Shown: positions 1-64,000 of the stretch, piece by piece
Layout of the letters: every line of letters starts with the position of its first letter
How positions within the stretch are numbered: the first letter of the stretch is position 1
NCBI GenBank assembly: GCA_950295325.1
Contig: OX485805.1
Coordinates: forward strand, 54,708,758-54,772,757
Direction of reading: 5' to 3'
Length of the DNA: 64,000 nucleotides
Source: Polytrichum commune
Taxonomy: Eukaryota > Streptophyta > Polytrichopsida > Polytrichales > Polytrichaceae
Notes under the pieces: model-generated
Told to the model about the DNA's origin: nothing
The model's database searches: none
The model's input: the letters and a program-made list of their open reading frames with translations, nothing else
Program-made: the position numbers and the translations under genes

Positions 1-710
1 CCATTAATTTCAAAGTGATCGCTGCCGTCGTAAGAATTTGGAGAGACCGGGAAGGCTGTGTCGCGGAGTGTGAAAGGTGAGACGCAGAGAAGACAGGAGT
101 CAAGAGGAAGAGAAGTTGTGTGTGGGAGTTGAACGCGCTTTTATCCCATATTGGTTGTGGTTCACTCCAAGGGCAGGTATAAAACCTATCTCATCACAGT
201 GGCTAATGTGTCCAGACGCTTCTCATGACACAAGACTGTCTACTGGTTACTGGTTATTGGTTACTAGACTCGTTACTTGTCTACTCAAACTGTCTACTTG
301 GCACTGGTGACTAGGTTGTCTACTTGAGACTCTGGTTCTGGACTCTAGACTCTTGGCACTTGACTCGATACTAGACTCGTGATACTGACTTAGGCCGATT
401 AAGACGCTTAAGACTCGTTCGCTTAGACTCGGTCCCCGTTACTCGTTACTAGACTTTTGGTAAATAAAACAAGATGATAATTTATTTTATGAACATTTAG
501 ACTCTTTATAAATTAAGTAACCCTCACAAGTGGTCACTAAGTATAGATGAGAAAGTGAATCCTAAGTTAATTGACTGTCAAAAGCATTTCGTAACCATTT
601 CAACCTATCAATTAATCTTATTATGACACACTAAAGTTACACCTAACACTTATTTGGTCTTCCCTGGGGTTTTTTGAGAGTATGAACCCAATCCTAAAAA
701 CCTAACTACA
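1..710 (+). mobile_element. 3' part of a 5' LTR (Ty3/Gypsy-type element)
   Basis: The stretch runs from the window edge to a terminal ACA at 708-710, directly before a primer-binding site. A TATAAAA box at 178-184 and an AATAAA signal near 464 fit the U3 promoter and R-region polyadenylation signal of an LTR. The left end (TG...) is not identifiable and may lie outside the window. The gag-like coding sequence downstream on the same strand supports the call. Confidence 0.7.
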
Positions 711-713
711 TTT

Positions 714-731
714 TGGCGCCGCTGCCAGGGA
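714..731 (+). other. Retrotransposon primer-binding site
   Basis: TGGCGCCGCTGCCAGGGA lies three bases after the LTR end. It closely matches the tRNA-complementary site (TGGCGCCGTTGCCGGGGA) common in plant Tat/Athila-type Ty3/Gypsy elements. It fixes the LTR end at 710 and the element's direction as plus. Confidence 0.75.
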
Positions 732-942
732 AGGCTACGGTCGTCAGAATTTAGTGATGAGATATTGATAGAGGTCACTAAATTAAAAACCTACAAAACA
801 AGCCAGATCATATTATGCACATATAGTGGTAATCACAATAAATTGAGAGCAAGTCTTAAGATTGTTCTTACAGTTTATTGACTTTTACCATGATAAAAGA
901 AAGCATAATAGACATGCGCTGAAAATTTGAAGGACAAATTTA

Positions 943-1933
943 ATGTGGCCCTGGGACCCTGAAGTAGAGGGTTCTTGGATGTGTATAGTTGGCCTTTTCA
1001 CCTTAATCGTGGAATTGAGTGATAAGGCCCAACCTGTTAAGAAAGCAGTCATAGAGACGCTAAATGCACGTTTTACTCATTCAATTTGGAGACCTAAGGA
1101 AACTAATCTACACAAATGGAGTAGATTTCCTAGAGAGAAGTTTCTAACACAAACGGTGTTTGCCCGATCCCCATTAGAAACTAGAATCAAAACCCTTCCA
1201 TTAGAAATACAACAAATTATTGTGACGAAAGTTTGGCAGAACCGAACCATCATTGAGGGTACTGAAAAGATAAAAGACTTTAGTAACTTTGTAGAACGAG
1301 ACTACCTTTTAAGTCAGTATCTTGAACACACGTTGTTAGCCTCTGGTGGAGAACAATTAGTGAAAGACACTCAGGATGCGGTAAAAAGAATAGAGAATGT
1401 GGCCTTGGGAAACTATCCCGCCAAAGTCAGAAAGTTCTGACGATTGGCTTTACCAAGGCTCACATTTATTTACCGCACTCTATCGTTTTTACAAAGCTTC
1501 TTTTTGGGGTGTAGGAATTCATATAGGACCAAATCACCCTATCTATCCTAAAGGGTTTAGAGATAATTTTCTTAAATTACCCAACCACCTCCAGTCAAAG
1601 ATCTTTGAAATAGTCTGGAATCATGGTGAAGGGTTTAACGAAATTATCATAAACAATGGGTACCCAAGGTTGAGGGTGGATCCTTGATTTATGTTTTTGG
1701 TTTACAGCCAACATAAAGACGAAAATTTTCCTGCCAACAAGTTTGGGTACGGTTGTTGGAACGGTGGAGCCTTCACTAAGAAAGAGGCACGTTTTTATTA
1801 TGGTCCTTTTGACCCTTATACAAGTGTGAATATCCCAGATTTCTCCGATTCGTCCTTCAAAGGCAAAGATTACATCAATTTTGAGAAATTATGCCTACAT
1901 GGAAGAAAACGGTATGTAAAATCATATAGATAA
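943..1933 (+). pseudogene. Broken pre-gag ORF of the retroelement
   Basis: Open reading begins at 943 and runs to about 1440. It continues in another frame from about 1397 to 1933, with an in-frame TGA at 1685-1687. The two pieces overlap at 1397-1440, so one frameshift and at least one stop separate what was probably one ORF of about 330 residues between primer-binding site and gag. I recognise no domain. The product is aromatic and basic, with no zinc knuckle. It could be a lineage-specific N-terminal Gag extension or an extra ORF. It is non-functional as read. Confidence 0.5.
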
Positions 1934-1947
1934 GTATAAAGGATCAA

Positions 1948-2613
1948 GTGAAACCATATGCATCTTCCATATTGGAACCTGCACATGCAAAGTCTCATGC
2001 ACAAACAGCTAGAGAGGATCGTGCTATAGCGAGAGACTATTGGAGGAAGAAAGCGGAGAGAAATAGGGGTTGGTTAAGATCCGTCATAAAATTACACCAA
2101 GAACAGACCGATAGTGAACCAAAGGAGGGAGATCACATTCCGGTTGAGGACGACACCTCAACAGGCATATTATCGCCTCTTAAACCCCAACAATTAAATT
2201 TTGGTTCAACTTCGGGAGAATCACAAAATCAATCAATACAACCCTCTCAAGTTTTATTAACTCCGCCACCACCACCACCATCTCCACCACCTCCGGTACC
2301 ACCGCCACTACTAATGGCGCAGCCAATACCACCTAATCCAAATCCTCGTATTACTAATGTAGTACACATTCCTTATTTTTTAGGACGCCCAGGTGCTGAT
2401 CCTGATACACATATTGCTAAATTTGAAGTAACATGTGCCGCGAATAGCATCCCTCCTGCTAAATTTCAAGAGGTCTTTGCCGCCTCTTTGCAGGAGGATG
2501 CCTTCGCATGGTATTTAAGGCAACCCACATTTGCGGATTGGAATGCATTGAAAAATGCCTTCCTAGATCATTTCCGACCCTTAGGTTTTGCTAGTAAACA
2601 CTATATTCGTTAA
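1948..2613 (+). CDS. gag: Retrotransposon Gag protein (partial)
   Basis: About 221 residues. A basic N-terminus is followed by a proline run near residue 110, then the retrotransposon gag fold: PYFLGRPGADPDTHIAKFE, a short helix-rich segment, then AFAWYLRQPTFADWNALKNA and FLDHFRPLG. The W-x-x-L...F...F-R pattern is the signature of plant Ty3/Gypsy capsid domains. The frame stops at 2611-2613, well before any zinc knuckle, protease or reverse transcriptase, and nothing recognisable follows, so this copy is truncated on its 3' side. The frame differs from the preceding pre-gag ORF. The first Met at 1948 may not be the true start. Confidence 0.75.
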   Translation: MKPYASSILEPAHAKSHAQTAREDRAIARDYWRKKAERNRGWLRSVIKLHQEQTDSEPKEGDHIPVEDDTSTGILSPLKPQQLNFGSTSGESQNQSIQPSQVLLTPPPPPPSPPPPVPPPLLMAQPIPPNPNPRITNVVHIPYFLGRPGADPDTHIAKFEVTCAANSIPPAKFQEVFAASLQEDAFAWYLRQPTFADWNALKNAFLDHFRPLGFASKHYIR

Positions 2614-2741
2614 ATTGAGACTTTTTGGGCATTTTGAGACATTCACATAAATAAGAACAAGGATAAATGGAACACATATTGGAGAAAGTTGTAAGATGCG
2701 AACACTTTGAAGCAGGTGTTTAGACCTAGAACCCCATAAAT

Positions 2742-3030
2742 AACTCATATTTGTGATGGTTTAGGGTGGGCAATCCAAATCTTAGACCACATTGAAGGGG
2801 AAACCTTAAAACATTCATATTATTGCACACAAAGTATTAGAGCTTGTATGAATATGGTTTAGGTAGGGCAATCCAAACCATAGATCATATTGAAGGGTAA
2901 ATATGTTAACCAATATAATATTGCATACAAAATATTCCAAACTCATATTTGTGATGGTTTAGGTAGGGCAATCCAAACCTTAGACCATATGGAAGGGGAA
3001 ATCATGTCTAACTTATATTATTGCAAAAAA
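2742..3030. repeat. Tandem repeat, three units of about 100 bp
   Basis: Three degenerate direct copies begin near 2742, 2850 and 2945. Each contains TTTAGGTAGGGCAATCCAAA-like sequence, then TTAGACCATATTGAAGGGGAAA, then a TATTATTGCA segment. It lies in the decayed 3' flank of gag. Open frames here are artefacts of the repeat. Confidence 0.6.
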
Positions 3031-3182
3031 AAAACATACAAAGTGTGGCATGTAAAATGCATAGCATGCTAACACCACACATCCATTGGATAGTGCGACC
3101 CAAAATGTTCTTGACTATGGCCCAAAACCCTACGCCTACTATGGCCTATCTAGCCTCGGAGACTACCTCTTTTTCTTTTGCT

Positions 3183-3968
3183 TCATTTTCTTTTGCTTTT
3201 TTTTTCTTTTGCCTCTTTTTCTTTTGCCTCTTTTTCTTTTGCTGCAGCTTCTTTTGCTCGCATTGCTTCAACATTCCTGAAAATCTCCGCCCCGCGACTA
3301 TAGCCATTCTTGGGGTGAACGCCATCAATAACACATTTTGGATTCCGTCGGCCGCCCGAATTATACGACGAAGAATTCGAATACGATGAAGTGGACTGTC
3401 TTGCATTTCTGGTCATGGAGTAGAAACGCTCCAACTCGATGGACACACTAGCCCGCATAGGTTTACGGGTGGGAGCAACCTGCAACGCGTCAATGCAAGG
3501 ACACATGTGTTAGTTTAGGGAGGAAAACCCAAACGTGTCACACATTCATTTTTTAAGTGCAAAATGATTGTAATGCGCGGATAACCATGTTTTTTTTTTG
3601 GGGGGGGGGGTTCACCTTGTCACCGGGGGCGTTCCCATCGGAGTTGGCGAGGAGGGGCAAGGCATCCCGCAAAGGAATAGGAAGGGTGCCACTCTTCGTA
3701 GGCCGAGCGTCCATCCGCAACCGTCGTTGAGGTGTAATATGGCCATCGGGTCGAGAGGGGACGTCCGGACGCATTTGCGATCTATGCCCTTCAGCGGCGA
3801 CGGGGACGCAGATCGCCGGAAGATTTGCTTGGGTGGGGGGCTATCAACGACGCCGGTGTCAAGAGGCTCCTTGGAGTAGTCCATGGTTGACGCGGCGTCG
3901 TAAACGGTCTCGTAGAAGAAGCTCCCCAAGTCTGACTCGCTGACGATGTCAATCGAGGGCTCCAAACG
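3183..3968 (-). pseudogene. Copy 1 of the Ser/Pro-rich ORF with basic coiled tail (downstream gene)
   Basis: This is the counterpart of 42118-43102. One exon runs from about 3968, after a CCAG acceptor, to about 3615. It encodes an acidic stretch and then VVDSPPPK and SASPSPL, which align with VVNSPPP and APSPSPL in copy 2. The last exon, 3479 to 3183 after a TTGCAG acceptor, encodes SSSYNSGGR, GYSRGAEIFRNVEA and a Lys/Glu/Ala-rich tail; copy 2 has TTSYNSGARP, GFSRGPEIFRAMEA and a shorter tail. There is no known domain. A Met start is not identifiable, so it may be a separate gene or alternative 3' exons of the upstream gene. A T9-G10 homopolymer (3589-3610) sits at the exon-intron boundary. 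Confidence 0.4.
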
Positions 3969-4077
3969 CTGGAGCCAAAATTGGAACAAAACAAAACCCA
4001 AGGAAAAGGGGGGAGATAGAACGCGTGAAAATCAAGATACATATGAAGCGTAAATTACACAAAATGGGCGGGCGCAT

Positions 4078-4102
4078 ACACACACACACACACACACACA
4101 CA
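4078..4102. repeat. (CA)n microsatellite
   Basis: Uninterrupted CA dinucleotides immediately 3' of the conserved HAD-exon stop codon of copy 1. Confidence 0.95.
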
Positions 4103-4111
4103 TGTACTGTC

Positions 4112-4958
4112 TCAAATGAGCTTGTTAAATTTCGCGTGAGATAACAACTCTCTGTACAAATGGTCTCGTGGATCCAAGTATCTCTCGCCTATCGGATTAT
4201 TCCTAACAAAATTGTTTACGGGTAGTCCGCTTCCCCAGAGCGCCTGGAGGTATTTACTAAGGTCTAACAAAAATCGGTCCCGGACCTTCTCGACCGTCCA
4301 CGTAGGGCACACTATGAAGTTGGCCGTCGGGTTCAACATGTTCTTTTGCGGCGCTGTCGTCCACCATGAGCGTGTTCTCACGGGTGGGGCGGACGTCGTA
4401 GGGGACGCCTATCAAGGACGGTCGCTGGTCCCAAAAAATGGGCTTCAAGACCTTGAGGTATTGGGGGGAAGCGGGGTTGTTTGGTTTTTTGACGACTTTG
4501 CCGTCCTGTGTGTACAATATTCTACAGGCTTCCTGTGCTAGGACCATGCAGGGGGGCTCGATGCCCTTGAAGATGAACTCCACGACGGCATCGGTGTTCT
4601 CGGCCTTCATGGAGCTCCACACAACCACCCACCATCGTTGTTGGGCGATCTGGAGGAAGGTCCGAAGCCACGGGCGGAGGTGAACTAGCTTGCTCTTTAT
4701 GAACGTGGGCGGCCCGTCGTAATTAGCGTCCTCGGGCTTGCAAAAGGGCACTGTGGGGGCCCTAGGGCAATGAACGCACTGCACGAGGACACCGTTCATG
4801 TCTAACACCAGGAATCGTTTCTTCGGCAGCGGGGGCGGGGCGGGTAAAACCGGGGGGGCCGCCGTGCTGCCCTCTGCGCTCCTTGGAGAAGAGCGTCGGG
4901 AAGCCGCTACGCTATGCTCCGAGCCTTGCGGATACGAGCGAGAGAAAACGGGGGCGAC
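4112..4958 (-). pseudogene. Copy 1 FCP1/NIF-like HAD phosphatase exon, frameshifted
   Basis: The open frame starts after a TAA at 4959-4961. It reads through a Pro/Ser-rich linker into KKRFLVLDMNGVL (HAD motif I), WVVVWSSMKAENT (motif II region) and NTLMVDDSA (the DD of motif IV). It then loses frame near 4343-4347. The other frame continues with QKNMLNPTANF, a segment ending NNPIGERYLDPRD, and FNKLI before the stop. Plant NLI-interacting-factor (FCP1/SCP-like) phosphatases share this order, including the NPFG-type motif. No Met lies between the upstream stop and the catalytic motif, so the exon must be entered by splicing. As read it is disabled by one apparent single-base insertion. Confidence 0.65.
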
Positions 4959-5392
4959 TTATGTCATGCTATGTCCAAACGAAGCATTAAGGAAACGAGT
5001 GTTCTTGGTGCAAACACAAAACCAATTGATTCATTTTGGAGGGGGGTGCAACAAGGGATACAAGAGAGACAAGAGCATACAAAATACATTCAAACACAAT
5101 ATACAAGTATATAGGAGTAAAAAATGGTGATTGTATTATATACAATGCTCTATGTACATTTTGATTGGGGGGAGCCGCGTTGAACAATGCGTTCAAACTA
5201 GCCTACTTCTACATCTAGAAAAATTTGAAGAGACGGGCTGCCGTGATGAAGACTTGGTCGCAAGCCGGGGTAGGTGGACGAACGAATGGTCGGGGGGATG
5301 TGGCGAAGGGCGCGAGTGCCGGGGGGGCGACGTGTGTGTGAATTTAGGGTAGCTAGGGGACACGACCAAGGCAAGAAGACAAAGACCCATGG

Positions 5393-5416
5393 AGTTTGGG
5401 TCGACCGACCCAAACT
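5393..5416. repeat. Family-1 palindrome in intron 3 of copy 1
   Basis: Arms AGTTTGGGTCG and CGACCCAAACT flank the central bases AC; symmetry is perfect over 24 bp. It lies 20 bases downstream (minus strand) of the conserved GAG/GTAATG donor of exon 3. Confidence 0.95.
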
Positions 5417-5696
5417 GAGTGGGGTCAGTGCATTACCTCGCCTTGGTCGTGCCTCGACGATGTTGAGGCCGGCATCGCGTGCGCTGCCCCACCTCTGTCA
5501 CCGCCGCCTCCGACGACGACGTCAGCCGCAACTTGCTCCTGCAAAGGCTGACTGTCAGGCCTTTGTCCCAACCCAACCTCCGCATGCGCATCATGCATTG
5601 GTTCATCGACTGGGTTAGGAGTAGAGGTATCACCAGGCCTTTGCGGGCCTTCAACATCTAACATGGGCTCGTCCACCGGGGTCTGGTCGGGGACGG

Positions 5697-5789
5697 GGTT
5701 TGGGTCGGCCGACCCAAACCCTGCTGCTTGGCGAGCGTCGCTCTGGGACGCTACAACGTCGGCACTGTTTGGGTCGGACGACCCAAACA
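5697..5789. repeat. Two family-1 palindromes inside the coding tail of copy 1
   Basis: Sites at 5697-5720 (centre GC, outer bases GG...CC) and 5766-5789 (centre GA, outer bases TG...CA). The outer base pairs differ between the sites but stay complementary. On the minus strand both read in frame, as GFGSADPN and MFGSSDPN, within the disordered tail of exon 3. Confidence 0.95.
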
Positions 5790-6978
5790 TGTGGGGGTCG
5801 TCCCGCTGGTGGTGTGGGGGCGAGAGGATGGGAGGCCGGAGCGGCGGGGGCGCCAACAAGCTGGACGCTCCGGGGACGCGCCAAAGGTTGGGGTCGTCCA
5901 CCTACTGGACGGGCGCGTAAGGACGGGCGTGCGGCTGCAGCAACTGTGCGAAGCTGAAAGAATGCTGCAGCGTGGGCCGCGGGGCGATATCCTGTGGCGG
6001 GAAGCCTGCGGGAATGAACTCGGGGGAGCCATCACCAATCCCTACGCCAGCATGCCCTGGATCACTTGCGTGATGAGCTCTGCTTGGGACGGAGTTTGGG
6101 CCATCGCCCTTTGCCGCTCCTGCTCCAACAGGAGAGCCCTCAACTCCGCGACTTCGTTGCGGACCGAGGGTTCCTCGGCAGCAGCCCTCTGCAGTCGCAC
6201 ACGCTGCTCCTCGTCTCGGAGCATTTTTGCGTTCGCCTCCTCCACGGTGAGGACCTCCGGTTTCACCCTCACATTCCCGGCGAACGCTCTGGGGGAGGCA
6301 GGATCAGACCTCAGCCTCTTGGCGAGTTCCATGTCATCCTCATCCTCGGAGCTTATTGCGATCGTCTCCTCCACCGCATAGTCGCCGTACAGTTTCTTCC
6401 CCTTCATCCTTCTCCGCTCCCTGAAGGTGGCCGTCGCGTCCCTCAAGTACATGTCCTTCGCGTCGTCCACCGTCAACGCGGGCACCAGCCTGCTCTGCGG
6501 CGTGGCAGCCCGCATGGCCTTCTTCCGCTGAGGGGCCTCGGATTCTTGAGTGAATCCTGTTGCCCCTTCCTCCACCTCCCCCTCCACTTTCTCTGCTTCC
6601 TCCTCCTCCTCCTCCTCCCCCTCCTCCTCAACCTCGCCACCTGCTTCCATCGACGGATTGCCCGGATGCAACCCGATGAGCGGCTCTGGCAATTGAACGG
6701 GGGCACGCATGGCGAATTCACCCGGGTTGATTCGCCTCGCCATATCCAAAGGATTCTCGCCCCCCTCGACTATCTCTTCAACGTAGGATCCGGGTATCCA
6801 GTCGAGGATGTCCATTTTCTTGGCCAGTGCCTTCTGGGTCCTGTAAAATTGAACATCGGCATCCTCCACATAGGAGTAGATGTTCAACCCAGACATCTGC
6901 ACAATCCAAATCAATATTATTAGTATCAACTAATGAAGAGTAAGGAAAAATGACATCCAAAACAAAATAAGAATAGTT

Positions 6979-7037
6979 AGTTTGGGTCGAGCGATCCAAA
7001 CTAGGGCAAACATAGTTTGGGTCGCTCGACCCAAACC
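6979..7037. repeat. Two family-1 palindromes in intron 2 of copy 1
   Basis: Sites 6979-7002 (centre AG, one mismatch: CGATCC in place of CGACCC) and 7014-7037 (centre CT). Both lie inside the 174-bp intron 6897-7070. Intron 2 of copy 2 has three palindromes of the other family at the equivalent place. Confidence 0.95.
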
Positions 7038-8463
7038 GTCCGTATAGGGCCTTCAGGGTTCTTTGCTTACCATGGCTGCAAAAATCGGTTTGGATCCCCC
7101 GAAAACGTTGAAGATGCAGTCCCCTCTCTTCGTGAGGGTCCTCATCATCCGCAGGTAGAACTCCATGCGCAGCTCATCCGCGGGATAGTTGGCGTACTTC
7201 GCCTCGTCATACAAGCTCCTGCTGGTACCCAACCCTTCTTGGACTTGGAAGAGTTTTTCCATCCTGGCTATAGGATGGTTGGGCACCTTAAGTAGATCAG
7301 CTTTGTACACGAAGTACAAGCACAACACGTTGACGATCTTCGTCTTCTTGTCTTTCAACGTGTTGTACGCCCCCTCCGCCGGTGCAGCAACGTAGTGAGA
7401 TTTCGAGACGGCATACTCCGGCTGTAATTTGCGCACGATCTCGTAAACCTACTCTGCCATCCTGTCCTCAACAATCCAAAACCAGACGTCGACCTCCCTG
7501 AATTTGGGGTTGGCGTAGTCCACGAACTTCGACAAGAAATGATCGTAAAAAGGGGTGCTCATAGTCCCCTCGAATGAGGCTCCAGGGATATTCCTGAAGT
7601 CTATCATTCCGAAGGGGAAGCGGTCCCCGGCTTTAGTCCTGATCGCCTTCCTGGACTCAGAGCCCGGCCAACCTTGGATCATGAGAGGCTCGACGGTGAC
7701 CATGTTGAATTGTGCATCGCCTTCGAAACTGACGATTTTCTTCTCCTTTATGAAGTTGGAGAAGGCCCGCGCTGAGTGTTCGGGAAGCACCCGGTTCCTC
7801 CCCCCCTTCACGAGCTTGGATCTGAGGAAGTCGTCTCCCGCCTCCCTCATGAGTGCCGCCATGGACGCACTGGTGAACTTATATTCGGCTTTGAAGGCCC
7901 TCCAGTGCGCCTCTTCGACCTCCCCGTCCACGATGAGCTTCTTCTCAGGCACCAGCTTGTGCAGCTCTTGGACGATGGTTGTCTTCTTCTTCCTGTTCTC
8001 CGTCCATTCCTTCATGGTGTAGCATGAAAGGACAAAGATCTTGGGTTTGGTGAAGACGATCTTAGGGTGGACCCAGCATCTCTTCGCCGTCGTCTCCACG
8101 TGTAGGATGTGGGACGCCGTTTTTCCCATCTCTGTCTCGGAAAGACCTTGAAGCGCTCTGAAGAACTCCCTCACCAGAGGCTTCATTTGCTTGAAGCGCG
8201 TAGTCTGGTTGAAGAGCATGCCGGTGTCGGGGTCCATAAGGTCCCCCGTCTCGTGTTTTTCAAAAACACTCCTCCATTTTCCCCACACGGAGTTGGACGC
8301 GGTGATCAAATATATTTCTCCTCTCAACTCGTTGTATTTTTTTTGCTTGTGGCTAGCATTGTCTATCGAGGAGAATTTATTGATCATCTGATATTTGAAG
8401 TCCTGCACACGTAGCCAACAATTCATGTTAGACAACACATAATGGAATAACAAATGTAACAGC

Positions 8464-8601
8464 AGTTTGGGTCGATCGACCCAAACTATAAACTTGGTAA
8501 AGATAACAAAGCCATGCAAGAGTTTGGGTCGACCGACCCAAACTATGAAATTGTTGAAGACAATAAAATAATGAAAGAGTTTGGGTCGGTCGACCCAAAC
8601 A
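8464..8601. repeat. Three family-1 palindromes in intron 1 of copy 1
   Basis: Sites 8464-8487 (centre AT), 8521-8544 (centre AC) and 8578-8601 (centre GT), spaced exactly 57 bp start to start. The last begins seven bases inside the intron from the GAG/GTGAGT donor. Sequence between the sites is not repeated, so this is not an ordinary tandem array. Confidence 0.95.
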
Positions 8602-9084
8602 TACTCACCTCCCATTTGGGGTTCTTATCTTTAGCATTCTTCCTTTTTCTGGGAGGCCTGCCATAAAACTCCCACACCTCCCTCGAGGCCATGATGTTTC
8701 TGATCCACGATGTCTGATAGGCCCTCTTTTTGTTCCCCATGTTGAAGAACCTGGAGATGTCGCTGAGGACCGTCTCGTTGTCCGACCAAACCACCAAAGC
8801 CTCCAAACTTTTAGTTTCTCCTTCTGGTTGTTCGGGTCGTTCCACTCGGTCATCAGCTGGATTTTTTTTTATGCCTCCACACTGTGCTGCCCGTCAATCA
8901 ACCAGAAGTCTCATTTGGAAATTGCCGGCCACATATCAGGCGTCGGCATTTTCTTCATCCCTTGTGGCATGACAACAATCGTCTGCCTGTCGTCCTTAAA
9001 CTGCCCGCCCAAGATTTGAGCGACCATCTAGTCGACGTAGGCGTCCTCCTTGGCTCGGACACATTTCTCGGGTGGCGCAAGGTG

Positions 9085-9771
9085 GCACTGATGATGAAGA
9101 TGAAACGAGCAATGGCAACTTCGAGGAGAAGGAAGACCACAAAAAGGAAAATGCAGCGGAAAATTTCTATGATGAAAAATTAATGTATTTAAACAACATG
9201 AACACAATGATGAAGATAAAGAGATTGAGGAATAGCCAACAATAATGAATAGAAAGAAGAAAGGAAAGTTCACTAGGAGGTGAGTAAAACAATCAAGCAA
9301 ATACATGAGGAAGAAGGTGGAGTTCTACCCACGCCAAAAGAAATTGCACCTTGGTACCTAGAAGAAGAAAAGAATGAGGCAGAGAAACCCAAGATTCAGA
9401 GCCCTGAGAAAGGGAGTGTCCCAACCAAGATCCAAGCAAGGGTAAACAAAATCCTAGAGAATGTAATGAACCACACAAGAGCAAACATTTTGATAGGGCA
9501 ACTGCTAGAGATAGCCCCTTATTGAAAAAAACAAATAATGGATGCACTTACCAGCCAAGAAGAAGAGTTGGATAAACCAACTCAAACATATCAAGTAACG
9601 ACAAAAAGATTTGACGAAGAAATGCTCATGATTTTGGTAGTTGTGAAAAATAGGCGTGTACCATACACATTAATTGATGGTAAATCAAGAGTAAACATCA
9701 TCACATAAAATAGTAAAGAGAAAGTCGGGACTCAAGAAGATAGATCCCACACCTTTCACGATAAAGATGGC
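9085..9771 (+). pseudogene. Ty3/Gypsy gag-protease fragment, left of a solo LTR
   Basis: Decayed plus-strand coding sequence. An acidic/Lys-rich linker ends with ANILIGQLLEIAPY. After a stop, a segment follows that reads VPYTLIDGKSRVNIIT, the aspartic-protease region, where plant Gypsy elements usually have a DGGSGVNII-type motif. Several stops interrupt it. It continues across the inserted LTR at 11759. The fragment adjoins truncated copy 1 at about 9080, so either it inserted there or a rearrangement joined them. Confidence 0.6.
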
Positions 9772-10115
9772 TGTGAGCCCAAATTGATACCTACATTGGT
9801 TTTTAACACTTGTAAAACATTACAAGTGGTGTTTTGGTGATTTATGATTATTTACAAAAATATAAAAAGAGTGAAGCTTGAAGAAAACTTAGTTTGAAGC
9901 ATTAGGCTTTTGTGGAGTGGATTTAAGTAGGAGAAGGACAAACATTGGTAAAGTGTGGTAGGTAGAAAGCCAAGGTTAGTTAAATGTTTGAATTAGGATC
10001 CTTGTTGATCATTTGAGGGAGGAAGGCTTAGGAGATAGGATTAGAGCTTACAAAGTAGGAGGAGATCTCGAGGGCTTATCGTGAGCCTTGAGGGTGCTCA
10101 CCCCCTCAAATTCAC

Positions 10116-10122
10116 TATATAA
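10116..10122 (+). promoter_or_regulatory. TATA box of the solo LTR
   Basis: TATATAA lies about 345 bp into the LTR, followed by a pyrimidine-rich stretch. The position fits a U3 core promoter. Confidence 0.5.
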
Positions 10123-10379
10123 TCCCTCATTCTTCCCTCACTCATCATTTCTTCCCTTCGTGCTCCAAGGCACCCCACGTGTTATAAGTGTGGGTGTGTT
10201 GGAAGCAAGATTGGAGCACATGTGTGTGCTTAGTTTTTAGTTGGAGAGCCAATGGTAGTTGGCCTTGAAGAGGGCTTGATCTCTTGTTAGAATTAGTTTT
10301 GATGTGAATAATTTTAAGATATTTTATGGCTTCAAGTTGTAGTACTTGAGTTCATATTTCTTGGGTATTTCTTGAGTAG

Positions 10380-11290
10380 TCTAGGTTGTAAGGGGCATAA
10401 CTTCCGAGCAGAAAAAGACACTTCGTTGAAATTTAGAGGGTTAGTAAACAACTTGTTTATATGAACATGGTCAAAATCTGAGGATGTTTGGAGTACTGGA
10501 GCAGCAGTTATGACATTCTGAACTTTGCCTACATTTTTTAGCTGAAATGGGCATAACTCCTACACAAAGGCTTGGAAATGCATGAAATTTTGAGGGATGT
10601 TTTTTTCTTAGGTTTCCTAGTTGTGGTACAAATTTCAAGTCATTCCAAGTAGATGAGAAGGAGATATATCATTCTGAAGTGTTTTCAAGAGTTGCAGACT
10701 AAAAAGGCCATAACGTTTTGGCAGAAAATGAAAATAGTTTGAAATTTCAGGGGGTCATAAACAATTAGTTTTTGTGATTGCTTCCAAAATTTGAAGCCCT
10801 TTAGAGCCTGTGAGAGGAAGTTATGACATTCTAAACTTTGCCTACATTTTTGAGCTGAAATGGGCATAACTCCTGAACAAAGGCTTGGAAACGCATGAAA
10901 TTTTGAGGGATGTTTTTTTCTTAGGTTTCCTAGTTGTGGTACAAATTTCAAGTCATTCCGAGTAGATGAGAAGGAGATATATCATTCTGAAGTGTTTTCA
11001 AGAGTTGCAGACTAAAAAGGCCATAACGTTTTGGCAGAAAATGAAAATAGTTTGAAATTTCAGGGAATCATAAACAATTAGTTTTTGTGATTGCTCCCAA
11101 AATTTGAAGTTCTTTGGAGCCTGTGAGAGGAAGTTATGACATTCTGAAATCCGGGTAGACTGACACACTAAAATGGTCATAACTGTCGGACAGAAAATGG
11201 GATAAGCTCACAAATTGGTGAGATGTTTTTTTCTTTGTCTCCCTAGTTACAGATAAAATTTCAGGACATTCCGAGAAGTAATGGGAAAGT
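10380..11290. repeat. Higher-order tandem repeat inside the solo LTR (about 156-bp monomers, 313-bp dimers)
   Basis: GACATTCTGAA-type anchors recur at 10512, 10824 and 11138, a 313-bp period. Between them a GGGCATAACT/GGCCATAACG motif recurs near 10393, 10550, 10705, 10860, 11018 and 11172. The basic unit is therefore about 156 bp and alternate units are more alike. This accounts for nearly half the LTR length. Confidence 0.75.
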
Positions 11291-11758
11291 TACACTATTA
11301 GCTAGTAAAGTCTAGGGGAACAAAGGAAGTTTGCTTGGTTCCATTAGGGATAACCATTAGTTCATTAAACCAATATAGTGGTTGAAGCGTGAGGAGAAAA
11401 CTACAATAAGTGGCAAGTATTTATCAATACTTAAACTTGTGTAATTCATGTAATCAATAAGCAAGAACTCATGTAGTAGTGTGGAGTCGACGGCAAGGAC
11501 TCGCTTCACAAGAGGGATATCTTTGAAGGCATGCGTGGCCAAAGCGGCCGGGTGGACTTTAGAGAAGTACAATGATGTGACATTACCCGAGATTAAGGAG
11601 TGTAAGAAGACATAGTATAGACTTGGCTAAGTTGTGTATATTCCAACGATAGATTGGAATCATACATTGTATTACAAAGAGATGAATCTCTACATGTCAT
11701 TATAAACTTCTCCATTCGGGCTAGGACGAAATTGAAGGGTGGAGGCTTTTTGGTGACA

Positions 11759-12692
11759 ATGGCTAACCAATGGAAAGTCATGACCAGAGGAATCGTTTAG
11801 GACGTATGACTTGATGTCGGCGCAATTGTGATCCAGACAACATTTACAATTATAGACATGGTAAGCAGTGAGGATAGTTATTCCTTACTTCTAGGAAGGC
11901 CATGTTTAAAAGAACCATTAGCCCAACATGATTGGCCTCTTAATAAATTAACACTAAGTCAAGAGGAACATAAGGTGAAAATAGACCCCTGGAGAACCTT
12001 GGCACTACCAGTTGCAAAGAGACCTCAAATTAGGAATCCAATGAAGAGGATGCAGTAGTCTATGAAACATGTCCAAAATTATTACCCATGGGAGATTTTG
12101 ATTAGAATAGCTTAAAGAAACTACAAGTACTGAGCTGCAACATGGTAAGGGTTGACACCCCTAAGAAACTGGGAAGACCTAAAGCAATGACATGCAAGCA
12201 AGAGAAACCACAACCTAGAAAAAAAACCAAGAACGAGTAGGAAGCCATGGAGAAGAAACCCGTATACCCCAATCGATTTTACAAAGTAAAAAAAAAAGAT
12301 AACGGTGAATAAGACTCCTACCTCAAAGTAGTTAAGGGGAAGAAAATAGCAAGCTGGACCATTGAAAACGATGACCTAGTCAAAAGCTTGAACGTAGGGA
12401 CCCTGGAAGATCCTAAGTTGATAAATATAGCTAGGGACTTAGCGAATATGAAACAAAAGTTAAAGATCTTTTACTACAATTCAAAGATGTGTTCATATTT
12501 ACGTACAATAATATGAAAGGGATACCTTTGTATGTGTGCAAGCACATAATTGAACTACAACATGAAACAAAGCATGTGAGACAAATGCATTACAAAATGA
12601 ACCTCAATTATGCCGCCAAAGTAAAGGAGGAAATTGACAAACACCTTGAAGTGGGATTTATATACCCCATTGACAAGACATAATGGTTGTCA
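11759..12692 (+). pseudogene. Ty3/Gypsy protease-RT fragment, right of the solo LTR
   Basis: After the target duplication the host element resumes with IQTTFTIIDMVSSEDSYSLL and LGRPCLKEPLAQHDWP (end of the protease domain). A degraded linker follows, then the start of reverse transcriptase: FTYNNMKGIPLYVCKHIIEL, RQMHYKMNLNYAAKVKEEID and VGFIYPIDKT. It breaks off at about 12690 before the catalytic core. In-frame stops occur at several places. It is an old, 3'-truncated copy. Confidence 0.7.
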
Positions 12693-13773
12693 CCAACCTC
12701 ATTATCATGCAACCTCATTATAGATACCCAAATGGTTGCTACTCAGAGTTTGTTGGCCTCAATCCCCTCCAACAATGGTTGGATATCGGGATGTCTGTGT
12801 GGTTATTCAATGCATGTTACTCCCATAAGGTACACGTGTATTATGTTGATAATTATTCTCTTCACCCACCTCACATAGGATGTGAGTTGTGAGCAAGGAA
12901 CCTCCCCACCTTTTGAATGCGTCCTAGTCCAAGTGGGGATTCCTCTTTTCACACATGCCAATCAACTACTTACACATGTGCTTCTCTTCCATTTAATTAA
13001 GAGTAGAGTGGTGTTCATGACACCCTTATATTAAATCATGCAAGCATTTACAAATGCTTGGTCACGTTACAATGTCAATGAATTGCCCCTCCTAACTCCC
13101 TTTGTTCATAGTTCAACAACCTAATTCTACCCATGTAAAAGCGTCCAAGAGCCTACACTGCAATGAACGTAGCCATTGACTCCTTGCTTTGCAAAGGCTT
13201 CTGCCCTACATTGTTGTGGTGCAGACTGCTCTTCCAACTGTTTTGCAATTAGTTGAGTTAGTGATGTGCAGGATCGCAGCTTGGTTGGTCATTGTAGACC
13301 CTTCCCCACTACCAATGCGGTGCCGCCCTTAGCCAAAAGCCCGCAGAATGCTCCCTCACTGAAGTAGTGGCATGATATCCTTCTCCTCAGTCATGTGCCC
13401 GCTTGTACATTCCCTTGCCCAACTTGTTTATTTGGGGTTTGGAGTCCCCGGTCAACCCCAACACTTGGCAATTAATGCCTAATCATTAAATACAGGCAGA
13501 TCCTTGAACTCAAGGTTGGAGTCAACCCTAAACCTAGGTTTAGTTAGAGGATAACTTTAATTGGTAAGTAACCTTAAAACGTCATGAATTAGATACCGAA
13601 GAAATTGAATGGTCCATTTAATTAATATCGTCCATCAAAATATACCCTACAATAATACCATTTGGTCGCATGTGATATTACAAATCCTTCCCCAAGGAGC
13701 CCTCCCCCTTTTGCCGCCCCCATGAGAAGCATTCAACAAGCCATAGAAGGGGGTTCCTTGTACTTTTGAAGGT
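12693..13773. other. No recognisable feature
   Basis: Unique-looking intergenic DNA with short spurious open frames only. I see no domain, RNA gene or repeat structure. Confidence 0.5.
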
Positions 13774-13776
13774 TAA

Positions 13777-15214
13777 GGGCCGGTTTACACTATGGATCAC
13801 GAAGTCGGACTAGGGCGCTGATTGGCTGCTGAACTTGTCTCGGGACCGCCTCAGTTTACACTAAAAAAAAAATGGCAGAGGGACCATGATGGTCGAGGTC
13901 CCCAAAATACAATTTTCAAGGCTTAATAAATGCATTGACATGGTCCAATGGGTTTTGCGGCGAGAGAGGCAAGAGTGGTGGTGTGGTAGGAAAAAACAAG
14001 GGCCCATGGTAGAGAAATGCTATTTTAATACTTTTTTTTAATGAAACTTAAATACATTATATACAACTCTTCCCTCTAGGCAAGGGCTCACAAGGCCCAC
14101 AAGGCCCACAAGGCCCACAATTCAACATTTATGTGATGTAATGAGTCTTGAGAAGCATATTATAGCCTATGAAGCATACCATTTATTTCATGTCCTACCC
14201 CTTAAACTTGCTCCCACATGTTTCATCAAACAATGTGGGACATCTAGAACTCTAGAATTTGAGTGCAGATTTGTTTTTTTGGTCTACCAACAGAAATGTT
14301 TAGAATTTGGGGGCTTATAATACACCGTTGGAAGGTCTTGAAATTACCTTTCCAACGGTATATTACACACCCCTAAACTCTTAAAACTTAAAGGTTTAAA
14401 ATGAAGATCTAGAGTCGTCTAGTGACTGTAGATCAGGGTGGTCAAGAGAACCACAATGAGAAAACAATTGTAGTTCTTTTTTGCATAGTTCTCTACTACA
14501 CTAAATAGGATAAATAGTGTTTGATACAATAAATATGAACACATGCACTAAATATCAATAACCCTATGAAAGTAAGTAACATTAAATGTAACTCAACTAT
14601 GGTAATATGTGGAAGTTACATGTTTTAATTTAGTGTTAGTAAGGATATGAAAAAAAAAATGACAAAAGGAGAATTCCAACATATCTTCTAGCAAATCTTC
14701 TAACACTAATTATCAAAGAATTAAAAATTAGTGTTGAGCAAGGTATGGTGGTAATACCATTAAATTTAAACAAACGCTAAATATCCTATCTAGTGTAGTG
14801 ACAACACAAGACACAAGACACATGTCACATGTACATTACATTGAACATGTAAAAATTAAATCGCTCATTTTTTTGTAAAAATTGTTGTGAGAAGATTTGC
14901 AAGCCACATCTTCGACACATTCAACAAGAAGTGAAGACAAGTGAAGCCCAAGAGAAGACAAGAGAATGGTCAAACTTGAATTTTTTTCAAAACTACCCTT
15001 TTTGGGCATGTATTAAAAAAAATCAGCACGTTCATTTTTCGGTGTATGGTCATTCTTCTTTGTCCACATTTGGTTTACACCTAGTGAGGGGCCCAAGGCT
15101 TTCAAAATTATTTTTTAAAGAAGTCGGACCATGAAAGTTGGACGATGAACTCAAACCATTGAGAAAGGCCCTCTTCCATGGTCCAACTTCATGGTCCACA
15201 TTGTAAACCGGCCC
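13777..15214. mobile_element. PIF/Harbinger-like non-autonomous element, copy A
   Basis: The termini are inverted repeats starting GGGCCGGTTTACA and ending TGTAAACCGGCCC, flanked by the 3-bp duplication TAA (13774-13776 and 15215-15217), as for PIF/Harbinger. There is no transposase inside. A hairpin with a CCGTTGGAAAGGT-type stem lies near 14325-14362. A MITE-like segment is nested at 14473-14806. A second, shorter copy in the opposite orientation lies at 21006-22122. Confidence 0.75.
14473..14806. mobile_element. Nested small MITE
   Basis: It is bounded by CTACACTAAATA...TATCTAGTGTAG inverted ends. Internal sequence (AACACTAATTATCAAA, GGTAATATGTGGA) is shared with the stand-alone copy at 51205-51556. 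Part of it also persists in the element at 21006-22122. Confidence 0.5.
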
Positions 15215-15353
15215 TAAGTTGCCTAAGGTTGAAATAATGCTCAAATGGCTGACCTTCCTAGCAATCGACGATTTTGGGTGCACCCAATTATAGTGAAGGT
15301 ATTTACATGAACTAGATATTTCAACCGACCATGTGGAAACACAAGAATTTCAT

Positions 15354-15377
15354 TATACATACATACATACATACATA
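15354..15377. repeat. (CATA)n microsatellite
   Basis: Short tetranucleotide tract of CATA units 3' of the kinase gene at 15626-18055. Confidence 0.9.
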
Positions 15378-15625
15378 TTCAACACATGAAAATCATGTAT
15401 AAATCCATAGGCTAATATACAACACTACAAATCTTGAGAATACAAATTTTCAATGATAGTTTTGCAAAAAAACAATTTCTAGTCATCTAGAAAAAAAAAT
15501 TCAAAATTTCAAAAACAATAGAGTCATTTATATTGATGTAAACCACAATGAATAAGGGCATACAATATAATCGATGTTTTGGTGTAAAGTCTCAAATGAG
15601 TAGGACAAATCTTACAAATATATCT

Positions 15626-18055
15626 TTAGTATATCTGCAGCTTATAATCGGTTGTAACTTTGATTACATCTCCCGGTCTTACTCCACCAATTGAAGCATG
15701 ATCATGTAGTATAAGGCTTTGATACAATTTCATTATCTTACATATACTAGAAAACGTTGGTCGATCTTGTGGGTTGAAGGACCAACATGCTTTGAGCAAT
15801 GAAGATAGAACTCCAGGGCAAATGGTTGGATCCAATTTAGGCCGCACACCACGGTTTATCTCCCTTTGAATGTGTGTGTATGGAATCCCCTCGAAAGGCA
15901 AATTCCCACTTAAGATCTCATAGCAAGTCATAGAGAAACTCCAAACATCAACGGGCGAAGAATACCCACTTGAAGCATCGCTTAAGATTTCTGGTGCTCT
16001 CCATGGAGTGGATCCAACACAAGGAGTGTTAAATTGAGATGCAAGTTGTTTACATTTTGAGATGCCAAAGTCTGCAACCTTCACATCAAATAAACCACTA
16101 CTCAAAAAGTTTACAAGGATGTTGTTGGATTTCAAATCCCTGTGTAAAATTTCTTTACTATGGAGGTATTCCATAGCTTCAGCAATTTTGGTGATGATAT
16201 CAACTGCGACATGAAGATCAAAAAGACATCCTTCTCTGGATTTATGACAATCAATGACATAACGAAGATTGTTGTTCATGAGCTCCATAACCAACACTCC
16301 TTGGTTTTGCTCCTTGTCAAATGCACAACCAATCAATCTTACAATCCGCGGATGGTGGAGTGTAGCTAGTATTGCTACCTCACGTTCAAATGAATTTTCC
16401 ATGTTGGGACTTTGGTGTAGGTATTTCACAGCCACCATTTTGTTTCGCCATTTACATTGATCTACATGTCCACAACTACCATTGCCCAAGTGTTTTATGT
16501 GCATCAACTTTCGATGATCAATCCATAGTATGTGACTGGACACATGAGATGTCATCATGCTTCTTTTTTGTTCCTTCAAATCTGACAATGCTTGTCGTGC
16601 ATCAATTGATGATCGTGTAGGGAATCTATGTAATCCACCTTTGAAAGCCAATCTATGGTAACCTCCCAATTGAAAAGCTTTATTTGAATCTTCAATAGCT
16701 CCACGTATGTCTTTTAATGCTCGTTTCACATGGCTTCTTTCTTTTAACGTCTGAGCATTATTGGGTTGGACCTCATCAGCTGCATTTAAATCTTCAAGAG
16801 CCCCATGATAATCTTCCAAGGTTCTCTTCACAGATCCTCTTTGACAAAGTATGAATGGGTCCATAGGGTCAACATCCTTGGCCATATTATAGTCATCCAA
16901 GGCACCTTTGAGGTCCTTCAATTCCCTTCTTGTCATTCCCCGCTCTATCAAAGTAAAAGGATCATTAGGTTCAATTTTGTTGGCCATATTCAAGTCTTGC
17001 ACAGCTCCTTCAAAATTCTTTAGTTCTCTTTGCACTGCACCTCGTTGTTTTAGGATGAAAGGATGGTTAGGGTTGATGTAATTGGCCAACTCAAGATCTT
17101 CAAGAGCTCCCTCAAAGTCTTCCAACCCTTTCTTGGTCACTCCTCTTTCACTCAAAATCACATCGTTGTTGGGATCCAATTCATTGGCTTTGTTGAGGTC
17201 TTCAAGAGCACCTTCAAAATCTTGCAATTGCCTTTTGGTTATACCTCGGTGTCTCAGAGTGTAAGCATTGTTAGATTTGATCTCATCTGCCTTATTGAAG
17301 TCAATGAGGGCTTCCTCAAATTTCATCAATGCTTTCTTCACACATCCTCGTTGTGCAAGAACAAAAGCACTCATAGGACGAAGTTCATTGGCATCATCCA
17401 AATCTCGGAGGGCTCCATCCAAATCTTCCAGTTCTTTTTTGACCATGCCTCGTTGTGTAAGACAAAAAGCATTATTGGGCTTCAACTCATTGGCTTTATC
17501 AAGGTCACCCAAAGCATCTTCGAAGCTCTTCAACAATCTTTTGACCATCCCTCGTTGTCTACAAGCGGAGGCATTTTGAGGGTCGAGTTCAAAAGCCTTG
17601 TTGAGGTCTTCTAATGCCCCTGAAAAATTGAGCATTTCCCGTTTCACTACACCTCGAAGAGAAAGAATGGAAGGATCATCACCTTTGAGGCGGTCAGCAC
17701 AATCTAAATCCTCCAAAGCTCCACAGAAATCCTTCAAATTTCTTTTTGCCACTCCACGATCCTTCAACGTTGTAGCACACATAGGCTCAAGAGTATTTGC
17801 TTTGTCAAGGTCAATCAAGGCTCCTTTGTAATCTTGCAAACCAATCTTCACTGCTCCTCTTTCCTTTAATACGAAAGCATTGTTTGGTTCAAATATGTTA
17901 GCATTGTTCAAAACATGCAAGGCTCCTTTGAAATCCTTTGCTTTTCTTTTGGTAGCTCCTTCGTACTTGAGTTTATAACCATTTGAGGTTTCGCTTTTAA
18001 TCTCTCCAACATCAAAATTTGTTGATCCTTCAACAACTGCATTCTTGTGTGCCAT
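15626..18055 (-). CDS. TPR-repeat protein kinase (809 aa)
   Basis: A single uninterrupted frame with ATG at 18055. Residues of about 28-460 form 13 tandem TPR-like 34-residue units with the repeating pattern RGxVKRxLxDFxGALEDLxxA and N-x-P-N-N-A. A kinase domain of about residues 515-780 follows: GNGSCGHV glycine loop at 524, VAVK lysine at 544, HRDLKSNN catalytic loop at 638, DFG at 662 and APE at 687. All catalytic residues are present, so an active Ser/Thr kinase of the plant TKL/Raf-like type is expected, with the TPRs as a protein-binding platform. There is no signal peptide or membrane segment. A paralogue lies at 34903-37263. Two inverted PIF-like elements flank it. A 5' intron cannot be excluded. 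Confidence 0.85.
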   Translation of the reverse strand: MAHKNAVVEGSTNFDVGEIKSETSNGYKLKYEGATKRKAKDFKGALHVLNNANIFEPNNAFVLKERGAVKIGLQDYKGALIDLDKANTLEPMCATTLKDRGVAKRNLKDFCGALEDLDCADRLKGDDPSILSLRGVVKREMLNFSGALEDLNKAFELDPQNASACRQRGMVKRLLKSFEDALGDLDKANELKPNNAFCLTQRGMVKKELEDLDGALRDLDDANELRPMSAFVLAQRGCVKKALMKFEEALIDFNKADEIKSNNAYTLRHRGITKRQLQDFEGALEDLNKANELDPNNDVILSERGVTKKGLEDFEGALEDLELANYINPNHPFILKQRGAVQRELKNFEGAVQDLNMANKIEPNDPFTLIERGMTRRELKDLKGALDDYNMAKDVDPMDPFILCQRGSVKRTLEDYHGALEDLNAADEVQPNNAQTLKERSHVKRALKDIRGAIEDSNKAFQLGGYHRLAFKGGLHRFPTRSSIDARQALSDLKEQKRSMMTSHVSSHILWIDHRKLMHIKHLGNGSCGHVDQCKWRNKMVAVKYLHQSPNMENSFEREVAILATLHHPRIVRLIGCAFDKEQNQGVLVMELMNNNLRYVIDCHKSREGCLFDLHVAVDIITKIAEAMEYLHSKEILHRDLKSNNILVNFLSSGLFDVKVADFGISKCKQLASQFNTPCVGSTPWRAPEILSDASSGYSSPVDVWSFSMTCYEILSGNLPFEGIPYTHIQREINRGVRPKLDPTICPGVLSSLLKACWSFNPQDRPTFSSICKIMKLYQSLILHDHASIGGVRPGDVIKVTTDYKLQIY

Positions 18056-18539
18056 TGTGTCTGCTATGTTGATACAAATAAAACTTGTTTACATCCTCAA
18101 TGTTGAAGATCAATATGAATAAAATGTGTCATGGATTTCCTGACACAAGTTCAAATTGTGATTTAGTGCATTTGCAAAGAATCCTTAACTTTGAAAATAA
18201 ATTGTGTGTACTAACAACCTCCAGACTCCAAGGCACACAATTGGCACAAATTAAAGAGGTAGCTATCATTTATCTTGCACCAAACCATCTTCAGAGAGAT
18301 TCTAGACTTTGGAAAGGCATTTCACTTCATATTGTATAAATAAATAAAAAATTGAGATAATATGGCACTTCAATTGATAAACATATGAAAATAAACCACC
18401 CTCCCTCCCCGGGCAATTGATGCCTTATTGTGGTTCATATCAAGGAGTGTACTTTCTACATGTTGTATTTCTTGATTTTACTATTGTAGCCAAAGTGACA
18501 TAGGCATAGGGATGAACCTATTGGGTGCAAGCATAGTAT
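18056..18539. other. Upstream region of the TPR-kinase gene, no clear motif
   Basis: AT-rich sequence on the 5' side of the kinase gene. I see no convincing TATA box or repeat. Confidence 0.4.
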
Positions 18540-19100
18540 AGTGGACACCTGCAAGAATTTAAGTGAAAGTGACTCAAACTATATACTAATTTTCACTTTA
18601 ATTTTTTTTAATATATTGATTTACATAGCCAAGAGATTAATGTTGACAAAAGACATTAACAAAAAAGTATACAGATTTTTAAAGATGGTGCAAGTGGTGT
18701 GCAAGTAGGTAATATTAAACAAATAATTGACTAAAAATTGTTAGAAATATGATAAAATTACATTGAATTGATGATATTCTAATTTTTTTAAACGATGTCC
18801 TCAAGTTTATATGAAATTTAAGGAATATGAAAAAACTTCCAAGTTCAAAATATTTAAGATCATGAATTCACATTCAAAACCAAATTAGCCATTTGCTTTT
18901 GAGCATTACTTTTTATGATAAGTTTCGAAGATCTCATCTTGATACTCAATATTTGAGTACCTTACACAACAAAGAAGAAGAACAATTTCTTTTTGCAATT
19001 TAAACATTGTCTACTCTTTTTAGACGTTTGACAAAAATACTCTATGGTTTTAATATACTGAAGCATCTTTTTGGTTCCACTTTACCATGCTTGCACCTAA
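18540..19100. repeat. Dispersed repeat, copy 1 of 2
   Basis: About 560 bp share order and sequence with 39300-39890 in the same orientation. Both contain AAGTGAAAGTGA(C/T)TCAAACTATA, GATGGTGCAAGTGGTGTGCA near the middle and TTTACCATGCTTGCAC at the end. No coding potential or inverted ends were seen, so the class is unknown. Confidence 0.6.
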
Positions 19101-21005
19101 TTCCACAAAATTGCTTGCATAGATTGTGACATTCATTTTTAATTATACCTAAAAGAATAAATTTGGAAAAAAAATCATCCATTAAATCTTTTGGGAAAAT
19201 TTGGAAATTTTCATATCCCATATTTTGACAAAAGAATTCCGTTTTTGGGATTCGAGGTTGATATTTTGCAAACAAATATTGATACGGAATTGTGTAGGAA
19301 TTTCATAAAACCATCATCGATAAGAATCAATCATCCATTGAATCTGAATTTTTCACAACAAAGCCCAAATTTTAAGTTCATCAACCTTTTAACATAAGCT
19401 GTGAATTTTGAAACTATCCAAAAGTCCCACTTGTTTGGTTGTTCATCTGTTGCATAAAATGAGCACTTATGTATTTGGAATTCACAGAAAACAAAGCCCA
19501 CTCACTCAAATTATGAAACAGAATCAATAACTCAGTATATCATCATCCCTACTTGCTCAGTACATGAATCGGTGTCTAGATATTCAAGTATATTCTGTAG
19601 AAATTTCATACTACCCCCATGTCTTACTGACCAATGCGTACCTTGATTCTTGAAGAGCCACTGCCTAGTCCAACAAGCTCAATATTTTGTCCATAGCCTT
19701 GCCCACTTGGTCTCAGACGCTAAAAGTGTTCTTGACATGCGTACATACCGTACAAATTCCAATTTTGAGGAAGAATCTTGGCATACTTCATGAGCATACT
19801 CTTCACTGCATGAGGCAATCACAGTTGTTAAGCGCACTGTGGCAAGTGTTGAGAAGCATCATGAGAGATGTTAAAATAACGATCAGAACATATACTAGAT
19901 AATATCAAGTTGCTGCTATTTCTGAGTGTGCAAATGAAATTCAACCAACAAGCATGCTGCCTTGAGGATTAGCTTAAAGCTCGAGGTAAGCTTAGTGTCA
20001 TGACTTTGGCAACTTCCTCTGACATCTAGAGTAAAGAATAAAGTACCACAAGCATGGTGAGTTATCAAGCAACTTGCTGAGACAACAAACCACAAGCAAG
20101 TTAGTGCAGCAGGCTGTAACTGGTGTATTTAAGAGGAGAGTGCAAGTAAGTGACCTCAGGGCAGGCAAACTGCGAGCTGCCTCGACATAAGATTTTATAG
20201 TTCAGTCACGACAGGGTATATGTAAAGAGAAGCACACAAGCATACTAACAGCAAATCATTGATGTATGTCTAGTACTAGTGTAACCTACTGGGTATATAT
20301 ATTCGAGGAGAAAGAAGTCAAAGCGTGGTAGACTCACTAGGTACTACTCTATTGGCCTTCGTCACCTTCCACAGATGAAGATGGAAGCTCCAACTCTAAA
20401 CAGGAGCTTTGTTACAGACAACCAGATAACTTAACTTACAGGAAACCTCTATGAATTGGCGGGAGGTCCCACTGATGTCCCCAAAATTGATGGCTGTTAT
20501 GAATTTATGCCATAATGCGGGAACTCCAATATGTGCTGGTTTTGCTTTACACTGTTATCAGAATTTTTAATACTGTTATCAAACTATTTATCATACTGTA
20601 CCGGATGTGCTGGTTTAGGTTTATATGAACCCCTCATTTGTTATAAAATTGAATATTCTGTGATTCCTTATTATAGGGGGTTAGAGTATCAAGTTCCAAT
20701 ATTAGGTAGTTTGATAAGTCCGGGGGAGTGAGGAGCCTGGTTGGCTTTCTGTTCCTGATGCAGAGAATCCTCAAGCGGTGAATAGAATCCTCGAGTTGTT
20801 GGGGTCTGCCAATGGAATCTAACTGTAAGGATTTTATGGTAGAGATTATCTGGGTCCAGACTCCAAAGCTCCAACTTACCTTCCGTATAGAGAACGGAAT
20901 TTATTGTTTGAGGCAACAGAAACAGTACAAAAACTAAACCAGACGTTTTGAAACTTGGGGCCACACTACATGTGCAAATCAAGGTTCGGGAGATTTTTGA
21001 GCTGA
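19101..21005. other. No recognisable feature
   Basis: AT-rich intergenic DNA. Open frames are short and show no domain. Confidence 0.5.
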
Positions 21006-22122
21006 GGGCCGGTTTACACTATGGACCATGAAGTCGGACCATGGAAGATGGCCTTTGTCAATGGTCCGAGTTCATGGTTTGACTTTCATGGTCCGACTTC
21101 ATAAAAAATTAGTTTTAAGAGACTTGGGCCCCTCACTAGGTGTAAACCGAATGTAGACCAAGAAGAATGACCATACACCAAAATGTAAAGGTGCTGATTT
21201 TTCTAATACATGCCCAAAAAGGGCAATTTTGAAAAAAAATCAGTTTGACCATTCTCTTGTCTTTTCTTGGGCTTCACTTGTCTTCACTTCTTGTTAAATG
21301 TGTCAAAGATGTGGCTTGCAAATCTTCTCACAACAATTTTTACCAAAAAATGAGCGATTTAATTTGTTCATGTTCATTGTACCTTGTGTTGCCACTACAC
21401 TAAATAAGATATTTAGTGTTTGATTATATTTAATGTTTTTACCACCATAGCTTGCTCAACACTAAATTTCAATTCTTTGATGATTAGTGTTAGAAGATTT
21501 CCCATTGCAGTTCTTTTGACCACCTTGATCTACAATCACTAAATGACTACAGATGTTTCTTTTTCTTTTTCTTTTTCTTTCCAACTATAATTTTACATTT
21601 TCTTGGGGCGTGTAATATACCGTTGGAAAGGTATTTTCAAGACCTTTCCAACACTATATTACAAGCCCACAAATTCCAAACATTTCTGTAGGTAGAGCCA
21701 AAAAACAAATCTGCACTCAAATTCTTGAGTTTTAGATGTCCCACATTGTTTGGTGAAACACGTGGGGGCCAGTTTAAGGGATAGGGCAAGGTAGTAATGG
21801 CATGTCTCATGGGCTATGATATGACTAAGGCACATAGAGGGTAGATTCATTAAAATTTACTAAAATGGCATTTCTTTGCCATGGGCCCTTGCCTTTTCAA
21901 ACCGGACCACCTCTCTTGCCTCTGTCACCGCAAAACCCATTGGACCATGTCAGTGCATTTATTAGGCCTTAAAATTTATATTTTGGGGACCTCGACCTTT
22001 AAGGTCCCTCTGACATTTTTTTCTTAGTGTAAACCGAAGCTGTCCCGGGACAACTGCAGCAGCCAATCAGCTGCCTCGCAGAGCCATGGTCCAACTTCAT
22101 GGTCCATAGTATAAACCGGCCC
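21006..22122. mobile_element. PIF/Harbinger-like non-autonomous element, copy B (inverted)
   Basis: It starts GGGCCGGTTTACACTATGG and ends ATAAACCGGCCC. Its right end (GGGGACCTCGACC... TTAGTGTAAACC) corresponds to the left end of copy A, so it is inverted relative to it. It lacks about 210 bp of the nested MITE. The flanking trinucleotides (TGA, TCA) do not match, so the target duplication has decayed or the ends recombined. A hairpin with a CCGTTGGAAAGGT stem lies at about 21607-21657. Confidence 0.65.
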
Positions 22123-23956
22123 TCAACCAACTAAAATCCACCCCTTCACAACCTCTACCGGTGTTTTTAGGATTTGACCAGTTGCAAACTTGTTGCCATT
22201 AATTTGGACCGGCCAATATCATATATTTTTTTCCAAGTGCTGGCTAATTTCCTCATCATTGTAATGACAACCGCCCAAAAACTTGGGCATTGATAAGTAA
22301 GCTGATTTCCAATGTAGCAAAATTATATCTACAAACAACATACACCATTCAACAACAACGTTCAAAGAACATATCAACATACAACAACAATGATCAACAA
22401 TTTATCCATGGCAAGAGTTGAACTTGAAATAATCCATCAACCGGTTGATGGCCATGGTTTTACTCTTTTATAACACCTAGGTCTTAAAACCTCATATTAG
22501 ATTTGAGGCCACATCATGACAAAAGAGTAAACTAACATACCATACTATATACAAAAATGAAATTCATCAACTGTTAGAGTCAAAATCAGTAGTATCATCT
22601 TCACCTTCAAGAGGAAAACGCCCTAAAAGGTATCTTTGTGGATGTGAAAACAACCATCTAAACTTTGCAGAGTTCCTCCATAAAGCTATGGCTTCCATTA
22701 GTACGTTAATGTCAAGATCACCACGAAGGTCTTTCATAGACACACGCATAATACATTCTAAACGCTAGCCGTCAACAATGAAATGCAACAATGAAGTAAA
22801 AGCTTTGCCTATTCGTCATTCACCAAATCGCTACAAGCCTACAACGAACACATAACCTAAACCCTAGAAATAAATGATATATGGCTCTAGATGAATCAAA
22901 CCGGATGAAATCCGCCTATTTCACAATTCATCTGGGTAAAAATCCTCCTCCTCAAAATGGTGGCCGGTTGAAATCCGTTTTTTTTTAAAGCACGGGTTTC
23001 ACATCCTCCACTTTCCCAATTCAACCGGACTTTTCACAAAACCAACCGGCCGCCATTACACTAAATACCGGTTCTCCTCAGACATTGGTGCAAATGAGCC
23101 GTTGTTTTCATTAGTTTATTGACACCCCACTTCAAAGATGACTACTTTACAAAAAGATCAAAATATTAATCTAAAACATCCAAGCCCCGATGTTGCACAC
23201 TTATTGGCTCCCAAAATGATGGGCAATGTTTTCCCCCCATCATTTTTCAAAAGTTGGGAATATGGTGGGGAGACAAACCCCCATTCCCTAGTGTCAGTTC
23301 AATGATGAATCAACTTTTTGGTGGCGTTAGTGGGAGAAACTGATAGTTTCACAACCTATGTCCCCCCCCCCTTCCCCTCTTTTAGACTGAATATGAATCC
23401 CCTACCATCTAAGAGTGTGGGGAAGTTGACACATGTCTGCGGCTCTGCCTATGCGACATTTGGATGACAACTTGTTGGTGCCGAGCAAACACCTATTCAA
23501 CACATTGCAATGCCAACTCAATTGTGCAAGGGGCTATGGGCTTGGTTGGGCTTAAGCTAGAGGGGCCCTTTCCTGCTCGGGTCCTTAAACCGCTCACTAG
23601 ACCTATCCAAACAAGAGGTACATTATAGCTTCCAACCTCAAATTTCTATGTAATCATGGTGTACATTTTTGGGGTGAGTGGTTTTGGGTACCCCTATGAG
23701 TTCTCCTTCCAAAATTTATAACTAATTCAATATTAATCCAAAATTAATTATTCCAATTGGTCCAATTTCCAATGTACTTTGCACATCTTCCAAGATTGAT
23801 TCCCCCTTAATAACTCCCCAATGAACATGCCAATCTGAAATTCGAGCGGGAAAGGGCCCCTCTACCTTAGTAGAGCCTGTCAAAGGGGGAGATGCCCGTG
23901 GCGGGGGAGCCGGCTCCTCATTATGCCGCCCACCTGGCACGGGTTTCAGATTGAAG
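22123..23956. other. Intergenic DNA, no gene recognised
   Basis: Only short open frames. The segment near 23060 (ACCGGTTCTCC...ACATTGG) resembles the right end of the MULE-like MITE at 27263-27487 and is probably a degraded relative. Confidence 0.45.
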
Positions 23957-23958
23957 TA

Positions 23959-24535
23959 CAGTGGGGTGACACCGAAATTGGCACCTTGTGCAATTCCAAG
24001 GATAGTGCCCACACTCCTGCCAACTTTGACACCCTTCCGAGCGCTCAAAAATTGTTATTTGTACATGAAATTTTAGACACAAAATCATTGTTATGTTGAC
24101 AACATGTGTACCAAATTTCAAAGCTAGAAGATTGATTAAAAAAAAGATATTCAAGATTTACTAACAAGGGGTAGCTGTAAGAAATGTTTCACAACTACCA
24201 ACTTTGACACCCTCCCAAGGATTGAAGAATTTTTTTTTCACATGGAATTTTTGGGGTAGGAACATCTTTATGTCGTTTACACATGTGAAAAAATTCAAGT
24301 CCAAAAGACCCACAAAAAAATGATATTCCAAATCTACCAACATGTGTAGTTGTGAGAAACAAAGGGGAGAATCATTTCACAACTTCCAACTTTGACAGCC
24401 TCCCTAGAGCTAAGAATCTGTTATTTCAATATGAAATTTTTGTCACATGATCTTTATGATGTTGATCACATGTATGAAAATTTTCAAGGCCAAAAGATAC
24501 ACACATAAATAGTTATTCTATATCTACCAACGTGT
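23959..24535. repeat. Left terminal inverted repeat of the Tc1 element, with three internal subrepeats
   Basis: Within the TIR, CCAACTTTGACA(C/G)CCT recurs three times (near 24020, 24200 and 24385), each followed by a diverged block of about 180 bp. Each block contains a TATGTTGA/CATGTGT-like segment. Repeated blocks of this kind could be multiple transposase-binding sites. Confidence 0.8.
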
Positions 24536-25148
24536 GTAATTACAATAACCAATTCAAGGACATGGTGAAAATATGGAAATATCCTTGACACCTCATGCTT
24601 CCTCATTGAACTTATCCTTTTGACACAATGCCTAATCATAAATGCATCTAAGAAAAATCAGTGACATCCAAATGTAGAAGTATGGAGTTGTCACATCAAG
24701 AAGAAACCACTTGTATCATACACGCATAACGAAGTTTCCCCCTCTAAATATCAATTGAGCACTATTGTGTATACTTAAGGGAATGTTGCATGTGATTTGT
24801 GATCATTGGATGTTGGAGTAATGGTGAGAGCAGAGAGAAAAAATGTGTTATGTGTGAGACATGGAGTGATGTGATGCATGAGTACTGGATCATCTGGAGA
24901 GCATTGATTTCTCAAATGCATGGTTCCATGTTTTGATGGCAGGATGAAGATGGGCTTTCAATTGTCTGTGAGCTTCATTCTTGGCAAATCTAGCTGCTTA
25001 ATATTCATCTGAATGATCAATTATGTGAGTTGCTACAAATTCCATCACTCTAGATACGACCTAGCTCGAACAGGAGAACTCGTATCAGCGTCAAAGTGAA
25101 AGTTTAAGGTTCTGTTAGGCTAGTAAAAGAAAGTTCAACATATTTCAG

Positions 25149-26156
25149 ATGGCAATTTCCGATAAAATTCGTGGACGTATTATAGGTATGAGTGAGGGAG
25201 GCAGTATTCAAGTTCAAATTGCAGCCACTATCAAAGTTTCCGTTAGAACAGTTAAGATGTTGGTGAAAAAATTTAGAGAAAATGGAACTTACAAGCACGA
25301 ACCTTGTGGTCAAAGTCACACTCCAAAACTTAGTGATAGAGATGTGCGTAGTATTTTGCGTTTCTCGAAAAATAACCGTCGCGTGTCAATATCAGAGATT
25401 GCTAGTGTATGCCCTACTCCAGTGTGTGAACGTACCATTCAAAGGCTCTTACATAGAAGTGGCATTTTTAGTCAAATTGCAGTCAAAAAACCTTTTTTGA
25501 CACCTCGTCACATATATCAAAGGCTGGTTTTTGCTCAGAAGTACCACGAATGGAGCGCAGAAGATTGGGAGCGTATTATTTGGACGGATGAATCTACCTT
25601 TGAAATTGGGAAGAATTCGAGACAAGTTCGTGTTTGGAGAATTGCAAATGAGCGGTATTCATCAAATTGTATAGTTCCTACTTTTAAAAGTGGACGGACT
25701 TCCTTGATGATTTGGGGCGCATTTGCTAGAGGCCAAAAGTCAAAACTTGTTTTTATGCTTAAAGATAGACGCTCTGCAAAGGATTTTGTGGAAGTGGTTT
25801 ACGAAGGGGAATTATTTCATTTCATGGTTAAAGTTCCAAATGTAGTGCTCATGGAAGACGGCGCACCTGTCCATCGTAGCAAAATATGTGAAGAATGGAG
25901 ACAACAACGCCTTCTTGAAAAGCTCAATTGGCTTGCAAACTCTCCCGATCTCAATCCAATTGAGAACTTGTGGATGATTCTAAAAGATGCAGTACAACGT
26001 AACAAGGCATGTCCTAGAAACATAGATGGGTTGAAGGTAGTTCTTGAAAGAGAGTGGAAGTCAATTAGTGAAACAAAGCTCCTTCAATTATGTCATTCTA
26101 TGCCCTCTAGGTTACAAGCAGTGATTGATGCTAATGGAGGACATACACGTTGGTAG
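25149..26156 (+). CDS. Tc1-like transposase, DD34E, 335 aa, intact
   Basis: ATG at 25149, stop TAG at 26154-26156, which lies inside the right TIR. The N-terminal third is a paired-like helix-turn-helix DNA-binding region (KIRGRIIGMSEGGSIQVQIA, VSVRTVKMLVKKF). The catalytic triad is IWTDEST, LMEDGAPVH and DLNPIENLW. Exactly 34 residues separate the second Asp from the Glu, which defines DD34E. The GRTSLMIWGAF block is typical of Tc1 proteins. Length matches the family (about 340 aa) and no break is seen. Plant mariners are usually DD39D, so an intact animal/fungus-type DD34E protein here is unusual; horizontal transfer is one explanation. Confidence 0.93.
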   Translation: MAISDKIRGRIIGMSEGGSIQVQIAATIKVSVRTVKMLVKKFRENGTYKHEPCGQSHTPKLSDRDVRSILRFSKNNRRVSISEIASVCPTPVCERTIQRLLHRSGIFSQIAVKKPFLTPRHIYQRLVFAQKYHEWSAEDWERIIWTDESTFEIGKNSRQVRVWRIANERYSSNCIVPTFKSGRTSLMIWGAFARGQKSKLVFMLKDRRSAKDFVEVVYEGELFHFMVKVPNVVLMEDGAPVHRSKICEEWRQQRLLEKLNWLANSPDLNPIENLWMILKDAVQRNKACPRNIDGLKVVLEREWKSISETKLLQLCHSMPSRLQAVIDANGGHTRW

Positions 26157-26722
26157 ATATAGAATAACTATTTATTTGTATATCTTTTGGCCTTGAAAAT
26201 TTTCATACATGTGATCAACATCATAAGGATCATGTGACAAAAATTTCATATTGAAATAACAGATTCTCAGCCCTAGGGAGGCTGTCAAAGTTGGAAGTTG
26301 TGAAACAATTCTCCCCTTTGTTTCTCACAACTACACATGTTGGTAGATTTGGAATATCATTTTTTTGTGGGTCTTTTGGACTTGAATTTTTTCACATGTG
26401 TAAAAATCATAAAGATGTTCCTACTCCAAAAATTCCATGTGAAAAAATAAATTCCTCAATCCTTGGGAGGGTGTCAAAGTTGGCAGTTGTGAAACATTTC
26501 TTACAGCTACCCCTTGTTAGTAAATCTTGAATATCTTTTTTTTAATCAATCTTCTAGCTTTGAAACTTGGTACCCATGTTGATAACATAACAATGATTTT
26601 GTGTCTAAAATTTCATGTTTAAATAATAATTTTCCAGCGCTCGGGAGGGTGTCAAAGTTGGCAGGAGTGTGGGCACTATCCCTGGAATTGCGCAAGGTGC
26701 CAATTTCGGTGTCACCCCACTG
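26145..26722. repeat. Right terminal inverted repeat of the Tc1 element
   Basis: Reverse complement of 23959-24535 with scattered differences. It overlaps the last residues and stop codon of the transposase gene. Confidence 0.9.
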
Positions 26723-26724
26723 TA

Positions 26725-27253
26725 CATACTTAAGTTATGCCCCATTCCCACTTGACTTTACCAAATAACCAAAGCATTTCCTAAAAACCAGGTAAAGCTC
26801 TCTCGGTTGTAGCAGAGGCATCTGGCTATCCCAATGCACCTACAAGAACTTGCTTCAAAGATTTTCGAGTAGGTTTTAGTTAAGTAGTTTTCACACATGT
26901 TCATTGTTTTATCTACCAAGCAATGACATGTTGGATAGTTTTTGTCCCATTCCCAAATGCCTTACTACTCATCTATCTTATCATTGGGTTTTGTTAACAA
27001 AACTCCTTGTGCCCTCATAGCTAAGACTAAAAGCAACCAACCACAAGGGCGGGAGGCAACACTTTTGAAGGTCCTACATTCTTGCCTCATGTTTGGGTGC
27101 TGATGGGAGGGTCGATGCTTAAGGCTTAAAACCTTCACTTTTAAACCATGCCACATCATTTGCCAACTAAGCTCGGGACTAGATAGTGTCGATGGTGTGA
27201 AGGCCGTGGTTTTAGAACCAACTTTTAGGCTTAGCTAAAATCAAGTGGGAAAG
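26725..27253. other. No recognisable feature
   Basis: Intergenic DNA between the Tc1 element and a MITE. No coding or repeat signal was seen. Confidence 0.45.
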
Positions 27254-27262
27254 GGGCATTAG

Positions 27263-27487
27263 TAGTGATCGGGGAGATTTTTGGGCATAATCAATTGAGA
27301 TCCCAGTGTTTGCAAGTCCAACTGGTTACATTTTGACATCCTTCGGTTTTTTTATATTCATTTAAGGTATATTCCATAAATTCCTCTAAAGTGATCGATA
27401 ATTCTCTTGAAGTCTTGGACTTCAACCGGTTATTTTTCAAACTCAACTGGTTCACCTGTAACTAACTGCCGGTTCTCCCCGATCATT
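27263..27487. mobile_element. MULE-type MITE, 225 bp, with 9-bp target duplication
   Basis: The ends are TAGTGATCGGGGAGA and the inverted TCTCCCCGATCATT. GGGCATTAG occurs directly on both sides (27254-27262 and 27488-27496), a 9-bp duplication as for Mutator-like elements. Internal text (TTTTGGGCATAATC, GCAAGTCCAACTGGTTACAT) recurs near 27540 and 63285-63350, so this is a multi-copy family. Confidence 0.65.
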
Positions 27488-27496
27488 GGGCATTAG

Positions 27497-30169
27497 CTCC
27501 ATGTAGTAAGTAAGTTTGGCCCAAGTAAGGTACAGTGTCCGGGGAGGATTTTGGGCATAATCAATCAAGATCCTTATGTTTCCAATACAAGCAGTATAAT
27601 GTTGACATCATTCGGTTTGTCTTTAATATTGAATGGTGGAATATTTTGCAAATTCCTCTAAATGGGTCAGTAAGTCCACATGAATACACAGACCATGAGC
27701 TTCTCAATATTATGCTTCAGGTTACAACACACACCCACGACCAGGATCTACCTTACGAGGATACATTCAATTAAGAAAGTTCCCAATTTTTCCGATTCGG
27801 TAAAGTATGAAGGACTTGTTTGTTTAGTGAAGTTGGTGCAGATCTTTCACATTGCACTTGCGGTTTGTGAAGTCAAGAATTCCAGTAGAACCAATTCCTT
27901 ATTACCCTTCACAAGTAATCATCCATGACAGTCAAGGAGCTTTGCAGGATTGTAATCGTTTAAAGAGAGTGGAAAAATGTAGATTGAGGAATGCCACATG
28001 TGCGCAATCTTATGCCCTCAATTCTTGCAATAAGTTCAATGTTGGTACAAAATCAAGGTTCAAGCTGAAGCAAAACCAATTTTAGCAGAAAACATAGGAA
28101 CATGTAGCATAGACGAAATATTGACATTGGCCATAGTTGAATTGGAGAAAAAACCTGACCGACGCATGTCCGTCATGGGCATCAAATTATGATATAATCA
28201 TCACTTAAAGATGACCATTTTAGCATCTTCTGCCTTAGCAAAAAAAAAGGAAAATTTCCTAGCATTCATTGATTAGAAGCAACGAAGCAACGAAGCAGAA
28301 GACGGGTGAGCTCACTGGTGTAGCACAAGTGTTCTATCTCAATTGTATTACTACATTGAAGGATCCTCATATTCTCTTGTGTTTTAAATTTTGACCCACT
28401 TTTAGAAGACCCCAAAGTGTGTGTGTGTGTGTGTGTGAGAAAGAGAGAGAGACACATCAGCATGACTGGATCCAACTAAGAAAGAAATGCCAACCTTGAA
28501 AGAAAACACTTGCCAAGCTACTTCTGCATTATTAGACTTGGCGGGGTCACAAAATCTTTTGCTCCTACCTACCTACCAAAAGAAACCGGGTAGGTGGGAG
28601 ACTATGCAACACACTAGGTGACATGTTGGGAAACCCACCATAGACACCGGGATAGGTGGCAGGCCTCACCCAAGCCCATTACTCTCAATTGAATACACCT
28701 CATCAACTAAATAACGTTATGTTCAAATCCTCAATAATAAGTTAGAGGAAGTGGTTGCAAAGCTAGATATAGTTATTTTACATCAACTTTGACAAAAGTT
28801 TGTCAACCCAGTTGCCTCTTAAATTGCTATAAATATGATGCCTTTCATACCTTTAAGGATTATATTAGTGCCAAATGTAGTCTCTATGTATGACCACTAG
28901 AGACTTGGTCATAGCGTAAACCTCGTATTATAAAGGATGCGTTGGTCTATGTCAATATAGTTGTTTGTAAAATGGCAAAAGAGAGGGTCAAAGTCTTGAG
29001 TTTTAGGGGTTCATTCTCTTCAAATCTCATTTACAATATCCTTTGTTAGGCTCTTAATAACACTCAACACTCACGCAAAGAAATTCAGTCATGGGTCAAG
29101 ATGAGAGCGCCCATGAGTTTGGAGCCAATCTTAAGTTTGAGCCAATGAACAACCCACTCAATATAAATGATTACCTTCCTCCATGAGGCCGAGCTGATAT
29201 ACCCTCTTGTTATTCAAATACTATCACATAAGCTACAAAAATTACATATGGAATTCCAAAATGTGTTGTTTGAGTTATGAATAAATTCATTCTGACCCCA
29301 AAACCCACTTAGAGGGTATGGATTCCCTCAAAATACATGGAGATTTAAAAGACAATTTTATATGTATAAGTGTGTCAAGTTTTTACTGAAAATGAAATCT
29401 AAACCATCATATTTTTTAATAAATTGGAGCTAATAATTTACTTATTTTAAGAAGGACACTACGGATTTCCAAGTTTGCAACCATTTTCCTATATCATATG
29501 CACTTAATCAAGTGATTGAGTATTACATCATCTCAAAATTCCAAAATTTCCAAGTACCTCTCAAAGCTTCACAAAGTTGTGTATAGAAGGATCATGCTTT
29601 GTGGTATTAAGTTGAAGGGTTATACCTAGAAACACAAGCCATATAACTTATAGTTGCTTGTCAATAAATTTTATTCTAATATCTAGTACGATATCATTAC
29701 ATGCTTCAATTTATATGAAAATAGAACACATGCAATTTTTCAGGCTTAAATTTATTTTTAAATGTTAATTCGATTGAGATTGCAATTACAATTTCTTGTC
29801 TATAATTTTATTGTAAGTACTTTTGTAACATCTTAGTATCTTTATCCATTGTTGTTAGTAATAATATGTCGTCACTTCATTTTTGTGGTCAAAATTACAT
29901 TCAATGCATTATAATATTTTATTGAATAGATAATTATTACATTTAAATTATCCCATTCAAAGTTTCTACTACTTAAGATCTTCATCATTGTTCTCAACCC
30001 CTTGCCATGTTGCCCATCTCCCCAAGCCCGCTACACTTTCCTAATGGATACCACCCGCCACCATGATGGCTTCCCTAGCCCACCACATGGCCATTTCAGG
30101 AGGAGTGTCATTTGTTTTTGGAATGGTGGGAACGCCACTACCACCACCATCACATCGTTCAGTGTATAT
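27497..30169. other. Intergenic DNA, no gene recognised
   Basis: It contains another partial copy of the 27263 MITE sequence near 27540 and a GT microsatellite at 28417. Otherwise AT-rich, with short frames only. Confidence 0.45.
28417..28437. repeat. (GT)n microsatellite followed by (GA)n
   Basis: About ten GT units followed by a GAGA tract. Confidence 0.9.
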
Positions 30170-30552
30170 AAGGTTGAGGCATCATATAGTAATAGAGTTT
30201 TCATCTATTTAGGAGGAGTAATAGCATATAATTATTTCTCTTGTGAAGAAACCATATTCTAAGGAGAATGCAATCATTTAAAAAAAAAATCATGAATATG
30301 AGAATTGCTCCAAATTTTGAAGCGTAAATATTAGGTTACACTAGTCTAGGTTAACCCATAATTGCTCATCTCAATGCTACTCCTTGGCTACGACAATTGT
30401 CAAAACTCTTATGAGGTTAATTAATCAGAAGCTGCTACCACACTAAATTTGACTTTGTTTGCCTAAAGAATATAGACCTTATCTATGTTGACATCACATG
30501 ACCCTAGTGAGTGGTTAAATGAACATGGTTGACAATGGATGCCTCGACCTTA
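30170..30552. mobile_element. MITE-like element, copy A of an inverted pair
   Basis: It is bounded by AGGTTGAGGCATC and the inverted GATGCCTCGACCT. Its interior matches 33354-33744 in reverse orientation, including TAGGAGGAGT, GGTTAACCCAT and CAAAACTCTTATGAGG segments. No coding content. Target duplication not clear. Confidence 0.6.
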
Positions 30553-33353
30553 GACTAGTTGGACCCATAACAATCACGCACGGTTACAAAACAGTGAGGA
30601 AAAAAACAAGGATGTTTGTTAGTGTGTCCTTCCCAATTGTTTTATTTAGCTTGGACTTGTGTCGTCCCAACTCATGGCACACCTACGTATGAATTGTGAC
30701 TTACAATTAAAGATGATGTAGTTGAGGATGTTTTAGTATTTTCCCTCTTATTTCAAACTATACCTCTCGAGCCCCTACCCCGTAAACCATGACTTTTAGC
30801 ACTCATACCCCCTTTACCTCTTCAATCCCTAACCCTACTCTATGTCTACCTAGTACCTTGATTGTGTGCCATCCAACCAAACAACATACTTGGGTAAAGG
30901 ATTCATGCCAATCATGTAGGTTGAAGTTTGAAGATGAAAAAGTTGAATTTAACAATTTGGAAATGTCTATAAGTAGTGTAACCAATCACGAAATTATTGT
31001 CAAAGACCCCATAACAGTATAGTGATAAGTTCTTACAAATAAGAGCAAGCGTAAAAGGAACTTGATATTTGTGAAAACGTCACATGACACCCAAAAATGT
31101 CACAAATGTCATTTTTTGAATACAAAAAGGTCAACTTAAATTGGTCTAAGAGGCAACTTTTGCCAACTACTACATCTAGATTACATTATTTACAAAATGC
31201 TAGTAGCATGTGCAAGTGAAAATATAAAAAGAGTTACTCTTTTTATATTATGAATATTATATTATGTAGTTTTACTTCAACACTCTTGAGAGCAATCAAA
31301 ACATAACATTGATGATATAAAATGAATTTATCCATACTCATGAACTTGTACAATAGATGCCCATACATAATCAGTTTTTCCAAAGTTGCAATGCATGTCA
31401 TCCCTCAGAGTATTAAGTGTCGTGAAACTTAATTGTCGAGAACACCGGACATTAACCACGGTAAGTTCTATGAAACTTAACCCTCAAGACCATCGGGCCC
31501 TAGAATCGGGCCTCACCACTTTACATGTGACAAGGTTGGGCCCCCAAAAAATTCATAAAGTGGGGCCGGATTGAGGGCTTAATTGGGCCGGTGCTCCAGC
31601 CGGCCCCATGCCATGTATAAAGCCGCCCTTACTTCACTACTTTTGCTTTGTTGTGCTTCTTTCATGTATGTTGCCCTTGATATACTTCACATAAAAAGGT
31701 CGAAGAGAGTTTCATTTTTTTTAAACTCGTGTGTTGTTTTTGGGTATGCCAAAAACCTTGAAGTCACAGCACCTGCTTGCAGAGTGTACACACCAATAGC
31801 AACCAGTCTCGGAATCTTCATCTACGGTATATATTGGAAGACCACTGGATTTCTCTTATTTGAGCAGCCATAAGGGTTCCTTCGAAAAGTTTCCACAGAG
31901 CATGGAGCGAGATGGCAGTTTGAAGTCACAGACTGCAACCTCCACGCATCTCAACCCCACTCAAACAAAAAGGTACTCACTGAATCTTCAACCACACACC
32001 TTGTTCTCGTTTTTTCACTTCAAGTTATGAGTAAGGTAGAATGCAATGATTATGCAAGGGGAAGTTCAGAGAGTCCAAGCTCATGTGTTCTAACGATCGT
32101 ATCATCATAAAACAAAATGAAGAAAGCATGAGCTTTGAATGCCGAGCTCTACTTTTAAAAGTCTGAGGGTCACAGACAATATCTGCATCCATAGATACGT
32201 TTTGAGAAGCGTGAGGTTTGAGCAAGATTCAGAGGACCAGAGATTGTCATGTGAAAATTTCAGAAGTGTTTGCTGATCAACAAATTCTGACATTTGGTGG
32301 TGAATGTTCCAATTTGCTTCTGACTTGGACTATTTAGACATGGGCAATTCACCTTGACCTCAACTCCTCAAGTCAATGGTATTCGAAGTACCCTGGAGGT
32401 GGGTGACCCTTCTGACATTTATGTCTAAGCCTGTTCTACCTCCTGAACAACTACCAAGTAAATTTTTTGCCTAATTCTTGGTTCTGTGTCATTAGATATA
32501 ATTAGGCCTATTTACGGTGAACTTACATTTCGGTCTGCGTCCAACAAACTTGGGTCCAAACACCCCTTCATGGACCTTGGTTTTGGACTCAAGATTGGAC
32601 CCAAGTTCAAAGTTTGGTTTCTCAAATTCCGTGAAGTATTTTTTTTGAGTCAAGATCAACAAGAATTGGTGGGAAAATGTTACTAAATTAGTGTCATGAT
32701 TTCTTTTCTTCATACTTTGGACTTGGACCCCTGTGTAAACTCCTTGGCTCAAATTATTTTGCCCTTGACCAATAAAGCTTGCTCGATCTCACCATTTCCA
32801 CAGTCTTAGACCTTAAAGTAAACTGCCCTTAGTGTCAAGTAGCCAACTATGCCCATTTACAAAGTTTCAAGGTTATCATATATGTAGAGGGGTTGTTCCA
32901 TATATATGAATGGCTGAGATTCTTTTTGTCCACTGAGTTGTGGATATTAGATAGATGATCAAAATCTGGAACAAAGCATATTGTTACTTTTTTCTGACCC
33001 TTCAATTGTACTCGACATTGATGACACTAAGAGCGCACAGGTTCAAATTCTTCATACTTGATTCCTTAGAAATAAAATGAAATAATTGCTGCTCAAGAGG
33101 AATCGAAGTTGCTGGCAACATTTTTAATAACGCACAGATGGTAATAAAATTTTAGGTTGGGCTCATGCTATTCAAAGATTCATCTACAAAATATTTAATC
33201 AACGTATCTTACTCAAAATTCACATGGCACATGACTGTAACTGCTAAAAATTCTATGAGCATGTTGATCAAGATTGTTTATAATAACAGTCCGGGTCATG
33301 AAAAACTTCCACTCACAAATTTTCATGTACAACCAAAAGCCCCATCAACAAGT
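30553..33353. other. Intergenic DNA between two inverted MITE copies
   Basis: No gene, RNA or structured repeat recognised. Frames up to 96 codons occur by chance in AT-rich DNA. Confidence 0.45.
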
Positions 33354-33744
33354 AAGGTTGAGGTGTCCATAGTCGACTAGGTCCATTTAACCACTCACTT
33401 GGGTCATGTAATGTCGACATGGATGAGATCTATATTTTTTAGGCGAACATAGTTAAAGTTTATGTGGTGGTGGATTATGATTGATTACCCTCATAAGAGT
33501 TTTGACAATTATTGTAGCCAAGAATTAGTATTTTAGATGAGCGGTTATGGGTTAACCCATAGATCGACTATGTGTTATTCTAAACTTTCAAAAGTTATGG
33601 CAATTTTTATATTCATGAAAGAAAAAATTACATTTTCCTTAGAATATGTTTCTCTTTGCAAAACAAAAAAAAATCCCGTGTTATCACTCCTCCTAAACAG
33701 ATGCAAACTCTCTTATTTTATCTGTTATAGATGCCTCAACCTTA
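33354..33744. mobile_element. MITE-like element, copy B of an inverted pair
   Basis: Bounded by AAGGTTGAGGTGTCC and GATGCCTCAACCTT. It is a reverse-orientation relative of 30170-30552. Confidence 0.6.
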
Positions 33745-34902
33745 AACATATAATAAGTAGGTCATATATAGTTTGCCATGAATATGTTTATGTGGATTCT
33801 GAGAGGTTTACAAAATCTTAAATATTTCTAGTTTTTGCAAGTCTATAAATTGCTTTTGTAGAGCTCACAAAGTCCCATGATGGAAACAGGGACCATTGTG
33901 ATGTGACTTATACCCTGATGCCAACATCAAGTTTGCTTTACAGGTAGACGAACTTTTGATTTTGGACCCTACAACCTTTACCGTGCATCACTCTTGAACA
34001 GGATTCACTGGTCAACAAGAGGTTTATTAACATTTGGGTGTGATTGCAGTGATCTTGTCTCAGGATGCCATCCAGAGTCCACACATCTTCTCCTAACCAT
34101 CCTGAGTAACTGAGCCATGTACCTTTTGGACTTGGCTTTGAACAATTTGCAAGAATTTGGCAAGGACCAGCATAAACAACCTACAACTTGATCCAACTCT
34201 GGCCAAAGAGTGATCAAGCCTCTTCGCACAAGTTTAATTGGAACTGCACTTCCAGGTACGTATTCCAATTACTCAACCCAATCCTTAAAAGCAGATTGCA
34301 AACATACTGGGTAATTTAGTTCAAGGATGATTCTCAAGATTTGGACTCCTTCATATCTACCATGCCTCTGTATATGCCCATACGGAGGGTACATGTGATT
34401 ATGATGATCTAGGGCAATCTTCAGTTTTTTAGTTCTGCTTGTTCCAGCATGGAGCTGCAAACAGGCATTTACTATTAGCAACCACACCGTTTATGGTATT
34501 TGGTGTCATGTACACTATTTGTGAAGGGCCTAAACTAGATGCCTAGAATCATATTGGCAATCAATTGCTAATACAAACTAGTTTTGGTATAATACGCTTG
34601 TAGTGGATGACCGTATGATGGTATTCATAGAATTTTCATATCAAGTGCAACTTGCATTTGAAGCTTCAAGCTTGTAGTGTCCAATAATCATATTTGTTAT
34701 CCAGCCATCTAGATGTGCACCCATCTTTCAACTTTGTGCCCCTAAACTTATATGATGCATGCTCTTTCTTGAACCAACATAGATTTCTTCCAAAACCATT
34801 AACAATCTCGGTGATATTCAGGAAATTTGTGGGAGGTCTTTATTCTTCTACAACTTCAACGACTAGTGTGCAAACTTCCTTTTCAACTCACTGGCAAATA
34901 CA
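33745..34902. other. Upstream region of the second TPR-kinase gene
   Basis: No confident exon or promoter element seen. Frames upstream of 34903 do not continue the TPR protein. Confidence 0.4.
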
Positions 34903-37263
34903 ATGGAAGACATTCATAAGGACCTCCTCCAGGGTCCAATCATTGATGGTTCCAATCTTGAGATTGAAGAATCCGCCAAAACCAAATATTTCAATAGTTG
35001 TTTGGTTTTAGGTCCTGACAACTCTCAGAATCTTCTTGAATCAAGTTGCAATACTTCCACATTGATAGAGTATGCAAGGAGAAGGATTGATTTGCAAGAT
35101 TACAAAGGAGCATTGGTGTACCTTGAGAGAGCCAATGATCTTGACCCTAAATGTGCAGTGACCTTGGAATATCTTGGAGAGGTGAAGAGAAATTTGGAAG
35201 ATTTCTCTGGGGCCTTGGAGAAATTTAACTGTGCTAACCTATTGAAAGGTGACCAGTCTTCCATTCTCTCCCTTCGAGGCGTGGTGCAACGAGAGCTACA
35301 CAATTATCGTGCAGCACTCGAAGATCTTGATAAGGCTAACGATCTCGACCCCGACAATGCATTCATTCACCAACAAAGAGGAGTTGTCAAGAGATTGATG
35401 AACGACTTCAAAGGAGCTTTAGAGGATCTTGATAAGGCCAATAATTTGATGCCCAAGAATGCTTTCACTCTTACACAACGAGGTGTAGTGAAAAAAGAAG
35501 TAAGAGATTTCGAAGGAGCACTCCAAGATTTGAATGATGCCAACACTCTTAATCCCACAGATGCCTTCAATCTTAGGCAACGGGGATCCGTAAACAAATC
35601 ATTGATGAAATACGAAGAAGCCCTTGTTGATTTGAATAAGGCAAATGAGATCCACCCTAATCATGGTTACACATTGGGGGTTCGAGGGATAACCAAGAAA
35701 GAGCTACACGATTTTGAAGGTGCTCTAGAAGACTTCAATAAGGCTAATGAATTGGATGCCAATGATGTCTTTGTGTGTGAAAGGGGTGTGACCAAGAAAG
35801 CATTGGAAGATTTTGGAGGAGCGCTTGAAGATTTTGACTTGGCCAATTCCATCAATCCAAAAAACGCGTTCATCTTGAAGCAACGTGGGGCAGTAAGAAG
35901 AGAAATGAAGGATTTTGAAGGAGCTTTGAAAGACTTAGATATGGCCAACAATTTGGAACCATCTGATGCATATTGTTTGGTAGAACGAGGCATGACAAAG
36001 AAAGAATTGGAGGATTTCACAGGTGCCTTGGATGACTACAACATGGCCAATGACCTTGACCCCACAAATTCATTTATACTTCGTCAAAGAGGATCCTTGA
36101 GAAGACTGTTGAAGGATTATAATGGGGCACTCAAAGACTTGAATGCAGCAGATGAGAATCAACCAAACAACGCTCATATTCTAAAGGAAAGAAGTCGTGT
36201 TAAACTAGAATTGAGAGATTATTTTGGAGCCAGGGAAGATTCAAGCAAATCTTTTAGATTGGGAAGCAATCACGAGTTTTCTTTCAAACATGGACCCCAA
36301 AGGTTACCTATACAATCATCCATTCATGTAAACCCAAGGACACCAGACAAAAAAAAAGTGAAAACATGTGTGCCAAGCGCATTGTGGATTGATCATAAAG
36401 AATTAATATCCCAAAAGATTTTGGGCCGTGGGAGTTATGGGCATGTACATCAATGTAAATGGAAAAACCAAATAGTCGCTGTAAAATACTTGGAAACAAG
36501 TCCCAATTCGCAAGAGTTGTTTGAACATGAGGCAACAATGTTGGCTACACTTCATCATCCCCGGGTTGTAAGGTTGCTTGGTTGTGGATTTGATAAAGAA
36601 AACAATGGAGGCATTTTGGTTATGGAGCTCATGACTAACAACCTTCGCAACACTTTAAACCATCATAAACTGAAAGAAGGTTGTTCTTTTAGTCTTGATG
36701 TGGCAGTTGACATCATGACCAAAATTGCTGAAGGTATGGAATTCCTACATGGTGAAATGGTTTTACACAGAGATTTGAAATCCAACAACATCCTTGTAAG
36801 TCCTTCGGACAATGGGTTCTATGATGTGAAGATTGCAGACTTCGGCGTCTCAAAATGCAACCCTTTTGCATCTAAATTTTACTCAATGCAAGTTGGAACC
36901 ACGCTATGGAAAGCACCAGAGACATTCAAAGTTGTTTCATGTGGACAATATTCATGGGCTGCTGATGTTTGGAGTTTTTCCATCACTTGCTACGAGATTT
37001 TAAGTGGAGAACTCCCATATCATAATGAGGAAATTTCCTTTGAAGATTTTGGAAAGAAATTACAACTCGGTTTGCGCCCTAAATTAGATCCAAGTTTTTG
37101 CCCCCCAGTTTTATCATCATTGCTCAAAAAATGTTGGTCCCTCAACCCACAAACTCGACCAAAATTCTCAAAGATATGTAAAGTACTTAGACTATATCGA
37201 AATTTAATACTGGAGGACCTTAGTTGTGACTTTAGAACAGGAGATGTATTCTATATGAAGTAA
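34903..37263 (+). CDS. TPR-repeat protein kinase (786 aa), paralogue of 15626-18055
   Basis: A single open frame with ATG at 34903. About 12 TPR-like 34-residue units occupy residues 40-450 (for example DFKGALEDLDKANNL). A kinase domain follows with GRGSYGHV at 508, VAVK at 528, HRDLKSNN at 622, DFG at 646 and APE at 671; all catalytic positions are kept. It lacks one N-terminal repeat relative to the first gene, and the unit around NELDANDVFVCERG is shortened. It is probably a cytosolic Ser/Thr kinase with a TPR scaffold. A Stowaway-like MITE starts 20 bp after the stop and may supply the 3' end of the transcript. Confidence 0.85.
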   Translation: MEDIHKDLLQGPIIDGSNLEIEESAKTKYFNSCLVLGPDNSQNLLESSCNTSTLIEYARRRIDLQDYKGALVYLERANDLDPKCAVTLEYLGEVKRNLEDFSGALEKFNCANLLKGDQSSILSLRGVVQRELHNYRAALEDLDKANDLDPDNAFIHQQRGVVKRLMNDFKGALEDLDKANNLMPKNAFTLTQRGVVKKEVRDFEGALQDLNDANTLNPTDAFNLRQRGSVNKSLMKYEEALVDLNKANEIHPNHGYTLGVRGITKKELHDFEGALEDFNKANELDANDVFVCERGVTKKALEDFGGALEDFDLANSINPKNAFILKQRGAVRREMKDFEGALKDLDMANNLEPSDAYCLVERGMTKKELEDFTGALDDYNMANDLDPTNSFILRQRGSLRRLLKDYNGALKDLNAADENQPNNAHILKERSRVKLELRDYFGAREDSSKSFRLGSNHEFSFKHGPQRLPIQSSIHVNPRTPDKKKVKTCVPSALWIDHKELISQKILGRGSYGHVHQCKWKNQIVAVKYLETSPNSQELFEHEATMLATLHHPRVVRLLGCGFDKENNGGILVMELMTNNLRNTLNHHKLKEGCSFSLDVAVDIMTKIAEGMEFLHGEMVLHRDLKSNNILVSPSDNGFYDVKIADFGVSKCNPFASKFYSMQVGTTLWKAPETFKVVSCGQYSWAADVWSFSITCYEILSGELPYHNEEISFEDFGKKLQLGLRPKLDPSFCPPVLSSLLKKCWSLNPQTRPKFSKICKVLRLYRNLILEDLSCDFRTGDVFYMK

Positions 37264-37283
37264 ACAATTGACCAATATTGATA

Positions 37284-37490
37284 CTCCCTCCTCCCAAAAT
37301 GATTGCCCTATCCCCTAGAGTAATTTGTCCCAAAATGATTGTCTGAGATCAAATATTTATAGATTTTTTTGATGTCGAAATTGTTTGGCACACCAAATTG
37401 TTTGGCAAAATTTTCTACATCAACAAATTCAAGAAACAGTTGAACTCGGACATTCATTTTGGAACATAAAACTCTCTCGGGGGGGGGCAC
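37284..37490. mobile_element. Stowaway-like MITE in the 3' flank of the kinase gene
   Basis: TA (37282-37283) precedes CTCCCTCCTCCCAAAATGAT, close to the Stowaway terminal sequence (CTCCCTCCGTTCC...). The right side carries ATTCATTTTGGAACATA in inverted orientation and ends in a G run. The exact right boundary and its TA are unclear. Confidence 0.5.
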
Positions 37491-38125
37491 TGGCGAAAAA
37501 CGTAGGAACTACGTGCGATAAAATATAGGGTCTTGTATAAAAATTTGGCGTAAAATTTGTAAAATTATTAGATGTAGTATAGGGTGCTCTGGGATTGTGA
37601 AACATGATTATATGTAATATAGCATTTGACAAAACATGATTAAATTACCTAAGTGGTACATATAAATTAGCATGGAGAAAAAGCGATAGTTTCAAAAATT
37701 AAATACTTTGCCACCAAAATATGGCATGTTCTATATAGGAAGGGTTCAAAAGATAAGGGTGAAGGTTGGTACCAAGTGGGGCAATTGTTGGCAACCCATT
37801 GACTTGATGAAACGTGCAGTCCAGAACGGAAATAAAGAAACGCTCTTCCCAACTGCTATGGCTTACCTCCATTGGTTCAAAAAACAGCCGGGTCTCAACA
37901 AATATAAGTATGTTGAGAGTGATTGTGTGTGTGGGTTGATGTGGATGCTATTATCTCAACTGTGTCTCTAGTGTATGAATCAACTAGCAAAATCTACACC
38001 TTAGATGAGGTAGATGCAAACTCATTGAGTGAGTTCATTTCATATAAAAAATAAAACCTGCTAAATTTGTACTATCTCACACATGTGGAGATATAATTTG
38101 GAAAAGGGCTGAATGATCATTAAGG

Positions 38126-38503
38126 TAGGGGTGGCAATTTCCGTGCGGGTCCTAAAGTCGACCACTATGTCGGAAGCACCTTTCTAGGTGCTTTTACCTG
38201 GGTTTACAAAAACACTTATCAAGGTGCTTTTACCGTTCACAGCGCTGCCAACATTTCATTGGCTGCCAGCGGTCGGTTTTAGAAATCCACCCGGTGGATA
38301 TACCACGTACCCTATGTGCGAGTGTTGGTCACTCTACAAGGTTTCCTTTAAAAATTTGTAGGAAATCATAAACATGCCGGAAAATTTTGTTTTTTTCATA
38401 GTTGCTCTTGCACCAGCTTTGCGGAGCGCTCAAAATTTATAAAAAAAAAATTGAGCATCCCAACTAGGCACATCTGAAATTTGGACGGAAATAGCCACCC
38501 CTA
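38126..38503. mobile_element. hAT-like MITE
   Basis: TAGGGGTGGCAATTTCCGT at the left matches the inverted ACGGAAATAGCCACCCCTA at the right. TAGGGGTGGCAA-type ends are common in plant hAT elements. No clear 8-bp duplication and no coding content. Confidence 0.55.
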
Positions 38504-39299
38504 CCTTAGTATACCTTGAAATCTGTAGTAGTCATTTTAGTTCGAGTACCCTCATATCTCCCACATGTGTAAATGGTAGCCTAGCTATTTTAGGTGGATT
38601 TTGCTTGCATGGCGTGGGATTTTCCTCCAATGTGTAGGATTGGAAGATCAAGGCATCAATTGTAGGGCTTCTGCAAACCTTGTAAATGTGACTTTGAGAC
38701 ACATGTGGCTGGCCTGTTCCCTAAGACCTCAAGGTTCCTAACTGTGTTATCCAACACAATTTTTATTCGTTGGCTCGTGTTGCTTAATGACATGTAATTG
38801 CAATCTTTTGTTGTTATTGTTTAGTGTTTTGCTTTGCCCGGACTTCAGTGTGACCCTGAACCCTAAACCCTAGTAAATGTTTGTTTCTCTTACTCTGTAC
38901 ACGTGTTTCTAACGAGAATTCTACTGTATCATACACTTTAAGGAATGGGGGCAATCAGGGGAAAAAAAATTACATATAAGTAATATAGGGTACCATAAAA
39001 TCAACCATCCAAGAATTTATAATTACCAATAGGGTGCAAATAATCACAACAATTTACCATTATTTCAAAAATTAGCATCCCTTATAATCCTTTCTCATAG
39101 GTAAATAGCCCCCATTTTAATAGGTCATTATCGCAGGTGTATGCAAAACATACAAGGGAGTGCCCCCCCCGAGGCTCACAATGGTATTTGCTTACAATTT
39201 TTTCCTAAAAAGTATCATCTACAAGAGCCTATATCACTCTAATCTTCAAACACTGTACATATGGGTGTAACCACAATAAAGTAGACAACTCTTGATCCC

Positions 39300-39890
39300 T
39301 CAAAAATTAAGCGAAAGTGATTCAAACTATAAATAGTAACTTTGAATTTTGTGAAAACAAACATCATGAATTATTAAGAACAACATATCGATTTACAAAG
39401 CCAAAACATTTTATGTTGGAAAAACCAAATAAAAAAAAAACATATTATGGAAGATGGTGCAAGTGGTGTGCAAGTGGTGTGCAAGTAGGAATTATTGAAT
39501 GTCAAGTAATTGTTCAAACCTTTTTAAAAATATGATAGTATGATATTAAATTGATGAATTTCCAGTTTCTTTATGATGATGCCCCCAAGTTAATAATGAA
39601 TTAAAGGAATATGAAAAATCCAAGTGCAAAATATTTAAGGTTATGAAATTTACATCTATTTAACAAGATCTAATCATGTTTTTTAGCATTGCTTTTAATG
39701 ATAAGCTTTGAAGATGTCATTTTGATATTCTATAATTGAGCACTAAACACAACATTAAAAGGGCACTTAAAAAAAAACCCAATTTAAGCAACATTCTACT
39801 ACTACTTTTAGGTGTTTGACCTTATAAAACGGGGTTCTCGTAAATGGGAGCAATGTTTTTAGACCATTTTACCATGCTTGCACATATTTG
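39300..39890. repeat. Dispersed repeat, copy 2 of 2
   Basis: Same-orientation relative of 18540-19100. It has a local duplication of the GCAAGTGGTGT motif (near 39455-39480) that the other copy lacks. Confidence 0.6.
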
Positions 39891-42117
39891 TTGTGGAAGC
39901 CAAGAACCAAACACAACCCAAACAACTCATGTTGTTGGGTTTAATCATTATAGCCCACCAAACAATTATGCACTTTGTTGTTGCAATATCACCAAGGATT
40001 CATTACAACACTTGACAGTTTCATGGCGGCACCCTCCCATTGGCAATAAACCTGAGTTGGCCTTTGCCGCCGGTCCACACTCCTTACCGCCCATCCTGCA
40101 CCCTATCAAATTCAAGACTTCACATTCTCCCCAAAGGTTACTTTCTTACTTGGGATCCAAGTTAGCAAGGTGTTTGCCATAGTATACTTTATCGTGTTTG
40201 CTCTTTTGAGCCTATCTTGTCAAGTGGGAGGCTTGCATGATGATGTGAGGAGGTGTTAGTCTCTTGCCAAGTCAACGTTTAGAGCAATAAAGTGTAAATA
40301 ATCATTGTCCAAGAAAGAAAAATAAAATAAATTGTTAGTTTTCGTGATGAAGCAAGCATGAACAAAGAGTATATTTGCTCGCAAGCTAGTACCTCTTTCA
40401 ATGGGGGACCTGTATTGAGTGTCCATAATAGGTCACCAACTAAACTAGGAGCAAATACCTTAACCCTTTGTTGCCACTCAAAAAGGAGTGGTGTGACAAT
40501 AAAGCCAAATTATGTCTAAACATCTAGGCCCCCAAGCGGCATAAAGATTCTTTCATATTTTAAAATTAATTAGGTGCAATTTTTTTAATTTTTTTAATTT
40601 TTAAAGGAGATTGATATCATATTGATGCTCCAAAGTGATTTCGAAACTTATAGAAGTTCACCAAAACTTGAATGAGAAAATAATTTTCTTACCATTGTTG
40701 CCTGTTGTAAGGATTAGCTAACTTTAGTAGTATTAGACAACACCCCCGAACCAATTATGCTTTAAAATTTGGCATTCAAGCTCATTGTGTGAGACACTCA
40801 TCATCCAATCAACAAACTTTGACCATCTCCAGAATAGGCACATATACTCCAAAGTTTAAATTCCAATGTATATCTATTCTAAACATGTAGTATTAACTCT
40901 AATTATTTGAGGAGCGTTGATCCATTCCATCATCCAAAATTTAAAAATAGATTGTCACCAGTGCCTTAACATGAGAAAGTCTCTTGAAACTTTATGACTA
41001 TCGAATCTTCTCAAATTTTGTTAACATGTAGAGTTCTTCCCCCAGGTACGCAACTCCCATATTATATGCGTGGGGCATCTGCTTTAAAACAACTTAGAGG
41101 ATGGCTTTTGTAAAAATGATATCAAATTATATAAAAAGAAAAGGACCAAAAAGTTGGATGAGGGCCAAATTAAATAAAATGAGATGTAGAAAAAATTGGG
41201 TTGAATACTTAATAATAAAAACAAACTCCACAATGTATATAAAGAATTGAAACACCTACTTTTTAATCTTTGTATAGTGTCTAATTTTAGAAGAACTACA
41301 TGAGTAGTTGCCTCCCATTAAATTTAAAAGTCATTAGAATTTTTAATTTATATTTAAAAATATTAAAATTTCATTAAAAACTCAAAAAATTGGGTAGTTT
41401 GGCCTATGGTGTCTATATTTTAAGAATCATATAATTATATTTTTAATGTAATTATATGTTTCAAGGAATATTCATTTACTATATATAATTACATTTTTGG
41501 ATTTCTTGTTAGAAGGGCTATAAGAGCTTCCTACATTAAAATTTTTTTGATCACTTGTGATTGGACTAAAATGCATTATAAGTGATTATAATCAGGGCCA
41601 TATAATATGGGAGCTGTGTACCCAGGGTTTTTCCTTCCCAAATCTTCATAATGGAGTTTGGTTTCCGTAGACAAGTGGCCAATCATAAAATATGTTGGTA
41701 AGTGTGGACTAAGTTAACACTATATTCGGTATTTGGAGACTTTTTGTTGATTATGAGACTATATAAGGATGCACATTTCAAAAATGGACCAGTAATGACG
41801 ACTAAAAATCCCATATGTATAATGGTATGCTACTATTATTATACATAAAGGCATGGAAGTGAACAAAAATGTGAGGCATACATGAAAATAGTTGCGTATG
41901 AAATGACAAATCGTTATGAATGGAAGGGAAGATGCGAAGAATGAATGGAAGTTGAATGAATTAATTGGGATAGAAATACAATTATAATGGAAATACCATC
42001 AATGTCTTGAGTAACTTGGAATAGCATAGAAAGTAAGCACTTAAATATGTTCTACACCTAAGCCCATTTAGGGAGTCCGTCCCACTAGTACGCTTCTAGT
42101 CACACTAGTCCGACCCA
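39891..42117. other. AT-rich intergenic DNA
   Basis: No gene or repeat structure recognised up to the stop codon of the copy 2 block at 42118. Confidence 0.45.
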
Positions 42118-43102
42118 CTATTTTTTTTTGGCGGCTAAGTCTTTTTTTTTGGCGGCCTCCATGGCTCTAAAAATCTCAGGCCCACGACTGAATCCTTGTG
42201 TGTTGCCTGGATAGGAATATGTGTCGTTCTTGCATGTTTCAGGACGCGCTCCCGAATTGTACGAGGTGGTATTATAAGTAGAATACGAGGGCGTTTGCGA
42301 AAGGGAACGTCTTGCGCTTCTCCGGAGGGCCAAACAACGATCGGACTCGGAAGATGCGGCCTTGAGGGCGTGCCTATCCAAGGAGGACGTGGAGGAGGGC
42401 CGGGCACCAAGCGAGCGGGTAGCCACCTGCGAAACAGCGTCATAGGAAGATAAGAATAGGAATGGAGTGGGGAAAATAATGAGGGCGGTTTGGGATGGGC
42501 GCTCGTAAAGAGAACGGCACGCAAACGGAAGACAAGGAAAGCAAAAGCGGGAAAGGGGTTTAGGGTTGAGGAGGGCACCTTGGCTTTGGGGACGTCCATG
42601 CGGGGAACGGTGGGAACGAGGGGGGCGTCGACGGGAGCATCCGGAGCCGATGGAACTATTGCAATGTTGGATGGCGGGGGGGGGGGGGGGGGGAGTCGAG
42701 GCGTGGAGGGCCCACGATCGCGGAGGACGTTGTGGGGGGAGGAACGGAGTCGGCGGGGGAGGTGTGGCAACGGGGGCCTTCCATGCGGAGACGGTGGCTC
42801 GGCCCGCGACGAGCGACGGCGTCGTCCCTCGAGGGCGAGAGGTGTCCCAAACGAACGAGCGTCCGTTTCTCCTTGGAGAGGGGGGAGGGCGACGGGGCGT
42901 ACGCGCGGGGGACAAGTGTTGGGGGCGGGCTGTTGACGACGCCGTCGTCGCGGGAGTAATCCACGGCCGAGGCCGCGTCGACCGCCGAGAAGTGGTAGAG
43001 GGATGGCATTTGGAAGTCCGTGACATCGCGGGAAGGGGATGCGGGGGGCGAGAGGCGACGGGAAGAGCCGTCGACCACAGGGGCGTCGCATATGGGGGCA
43101 GA
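42118..43102 (-). CDS. Ser/Pro-rich protein with basic tail (copy 2), exons approximate
   Basis: Likely exons are 43102 to about 42579 (after a CCCATAG acceptor) and 42426-42118 (after TTTCGCAG). The first encodes SAPICDAPVVDGSS, an acidic stretch, VVNSPPP and a long Pro-rich region. An 18-G run at 42676-42693 makes its frame uncertain. The second encodes VATRSLGARPSST, YNSGARPETC, GFSRGPEIFRAMEA and a Lys-rich end. Both exons are conserved in copy 1 (3183-3968), which argues for a real gene. No known domain; predicted disordered. No Met start is visible after the conserved HAD stop at 43214, so it may be a downstream gene with an unseen first exon or alternative 3' exons. Confidence 0.4.
42676..42693. 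repeat. G18 homopolymer in coding exon
   Basis: Eighteen consecutive G on the plus strand, Pro codons on the minus strand. The length is likely unstable or mis-assembled. Confidence 0.9.
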
Positions 43103-43213
43103 CTATGGGCAAGAACAAGAACAACAACAATCACAACAACAAAAGACATCCAAAAACGGGGCAAGCATTAGATATGTGAACCACATGATAACAAGCAAAG
43201 ACATGGAGGCATT

Positions 43214-43966
43214 TCAAATCAATTTATTGAGTTTGGCGAGCCTCATGATGCTCTTATATACATTATCGCGGGGGCTTAGCGCCGCATTGCCGAAGGGGTT
43301 GGACCTAACAAAAAATGGGATGCTACCGGCGTGGAGCACGAGCCTTCTAAGGTAGGGGGCTAGCCTATCGACCAAAAAGGTGTCTTGCCTATCGCCGGTC
43401 CAAGTGTCCGGGAAGATGACGTTGCCCGGGGGGTTCAACACGCTCTTGGTGGGACTGTCGTCGATCAAGACGGTGTTCTCAGGAGTCGGCCACCACCCGT
43501 GGGGCGTCCCCTGCAGACGGGGGACGCCTTGCCAGAGTCTTGAGCGGAGGACCTTGAGGAACTGTTGTCCTCCGCCTCGACCGCCAAACTTGGGCACCGG
43601 TTGGCCCTTCTCGTCGAGCAGCTCGTCGCATTCCTCTTGGCCGAGGACGAGGCAAGGGCGCGGGAGATCACGGAACAAGAAGTCGACGATGGGCTCCGTG
43701 TTCTCCATGACCATGGAGCTCCACACAACGACGTGGGCGAACTCGACCACCTCGCGAAGGAAGTCGCGCAGGCCGGGACGGGCGCGGACAGCCTTGCGGT
43801 TTATGAGGGTGTCGAGCTCGCCGTCATAGTCCCTTTCGTCGGGGTGACGGAAGGGACGTGTGGGAACCCTGGGGATGTGTTGGGTGTGACACAAGACCCC
43901 GTTGAGGTCAAAAACTATAAAAGGCTTGTTCCTGGTTCGAGGTCCACTGGTCGAGGGGTTGCGACC
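43214..43966 (-). CDS. FCP1/NIF-like HAD phosphatase exon (copy 2), probably exon 4 of the upstream gene
   Basis: The frame opens after TAG at 43967-43969 and runs to TGA at 43214. It encodes LFIVFDLNGVLCHTQ (HAD motif I, DxN in place of DxD), VVVWSSMVMENTEPIVDFLF, NTVLIDDSPTKSVLNPPGN and FFVRSNPFGNAALSPRDN, ending KLNKLI. This order matches plant NLI-interacting-factor/FCP1-like phosphatases. No Met precedes motif I, so the exon must be reached by splicing. ATAG at 43967-43970 is a phase-0 acceptor compatible with the AAAGAG/GTAACT donor of exon 3 at 44605. The product would be a C-terminal phosphatase-like domain on the ParB/methyltransferase-like protein. Asn at the second motif I position may alter or abolish activity, though plant NIF-like proteins often have DLNG. 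Confidence 0.7.
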   Translation of the reverse strand, partial: GRNPSTSGPRTRNKPFIVFDLNGVLCHTQHIPRVPTRPFRHPDERDYDGELDTLINRKAVRARPGLRDFLREVVEFAHVVVWSSMVMENTEPIVDFLFRDLPRPCLVLGQEECDELLDEKGQPVPKFGGRGGGQQFLKVLRSRLWQGVPRLQGTPHGWWPTPENTVLIDDSPTKSVLNPPGNVIFPDTWTGDRQDTFLVDRLAPYLRRLVLHAGSIPFFVRSNPFGNAALSPRDNVYKSIMRLAKLNKLI

Positions 43967-44116
43967 TATCTCCGGGGGGTCCTGTGATGAACAACGCGAC
44001 TAGTTTAATTCTATGATCCAATAATGAAATTTTTGCGTTCAAAATAAAGACGATGCATTATGGGAAAAGAGGAGGAAGTAAGGAGGGTTCAAGGAAATAT
44101 GCACAAGGGCACAATT

Positions 44117-44264
44117 ACGAACGACCGTTCGTGAATGAAGGTTGCGGGGGCGGTGCGCATCATTTACGAACGCTCGTTCGTGAGCGCGGATGCATACATA
44201 TACGAACGCTCGTTCGCGAAGGAAGTCGAGAGGGGGTCGCACAGTTTTACGAACGAGCGTTCGT
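44117..44264. repeat. Four family-2 palindromes in intron 3
   Basis: Core ACGAACG-NN-CGTTCGT at 44117 (AC), 44166 (CT), 44202 (CT, last base changed) and 44249 (AG). All lie between the phosphatase exon and exon 3. Here the 3' flank is GA rather than AAA. Confidence 0.95.
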
Positions 44265-44557
44265 GAGTGAGGTGTGTATGCAAAGAATGCAAAGACGCGC
44301 AAGAGCACAGACAACACAAGACGCGAGAATATGCAATAAGTTGTGGTCATGCGAGCAGAGATCGTCTGCTCATATATTAATTCGGTGAATATGTACAATT
44401 GTCTCGCGTGATAATCTATCAAAATTTCCTAAGGAAAAAATCCAGTGTCCTACAAAATTGATCGGCCCAAGGGATCACGTAGAAAAAGGCTCGCGCGGGC
44501 AACGTGATGTCGATGGAGTTGAAGCGCCAAGAACACAACGCGGGGGTTAGTGATGTT

Positions 44558-44631
44558 ACGAACGCGCGTTCGTAAAACATTTGGCATTCTCAGAGATCAG
44601 TTACCTCTTTGGTTAACGAACGCGCGTTCGT
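44558..44631. repeat. Two family-2 palindromes around the exon 3 donor
   Basis: 44558-44573 (centre CG) is in intron 3. 44616-44631 (centre CG) is in the last codons of exon 3, read as TNARS, about ten bases before the GAG/GTAACT donor. Confidence 0.95.
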
Positions 44632-47600
44632 AATATCCATTGGGGTAGCAGCCTCTGGATCCATGACCTCCGCCGGACGCTCCGCCTGAGACGACTGGGT
44701 CTGTTGGATGAGCTCCACGTCGTCGTCCCCGCCCAGGTCGAGTCTCTCCATGCGGACATCCTCCATGTGCGCGGATGGATGTCGTTCCTGTTCAGGGCTC
44801 TCCACGACCATCCCACGCGGACCTGCCGAGTCATTGGGGCTCCCCTGCGTTTCCTCCACAATGACCATGTCAGTGTGTTGCGCAGTGTCATCGCCCCTCC
44901 TATCTACAACCCTTGGGACGACGGTGAAAGAGGCCGTGTCCGTGTCTGTGGGCAGTCCTACCCTTGAAGGGGGAGGGGTGAGGACTGCCGGACCTGAAGA
45001 TTCACGAACGCGCGTTCGTAAATCTTCATCCTCCCTTAGCGCCGCCGTGATTGCATCGTGGGAGGTTGAGGCGGTCGCCGTCACCTCCGGGGGCAATGGA
45101 CTTCCCGCCGGCGTTGGGTGTGGCGCTGTTTGGTGGGAAGGCCCTCCTTGGTACATGACTGGAGGTGGGGGCTGTGAGGGGTATCCTCCAGGGGGGAAGG
45201 GGTAAGGTTGCTGGACCGGCGCAAAGAAGCTCTGCATGTTTCTGAGCATCTCGAAGATGGCGTCAGTTTTGACCGCTGATTCCCTCAGCTGCTCTTGCAG
45301 CCTGGCCAGATGCTTGGCGCTTTCCTCCTGGGCTGCAGCCATTTCCTCCTTCATCTTCGCCTCCAGCTTGGCGTTGAGCTCAGAGACGGTAAGCGCCTCC
45401 TCCTTCACCCGCTTGTTCTTGTCGTAGTCCACCCCAAGCTCGGCCATGATGTCCATGTCCCCCTCGTCCTCGTCGGAGACCTCGATGATTGCTCCCGGCG
45501 GCAACTCCACGTAGGGAGTCTTCTTCATCCTCCTCCTCGTGTTGCGGAAGAGGTCCAAAGATGGACGCGAGCGTTGGTCGAGGATGTCCAGGGTTTCCAT
45601 CTTCGGAACCACGGCGGGCCTTGGAGACTGTGACGTCGAGCATCCGCCTGGCGTTCCGAAAGGCTCCGCAAGAGACGTTCGCGCGGGGAGGAGGTCCAGG
45701 GTTGTCCCCGCGGACGACCTTGTATAACCACCCGGAGTCCCTTGAGGGTCGGGAAGATCTGTCGTTGGCGGCAAGATCCGAAGCGGGGGTACGTCGAAGG
45801 ACTGCAGAATGGCGTCCACGTTGGCGGAGGGGGCGGGCTCGTCGTCCTCTGAATCGTGGAGTGGTATGCCCTCGTCGGCGGGCATACTGAAGTCCATCCT
45901 TGGGACAGAGATGTCCTTGAGGTCCATCGTCGACGCCTTCGCACGGTGGATCTTGAAGTCTTCTTCGTCGATAGCGTCAACGAAGGTGTTGACTACGAGA
46001 CCCATCATCTGTGAGAAGAGAGCAATAAGGTCAGAAAATACGAACGCACGTTCGTAAACATCAAAGCGTGGCGTGCAACGAGTTTCAAGCATTACATTAC
46101 GAAGGGGGTTATGTTTACGAACGAGCGTTCGTAAACATCAATGCGTCACGTGCAGCGACTTTGAAACAATGCGTTGAGAAGTTGGTTAACTTTACGAACG
46201 AGCGTTCGTAAATGGAGTCTGGACAACTTACCATGGCCGCATACATGAATTTGGAGCCTCCACATACGTTGTATACCGTCTCTCCACTTATAACCAGACT
46301 CTGCAATATAGAGACGTAGAACTCCATCCTGAGTTCCATGGCGGGGAAGATGGTGTAGAGGGTCTCTTGCAGCAGATCCTTGGGAGGGGGATGCGGGATG
46401 CTGTAGATTTTCTTGAACGTGTTGTTCGCCTTGATAGGCGGTCGCCCATCCCTAAGCTCATTGTACGTCAAGAAAATCAGGCTGACCGCTCCCACCTGCT
46501 TGTTGCCCCTGGCCTCGTTGATGGCCACGATCCCCTCCGTCTTCGCTGGCACGTACGTGCTGTGGAAGATGCTGTACTCGAATTTGATCTTCTGCTCGTA
46601 CAGCTCTGTGACGACCGACAGCTTCTCCTGTTCGACTATCCACAGCCAAACGTGTGGCTCCCTCATGGCCGGCGATTTGAACTCCATGAACTTGGCCATG
46701 AAGGGGTTGTAGAAGGGAATGTCCTTCCCCCCTGCCTTGACGCACCCGGGATCCCCCTGAAATCGATCAGGGCAAAAGAGCAACCCCGTTGATCCTCCCT
46801 CACCTCGGCCCTGCTTATGGTGCCGTCCCACTTGGAAAATGTGACCCTCTCCACGCCGGAGGTCATCACGCAAAACCTTGCCACCCCTTCGAATGTGGCG
46901 TTCCTCTTCCTCTCCAAAAATTGTATGTACAACATTACCTCGTGGGGATCCGTGTCGGTTTTCTTAGTCCTTTTGTTCCCCTTCAACTTCAAAACCGAGG
47001 CGTGCTCCTTGACCAGACTGCGCATGGAGGCTCCGTTGATGTTGTAGTCGACCTTTAACAATTGCCATTGCGGCCAGTTGATGTCGCCGTCGACTTCAAA
47101 GATTTTGTACTCTGGTGCGAGTACGCTCAATTTTCTCATGGCAGCAGTCTTCAGCTTCCGGTGGTCACACCACTCCTTGATAGAGTACGTGCCGGGCTTG
47201 TGCTTTGGCCTCTTCAAAAAGATCTTGGGATAGGGAAGGTTTCTTCCCACGGTGTTCCCAAGAACATGAATCGCACACCTCTTCAGCTCTGACTCCGTTA
47301 ATCCCTGGAGGTGTCTAAAGAACTCCCTCAGTAGTGGGGGCGCCTCACCGGTTTTTTCCGTGCTGTACTTCTCCTCGGTGTCGGGATTGACCAAATCGCC
47401 CGAGCTGTGTGCATCAAAAAACTGTGTCCACAAGTCCCAGGTGTCCCTGTTGCAGCAGATCAGTCTGAGCTCACCCTTCAGCTCAAGCACTGACTTGGTG
47501 GTGGTGGACTTCATATCGATGGAAGAGAACTTGTCTACCATCGCATCGCAAAATGCCTGCACAAAACAAGATGTCAGTGTTGCACATAATACGAACGCAC

Positions 47601-48965
47601 GTTCGTAAATTGAGTATGTAATTGAAGTTTTCATGAATCTAACACTTTACGAACGTTCGTTCGTAAACTCACCTTCCATTGGGGAGACTGGTTCTTGGCG
47701 TTCTCCCTTTCCTTTGGTGGGCATCCGTGTGCCACCCAGACGTCTCTGGCAGCCACTATGTTAGCCGCCCACGAAGCCTCGAACGCCTTGATTTTGTTCC
47801 CCGAGTTCAGGAAGGTTGAAATCTTGCGCAACTTGTCCCAATCGTCCGACCAGACCAAGAACGCCTTCCAGTACCGCAGGTCAGCCTTCAGCTCGTGCTG
47901 GAAGTTGTCGTCCTTGAGGATCTGTTGCGATGCCTCCAAGCTGTGCTGACCATCTATAATCCAGAATTCTCCATTCTGGATTCGCGGCCAATCCACCTCT
48001 GTCGGTCGGGATGTCAGCCCCTTGGGCATGACGCAGACTGTCTGTCTATCCCACTTGACGTTATTCATGAGGTTGTTTATCTGCCACTTCACCCCACCGC
48101 TCTCGCGAGACCTTACCACCCACTTGTTGGGTGACTTTTCGCACTTGAAGCAGTCCACGTTGAACGTGAAGTGGCGCCCCATGGGCCAGCAATCCTTCGA
48201 GTAATTATTGAAATCTCGTAGGATCTTCGTTGCCTTCACCGCATCTGGATTCTCACCCTTCTTTAAAGGGGTTGGCATCACGGGAGGAGAGCTCACCTCA
48301 GCGCCCTCTGTTACCCCAGACCTCTCCATTTCGTCCCGGGACCTCTTCGATGGCGTGGAATGACGGCTGGGACCCTCCGTCACCCTGCTCGCGGAAGGCA
48401 CCGGCTTGGGTGCACTTCTCGATCCTCCTGCCCCGGATGCGGATGGTTTCCGTGGGCTCTTCTTCTTCTTGTTGGCTTCCGCGACCGCGCTATTGTACTT
48501 GGAGATATTCAAGGAGAGCGCGGCCAACTTCCTTGCTGTCCAGTACGAGCTCAGGGCGTACTTCGTGAAGAGGTCCTTGAGGAAGTGTTTGGCATCAGCC
48601 ACTACGTTATTTTCCGCGTATGTGTAGGAGAAACTATGTCTCCTGTACTCCAACAATAGGTTAATGTGATCCTTCTTGTTTTTCATGTCTAGAATCACAT
48701 AATCTCCTTGTGCCTCAATTGATTCTACTTCCCAAGTCTTCATCTGCACCCATTGCTCTGGCTGGTCCGGCGTCGTTTCCAGCTCGTATGTGAAGCGAAG
48801 ACAGAAAAAACCGTCTGATGTCTTCTCTGGCAGTGCCGTCCATTCCCCTATGAAGTCCTCCTTGGGGACATAATTATCGTTTCCGTTGGGGTCGGACACT
48901 GACTCTGGTAGTTGATCTATCTGCACTGCGAACATCTCAATGGCGCTTCTGCTCGGTCTGGCCAT
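44605..48965 (-). CDS. ParB/DGQHR-like plus DNA-methyltransferase-like protein (copy 2), exons 1-3
   Basis: Exons 48965-47673, 47556-46232 and 46008-44605, with GT-AG introns of 116 and 223 bp, all phase 0. Exon 1 (431 aa): novel N-terminus, Lys/Ser-rich linker near 210-290, Cys pair CFKC, then WDRQTVCVMPKG and WIIDGQHSLEAS (Asp338), the DGQHR/ParB-like signature, followed by ISTFLNSGNK. Exon 2: IDFRGIPG (about 696) where a DPPY motif would sit, then GETVYNVCGGSKFMYAAM, matching amino-methyltransferase SAM motif I (DPFxGSGT). Exon 3 continues MGLVVNTFVDAIDEEDFKIH as the following strand and acidic residue, then a disordered acidic/Pro tail. ParB-methyltransferase fusions are known in bacteria and phages. 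The lost DPPY suggests DNA binding without methylation. One frameshift lies in a C6 run at 46727-46732. An AG acceptor directly precedes the ATG, so an upstream non-coding exon is likely. Confidence 0.7.
45004..45019. repeat. Family-2 palindrome in coding exon 3, symmetry extended
   Basis: Core at 45004-45019 (centre CG). The flanks TGAAGATT and AATCTTCA are also complementary, giving symmetry from 44995 to 45028 with one mismatched pair. It reads in frame as LRTRVRE in the disordered tail. Confidence 0.95.
46040..46209. repeat. Three family-2 palindromes in intron 2 of copy 2
   Basis: Cores at 46040 (CA), 46117 (AG) and 46194 (AG), spaced exactly 77 bp. The 46117 site is symmetric over 28 bp (ATGTTT...AAACAT). 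Equivalent intron of copy 1: 6979 and 7014, other family. Confidence 0.95.
46727..46732. other. C6 run marking the frameshift in exon 2
   Basis: Exon 2 is 1,325 bp, one short of a multiple of three. The reading changes frame here between GIPGAS and KDIPFYNPF, while copy 1 reads straight through. A homopolymer length difference of one base would reconcile both, so it may be mutation or a sequence error. Confidence 0.7.
47591..47664. repeat. Two family-2 palindromes in intron 1 of copy 2
   Basis: Cores at 47591 (CA) and 47649 (TT) within the 116-bp intron 47557-47672. The second begins eight bases from the AAG/GTGAGT donor; copy 1 has a family-1 palindrome at the same distance. Confidence 0.95.
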
Positions 48966-48998
48966 CTGCAGAGCACATAAACATTTAGTATTGTGTTT

Positions 48999-49560
48999 AC
49001 GAACGAGCGTTCGTAATTGACAAAGCAAATCATATACACTAATCATTGAACTCTGGCTATGGATACCCGTGAGAAGTTGTAATGATGTCTTCGCTGATTT
49101 CATTTACGAACGATCGTTCGTAAAGAATGTGGTTGCTAAGGTGTATTTGACACAAGTTTACGAACGTGCGTTCGTATTGTTTCTAAACAAGTCCACGAGT
49201 CGTCCAGGGTTATCTAATTTCCATGAGGGTTGTTCGAATTTCCATGAGCATCTTCTAAATAGGTGAATTAATACTTTAGTTCTTATTTACGAACGTGCGT
49301 TCGTAAATAATGCTACTTGGGAATGCAGACAATTACCATGAAGGGTTTGGTATATTGTTATAGTTTGTGATTACGAACGTTCGTTCGTATTTTTGTATGT
49401 GTAATTGGATTTGAGGATTTTCTGATGTACAGGGTATAGACGAATATACGAACGTGCGTTCGTAAAAATGGAGGGTGAGGTGCGTATTTATGAACGCACG
49501 TTCGTATATGTTTGTGGGGTAAGGCATGTATTCACGCCACATTTACGAACGAACGTTCGT
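48999..49560. repeat. Eight family-2 palindromes 5' of the methyltransferase-like gene
   Basis: Cores start at 48999 (AG), 49106 (AT), 49160 (TG), 49289 (TG), 49373 (TT), 49448 (TG), 49490 (CA, ACG changed to ATG) and 49545 (AA). Spacing 42-129 bp with unrelated sequence between. The 49545 site is symmetric over 32 bp (CCACATTT...AAATGTGG) and 49289 over 28 bp. They lie in the promoter or first intron. Confidence 0.95.
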
Positions 49561-50002
49561 AAATGTGGTCATCTGGGATTAGGAAATGGTATATTTATTT
49601 ATGTACATATATATCCGTACATATACGTATACGTATATGTACATATGCGTATAAATGTTGGTATGAATGTTGCAATCTGGCATTGTTCATGATCCTGCAA
49701 CTCGTGATCAGATTGATGAAACACAAGTGAAAAATGGAATCAGAACAAAATTGCGAGTCAGTGATTGATAGTTCAGAATGAAGAGGAAAGTGTTATTTCA
49801 TACAAAACATGACATACCTCATAATGCAGAAAACAAATCACAAGGAATTCATCAAACAACAATTTCAGATTGTGAAGGAGTGATTTGTAAAGGAAACCTG
49901 TACTCACATTGAATTGTTGCACACAAATCCTCCTGCCTTCACTTTGTCACACTCTCAAGCCTTCACAACTTATATGCAAATCCTACACAAACCCTGATGT
50001 AC

Positions 50003-50345
50003 ACAACTCACAAGCTTCACAAAACTCAAGCTTTCTGAAGCTCTCAAGCTCTCAAGCTCTCAAGCTTTCCAAATCTCTGAAGCTCTCAACCTTTCTGAAA
50101 CTCTCAACCTCTCAACCTCAAACTCAAGCTCTCAAGCTTTCTAAAACTCAAGCTCTCAAGCTTTCTAAAACTCTAAACCTCTCAAGCTTTCTAAAACTCT
50201 CTACCTCTCAAGCTTTCTATAACTCTCAAGCTCTCAAGCTTTCTAAAACTCTAAACCTCTCAAGCTTTCTATAACTCTCAACCTCTCAAGCTTTCTATAA
50301 CTCTCAACCTCTCAACCTTTCCTACTCTCAAGCTTTCCTATTCTC
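50003..50345. repeat. CTCTCAAGCTTTC minisatellite
   Basis: Irregular array of CTCTCAAGCTTTCTAAAACT-like units of about 10-30 bp, strongly pyrimidine-biased on the plus strand. It lies between the two palindrome clusters. Confidence 0.85.
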
Positions 50346-50531
50346 AAGGTTCTGACAACACAACAAAACAACATTCACAATGAGGCTCTAAAATTGGCAA
50401 GGGCTTCGCCGCACCTAAGAGCTCCTCTCCTCCTCTGCTCCAAATGACAAATGAGGAGGAGAGAGAGGGGCGCGGGGAGGTAGCCGGCGCCGCTAGGGTT
50501 TCCAAGCGGTGGCCACGTGGCTAGTGGCCAC

Positions 50532-50800
50532 TGGCGAGGGCTGGGATGGGGGAGGGGGAGGGGGATGTGGGATGGGGAGGGGGAGGGGGAGGGGGAGGGG
50601 GATGGGGATGGGGATGGGGATGGGAATGGGGAGGGGGAGGGGGATGGGGAGGGGGAGGGGGATGGGGATGTGGATGGGGAGGGGGATGGGAGGGGATGGG
50701 GATGGGAATGGGGATGGGAGGGGAGGGGATGGGGAGGGGATGGGATGAGGATGGGATGAGGATGGGATGGGAGAAGGGGAGGGGGAGGGGATGGGGATGA
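50532..50800. repeat. G-rich (GGGGAN)n array
   Basis: About 270 bp of GGGGAG/GGGGAT hexamer variants on the plus strand with almost no C. Runs of four or five G every six bases could form G-quadruplexes. Long frames on both strands here are compositional artefacts. Confidence 0.9.
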
Positions 50801-51204
50801 GGGGATACCATGGGGACATGGAGGGATGAGGGTTCAGGAAAAATGAAATAGGAGATGGGAGGAGCTTAGTTTAGGGACATAAATTTGACTTTCCGTATCC
50901 CCTTAGTACCTCGACATATGGATTCCTTGTAAACATATTTTAGAAAAGTATGTTCAGATAATTTGTATTTAACAATTCATGTCATTTAGTAGGTTTTCGA
51001 TGAAGAATCCACCCCCAAGATGCAAATGTCGTTTTCATGAACGAGACATCTTTAAAGTTCTTCAATGGTTCCTCAAATAAATATTACATATATAAATGAC
51101 TCAATTTAAATTGTGGAGAGGGGCTATCTGATTCTCCACAAGAGGTGGATGAAAATTCAATTTTCAATACGATGTCATTAATTTCATGAGGTGTTAGCTT
51201 GAAC

Positions 51205-51556
51205 CACCCTTAATATGATATTTAGTGTTAGATACTCTAAATACAAACGCATAGTACACTAAATATCACTAACCCTATGAAGGTAACTACTATTCATTGC
51301 GAACTCAAACACTTAATTTCAACTATAATGGTAATATGTGGATGTCGCATGCACAAATTTTGTGTAAGGAAATTAATATGAAAAAAACAATTAACAATGA
51401 TAAAAGCATAAAGGACATGGTAGTAGGAAATGTGGTGGCCCATTTAATATGTCCAACACTAATTATCAAATAATTGAAATTTAGTGTTGACCATGATAGC
51501 GTAACAACACTATATTATACAATCAAACACTAAATATCATATTTAGTGTAGTGTAT
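51205..51556. mobile_element. Small MITE related to 14473-14806
   Basis: It has TAATATGATATTTAGTGTTA at the left and AACACTAAATATCATATTTA at the right, then GTGTAGTG. It shares AACACTAATTATCAAA and GGTAATATGTGGA with the nested copy. Confidence 0.5.
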
Positions 51557-53086
51557 TTTAGCCATGTGGTCACATGTTTTGCTAGTAGTATCAATTGATA
51601 GTATGAGCTTCCCATAAATTAAGTTAGTGCGATATGGATTATTTAGGAGTCGATATTGTTTGTGTATATAATGCATTGAAGTAACGATCTAAACCCTAAG
51701 CCCGCAAACCACATAGACAACTATTTCACAAACTCTATACCCTAACCCCAAACCCTAAACCCTAAACCCTACATCTTTTTATCTTACCAACCTTTCTTAT
51801 ATATGGCCATGTTGTGGTCTATGCGCATCATGTCAAAATGGTCTACCAATGTTGGTTCGATTGGAAATTGCTTTATTTGGGTCATAGCAACTATAATAAT
51901 CTAGACTCATGCCAATAATTGTCATTTTGATATAAAACATTGGTTTAGGGGGTGAAGAGTGAATTTTGAAATGCTAGCCCTTTCACCTTAATAGTTTTGA
52001 GTGCAATTTGATCACACAATACACACTTAGTCTTATTATAACATGAATGGTTTAAGACTTCAACTTAAATCAACAGTTAAGCTATGGTCATGCACATACT
52101 TCTTGTTGCAAATAATACAAATATATAATTGTAAGTGCATACTATTGTATGCACCATTCCAAATTAGTTATCCATTTCCACACCATGGTGGACCTAAAGT
52201 GAATTTCCAATAGGACGTCAAGTCATTTAATTAGGTGTCAACTTGAACTAACGATCGAATACTAGTGCATTAAACTTTAATTTTCACCAATGATGAATTG
52301 CAACAATGATTCATATTAATATGGGCCGATGTTTGGTGAGCCTCCAGTTCCAAATGTCCTCAATCTACCTAGCACAAGCCATTATGGATTAAGCGACTTT
52401 TTATTGGTATTCATGCACTTGGTGACCATATTACAAGCATTTTTTTTATGTGAATCATATGATACCTACAATTTTAGGAGATTCCACAATATGTTCTTAG
52501 CCACTCTTACCTCATTGTGTGTGTGAATATATATATCACTTAGACCTTCATCAATTCACTTGGACTTCACACCTTAGTCGCAAATAATTTAATACTCAAT
52601 GTTAACCCATCAACCCATATATATATATAATATAATAACCCATATATAAAATAGTAAAATAGTAAAATATACATATATATACATATAAATATAGACATAT
52701 AGACATATTTTCGTGCGACCTTGGTAACAACTAAGGTGTGCGACGGATTTATAGATTTACAATATGTTGCGTGCACGCAAGACATGTTCCATACATAATG
52801 CTATTTATATATTGCGCATGGATGGAATGGCATATTGTTAGGTCAAAGTAGGCGGCGGGAATCCGCTTTTTAAATAGCATCCAAGGGATTTTGAACCATC
52901 GGGGGGAAGGTACTTAAAGCTCTTCCCCCCCACAGAAGAGCTCTTTTCTGCGGCACATCCAAGTGTGCGCTCCACAGACCTGACTGGAACGCGCTCAAAC
53001 CATTTTCTTGTGCGCCAACCCTACACCTCCCAGGTCCACTACAGACTGCACATACCCGTATATACCGCCGCAAATACCGGACGTTT
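51557..53086. other. AT-rich spacer with interstitial telomeric tract
   Basis: No gene recognised. It contains CCCTAAA repeats at 51739-51770 and an AT-rich TATA tract near 52610-52700. Confidence 0.45.
51739..51770. repeat. Interstitial plant-type telomeric repeat
   Basis: Four to five imperfect CCCTAAA units. This is the plant telomere motif and supports a plant origin. Confidence 0.8.
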
Positions 53087-54183
53087 ACGAACGCACGTTC
53101 GTAAACGTGAGTTGGTAGCACATGTACATATAGGTACATGCACATACACAATAGGTACATCGATATGATGTGAGTTGTTTACGAACGTGCGTTCGTAAGT
53201 TGATCACAACCGTACTCGACATTGAGTTCCTTATAGACAGAACTAGGCACGAAAATTGTGTCGATGATATACGAACGTACGTTCATATATCTACCTTCAA
53301 GACCCAGACGCGCATGAGTTCCCGTGTAACCGTTTTCTCCAACGGAACATCTGGTGATGGGATATTTACGAACGTGCGTTCGTAAATATCACCTGGGATT
53401 ATTTTTCAAGAATCCAAAAAACATTCCTTAATTTATACACTTCAGTGCATTGGCCACGTTAACAATATGCAAGTTAAATACGAACGAGCGTTCGTATTTC
53501 TCACTACCGTTTGTGTCCGCGGAGAATTATGTTAGTTGAATTTTACGAACGCACGTTCGTAAATATCACCTGTCCACCGTCCACGCATCCACCAACAGGC
53601 CTGTTGACGCAAGCATGTGTAGAGGACTACACCGTGTTTATGATAGATACGAACGCTCGTTCGTATCTATGCAATCATGATTTAGTGATAGATGTCGACT
53701 GTCATTTTCCACTGGTTATTGGATTTCATGTTTCCCTGTAACGTGGCTATAGATATCTCTATTCGGACGTGTCCAATCATTTTTTCCAAACACTGTCGCG
53801 GCTGTGACATACAGATGATCGGTCGTTTGCATCCGCCCTTAAGTTTCGGCTGGAACTTACGAACGATCGTTCGTAAACACTCGCCCATCAAATATGATGC
53901 TTACTGCATGTGGATAAAGTGGCAAGTATATTTTAGGTGCTCTTATAATATGTCCCATTTAGATTTTATTGTATATTGGATTGATATTTTCGTCCGCGCG
54001 TTCGTGAATATATGTGCTTGTGTTGTCCCTTGGTGGTGGACAACCCTTCCAATGTTTTATTGGCGACTCGACCCAAAGCCCTTCACGGGTAATATATATC
54101 GGAATGGGGTTCCGTTGTGCAGGGACGTTTGAGTCCCGTGTAGGATTTGCATGTCATCGGGCTGTTGTCGAACGCACGTTCGT
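53087..54183. repeat. Ten family-2 palindromes 5' of the DUF7869-like gene
   Basis: Cores start at 53087 (CA), 53181 (TG), 53271 (TA, one change), 53368 (TG), 53480 (AG), 53545 (CA), 53649 (CT), 53869 (AT), about 53990 (CG, left arm degraded) and 54168 (CA, first base changed). Spacing is mostly 65-120 bp. Symmetry extends to 30 bp at 53368 (GATATTT...AAATATC) and 28 bp at 53087 and 53649, with different but complementary flanks. Confidence 0.95.
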
Positions 54184-54327
54184 CTTCATATGTGAGGTCC
54201 CGCAACGGTGTGGCGAGAGTTGTTTGTGATTTTTGAGCCATATATGTAGGCATATCTCGTATCCGCTTTTGTATGCATTGCGGTGGTTGTTGTGTTGGTC
54301 ATTTTATTGGTGGTTTGTTTAGGTTGG

Positions 54328-57300
54328 ATGGCGATGCACGTTGGATATAGTTCATTGGAGTTGTCCACAAAAGCTTCCTCTTCCGATGATGACTGTGAAC
54401 TATCTTCGCCATCGGCGGGTAGTCATGGCATGGCAAATGCCATGGGTGGGTTTGTGGATGCATCCTCCCACGAATCATTTGAAGCGCACGAACAATCTAT
54501 ACGTTCCGGGGATGACAATGATGACATTCCGTTATGTGCCGGTTTCGGTAGGGAGCAATGGGTGGGCCTTGATGTTGTTCTTTTCAACGATGTTGGTGTC
54601 CTCGTGGCAGATGGCATATGTAGAAACTCTGATCCCCGTGATTGTGTGGATGCCAACCCCCTTGGTCCCGATGATGTGGGTGTGTGCATCTTGAATTCTT
54701 TGCTTCCGCTTGACGTCCCGGTGACATGGAGATTTTCCTTGCGTCGATGGCCTCTTTGTCGGGTTCTCCATGACGGAGTAAGCTTGTTGGACCATGAGCG
54801 CCGCCATAATCAAACGCAATTAGCTTTGTTGGCCAAAATACGTCCTCGCAAAGGCCTACGCAGATATGATTCTAACCGTGTGCCTCGTGGAGATAAGGAA
54901 CGTCGACGGGATCGCATATTGGGAGACGAAACTATCCGTCTTGTGTCCGCCAAGGACTGTTGCGAGAGGAAATGTTGCCAATTTTTCCCGCGGGAGAAAA
55001 TTAAGTCCCTACGTCAAGAGATGTGGCTTGCAGATTTCCGTATGAGATCGGCAAAGAAACTCGAGGTCCACAAAAATGTCCACATTGACACCCATGGGCG
55101 TAAGGTGGTCACACTTGAGAATGTGGAAGTGTGTTGTACTGCGTGGTATACCATCCATGCCGTGTCAAAGTCTGACTTTTATAGGTTTCAAAAATATTCA
55201 TTGTTGGGTCGCCGCTCTCGATTTCATGGCAATTCGGGCACAAAGAAACCTAGGGAGGCTACACTCCAAGCCTCCGCGACACTCTCCACCATCATAGTCC
55301 CATTGGCCGATGCAATGCCCCACAAGACGAGGACATTGTCGTCAGGGGAGAAAGTTGTACAAATGGTATTGCCCACGGGTACAAAATGGAAGAACATATT
55401 AACGGACATCAATGAAGTGGGTCGCATAGCGGGATGTGGGCCCATTTCTTTGTCCAAGTTGAGTGTAATTAAAAACCAACAGTTTGCCGAATACATTTTG
55501 AAGAGACCTGGGGACAAATTCGCTAGGTGTACGACGTGTGAAAAATACAAAGGTCTTCGAGACGCCCACCCCATAGGCACCGAATCCCACACTAGACACC
55601 AAGCAAAATATATTGAACATGTCAACAACCAAGAGGCTCACCGTCAAGATTACTACAAGAACCGTGCTCTATCCATAATGAGGCCTACAGAGGTTCTAAC
55701 AATCATCCATGATAAAATGGACCACGCCAAGACCGCATGCCCTTGTTATGCACGCAAAATTAAGGCCACGGATGGTCTCTTCAAGTTGTCCGTATCTGCC
55801 ACAGGTTTGTATTGAATCACAAATATGTATTCAAATTCTCTCAAATTTTACTGGGTGTGTTTGCCAAATGTCCAATTTCATACCTCCGTTTGGAGTTGTC
55901 GTTGTTATTGTTGTTGTTCAAGCATCGTTTGTTTTTTTTCGCAGGGATGATTGCCCACGGCCATGGAGACGTAAAGTATGCCCATTATGGGTTGGATTTT
56001 TACCCTGGCGATGCTAACCACACAGTGGGTTCATTTGCAAAACTCTTGCGCGATCTGGAGAAGCCGCCGTTACATTCATCACGTGCACTTTTTGATGGTT
56101 GTGGAACGACACCCCTTTACGAAGCACTGCTTGCGGGGAAGGAGGTTTGTATGTCGTCATTGGCAGAACCACCGGGAGAACCTATTTGTGCAAAACCATT
56201 GCCTCCAACTCTTCACGTTCAACTTGATAATTGCGCGAAAGACAACAAATGTCGATACGTATTTTGTTTTTGGTCATTGCTCGTGGCGAAAGGAATCTTC
56301 AAGGAGGTGTTTGTGTCGTTTTTGATGGTGGGACATACACACGACGACATTGATGCATCATTCGGACGGTGGAGCATGAAGTTGCATGAAGAAGATTTTC
56401 CAACCATACCTCTTCTTATGAAATCGTATATGGATTTGGACCATATGCCAGCAATTCCGCACATGATTGAGGAAGTACCAGATTTCAAGGCCTTCATCAA
56501 GTCATACATGTTGAAGGGAGGGGACCGTTTGGTGGGGCATACCAAAGCACAACAATTCCGATTCTATATAAGGGATGATGGTCTCCCAGCCATGCAATTC
56601 AAGCTTTTGTGCACATCTCCTAATTGGGGACCGGATGATGGTATACTCGTATGGCGTCAAGACAATGATGGGAAATGTTTGCTCCCGGATGGGGATCCAA
56701 AGCCTTGCAAACCCGACCCCATGAGGAATGGGCCGGAAATCATCAAAGGCATATCCGGATTCATTGAATATTGGAAAGAGTTGTGTGAGGAGGACATCAC
56801 TAGACGTGTTAGAGATACTCATGAACCTTTGATTGCGTATTGGGATCGCATTCGCTCGGCCCTAATGACACTTGGTGGTGACACCCGTACAACTTTAACA
56901 CAAGGATTTTGGCCACAAAGTCGTTTGACGGTTGTCGAGTCCGACACCATGGTTTTTAGCAATGGAGACGTTCGTGAAGAGTTCGCAATGGACGAGCATT
57001 ACGTTGGCCCTGCCCGCAATCGACCGGCACCGTCGTTTCGTGTAGGTGTTGATTGCCATGAAGGTTATTTGGTCCTTGTACGAGCAGGGGATGAGGAACA
57101 TCCCAAGCCAATTTGGTTGGTGAAAGCATTGTCTTTACCCAATTTTGTTCGAACTAGCCCCAACTTTCGTCAAATTGAGGTGGAATATTGTCGTCCAAGT
57201 ACTAAAGACCAGAACGTGCTACGCATTTATTTAGGTTGGGACACCAAAAAGAATTTTAAGTGGACAGTGGACTCAGCGTACACACCGGTTTGGATAAACA

Positions 57301-57464
57301 CGGATACTATACTTTGTGCTTGGAAGCCGCGCAAAGGTTTCAAAACAGAAACAATGACCATCCCCCAAAAACATATAGATTTTGCCAAAGACAACTTGGC
57401 ACGTATTGCAGCTGCGGAAAATGACGTCGATAATGGATATGAAGCGGAAGACGGAGATGTGTAA
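54328..57464 (+). CDS. DUF7869-like putative transposase, 998 aa, two exons
   Basis: Exons 54328-55804 and 55945-57464. The 140-bp intron has an ACAG/GTTTGT donor and a TTTTTTTTCGCAG acceptor and keeps frame (T-G-M-I-A-H). Acidic N-terminus; CCERKCC cluster at about residue 211, then VCCTAWYTIHAVSKSDFY and CTTCEKYKGL, the Cys-rich and helical parts that normally precede this domain. The RNase H-like core has IHDKMDHAKT (462-465), VQLDNCAKDNKCRYVFCF (Asp587) and VGHTHDDIDASFGRW (Asp626-629), three acidic positions as in DDE/D enzymes. DUF7869-type proteins are uncharacterised; a transposase role is inferred. No break seen. It is divergent to the methyltransferase-like gene, with palindromes upstream. 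The start may be 54328 or the next Met. Confidence 0.75.
55805..55944 (+). other. Intron of the DUF7869-like gene
   Basis: GT...AG, 140 bp, T-rich before the acceptor. Splicing removes the stop at 55813-55815 and joins a split GGG codon. Confidence 0.8.
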
Positions 57465-57840
57465 ACATAACATAGGTGGGAGTTCATGGCGAAAAACATG
57501 GACGCTTAGTAGACTTGGTTTTTAATAGACTTCATGGACTTGTCACACTCCATTGTGGTATACGTTTGGGATGTGCCATCCAAATTCATAAGAGCCTTAC
57601 TTATGGGATGCGCACCCCAAACTCTATAATGACATAAACCATTTGTTTTTTTAGATTCGATTGTTATTTTCTACATGGAGCTCACGTTTGCATTTTAATT
57701 GATATTCTCTATTTTTAGAAATGAGAATATTCTTTACGTGCAACTTTTTAAATCGTTATGTTCTTGATGTTCCCAATATTCCGTATGCCCACAATATTGG
57801 CATCCCAAACTATGGGCAGATTTTATTTTGAGACTTTCGA
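57465..57840. other. 3' flank of the DUF7869-like gene
   Basis: AT-rich, with no palindrome of either family and no gene. The junction to Gypsy sequence is near 57780-57830. Confidence 0.45.
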
Positions 57841-60174
57841 AAGTCTCCGATTAACGAATATAGTGTTAAGGATACATTCCCCATATTGTTGGGTAGACCT
57901 TGGTTGAGGATGTCGGATGCCATAGTAAATTGGGGAGGGGCGAAGCCATCCATCACGTATGGTCCTAAGGACAATAGAGTCGTAGTGTCGATTGGGTCAC
58001 TAGGAAGTTGGATGAAGAAAGAATTGTATCTACCATCGGAAGAGGTAGTTGAGAATGAGGTGAAGGATAACCTTGATGAAACTTTAGTGGGAGTTGTTCA
58101 ACCCGAAGGTCAAAGAAAAATTGTAAGTTCAAGTTCAGGAAGCTTAGGTCCTAAGTTTTATCACCGTATAGATGATGGTGAGTACTTCGAATGGTTGAAA
58201 GAGTATCCCGAGTCGGAATACGATGTTTTAACCATGTCTCACCAACCATATTTAAGCGACAAAAGGCTTAGTTCTAGAGGTGAGGATTACTTGTCATTGG
58301 AACCGTGTGAGGTTCTTACCGAGGAAGAATGGATTTTAGGAGGGTTAACTCTTTGGTTAGATAGTGTAGACGAAAGAGAAATTAATGCGATACACGTGGA
58401 TGGTACGCAAGACGACGAAGCTATTTTGGAGGCCTCTAAGTTAGAAGAGCCATTACATTTTAAGACAACCTCTACGGGTATCATTGTGGGGCACGATATC
58501 AAGGACTACCCGAACGTGCCGGCGGATTGGTATAGAAACAAGGACGAACAAACTCACGTAGCGGAGGGCGATTGGCGGCGCGTGGACGTGAAAACGAAGC
58601 ATGGAAAAATCCGTCAAATAAAAATGGGGTCTAACTTAGGCGAGGAGGAGATTAAGGAATATAGCGATTTAGTCGAAGAATTTAGCGACACGTTCGCTTG
58701 GTCCTACGATGAGCTTAAGGGTATCCCACGAGAGATGGTGGAACACCGTATACCATTGATTCCGGGATCGAGGCCAATTAGGCAAAAGGAGAGAAGAATG
58801 AACCCGCAACTTCAATTGTTGGTTAAGGCGGAATTAGAACGATTGTTAAACGCCGGTTTTATTAAACCGGTCGAGATTACGGATTGGGTATCGCCGATGG
58901 TGTTGGTGAAGAAGAAGAACGGGAAGTTAAGAGTATGTGTGGACTACCGGAAGCTAAATGCTTGTACTCAAAAGGATCACTTCCCTCTACCGTTCATAAC
59001 AACATTATTAGAGGAAGTTGGAGGACACGCTAGGTATACTTTTATGGATGGGTATGCGGGGTATAACCAAATTTCAATAGCACTCCAAGACGTCCACAAA
59101 ACCGCATTCACAACACCTTGGGGGACGTTTGTGTGGGTCGTCATGCCTTTCGGATTGTGTAACGCCCCGGGAACTTTCCAACGATTGGTGATGTATATTT
59201 TTACCGATTTATTGTATAAATCCATGACCGTATTCATTGACGATTTTAGCACTCAAAGCGGTGTGGGTGAACACTTGCATTGCGTTAGGGAGACGTTAGT
59301 TAGGTGTAGGAGAATGAGGTTGGCCCTAAACCCGGATAAGACATTCTTGGGGGTCAATAAGGGAGTGTTACTAGGTTATGTCGTTAGTTCAAAAGGGCGA
59401 GAGCCGGATCCGGACAAGATTGTAGCTATAAGTGAATTAGCAACTCCAACTAACTCCAAGGGAATCTCAAAGTTACTAGGGCATGTGGGTTGGTATCGGG
59501 AGCTCATTCCAAACTTTTCGAAGATAGCGGTGCCTATCACACACTTACTCAAAAAGGATGTCAAGTTTGAGTGGACGGAAGAATGTCAAAGGGCCTTCGA
59601 AGAATTAAGGGATAAGTTGAGCACTTATCCCATTTTGAGGCCACCCGATTGGAACAAACCTTTTCATGTTTATTGTAACGCGAGCAATGTGGCCGTGGGG
59701 AGCGCACTTTGTCAACCAACGGGAGAAGTGGAGAAAGATCAACCGATCGCTTACGCTAGTAAGCAATTGACGCCGGCCGAGCGTAATTATTCAACCACGG
59801 AACGTGAATGCCTAGCGATGGTGTTCTCGGTCAAAAAGTTTAGACACTACTTATTGTGTAACCCGGTAGTCTTCTTCGTTGATCATATGGCCATTAAGTA
59901 TCTAGTTAACAAAGCGGAGCTAAGTGGTAGGTTAGCTAGATGGGTTTTGTTGCTAAGTGAATTTGATTATACGGTAGAATACAAGCCCGGTCGCATGCAT
60001 TTACAAGCGGACCACTTGTCTAGATTGATGGATAGCTTAGGAGAGAACCCGGTGGATGATAGGCTCGTGGATGACGGTCTTTTCTTAGTTACCTCAACAC
60101 CGGAGTGGTATGCGGGCATTGTGGAATTTCTAACGACCCACAAGTTGCCCGGCAATTGGACGAAAGAAAAGTGA
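57841..60174 (+). pseudogene. pol: Ty3/Gypsy pol: protease end, reverse transcriptase, RNase H
   Basis: The frame reads PILLGRPWLRMSDAIVNWGG (protease C-terminus). Reverse transcriptase follows: VLVKKKNGKLRVCVDYRKLN, MDGYAGYNQI, MPFGLCNAPGTFQRL and VFIDD at 59230-59244, with YVDD replaced by FIDD as is common. RNase H shows VYCNASNVAVGSALCQ, where the usual catalytic Asp is Asn, and YSTTERECLAMVF. A TGA at 60172-60174 ends the frame just before integrase in the same frame. Gag, most of the protease and the 5' LTR are missing. The element is 5'-truncated and defective. Confidence 0.88.
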
Positions 60175-61353
60175 AGGAAGGTGAGGGTTTATAGTAGACA
60201 ATTTGTCGTCGTAGGTCATAGATTGTTTAGAAGAGGCGCCGACGGGTTACTACGAAGATGCGTGTCCGAGACGGAGGTTGAGGACATTCTAATCACATGC
60301 CACGATAGCGCATGCGGCGGCCATTTCTCGGGTCAACTTACCGGACAAAAAATCCTTAGGGCGGGCTACTTTTGGCCCACCCTATTTAAGGATGCGCACG
60401 ACTATGTGAAAAAGTGTGACGCTTGCCAACGGTATGCCCGGAATGATCTCCGAATGGAAATGCCGATCCACATTTCGTTGCCGTTAGTTCCGTTCGAAAA
60501 ATGGGGCATCGACTACGTGGGCGAGATTCACCCCCACTCTTCGAAGGGCATGAGGTATATTGTGGTTGCGACCGAATATCTTACTAAGTGGGCGGAGGCT
60601 AAAGCGGTGAAGACCGATACGGCGGAACACGCGGCTACCTTTATGTACGAAAACATAATCTCGTGGTTCGGGGTGCCGAAGATACTTGTGAGCGATCGTG
60701 GTACGCATTTTCTAAACGATTTGATTTCGGCAATGACCGCAAGGTTTCGAATCGATCACCGGAAGACCACCCCCTATCATCCTCAAACCAACGGACAAAC
60801 GGAGCGGGTTAACGGCATTTTAGTAAGTATCCTACGGAAAACGGTCCTAGATTCTAAACGAGATTGGGATACTAAATTAACGGCGGCACTTTGGGCGTAT
60901 CGCACGACCTATAAAGTCACCACGCACGCGACCCCATTTTCATTGGTTTACGGCTTGGAAGCTACTCTCCCAATCGAGTACGAAGTCGAATCGCTTCGGG
61001 TGGCCGTGAACACTCGACTCACCTACGAAAAATCTCTAAGAAATCAGCTTACGGACTTGGAGGCGCTCGACGAACGAAGGCGAATGGCGGCCCAACATAT
61101 CGAAGCCATCCAACGCCGACGGAAGCACATCTTCGACAAACGACATAAGAAAAGGGCACTCCAACCCGGCATGATGGTCATGATCCAAGATGCAAGGAAG
61201 TTAGAATTTCCCGCAAAATTCGATGCGGTATGGCTCGGTCCGTACCTCGTTAACGAGGTATTTCCAAACAATTCACTTCAATTGGAAACACTAAACGGAG
61301 AGCTCTTTCCAACGCGGACCTCGGGGAGTCGTTGTAAGCAATACCGGGCGTGA
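60175..61353 (+). CDS. pol: Ty3/Gypsy integrase region (390 aa), separated from RT by TGA
   Basis: It continues the pol frame after the TGA. HHCC zinc finger: CHDSACGGHFS and CDACQRYAR. Catalytic core: WGIDYVGEI (D), LVSDRGTHF (D) and HPQTNGQTERVNG (E). The C-terminus has the GPYLVNEV (GPY/F) module; no chromodomain seen. All catalytic residues are present, but expression would need readthrough. It stops at 61351-61353, 60 bp before the LTR. Confidence 0.88.
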   Translation, partial: RKVRVYSRQFVVVGHRLFRRGADGLLRRCVSETEVEDILITCHDSACGGHFSGQLTGQKILRAGYFWPTLFKDAHDYVKKCDACQRYARNDLRMEMPIHISLPLVPFEKWGIDYVGEIHPHSSKGMRYIVVATEYLTKWAEAKAVKTDTAEHAATFMYENIISWFGVPKILVSDRGTHFLNDLISAMTARFRIDHRKTTPYHPQTNGQTERVNGILVSILRKTVLDSKRDWDTKLTAALWAYRTTYKVTTHATPFSLVYGLEATLPIEYEVESLRVAVNTRLTYEKSLRNQLTDLEALDERRRMAAQHIEAIQRRRKHIFDKRHKKRALQPGMMVMIQDARKLEFPAKFDAVWLGPYLVNEVFPNNSLQLETLNGELFPTRTSGSRCKQYRA

Positions 61354-61413
61354 ATTCGGCATTTGCCTTCGAAGCAAACGATTTTGGATCCAACCCCCGA
61401 TGGTCGCCAATTA

Positions 61414-62060
61414 TGTGAGCCCAAAATGGTGCCCACATGTGGTGATTAACTCTTTGAAACCAATTTTAGTTTGACTTTGATGTGTTATGATTATTCACAA
61501 AACATAAAAAGAGTGAAGTGTGGTGTGGATTTAAGTTTAGGCATTAGAATGTGTTGTGTAGTTATCTCAAGGTTTGATTTCAATAAGAGGATGCCTTGAT
61601 TATGTGAGTGGGGGGTAAGGTGAAGCAAGGTGAGCTCCGCGGGTTAAATGCCCACTTTTGGATCCACCTTGGTAGTTTAGGAAGAAGGAAGCTTGGTGGA
61701 TGGGGATTAGTCCCTACTTTGGAAGAGAGGGTTAAAGGATTGTGATTGGAGGTGCTAATCCTCTCACCCTATCCTCACCTCTCTCTCCCTCTCTCCCTCT
61801 TTGCTACTTAAGGTGGTTTTTCTCTCATTTTGATCTCTCTCCATCAAGCGCTCTCAAGGGAGCAAGCTCTTAAGAGCTTGAGCCACGTGTGTGTGACATT
61901 AGTTTTAGTGAAGTTAATTAGTTAAGCTCTCTCTTTCAAGCCCTCCCAAGTGAGTGAGCTCTTAGGGCTTAAGATTGCATGTATTGATTAGGGGGTAGTT
62001 AGTGAAAGTAGTGTATTGGATTAGTTCATGAATTAGGAGCAAAGAAAAGAAAGGAAATAA
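61414..62060 (+). mobile_element. 3' LTR start of the Gypsy element (end not located)
   Basis: TGTGAGCCCAAA follows the pol end and matches the start of the solo LTR at 9772. Both share TATGATTATT(C/T)ACAAAA and ATAAAAAGAGTGAAG at the same offset, so they are related LTR families. The right end could not be found; the SINE-like and GC-rich sequences after 62.7 kb probably interrupt or follow it. Confidence 0.6.
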
Positions 62061-62774
62061 ACAAAAAAAAAAAAAAAAGTATTTGAAAAGAATCTTTGAT
62101 TACCGGACTAGAGGGGTTGTGTAAGGTGTCACGGTATGCGGCGTCGGCGGCCGCACCTTATCCGTTGGGCTTCATCCATTTAGAGTTGGATGGATGAACC
62201 TTAGTTTTGGAAAGTGAGGCTCCTAAATGAGGAGCCTCCTCCTTGGCTTGGCATTCTTGCCAAGTCAAGTCTTGTGAGTTAGTGTGTGGAGAGAACTTGT
62301 GTGAGGTGTTGATTGCATGATTTTGCAATAAATCTTGAGTTCTTCTTCCTCTACTTACACTCTTGGATTCTCCCTTGGTGGAGTGAGAGATAGCTTGACT
62401 AATTATGTGCATTTGAAGAGAGATTTAGAGCTCTTATGAGTGTTCTACTCTCTTCCTTCTCACTTGGCAAGAATGCTTCATCTTTGATGTTTTCTTCTTC
62501 ATTTTTGAGATGTAACGCGCAAGGGAGGGCGTGAAGACAAGGAGTGACAATGTTGTGAAGTTCCGGAGCGAGAACACCACGGATTTGTGAAGCAACATGA
62601 AGAATGCTTGCTTGTGAAGGTCACTTGAAGGTGAATTGTGATGATAAGGTGTTGAATTCTCCACAGAATTTTATGTCAATTGATTGTCTGCAAGCTTGAA
62701 TTCACAGCATTGAGTTGTGAGGAACTATTCTTGTTTGTATTTGAAAACATTTCATTCATTCAAAAACAAAAATT

Positions 62775-63003
62775 AAAAAAAAAAAAAAAAAATTTAGAAG
62801 AAGAAGCCAAGAGCCGGCTCCGGGAGCTGGAGCTCCTGGCCGGCCCCTGGCCGCCTCTGCTCTGTGTTCGTCGGTCGCTGCCAAGCCTCGCTGCCCGCCT
62901 CGCTACCCGGCCGCCTGCCCCGTTACCCGTCCGAGACCGGGTTCGAACCGGGGACTTCGGCGATAACGGCTGAAGGTGCTAACCGCCTACGCCACCTCAC
63001 CTT
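62775..63003 (-). mobile_element. tRNA-derived SINE-like sequence
   Basis: On the minus strand it starts GGTGGCGTAGGCGG (matching a pol III A box, TGGCGTAGGCGG). GGTTCGAACCC (B box) follows 45 bp later, then a GC-rich body and a T-rich end at 62775-62800. The acceptor-stem halves do not pair, so it is not a functional tRNA gene. Confidence 0.45.
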
Positions 63004-63310
63004 GGTGGTAGGCAAGGAGCAGGGAGACTTTTGGGCATAACCGTTTGAGGACCTGGCTGCCTCCCTGGCAGCCAGGTATCGGGGAGACTTTTGGGCATAA
63101 TCGTTGAGGACCTGGCAGCAGGTATCGAGGAGTTTTTTTGGGCACAAGGTTGAGGCCCTGGCTGCCTCCCTCGCAGCCAGGAGAGCAGGAAGATTTGTGA
63201 GCATTATCGGTTGAGGGGCTGCCTCCCTGGCAGCCAGGGGATCGGGTTGATTTTTGGGCATAAGGGGTCGAGGTTGCCTCCCCGATCGGGGAGCTTGTTG
63301 GGCATAATTG
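63003..63310. repeat. GC-rich tandem repeat, about 60-bp units
   Basis: About five units of GGGGAGACTTTTGGGCATAA, then TGAGGACCTGGCTGCCTCCC and TGGCAGCCAGG, with small deletions. CTGGCTGCC...GGCAGCCAG makes a hairpin in most units. The leading motif is shared with the MITE at 27263. Confidence 0.7.
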
Positions 63311-64000
63311 ATTGGGACCCAGGTGCTTGCAAGTCCAACCGGTTACATTTTATTTTTGTTTTGTTTTTGTGTTTGTTTTAATTAATTAAGGCATTAATTA
63401 ATTAAAACCGGATTTTTTTATTTTAATTAATTAATTAATTACTTTAAATTTCCTTACAACTTCTAATCCTTTCTCTTCTCTCTAAGAGGTTAATTTCTTG
63501 GGCTCATTAATCAAGGATACAAGGAATAAACCTTAAGCTCTTATGAAGTATTAAACATACTTGGGATTTCTTTTAGGAGTTGTGTTGTACAAAATTTCCA
63601 AGAGGAGTGTCATTGGGAATTGGATGGCATGTGGAATTTTCGTTCGGCCTACAATAAATTGTTATTAGGGTCGAATTGTGTTTATCAACACATATTCCTG
63701 GCATTGTTGTGAGGAGAGATTCTTAGGTAGTGGTGGGAAAAATGAGAGATGTGCATTCTTTTTTCCTAAGCAACAAGGGCTCTTCGTTTTGACCACCAAC
63801 CGCAGGCGGGTGCCGGTTGGTCGCGGTCATTTTTATTTTTGTTTAAGTGTTGTTTTGGGGAAGAGGATCCAGTGTTGTTCTTGCATTGTTCCTTGTATTT
63901 TGTTGTGGTACCTTTCCCCTGTGGTGGGCTTGTTGTGTTGGAGTCTTCCAACATTGCCCCAATTTGTTTGTCCTAGATTGTGATAGGGTATTGTGGGGGT
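63311..64000. other. No recognisable gene
   Basis: It starts with sequence shared with 27263-27350 (GCAAGTCCAACCGGTTACAT), then T-rich and AATTAATT-rich DNA. Confidence 0.45.

What the first reader, a model, noticed from the sequence alone, without database searches (positions are those of the whole stretch)
5393..8601. The paralogous block carries a different palindrome at the same positions
Copy 1 (3.2-9.1 kb) has eight palindromes with arms GTTTGGGTCG and CGACCCAAAC, also with two free central bases. Neither family occurs in the other copy. Yet both sit in intron 1 next to the donor, intron 2, the disordered coding tail and intron 3. Architecture is shared (T-rich outside, CG-NN-CG inside) but the arm sequence is switched throughout. 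That suggests co-evolution of a DNA-binding protein with all of its sites, as proposed for VANC proteins and their motifs in VANDAL transposons.
Basis: partly seen in the sequence, partly recalled or inferred. Interest (0 to 1): 0.96.

Follow-up and report, generated by a model that had tools for sequence, protein, structure and literature searches.

The report
Transposons with lineage-specific palindromic address tags
A family of large jumping genes in what looks like a plant genome carries many copies of a short mirror-image DNA tag beside and inside its genes, and each branch of the family uses its own version of the tag, as if an element-encoded protein and its many binding sites had changed together.

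Summary
Window 5394-8600 holds seven perfect and one near-perfect GTTTGGGTCG-NN-CGACCCAAAC palindromes (B); 44.1-54.2 kb holds 30 sites, up to five mismatches, of TTTACGAACG-NN-CGTTCGTAAA (A). Copy 2 is a complete 16-kb DNA transposon with CACTATATTCG ends; copy 1 is a decayed relative. They encode an NIF phosphatase, a DUF7869 protein (transposase candidate) and a protein modelled as ParB-like plus N6-adenine-methyltransferase-like, lacking the PP motif. A-type sites lie upstream of genes, in introns and in the coding tail. A third branch uses TTTACGGACG-NN-CGTCCGTAAA (C); read-through peptides suggest further variants; main types follow well-supported protein clades. Between two A subfamilies aligned arm cores are 97% identical, flanks 76%, central NN 67%. 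Against: four of eight C-branch upstream regions hold one exact A-type site; protein comparisons do not show which domain reads the site; decayed B-like sites also lie near one end of copy 1. Best reading: private recognition sites of the ParB/methyltransferase-like protein, working like VANC/VANDAL without being a member.

The parts
2599..2624 (+). left terminus of copy 1 (CACTATATTCG...GAGAC), NIF-side end; lies in an ORF (1930-2613) that reads by eye as a retrotransposon gag
2857..3534 (.). four degenerate B-type sites (4-5 mismatches), 0.26-0.9 kb from the left end of copy 1, partly in 92-nt tandem repeats
4115..4823 (-). copy 1 NIF-type phosphatase, decayed (two frames)
   Evidence: PF03031 on ORF 4257-4958; tblastn with copy 2 NIF, 40-43%
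5394..5415 (.). B-type palindrome, predicted intron 3
5698..5719 (.). B-type palindrome, coding tail
5767..5788 (.). B-type palindrome, coding tail
6980..7001 (.). B-type palindrome with one mismatch, predicted intron 2
7015..7036 (.). B-type palindrome, predicted intron 2
8465..8486 (.). B-type palindrome, predicted intron 1 (57-bp tandem unit)
8522..8543 (.). B-type palindrome, predicted intron 1 (57-bp tandem unit)
8579..8600 (.). B-type palindrome, predicted intron 1, next to the donor
7068..9126 (-). copy 1 exon 1 remnant and exon 2 of the ParB/methyltransferase-like gene, with in-frame stops; 36% identical to copy 2 over the exon-2 stretch
   Evidence: tblastn
41718..57865 (.). copy 2: whole element, 16.15 kb from CACTATATTCG... 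to ...CGAATATAGTG
43214..43999 (-). copy 2 NIF-type phosphatase ORF; a gene of its own or the last exon of the ParB-type gene
   Evidence: PF03031 E 7e-17
44114..44267 (.). four A-type sites just before the NIF ORF
44555..44576 (.). A-type site, predicted intron 3
44605..46008 (-). copy 2 exon 3: low-complexity tail with two A-type sites in coding sequence (44613, 45001)
46037..46212 (.). three A-type sites, predicted intron 2
46232..47556 (-). copy 2 exon 2: N6-adenine-methyltransferase-like fold (one frame break)
   Evidence: fold of homologues
47588..47667 (.). two A-type sites, predicted intron 1, one next to the donor
47673..48965 (-). copy 2 exon 1: N-terminal domain, linker, ParB-like domain (WIIDGQHSLEA)
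   Evidence: fold of a homologue
48996..49563 (.). eight A-type sites upstream of the ParB/methyltransferase-like gene
53084..54186 (.). ten A-type sites upstream of the DUF7869 ORF
54250..57464 (+). DUF7869 gene (two overlapping open stretches), divergent from the ParB-type gene; candidate transposase by inference
   Evidence: PF25273 E 1e-39; same gene order in other copies

Best explanation
The palindromes are recognition sites of a sequence-specific DNA-binding protein encoded by the transposon itself, most likely the ParB/methyltransferase-like protein. A dimer reads two 10-bp half-sites across a 2-bp spacer. Sites are placed upstream of the element's genes and inside introns of the protein's own gene, so that the protein marks and regulates its own element; I think it most likely keeps the element transcribable (anti-silencing, VANC-like), possibly with autoregulation. 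Protein and sites have changed together along the family tree, giving each branch a private address. Shown: the sites, their placement, their conservation against spacer and flanks, and their agreement with protein clades. Inferred: which protein, which domain, dimer reading, and the anti-silencing effect.
For: Arms constrained: between window copy 2 and a copy of another A subfamily, aligned arm-core bases are 96.8% identical, flanks 76.4%, central NN 66.7% (same over all bases, gaps included: 92.4, 63.6, 63.0%); 27 sites, chosen in copy 2 only. Lineage purity in fetched loci: 30 of 30 A loci have A-type and no B-type; 18 of 18 B loci have B-type; 8 of 8 C loci have C-type. Clades: A, C and B sides each have 99-100 support on the protein tree. 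Placement upstream of the ParB-type gene and DUF7869 in A, B and C copies. Fold: ParB/Noc chains are the nine best PDB matches (7bm8 E 3.8e-4, prob 1.00); exon 2 matches N6-adenine methyltransferases and METTL3-METTL14 in all 50 rows shown (best E 3.3e-3). The NIF-side terminal repeat is much alike in A, C and copy 1 although palindromes differ (one C and one B end seen), so the site reader need not be the transposase. Number of intron-1 sites varies, 2-6 in 18 B loci, at 39, 45-48 or 57 bp spacing.
Against: No binding, expression or methylation data. The ParB-like part does not track the motif: ParB/N-terminal divergence ratio 0.72-0.77 between main types, but 0.46 within A, 0.70 within B, 0.81 within C and 0.49 between B and B'. 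B and B' differ by 12-14 fixed exon-1 residues, only 1 in the ParB-like part. Four of eight C-branch upstream regions hold one exact A-type site. Exon-2 fold matches have no chain at E 0.001 and both models are of middling confidence (pLDDT 68 and 64). Degenerate B-type sites lie 0.26-0.9 kb from one end of copy 1, which would also suit a role in transposition.
Confidence: 0.52

Rival explanations
1. The sites are read by the transposase (DUF7869 protein) or a TnpA-like helper and serve transposition, as subterminal repeats do in CACTA/EnSpm elements (recalled).
For: Termini begin CACTA and end TAGTG; the DUF7869 N-terminal part is 48% identical between A and B against 65-72% for the rest; 8-14 sites lie upstream of the DUF7869 gene; degenerate B-type sites lie 0.26-0.9 kb from the NIF-side end of copy 1, and three with 4 mismatches beyond the NIF gene of the B copy. 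These last facts were added on re-check and raised this rival from 0.13 to 0.16 and lowered the best reading from 0.55 to 0.52.
Against: In the two complete A copies no site (up to 5 mismatches) lies within about 2.4 kb of the NIF-side end or 3.7 kb of the other; the NIF-side repeat is alike in A, C and copy 1 although the palindromes differ; sites fill introns and coding tail.
Confidence: 0.16
2. The sites are substrates: the ParB/methyltransferase-like protein, or an active partner, methylates bases in its own palindromes to mark the element.
For: Exon 2 has an N6-adenine-methyltransferase-like fold; a paper on Ectocarpus suggests that such accessory proteins may bind and modify their own transposon (PMC12477816, passages).
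Against: None of 23 exon-2 proteins has a [DNE]PP[WYFL] motif in exon 2 (the only hit, NPPL, is near the N terminus of P0014), so this domain looks inactive; other forms of the motif were not searched.
Confidence: 0.14
3. Neutral repeats: the palindromes spread by tandem duplication and gene conversion and agree with clades only because they are inherited with the gene.
For: Tandem units carry them; simple descent would also give lineage-specific motifs.
Against: Arms are kept while spacer and flanks are not; the same arm is kept in upstream, intron and coding positions.
Confidence: 0.08
4. RNA-level signal: the palindromes act as hairpins in pre-mRNA, for splicing or against RNA-based silencing.
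For: Several sites sit directly after predicted splice donors.
Against: A 2-base loop suits a DNA dimer site better than an RNA hairpin; sites of one element share one arm sequence, whereas hairpins would let each stem drift by compensation; arrays lie upstream of genes. These are arguments, not tests.
Confidence: 0.06

Closest known systems
VANC proteins and their motifs in VANDAL transposons (Arabidopsis; PMC5735166, passages read)
   Same: Transposon-borne short motifs, dense in non-coding parts (upstream and introns), amplified by tandem repeats, different between related lineages; proposed co-evolution with an element-encoded protein.
   Different: Here the motif is a 22-bp palindrome with free centre, not the 9-base YAGTATTAY of VANC21; the candidate reader has a ParB/methyltransferase-like fold; the element has DUF7869 and CACTATATTCG ends. 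Anti-silencing is untested here.
ParB + DNA-methyltransferase accessory gene of a giant transposon (Sola1-1 of Ectocarpus; PMC12477816, passages read; its references 50 and 51 on green and red algae not read)
   Same: Same two-domain make-up, carried by a large DNA transposon on the strand opposite the transposase gene.
   Different: Its main text has no occurrence of 'palindrom'. Here candidate target sites are visible, the methyltransferase part lacks the motif searched, and the candidate transposase is DUF7869, not Sola1.
TnpA and subterminal repeats of CACTA/EnSpm elements (recalled)
   Same: CACTA-like ends; element protein reading many short motifs.
   Different: In the complete A copies sites are not subterminal; no CACTA transposase domain in the ORFs scanned.
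ParB-parS (recalled)
   Same: ParB-like fold and palindromic sites in clusters.
   Different: Eukaryotic transposon; DNA reading by the ParB part not shown.

Membership tests
VANDAL/VANC | element-borne motif clusters in non-coding regions with tandem growth | tested here: met
VANDAL/VANC | lineage-specific motifs that follow protein lineage | tested here: met
   exception: one exact A-type site in 4 of 8 C-branch upstream regions
VANDAL/VANC | Mutator-like element with VANDAL transposase and a VANC gene | tested here: not met
   Pfam scan of nine ORFs gives NIF, DUF7869 and a separate Tc1-type transposase, no Mutator domain; no VANC sequence was compared
VANDAL/VANC | protein removes silencing marks from its element | not testable with these tools
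   needs methylome and expression
ParB-methyltransferase transposon accessory genes | ParB-like fold | tested here: met
   Foldseek E 3.8e-4, prob 1.00, model of homologue P0014; no Pfam hit above cut-off
ParB-methyltransferase transposon accessory genes | amino-methyltransferase fold | tested here: met
   all 50 PDB rows shown are such enzymes or METTL3-METTL14, prob up to 0.99, but best E 3.3e-3 and none at 0.001; for MboIIA and M1.HpyAVI the substrate is recalled
ParB-methyltransferase transposon accessory genes | catalytic motif of an active N6/N4 methyltransferase | tested here: not met
   no [DNE]PP[WYFL] in exon 2 of 23 proteins
ParB-methyltransferase transposon accessory genes | in a giant DNA transposon, opposite strand to the transposase | tested here: met
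   16.15-kb element; divergent order of ParB-type and DUF7869 genes in four copies; DUF7869 as transposase is inferred
CACTA/EnSpm | terminal CACTA...TAGTG | tested here: met
   AA/TT just outside may belong to the repeat
CACTA/EnSpm | 3-bp target-site duplication | tested here: inconclusive
   flanks of the two complete copies show no consistent duplication
CACTA/EnSpm | CACTA transposase domain | tested here: not met
   nine ORFs scanned, only DUF7869 on the candidate transposase
CACTA/EnSpm | subterminal repeats read by an element protein | tested here: inconclusive
   no A-type site within 2.4 kb of an end in two complete A copies, but degenerate B-type repeats 0.26-0.9 kb from one end of copy 1

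The most novel reading that the evidence does not exclude
A self-addressing transposon system in which a ParB fused to a dead methyltransferase reads a private palindromic address spread through its own element, and in which address and reader have been switched together at least twice between the three main branches and, by peptide evidence, again within them. It would give the ParB-methyltransferase accessory proteins of eukaryotic transposons a target motif, and would be a second, independent invention of the VANC principle.
Probability: 0.4. Interest if true: 0.88.

Novelty: new variant of a known kind. Interest (0 to 1): 0.78.

Why it matters
How a DNA-binding protein and dozens of dispersed sites can change specificity together is an open question. 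Here one genome holds hundreds of gene copies (346 scored matches in three searches) in at least three motif classes, so protein swaps and site swaps can be tested directly. It also gives the little-understood ParB-methyltransferase genes of giant eukaryotic transposons a visible candidate target, and would make the VANC strategy look like a recurrent solution rather than a peculiarity of Arabidopsis.

Tried and rejected
Domain-divergence test: I expected the ParB-like part to diverge specially between motif types; it does not. Fixed-residue test, B against B': 1 of 14 (or, with P0064 added, 1 of 12) fixed differences is in the ParB-like part, the rest in the N-terminal domain and linker, with 3 or 4 B' rows only. 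Target-site duplication: TTAA fits the window copy, ACTA or ACTAA the C4 copy; left open. The ends of the B copy L044/L045 were not found with the A end sequences. Viral contigs: 23 pattern matches, none a relative. Solved-structure sequence search: 0 hits. NCBIfam: 0. Papers: eight searches, seen as listings; only passages of PMC5735166 and PMC12477816 and the outline and abstract of PMC10398659 were read. I saw no mention of these palindromes there; that says nothing about papers not held. L042 (4 kb meant to hold an element end) matched nothing useful. One search was a failed script, corrected. The per-position information (1.0-2.0 bits in arms, 0.3-0.5 at NN) is partly circular, because sites were picked by likeness to the motif. 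The CpG-decay count (32 of 204 A-type changes are CpG transitions) was not used, because the A loci are near-copies and most changes are at the two outermost bases.

Labels on the tree: types come from peptides read through into introns. The peptide LRTxVRK fits both A and C; the labels of P0002, P0009, P0010, P0015 (A) and P0045 (C) therefore rest on their clade and are circular. P0053 and P0072 were left out as short; 12 of 50 rows had no label. B' and B'' are known from peptides only. The shuffle figure counts the unlabelled rows as a group and is not used. In one search four sites in C loci were listed as A; one search shows that they are ties or hybrids.
Full report
WHAT IS THERE. One search finds the 22-mer GTTTGGGTCG-NN-CGACCCAAAC exactly at 5394, 5698, 5767, 7015, 8465, 8522 and 8579; a one-mismatch copy is at 6980. 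A second family, TTTACGAACG-NN-CGTTCGTAAA, has 30 sites with up to 5 mismatches at 44114-54165. Three base-shuffled windows give none of either. In the 407.8-Mb genome the first motif occurs 9,231 times exactly, its reversed control never. I call the copy-2 motif A and the copy-1 motif B.

THE ELEMENT. Copy 2 is a complete 16.15-kb DNA transposon, 41718-57865, with inverted ends CACTATATTCG.... A second complete copy of the same branch lies on C4 (L041+L039+L040). Gene order is the same in the A, B and C copies as far as fetched: an NIF-type phosphatase ORF (PF03031); a ParB-type gene of at least three predicted exons on the same strand; and, divergent, a DUF7869 gene (PF25273), which I take to be the transposase. 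Exon 3 ends at a predicted donor, so NIF may be the last exon of the ParB-type gene rather than a third gene; splice sites were read by eye. Copy 1 (left end at 2599) is a decayed B element, 36% identical to copy 2 over the exon-2 stretch; its other end was not found in the window. Seven contigs of 42-78 Mb (lengths) and the retroelement ORFs look plant-like, perhaps a moss; the organism is not established.

THE PARB-TYPE PROTEIN. It has no Pfam hit above cut-off. A model of the homologue P0014 (mean pLDDT 68) has ParB and Noc chains as its nine best PDB matches (7bm8, E 3.8e-4, prob 1.00); exon 1 of copy 2 carries WIIDGQHSLEA at the matching place. A model of the exon-2 homologue P0016 (pLDDT 64) has N6-adenine methyltransferases and METTL3-METTL14 in all 50 rows shown, best E 3.3e-3, none at 0.001. 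None of 23 exon-2 proteins has a [DNE]PP[WYFL] motif in that region, so I take the domain to be inactive; that is inference. Exon 3 is a low-complexity tail.

WHERE THE SITES ARE. In copy 2: just before the NIF ORF (4), upstream of the ParB-type gene (8) and of DUF7869 (10), and in predicted introns 1-3 and the coding tail (8). In the B copy, up to 4 mismatches: 14 upstream of DUF7869, mostly 64 bp apart, 5 upstream of the ParB-type gene and one at 8628, then introns 1, 2, 3 and tail (8), and three 4-mismatch sites beyond NIF. In the C copy, up to 3 mismatches: 8 upstream of DUF7869, 6 upstream of the ParB-type gene, 4 in introns 1 and 2, none in tail or intron 3. In the two complete A copies no site is closer than about 2.4 kb to the NIF-side end or 3.7 kb to the other. 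Copy 1, however, has four degenerate B-type sites 0.26-0.9 kb from its NIF-side end, partly in tandem repeats.

CONSERVATION OF THE ARMS. Aligning five non-coding regions of copy 2 with the C4 copy, with 27 sites chosen in copy 2 alone: arm cores 96.8% identical where aligned, outer two bases 82.5%, central NN 66.7%, flanks 76.4%; with gaps counted, 92.4, 78.7, 63.0 and 63.6%. Sequence-specific reading of two half-sites with an indifferent spacer explains this better than copying of repeats.

A MOTIF FOR EACH BRANCH. Metagenomic homologues (52; 42, of which 20 new) are mostly exon-sized open frames that run on into introns, so their tails can spell the palindrome. They predicted a third motif, C = TTTACGGACG-NN-CGTCCGTAAA (noted), before its DNA was fetched; 8 of 8 C loci then fetched carry it. 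30 of 30 A loci have A-type and no B-type; 18 of 18 B loci have B-type. The A loci are the best-scoring, near-identical copies, so they are not 30 independent cases. Peptides further suggest GTTTCGGGCG (B') and GTTTCGGTCG (B'') within B, and C' = TTTACGGCCG within C (C' also seen in DNA). All fit KTTWSGRNCG. On the exon-1 protein tree (50 rows) the A, C and B sides are supported 99-100; the B' rows form one supported group inside B together with one B'' row (five labels are circular, see Tried and rejected). First-look candidates scored: 149 of 987 (A query), 101 of 1119 (C query) and 96 of 1068 (P0051 query; matches 44-46% identical, of which 18 were fetched and are B). These counts are lower bounds.

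RESULTS AGAINST. Among eight C-branch upstream regions, the site nearest the start codon is an exact A-type in 4 (L074, L075, L079 and the C7 copy), nearest A with 1-2 mismatches in 2 (L076, L078), and C-type in 2 (L077, L080). So motif families do mix at one place, between the two most similar motifs. Hybrid arms occur within the B and C groups. The tests of whether the ParB-like part tracks the motif failed. Descent alone would also give branch-specific motifs; the case for co-evolution rests on the arm-versus-spacer contrast together with the switch at many sites. Finding the degenerate sites near the end of copy 1 on re-check made me lower the best reading from 0.55 to 0.52, the novel case from 0.42 to 0.40, and raise the transposition rival from 0.13 to 0.16.

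WHO READS THEM. The NIF-side terminal repeat is much alike in A, C and copy 1 (one end each for C and B), and DUF7869 beyond its N-terminal part is 65-72% identical between A and B where the ParB-like and methyltransferase-like parts are 43% and 35%. This points away from the part of the transposase that reads the ends and towards the ParB-type protein. But the DUF7869 N-terminal part (48%) and NIF (44%) are about as diverged, so the pointer is weak.

COMPARISON. VANC/VANDAL (PMC5735166, passages; PMC10398659, outline and abstract) is the nearest in behaviour, not in kinship. The Ectocarpus paper (PMC12477816, passages) reports a ParB plus methyltransferase gene in a 21.5-kb Sola1 element and cites green and red algal cases as a possible class of accessory proteins that bind and modify their own transposon. 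This element belongs beside these, with an apparently inactive methyltransferase and visible candidate targets.

Noticed in passing
window 25119-26156: Open Tc1/mariner-type transposase ORF (HTH_Tnp_Tc3_2, DDE_3).
   Followed up: no
window 15626-18088 (-) and 34867-37263 (+): Two long ORFs that read by eye as tandem TPR-like repeats followed by a protein kinase domain.
   Followed up: no
window 21397-21419 and 51527-51549: Another pair of palindromes, ACACTAAATA...TATTTAGTGT; the second lies inside copy 2, between the two divergent genes.
   Followed up: no
L041 2907-4826 and L040 about 7017-8078: Further dense A-type arrays, many about 34 bp apart, just outside the C4 element, apparently in neighbouring elements.
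   Followed up: partly
G000:C6:18938626-18939882; protein P0014: A C-branch exon-2 match lying in a 1026-aa open frame, and P0014 in which exons 1 and 2 are continuous: intron 1 may be missing in some copies.
   Followed up: no
window 10472-11148: Tandem repeat with 156/313-bp periods.
   Followed up: no
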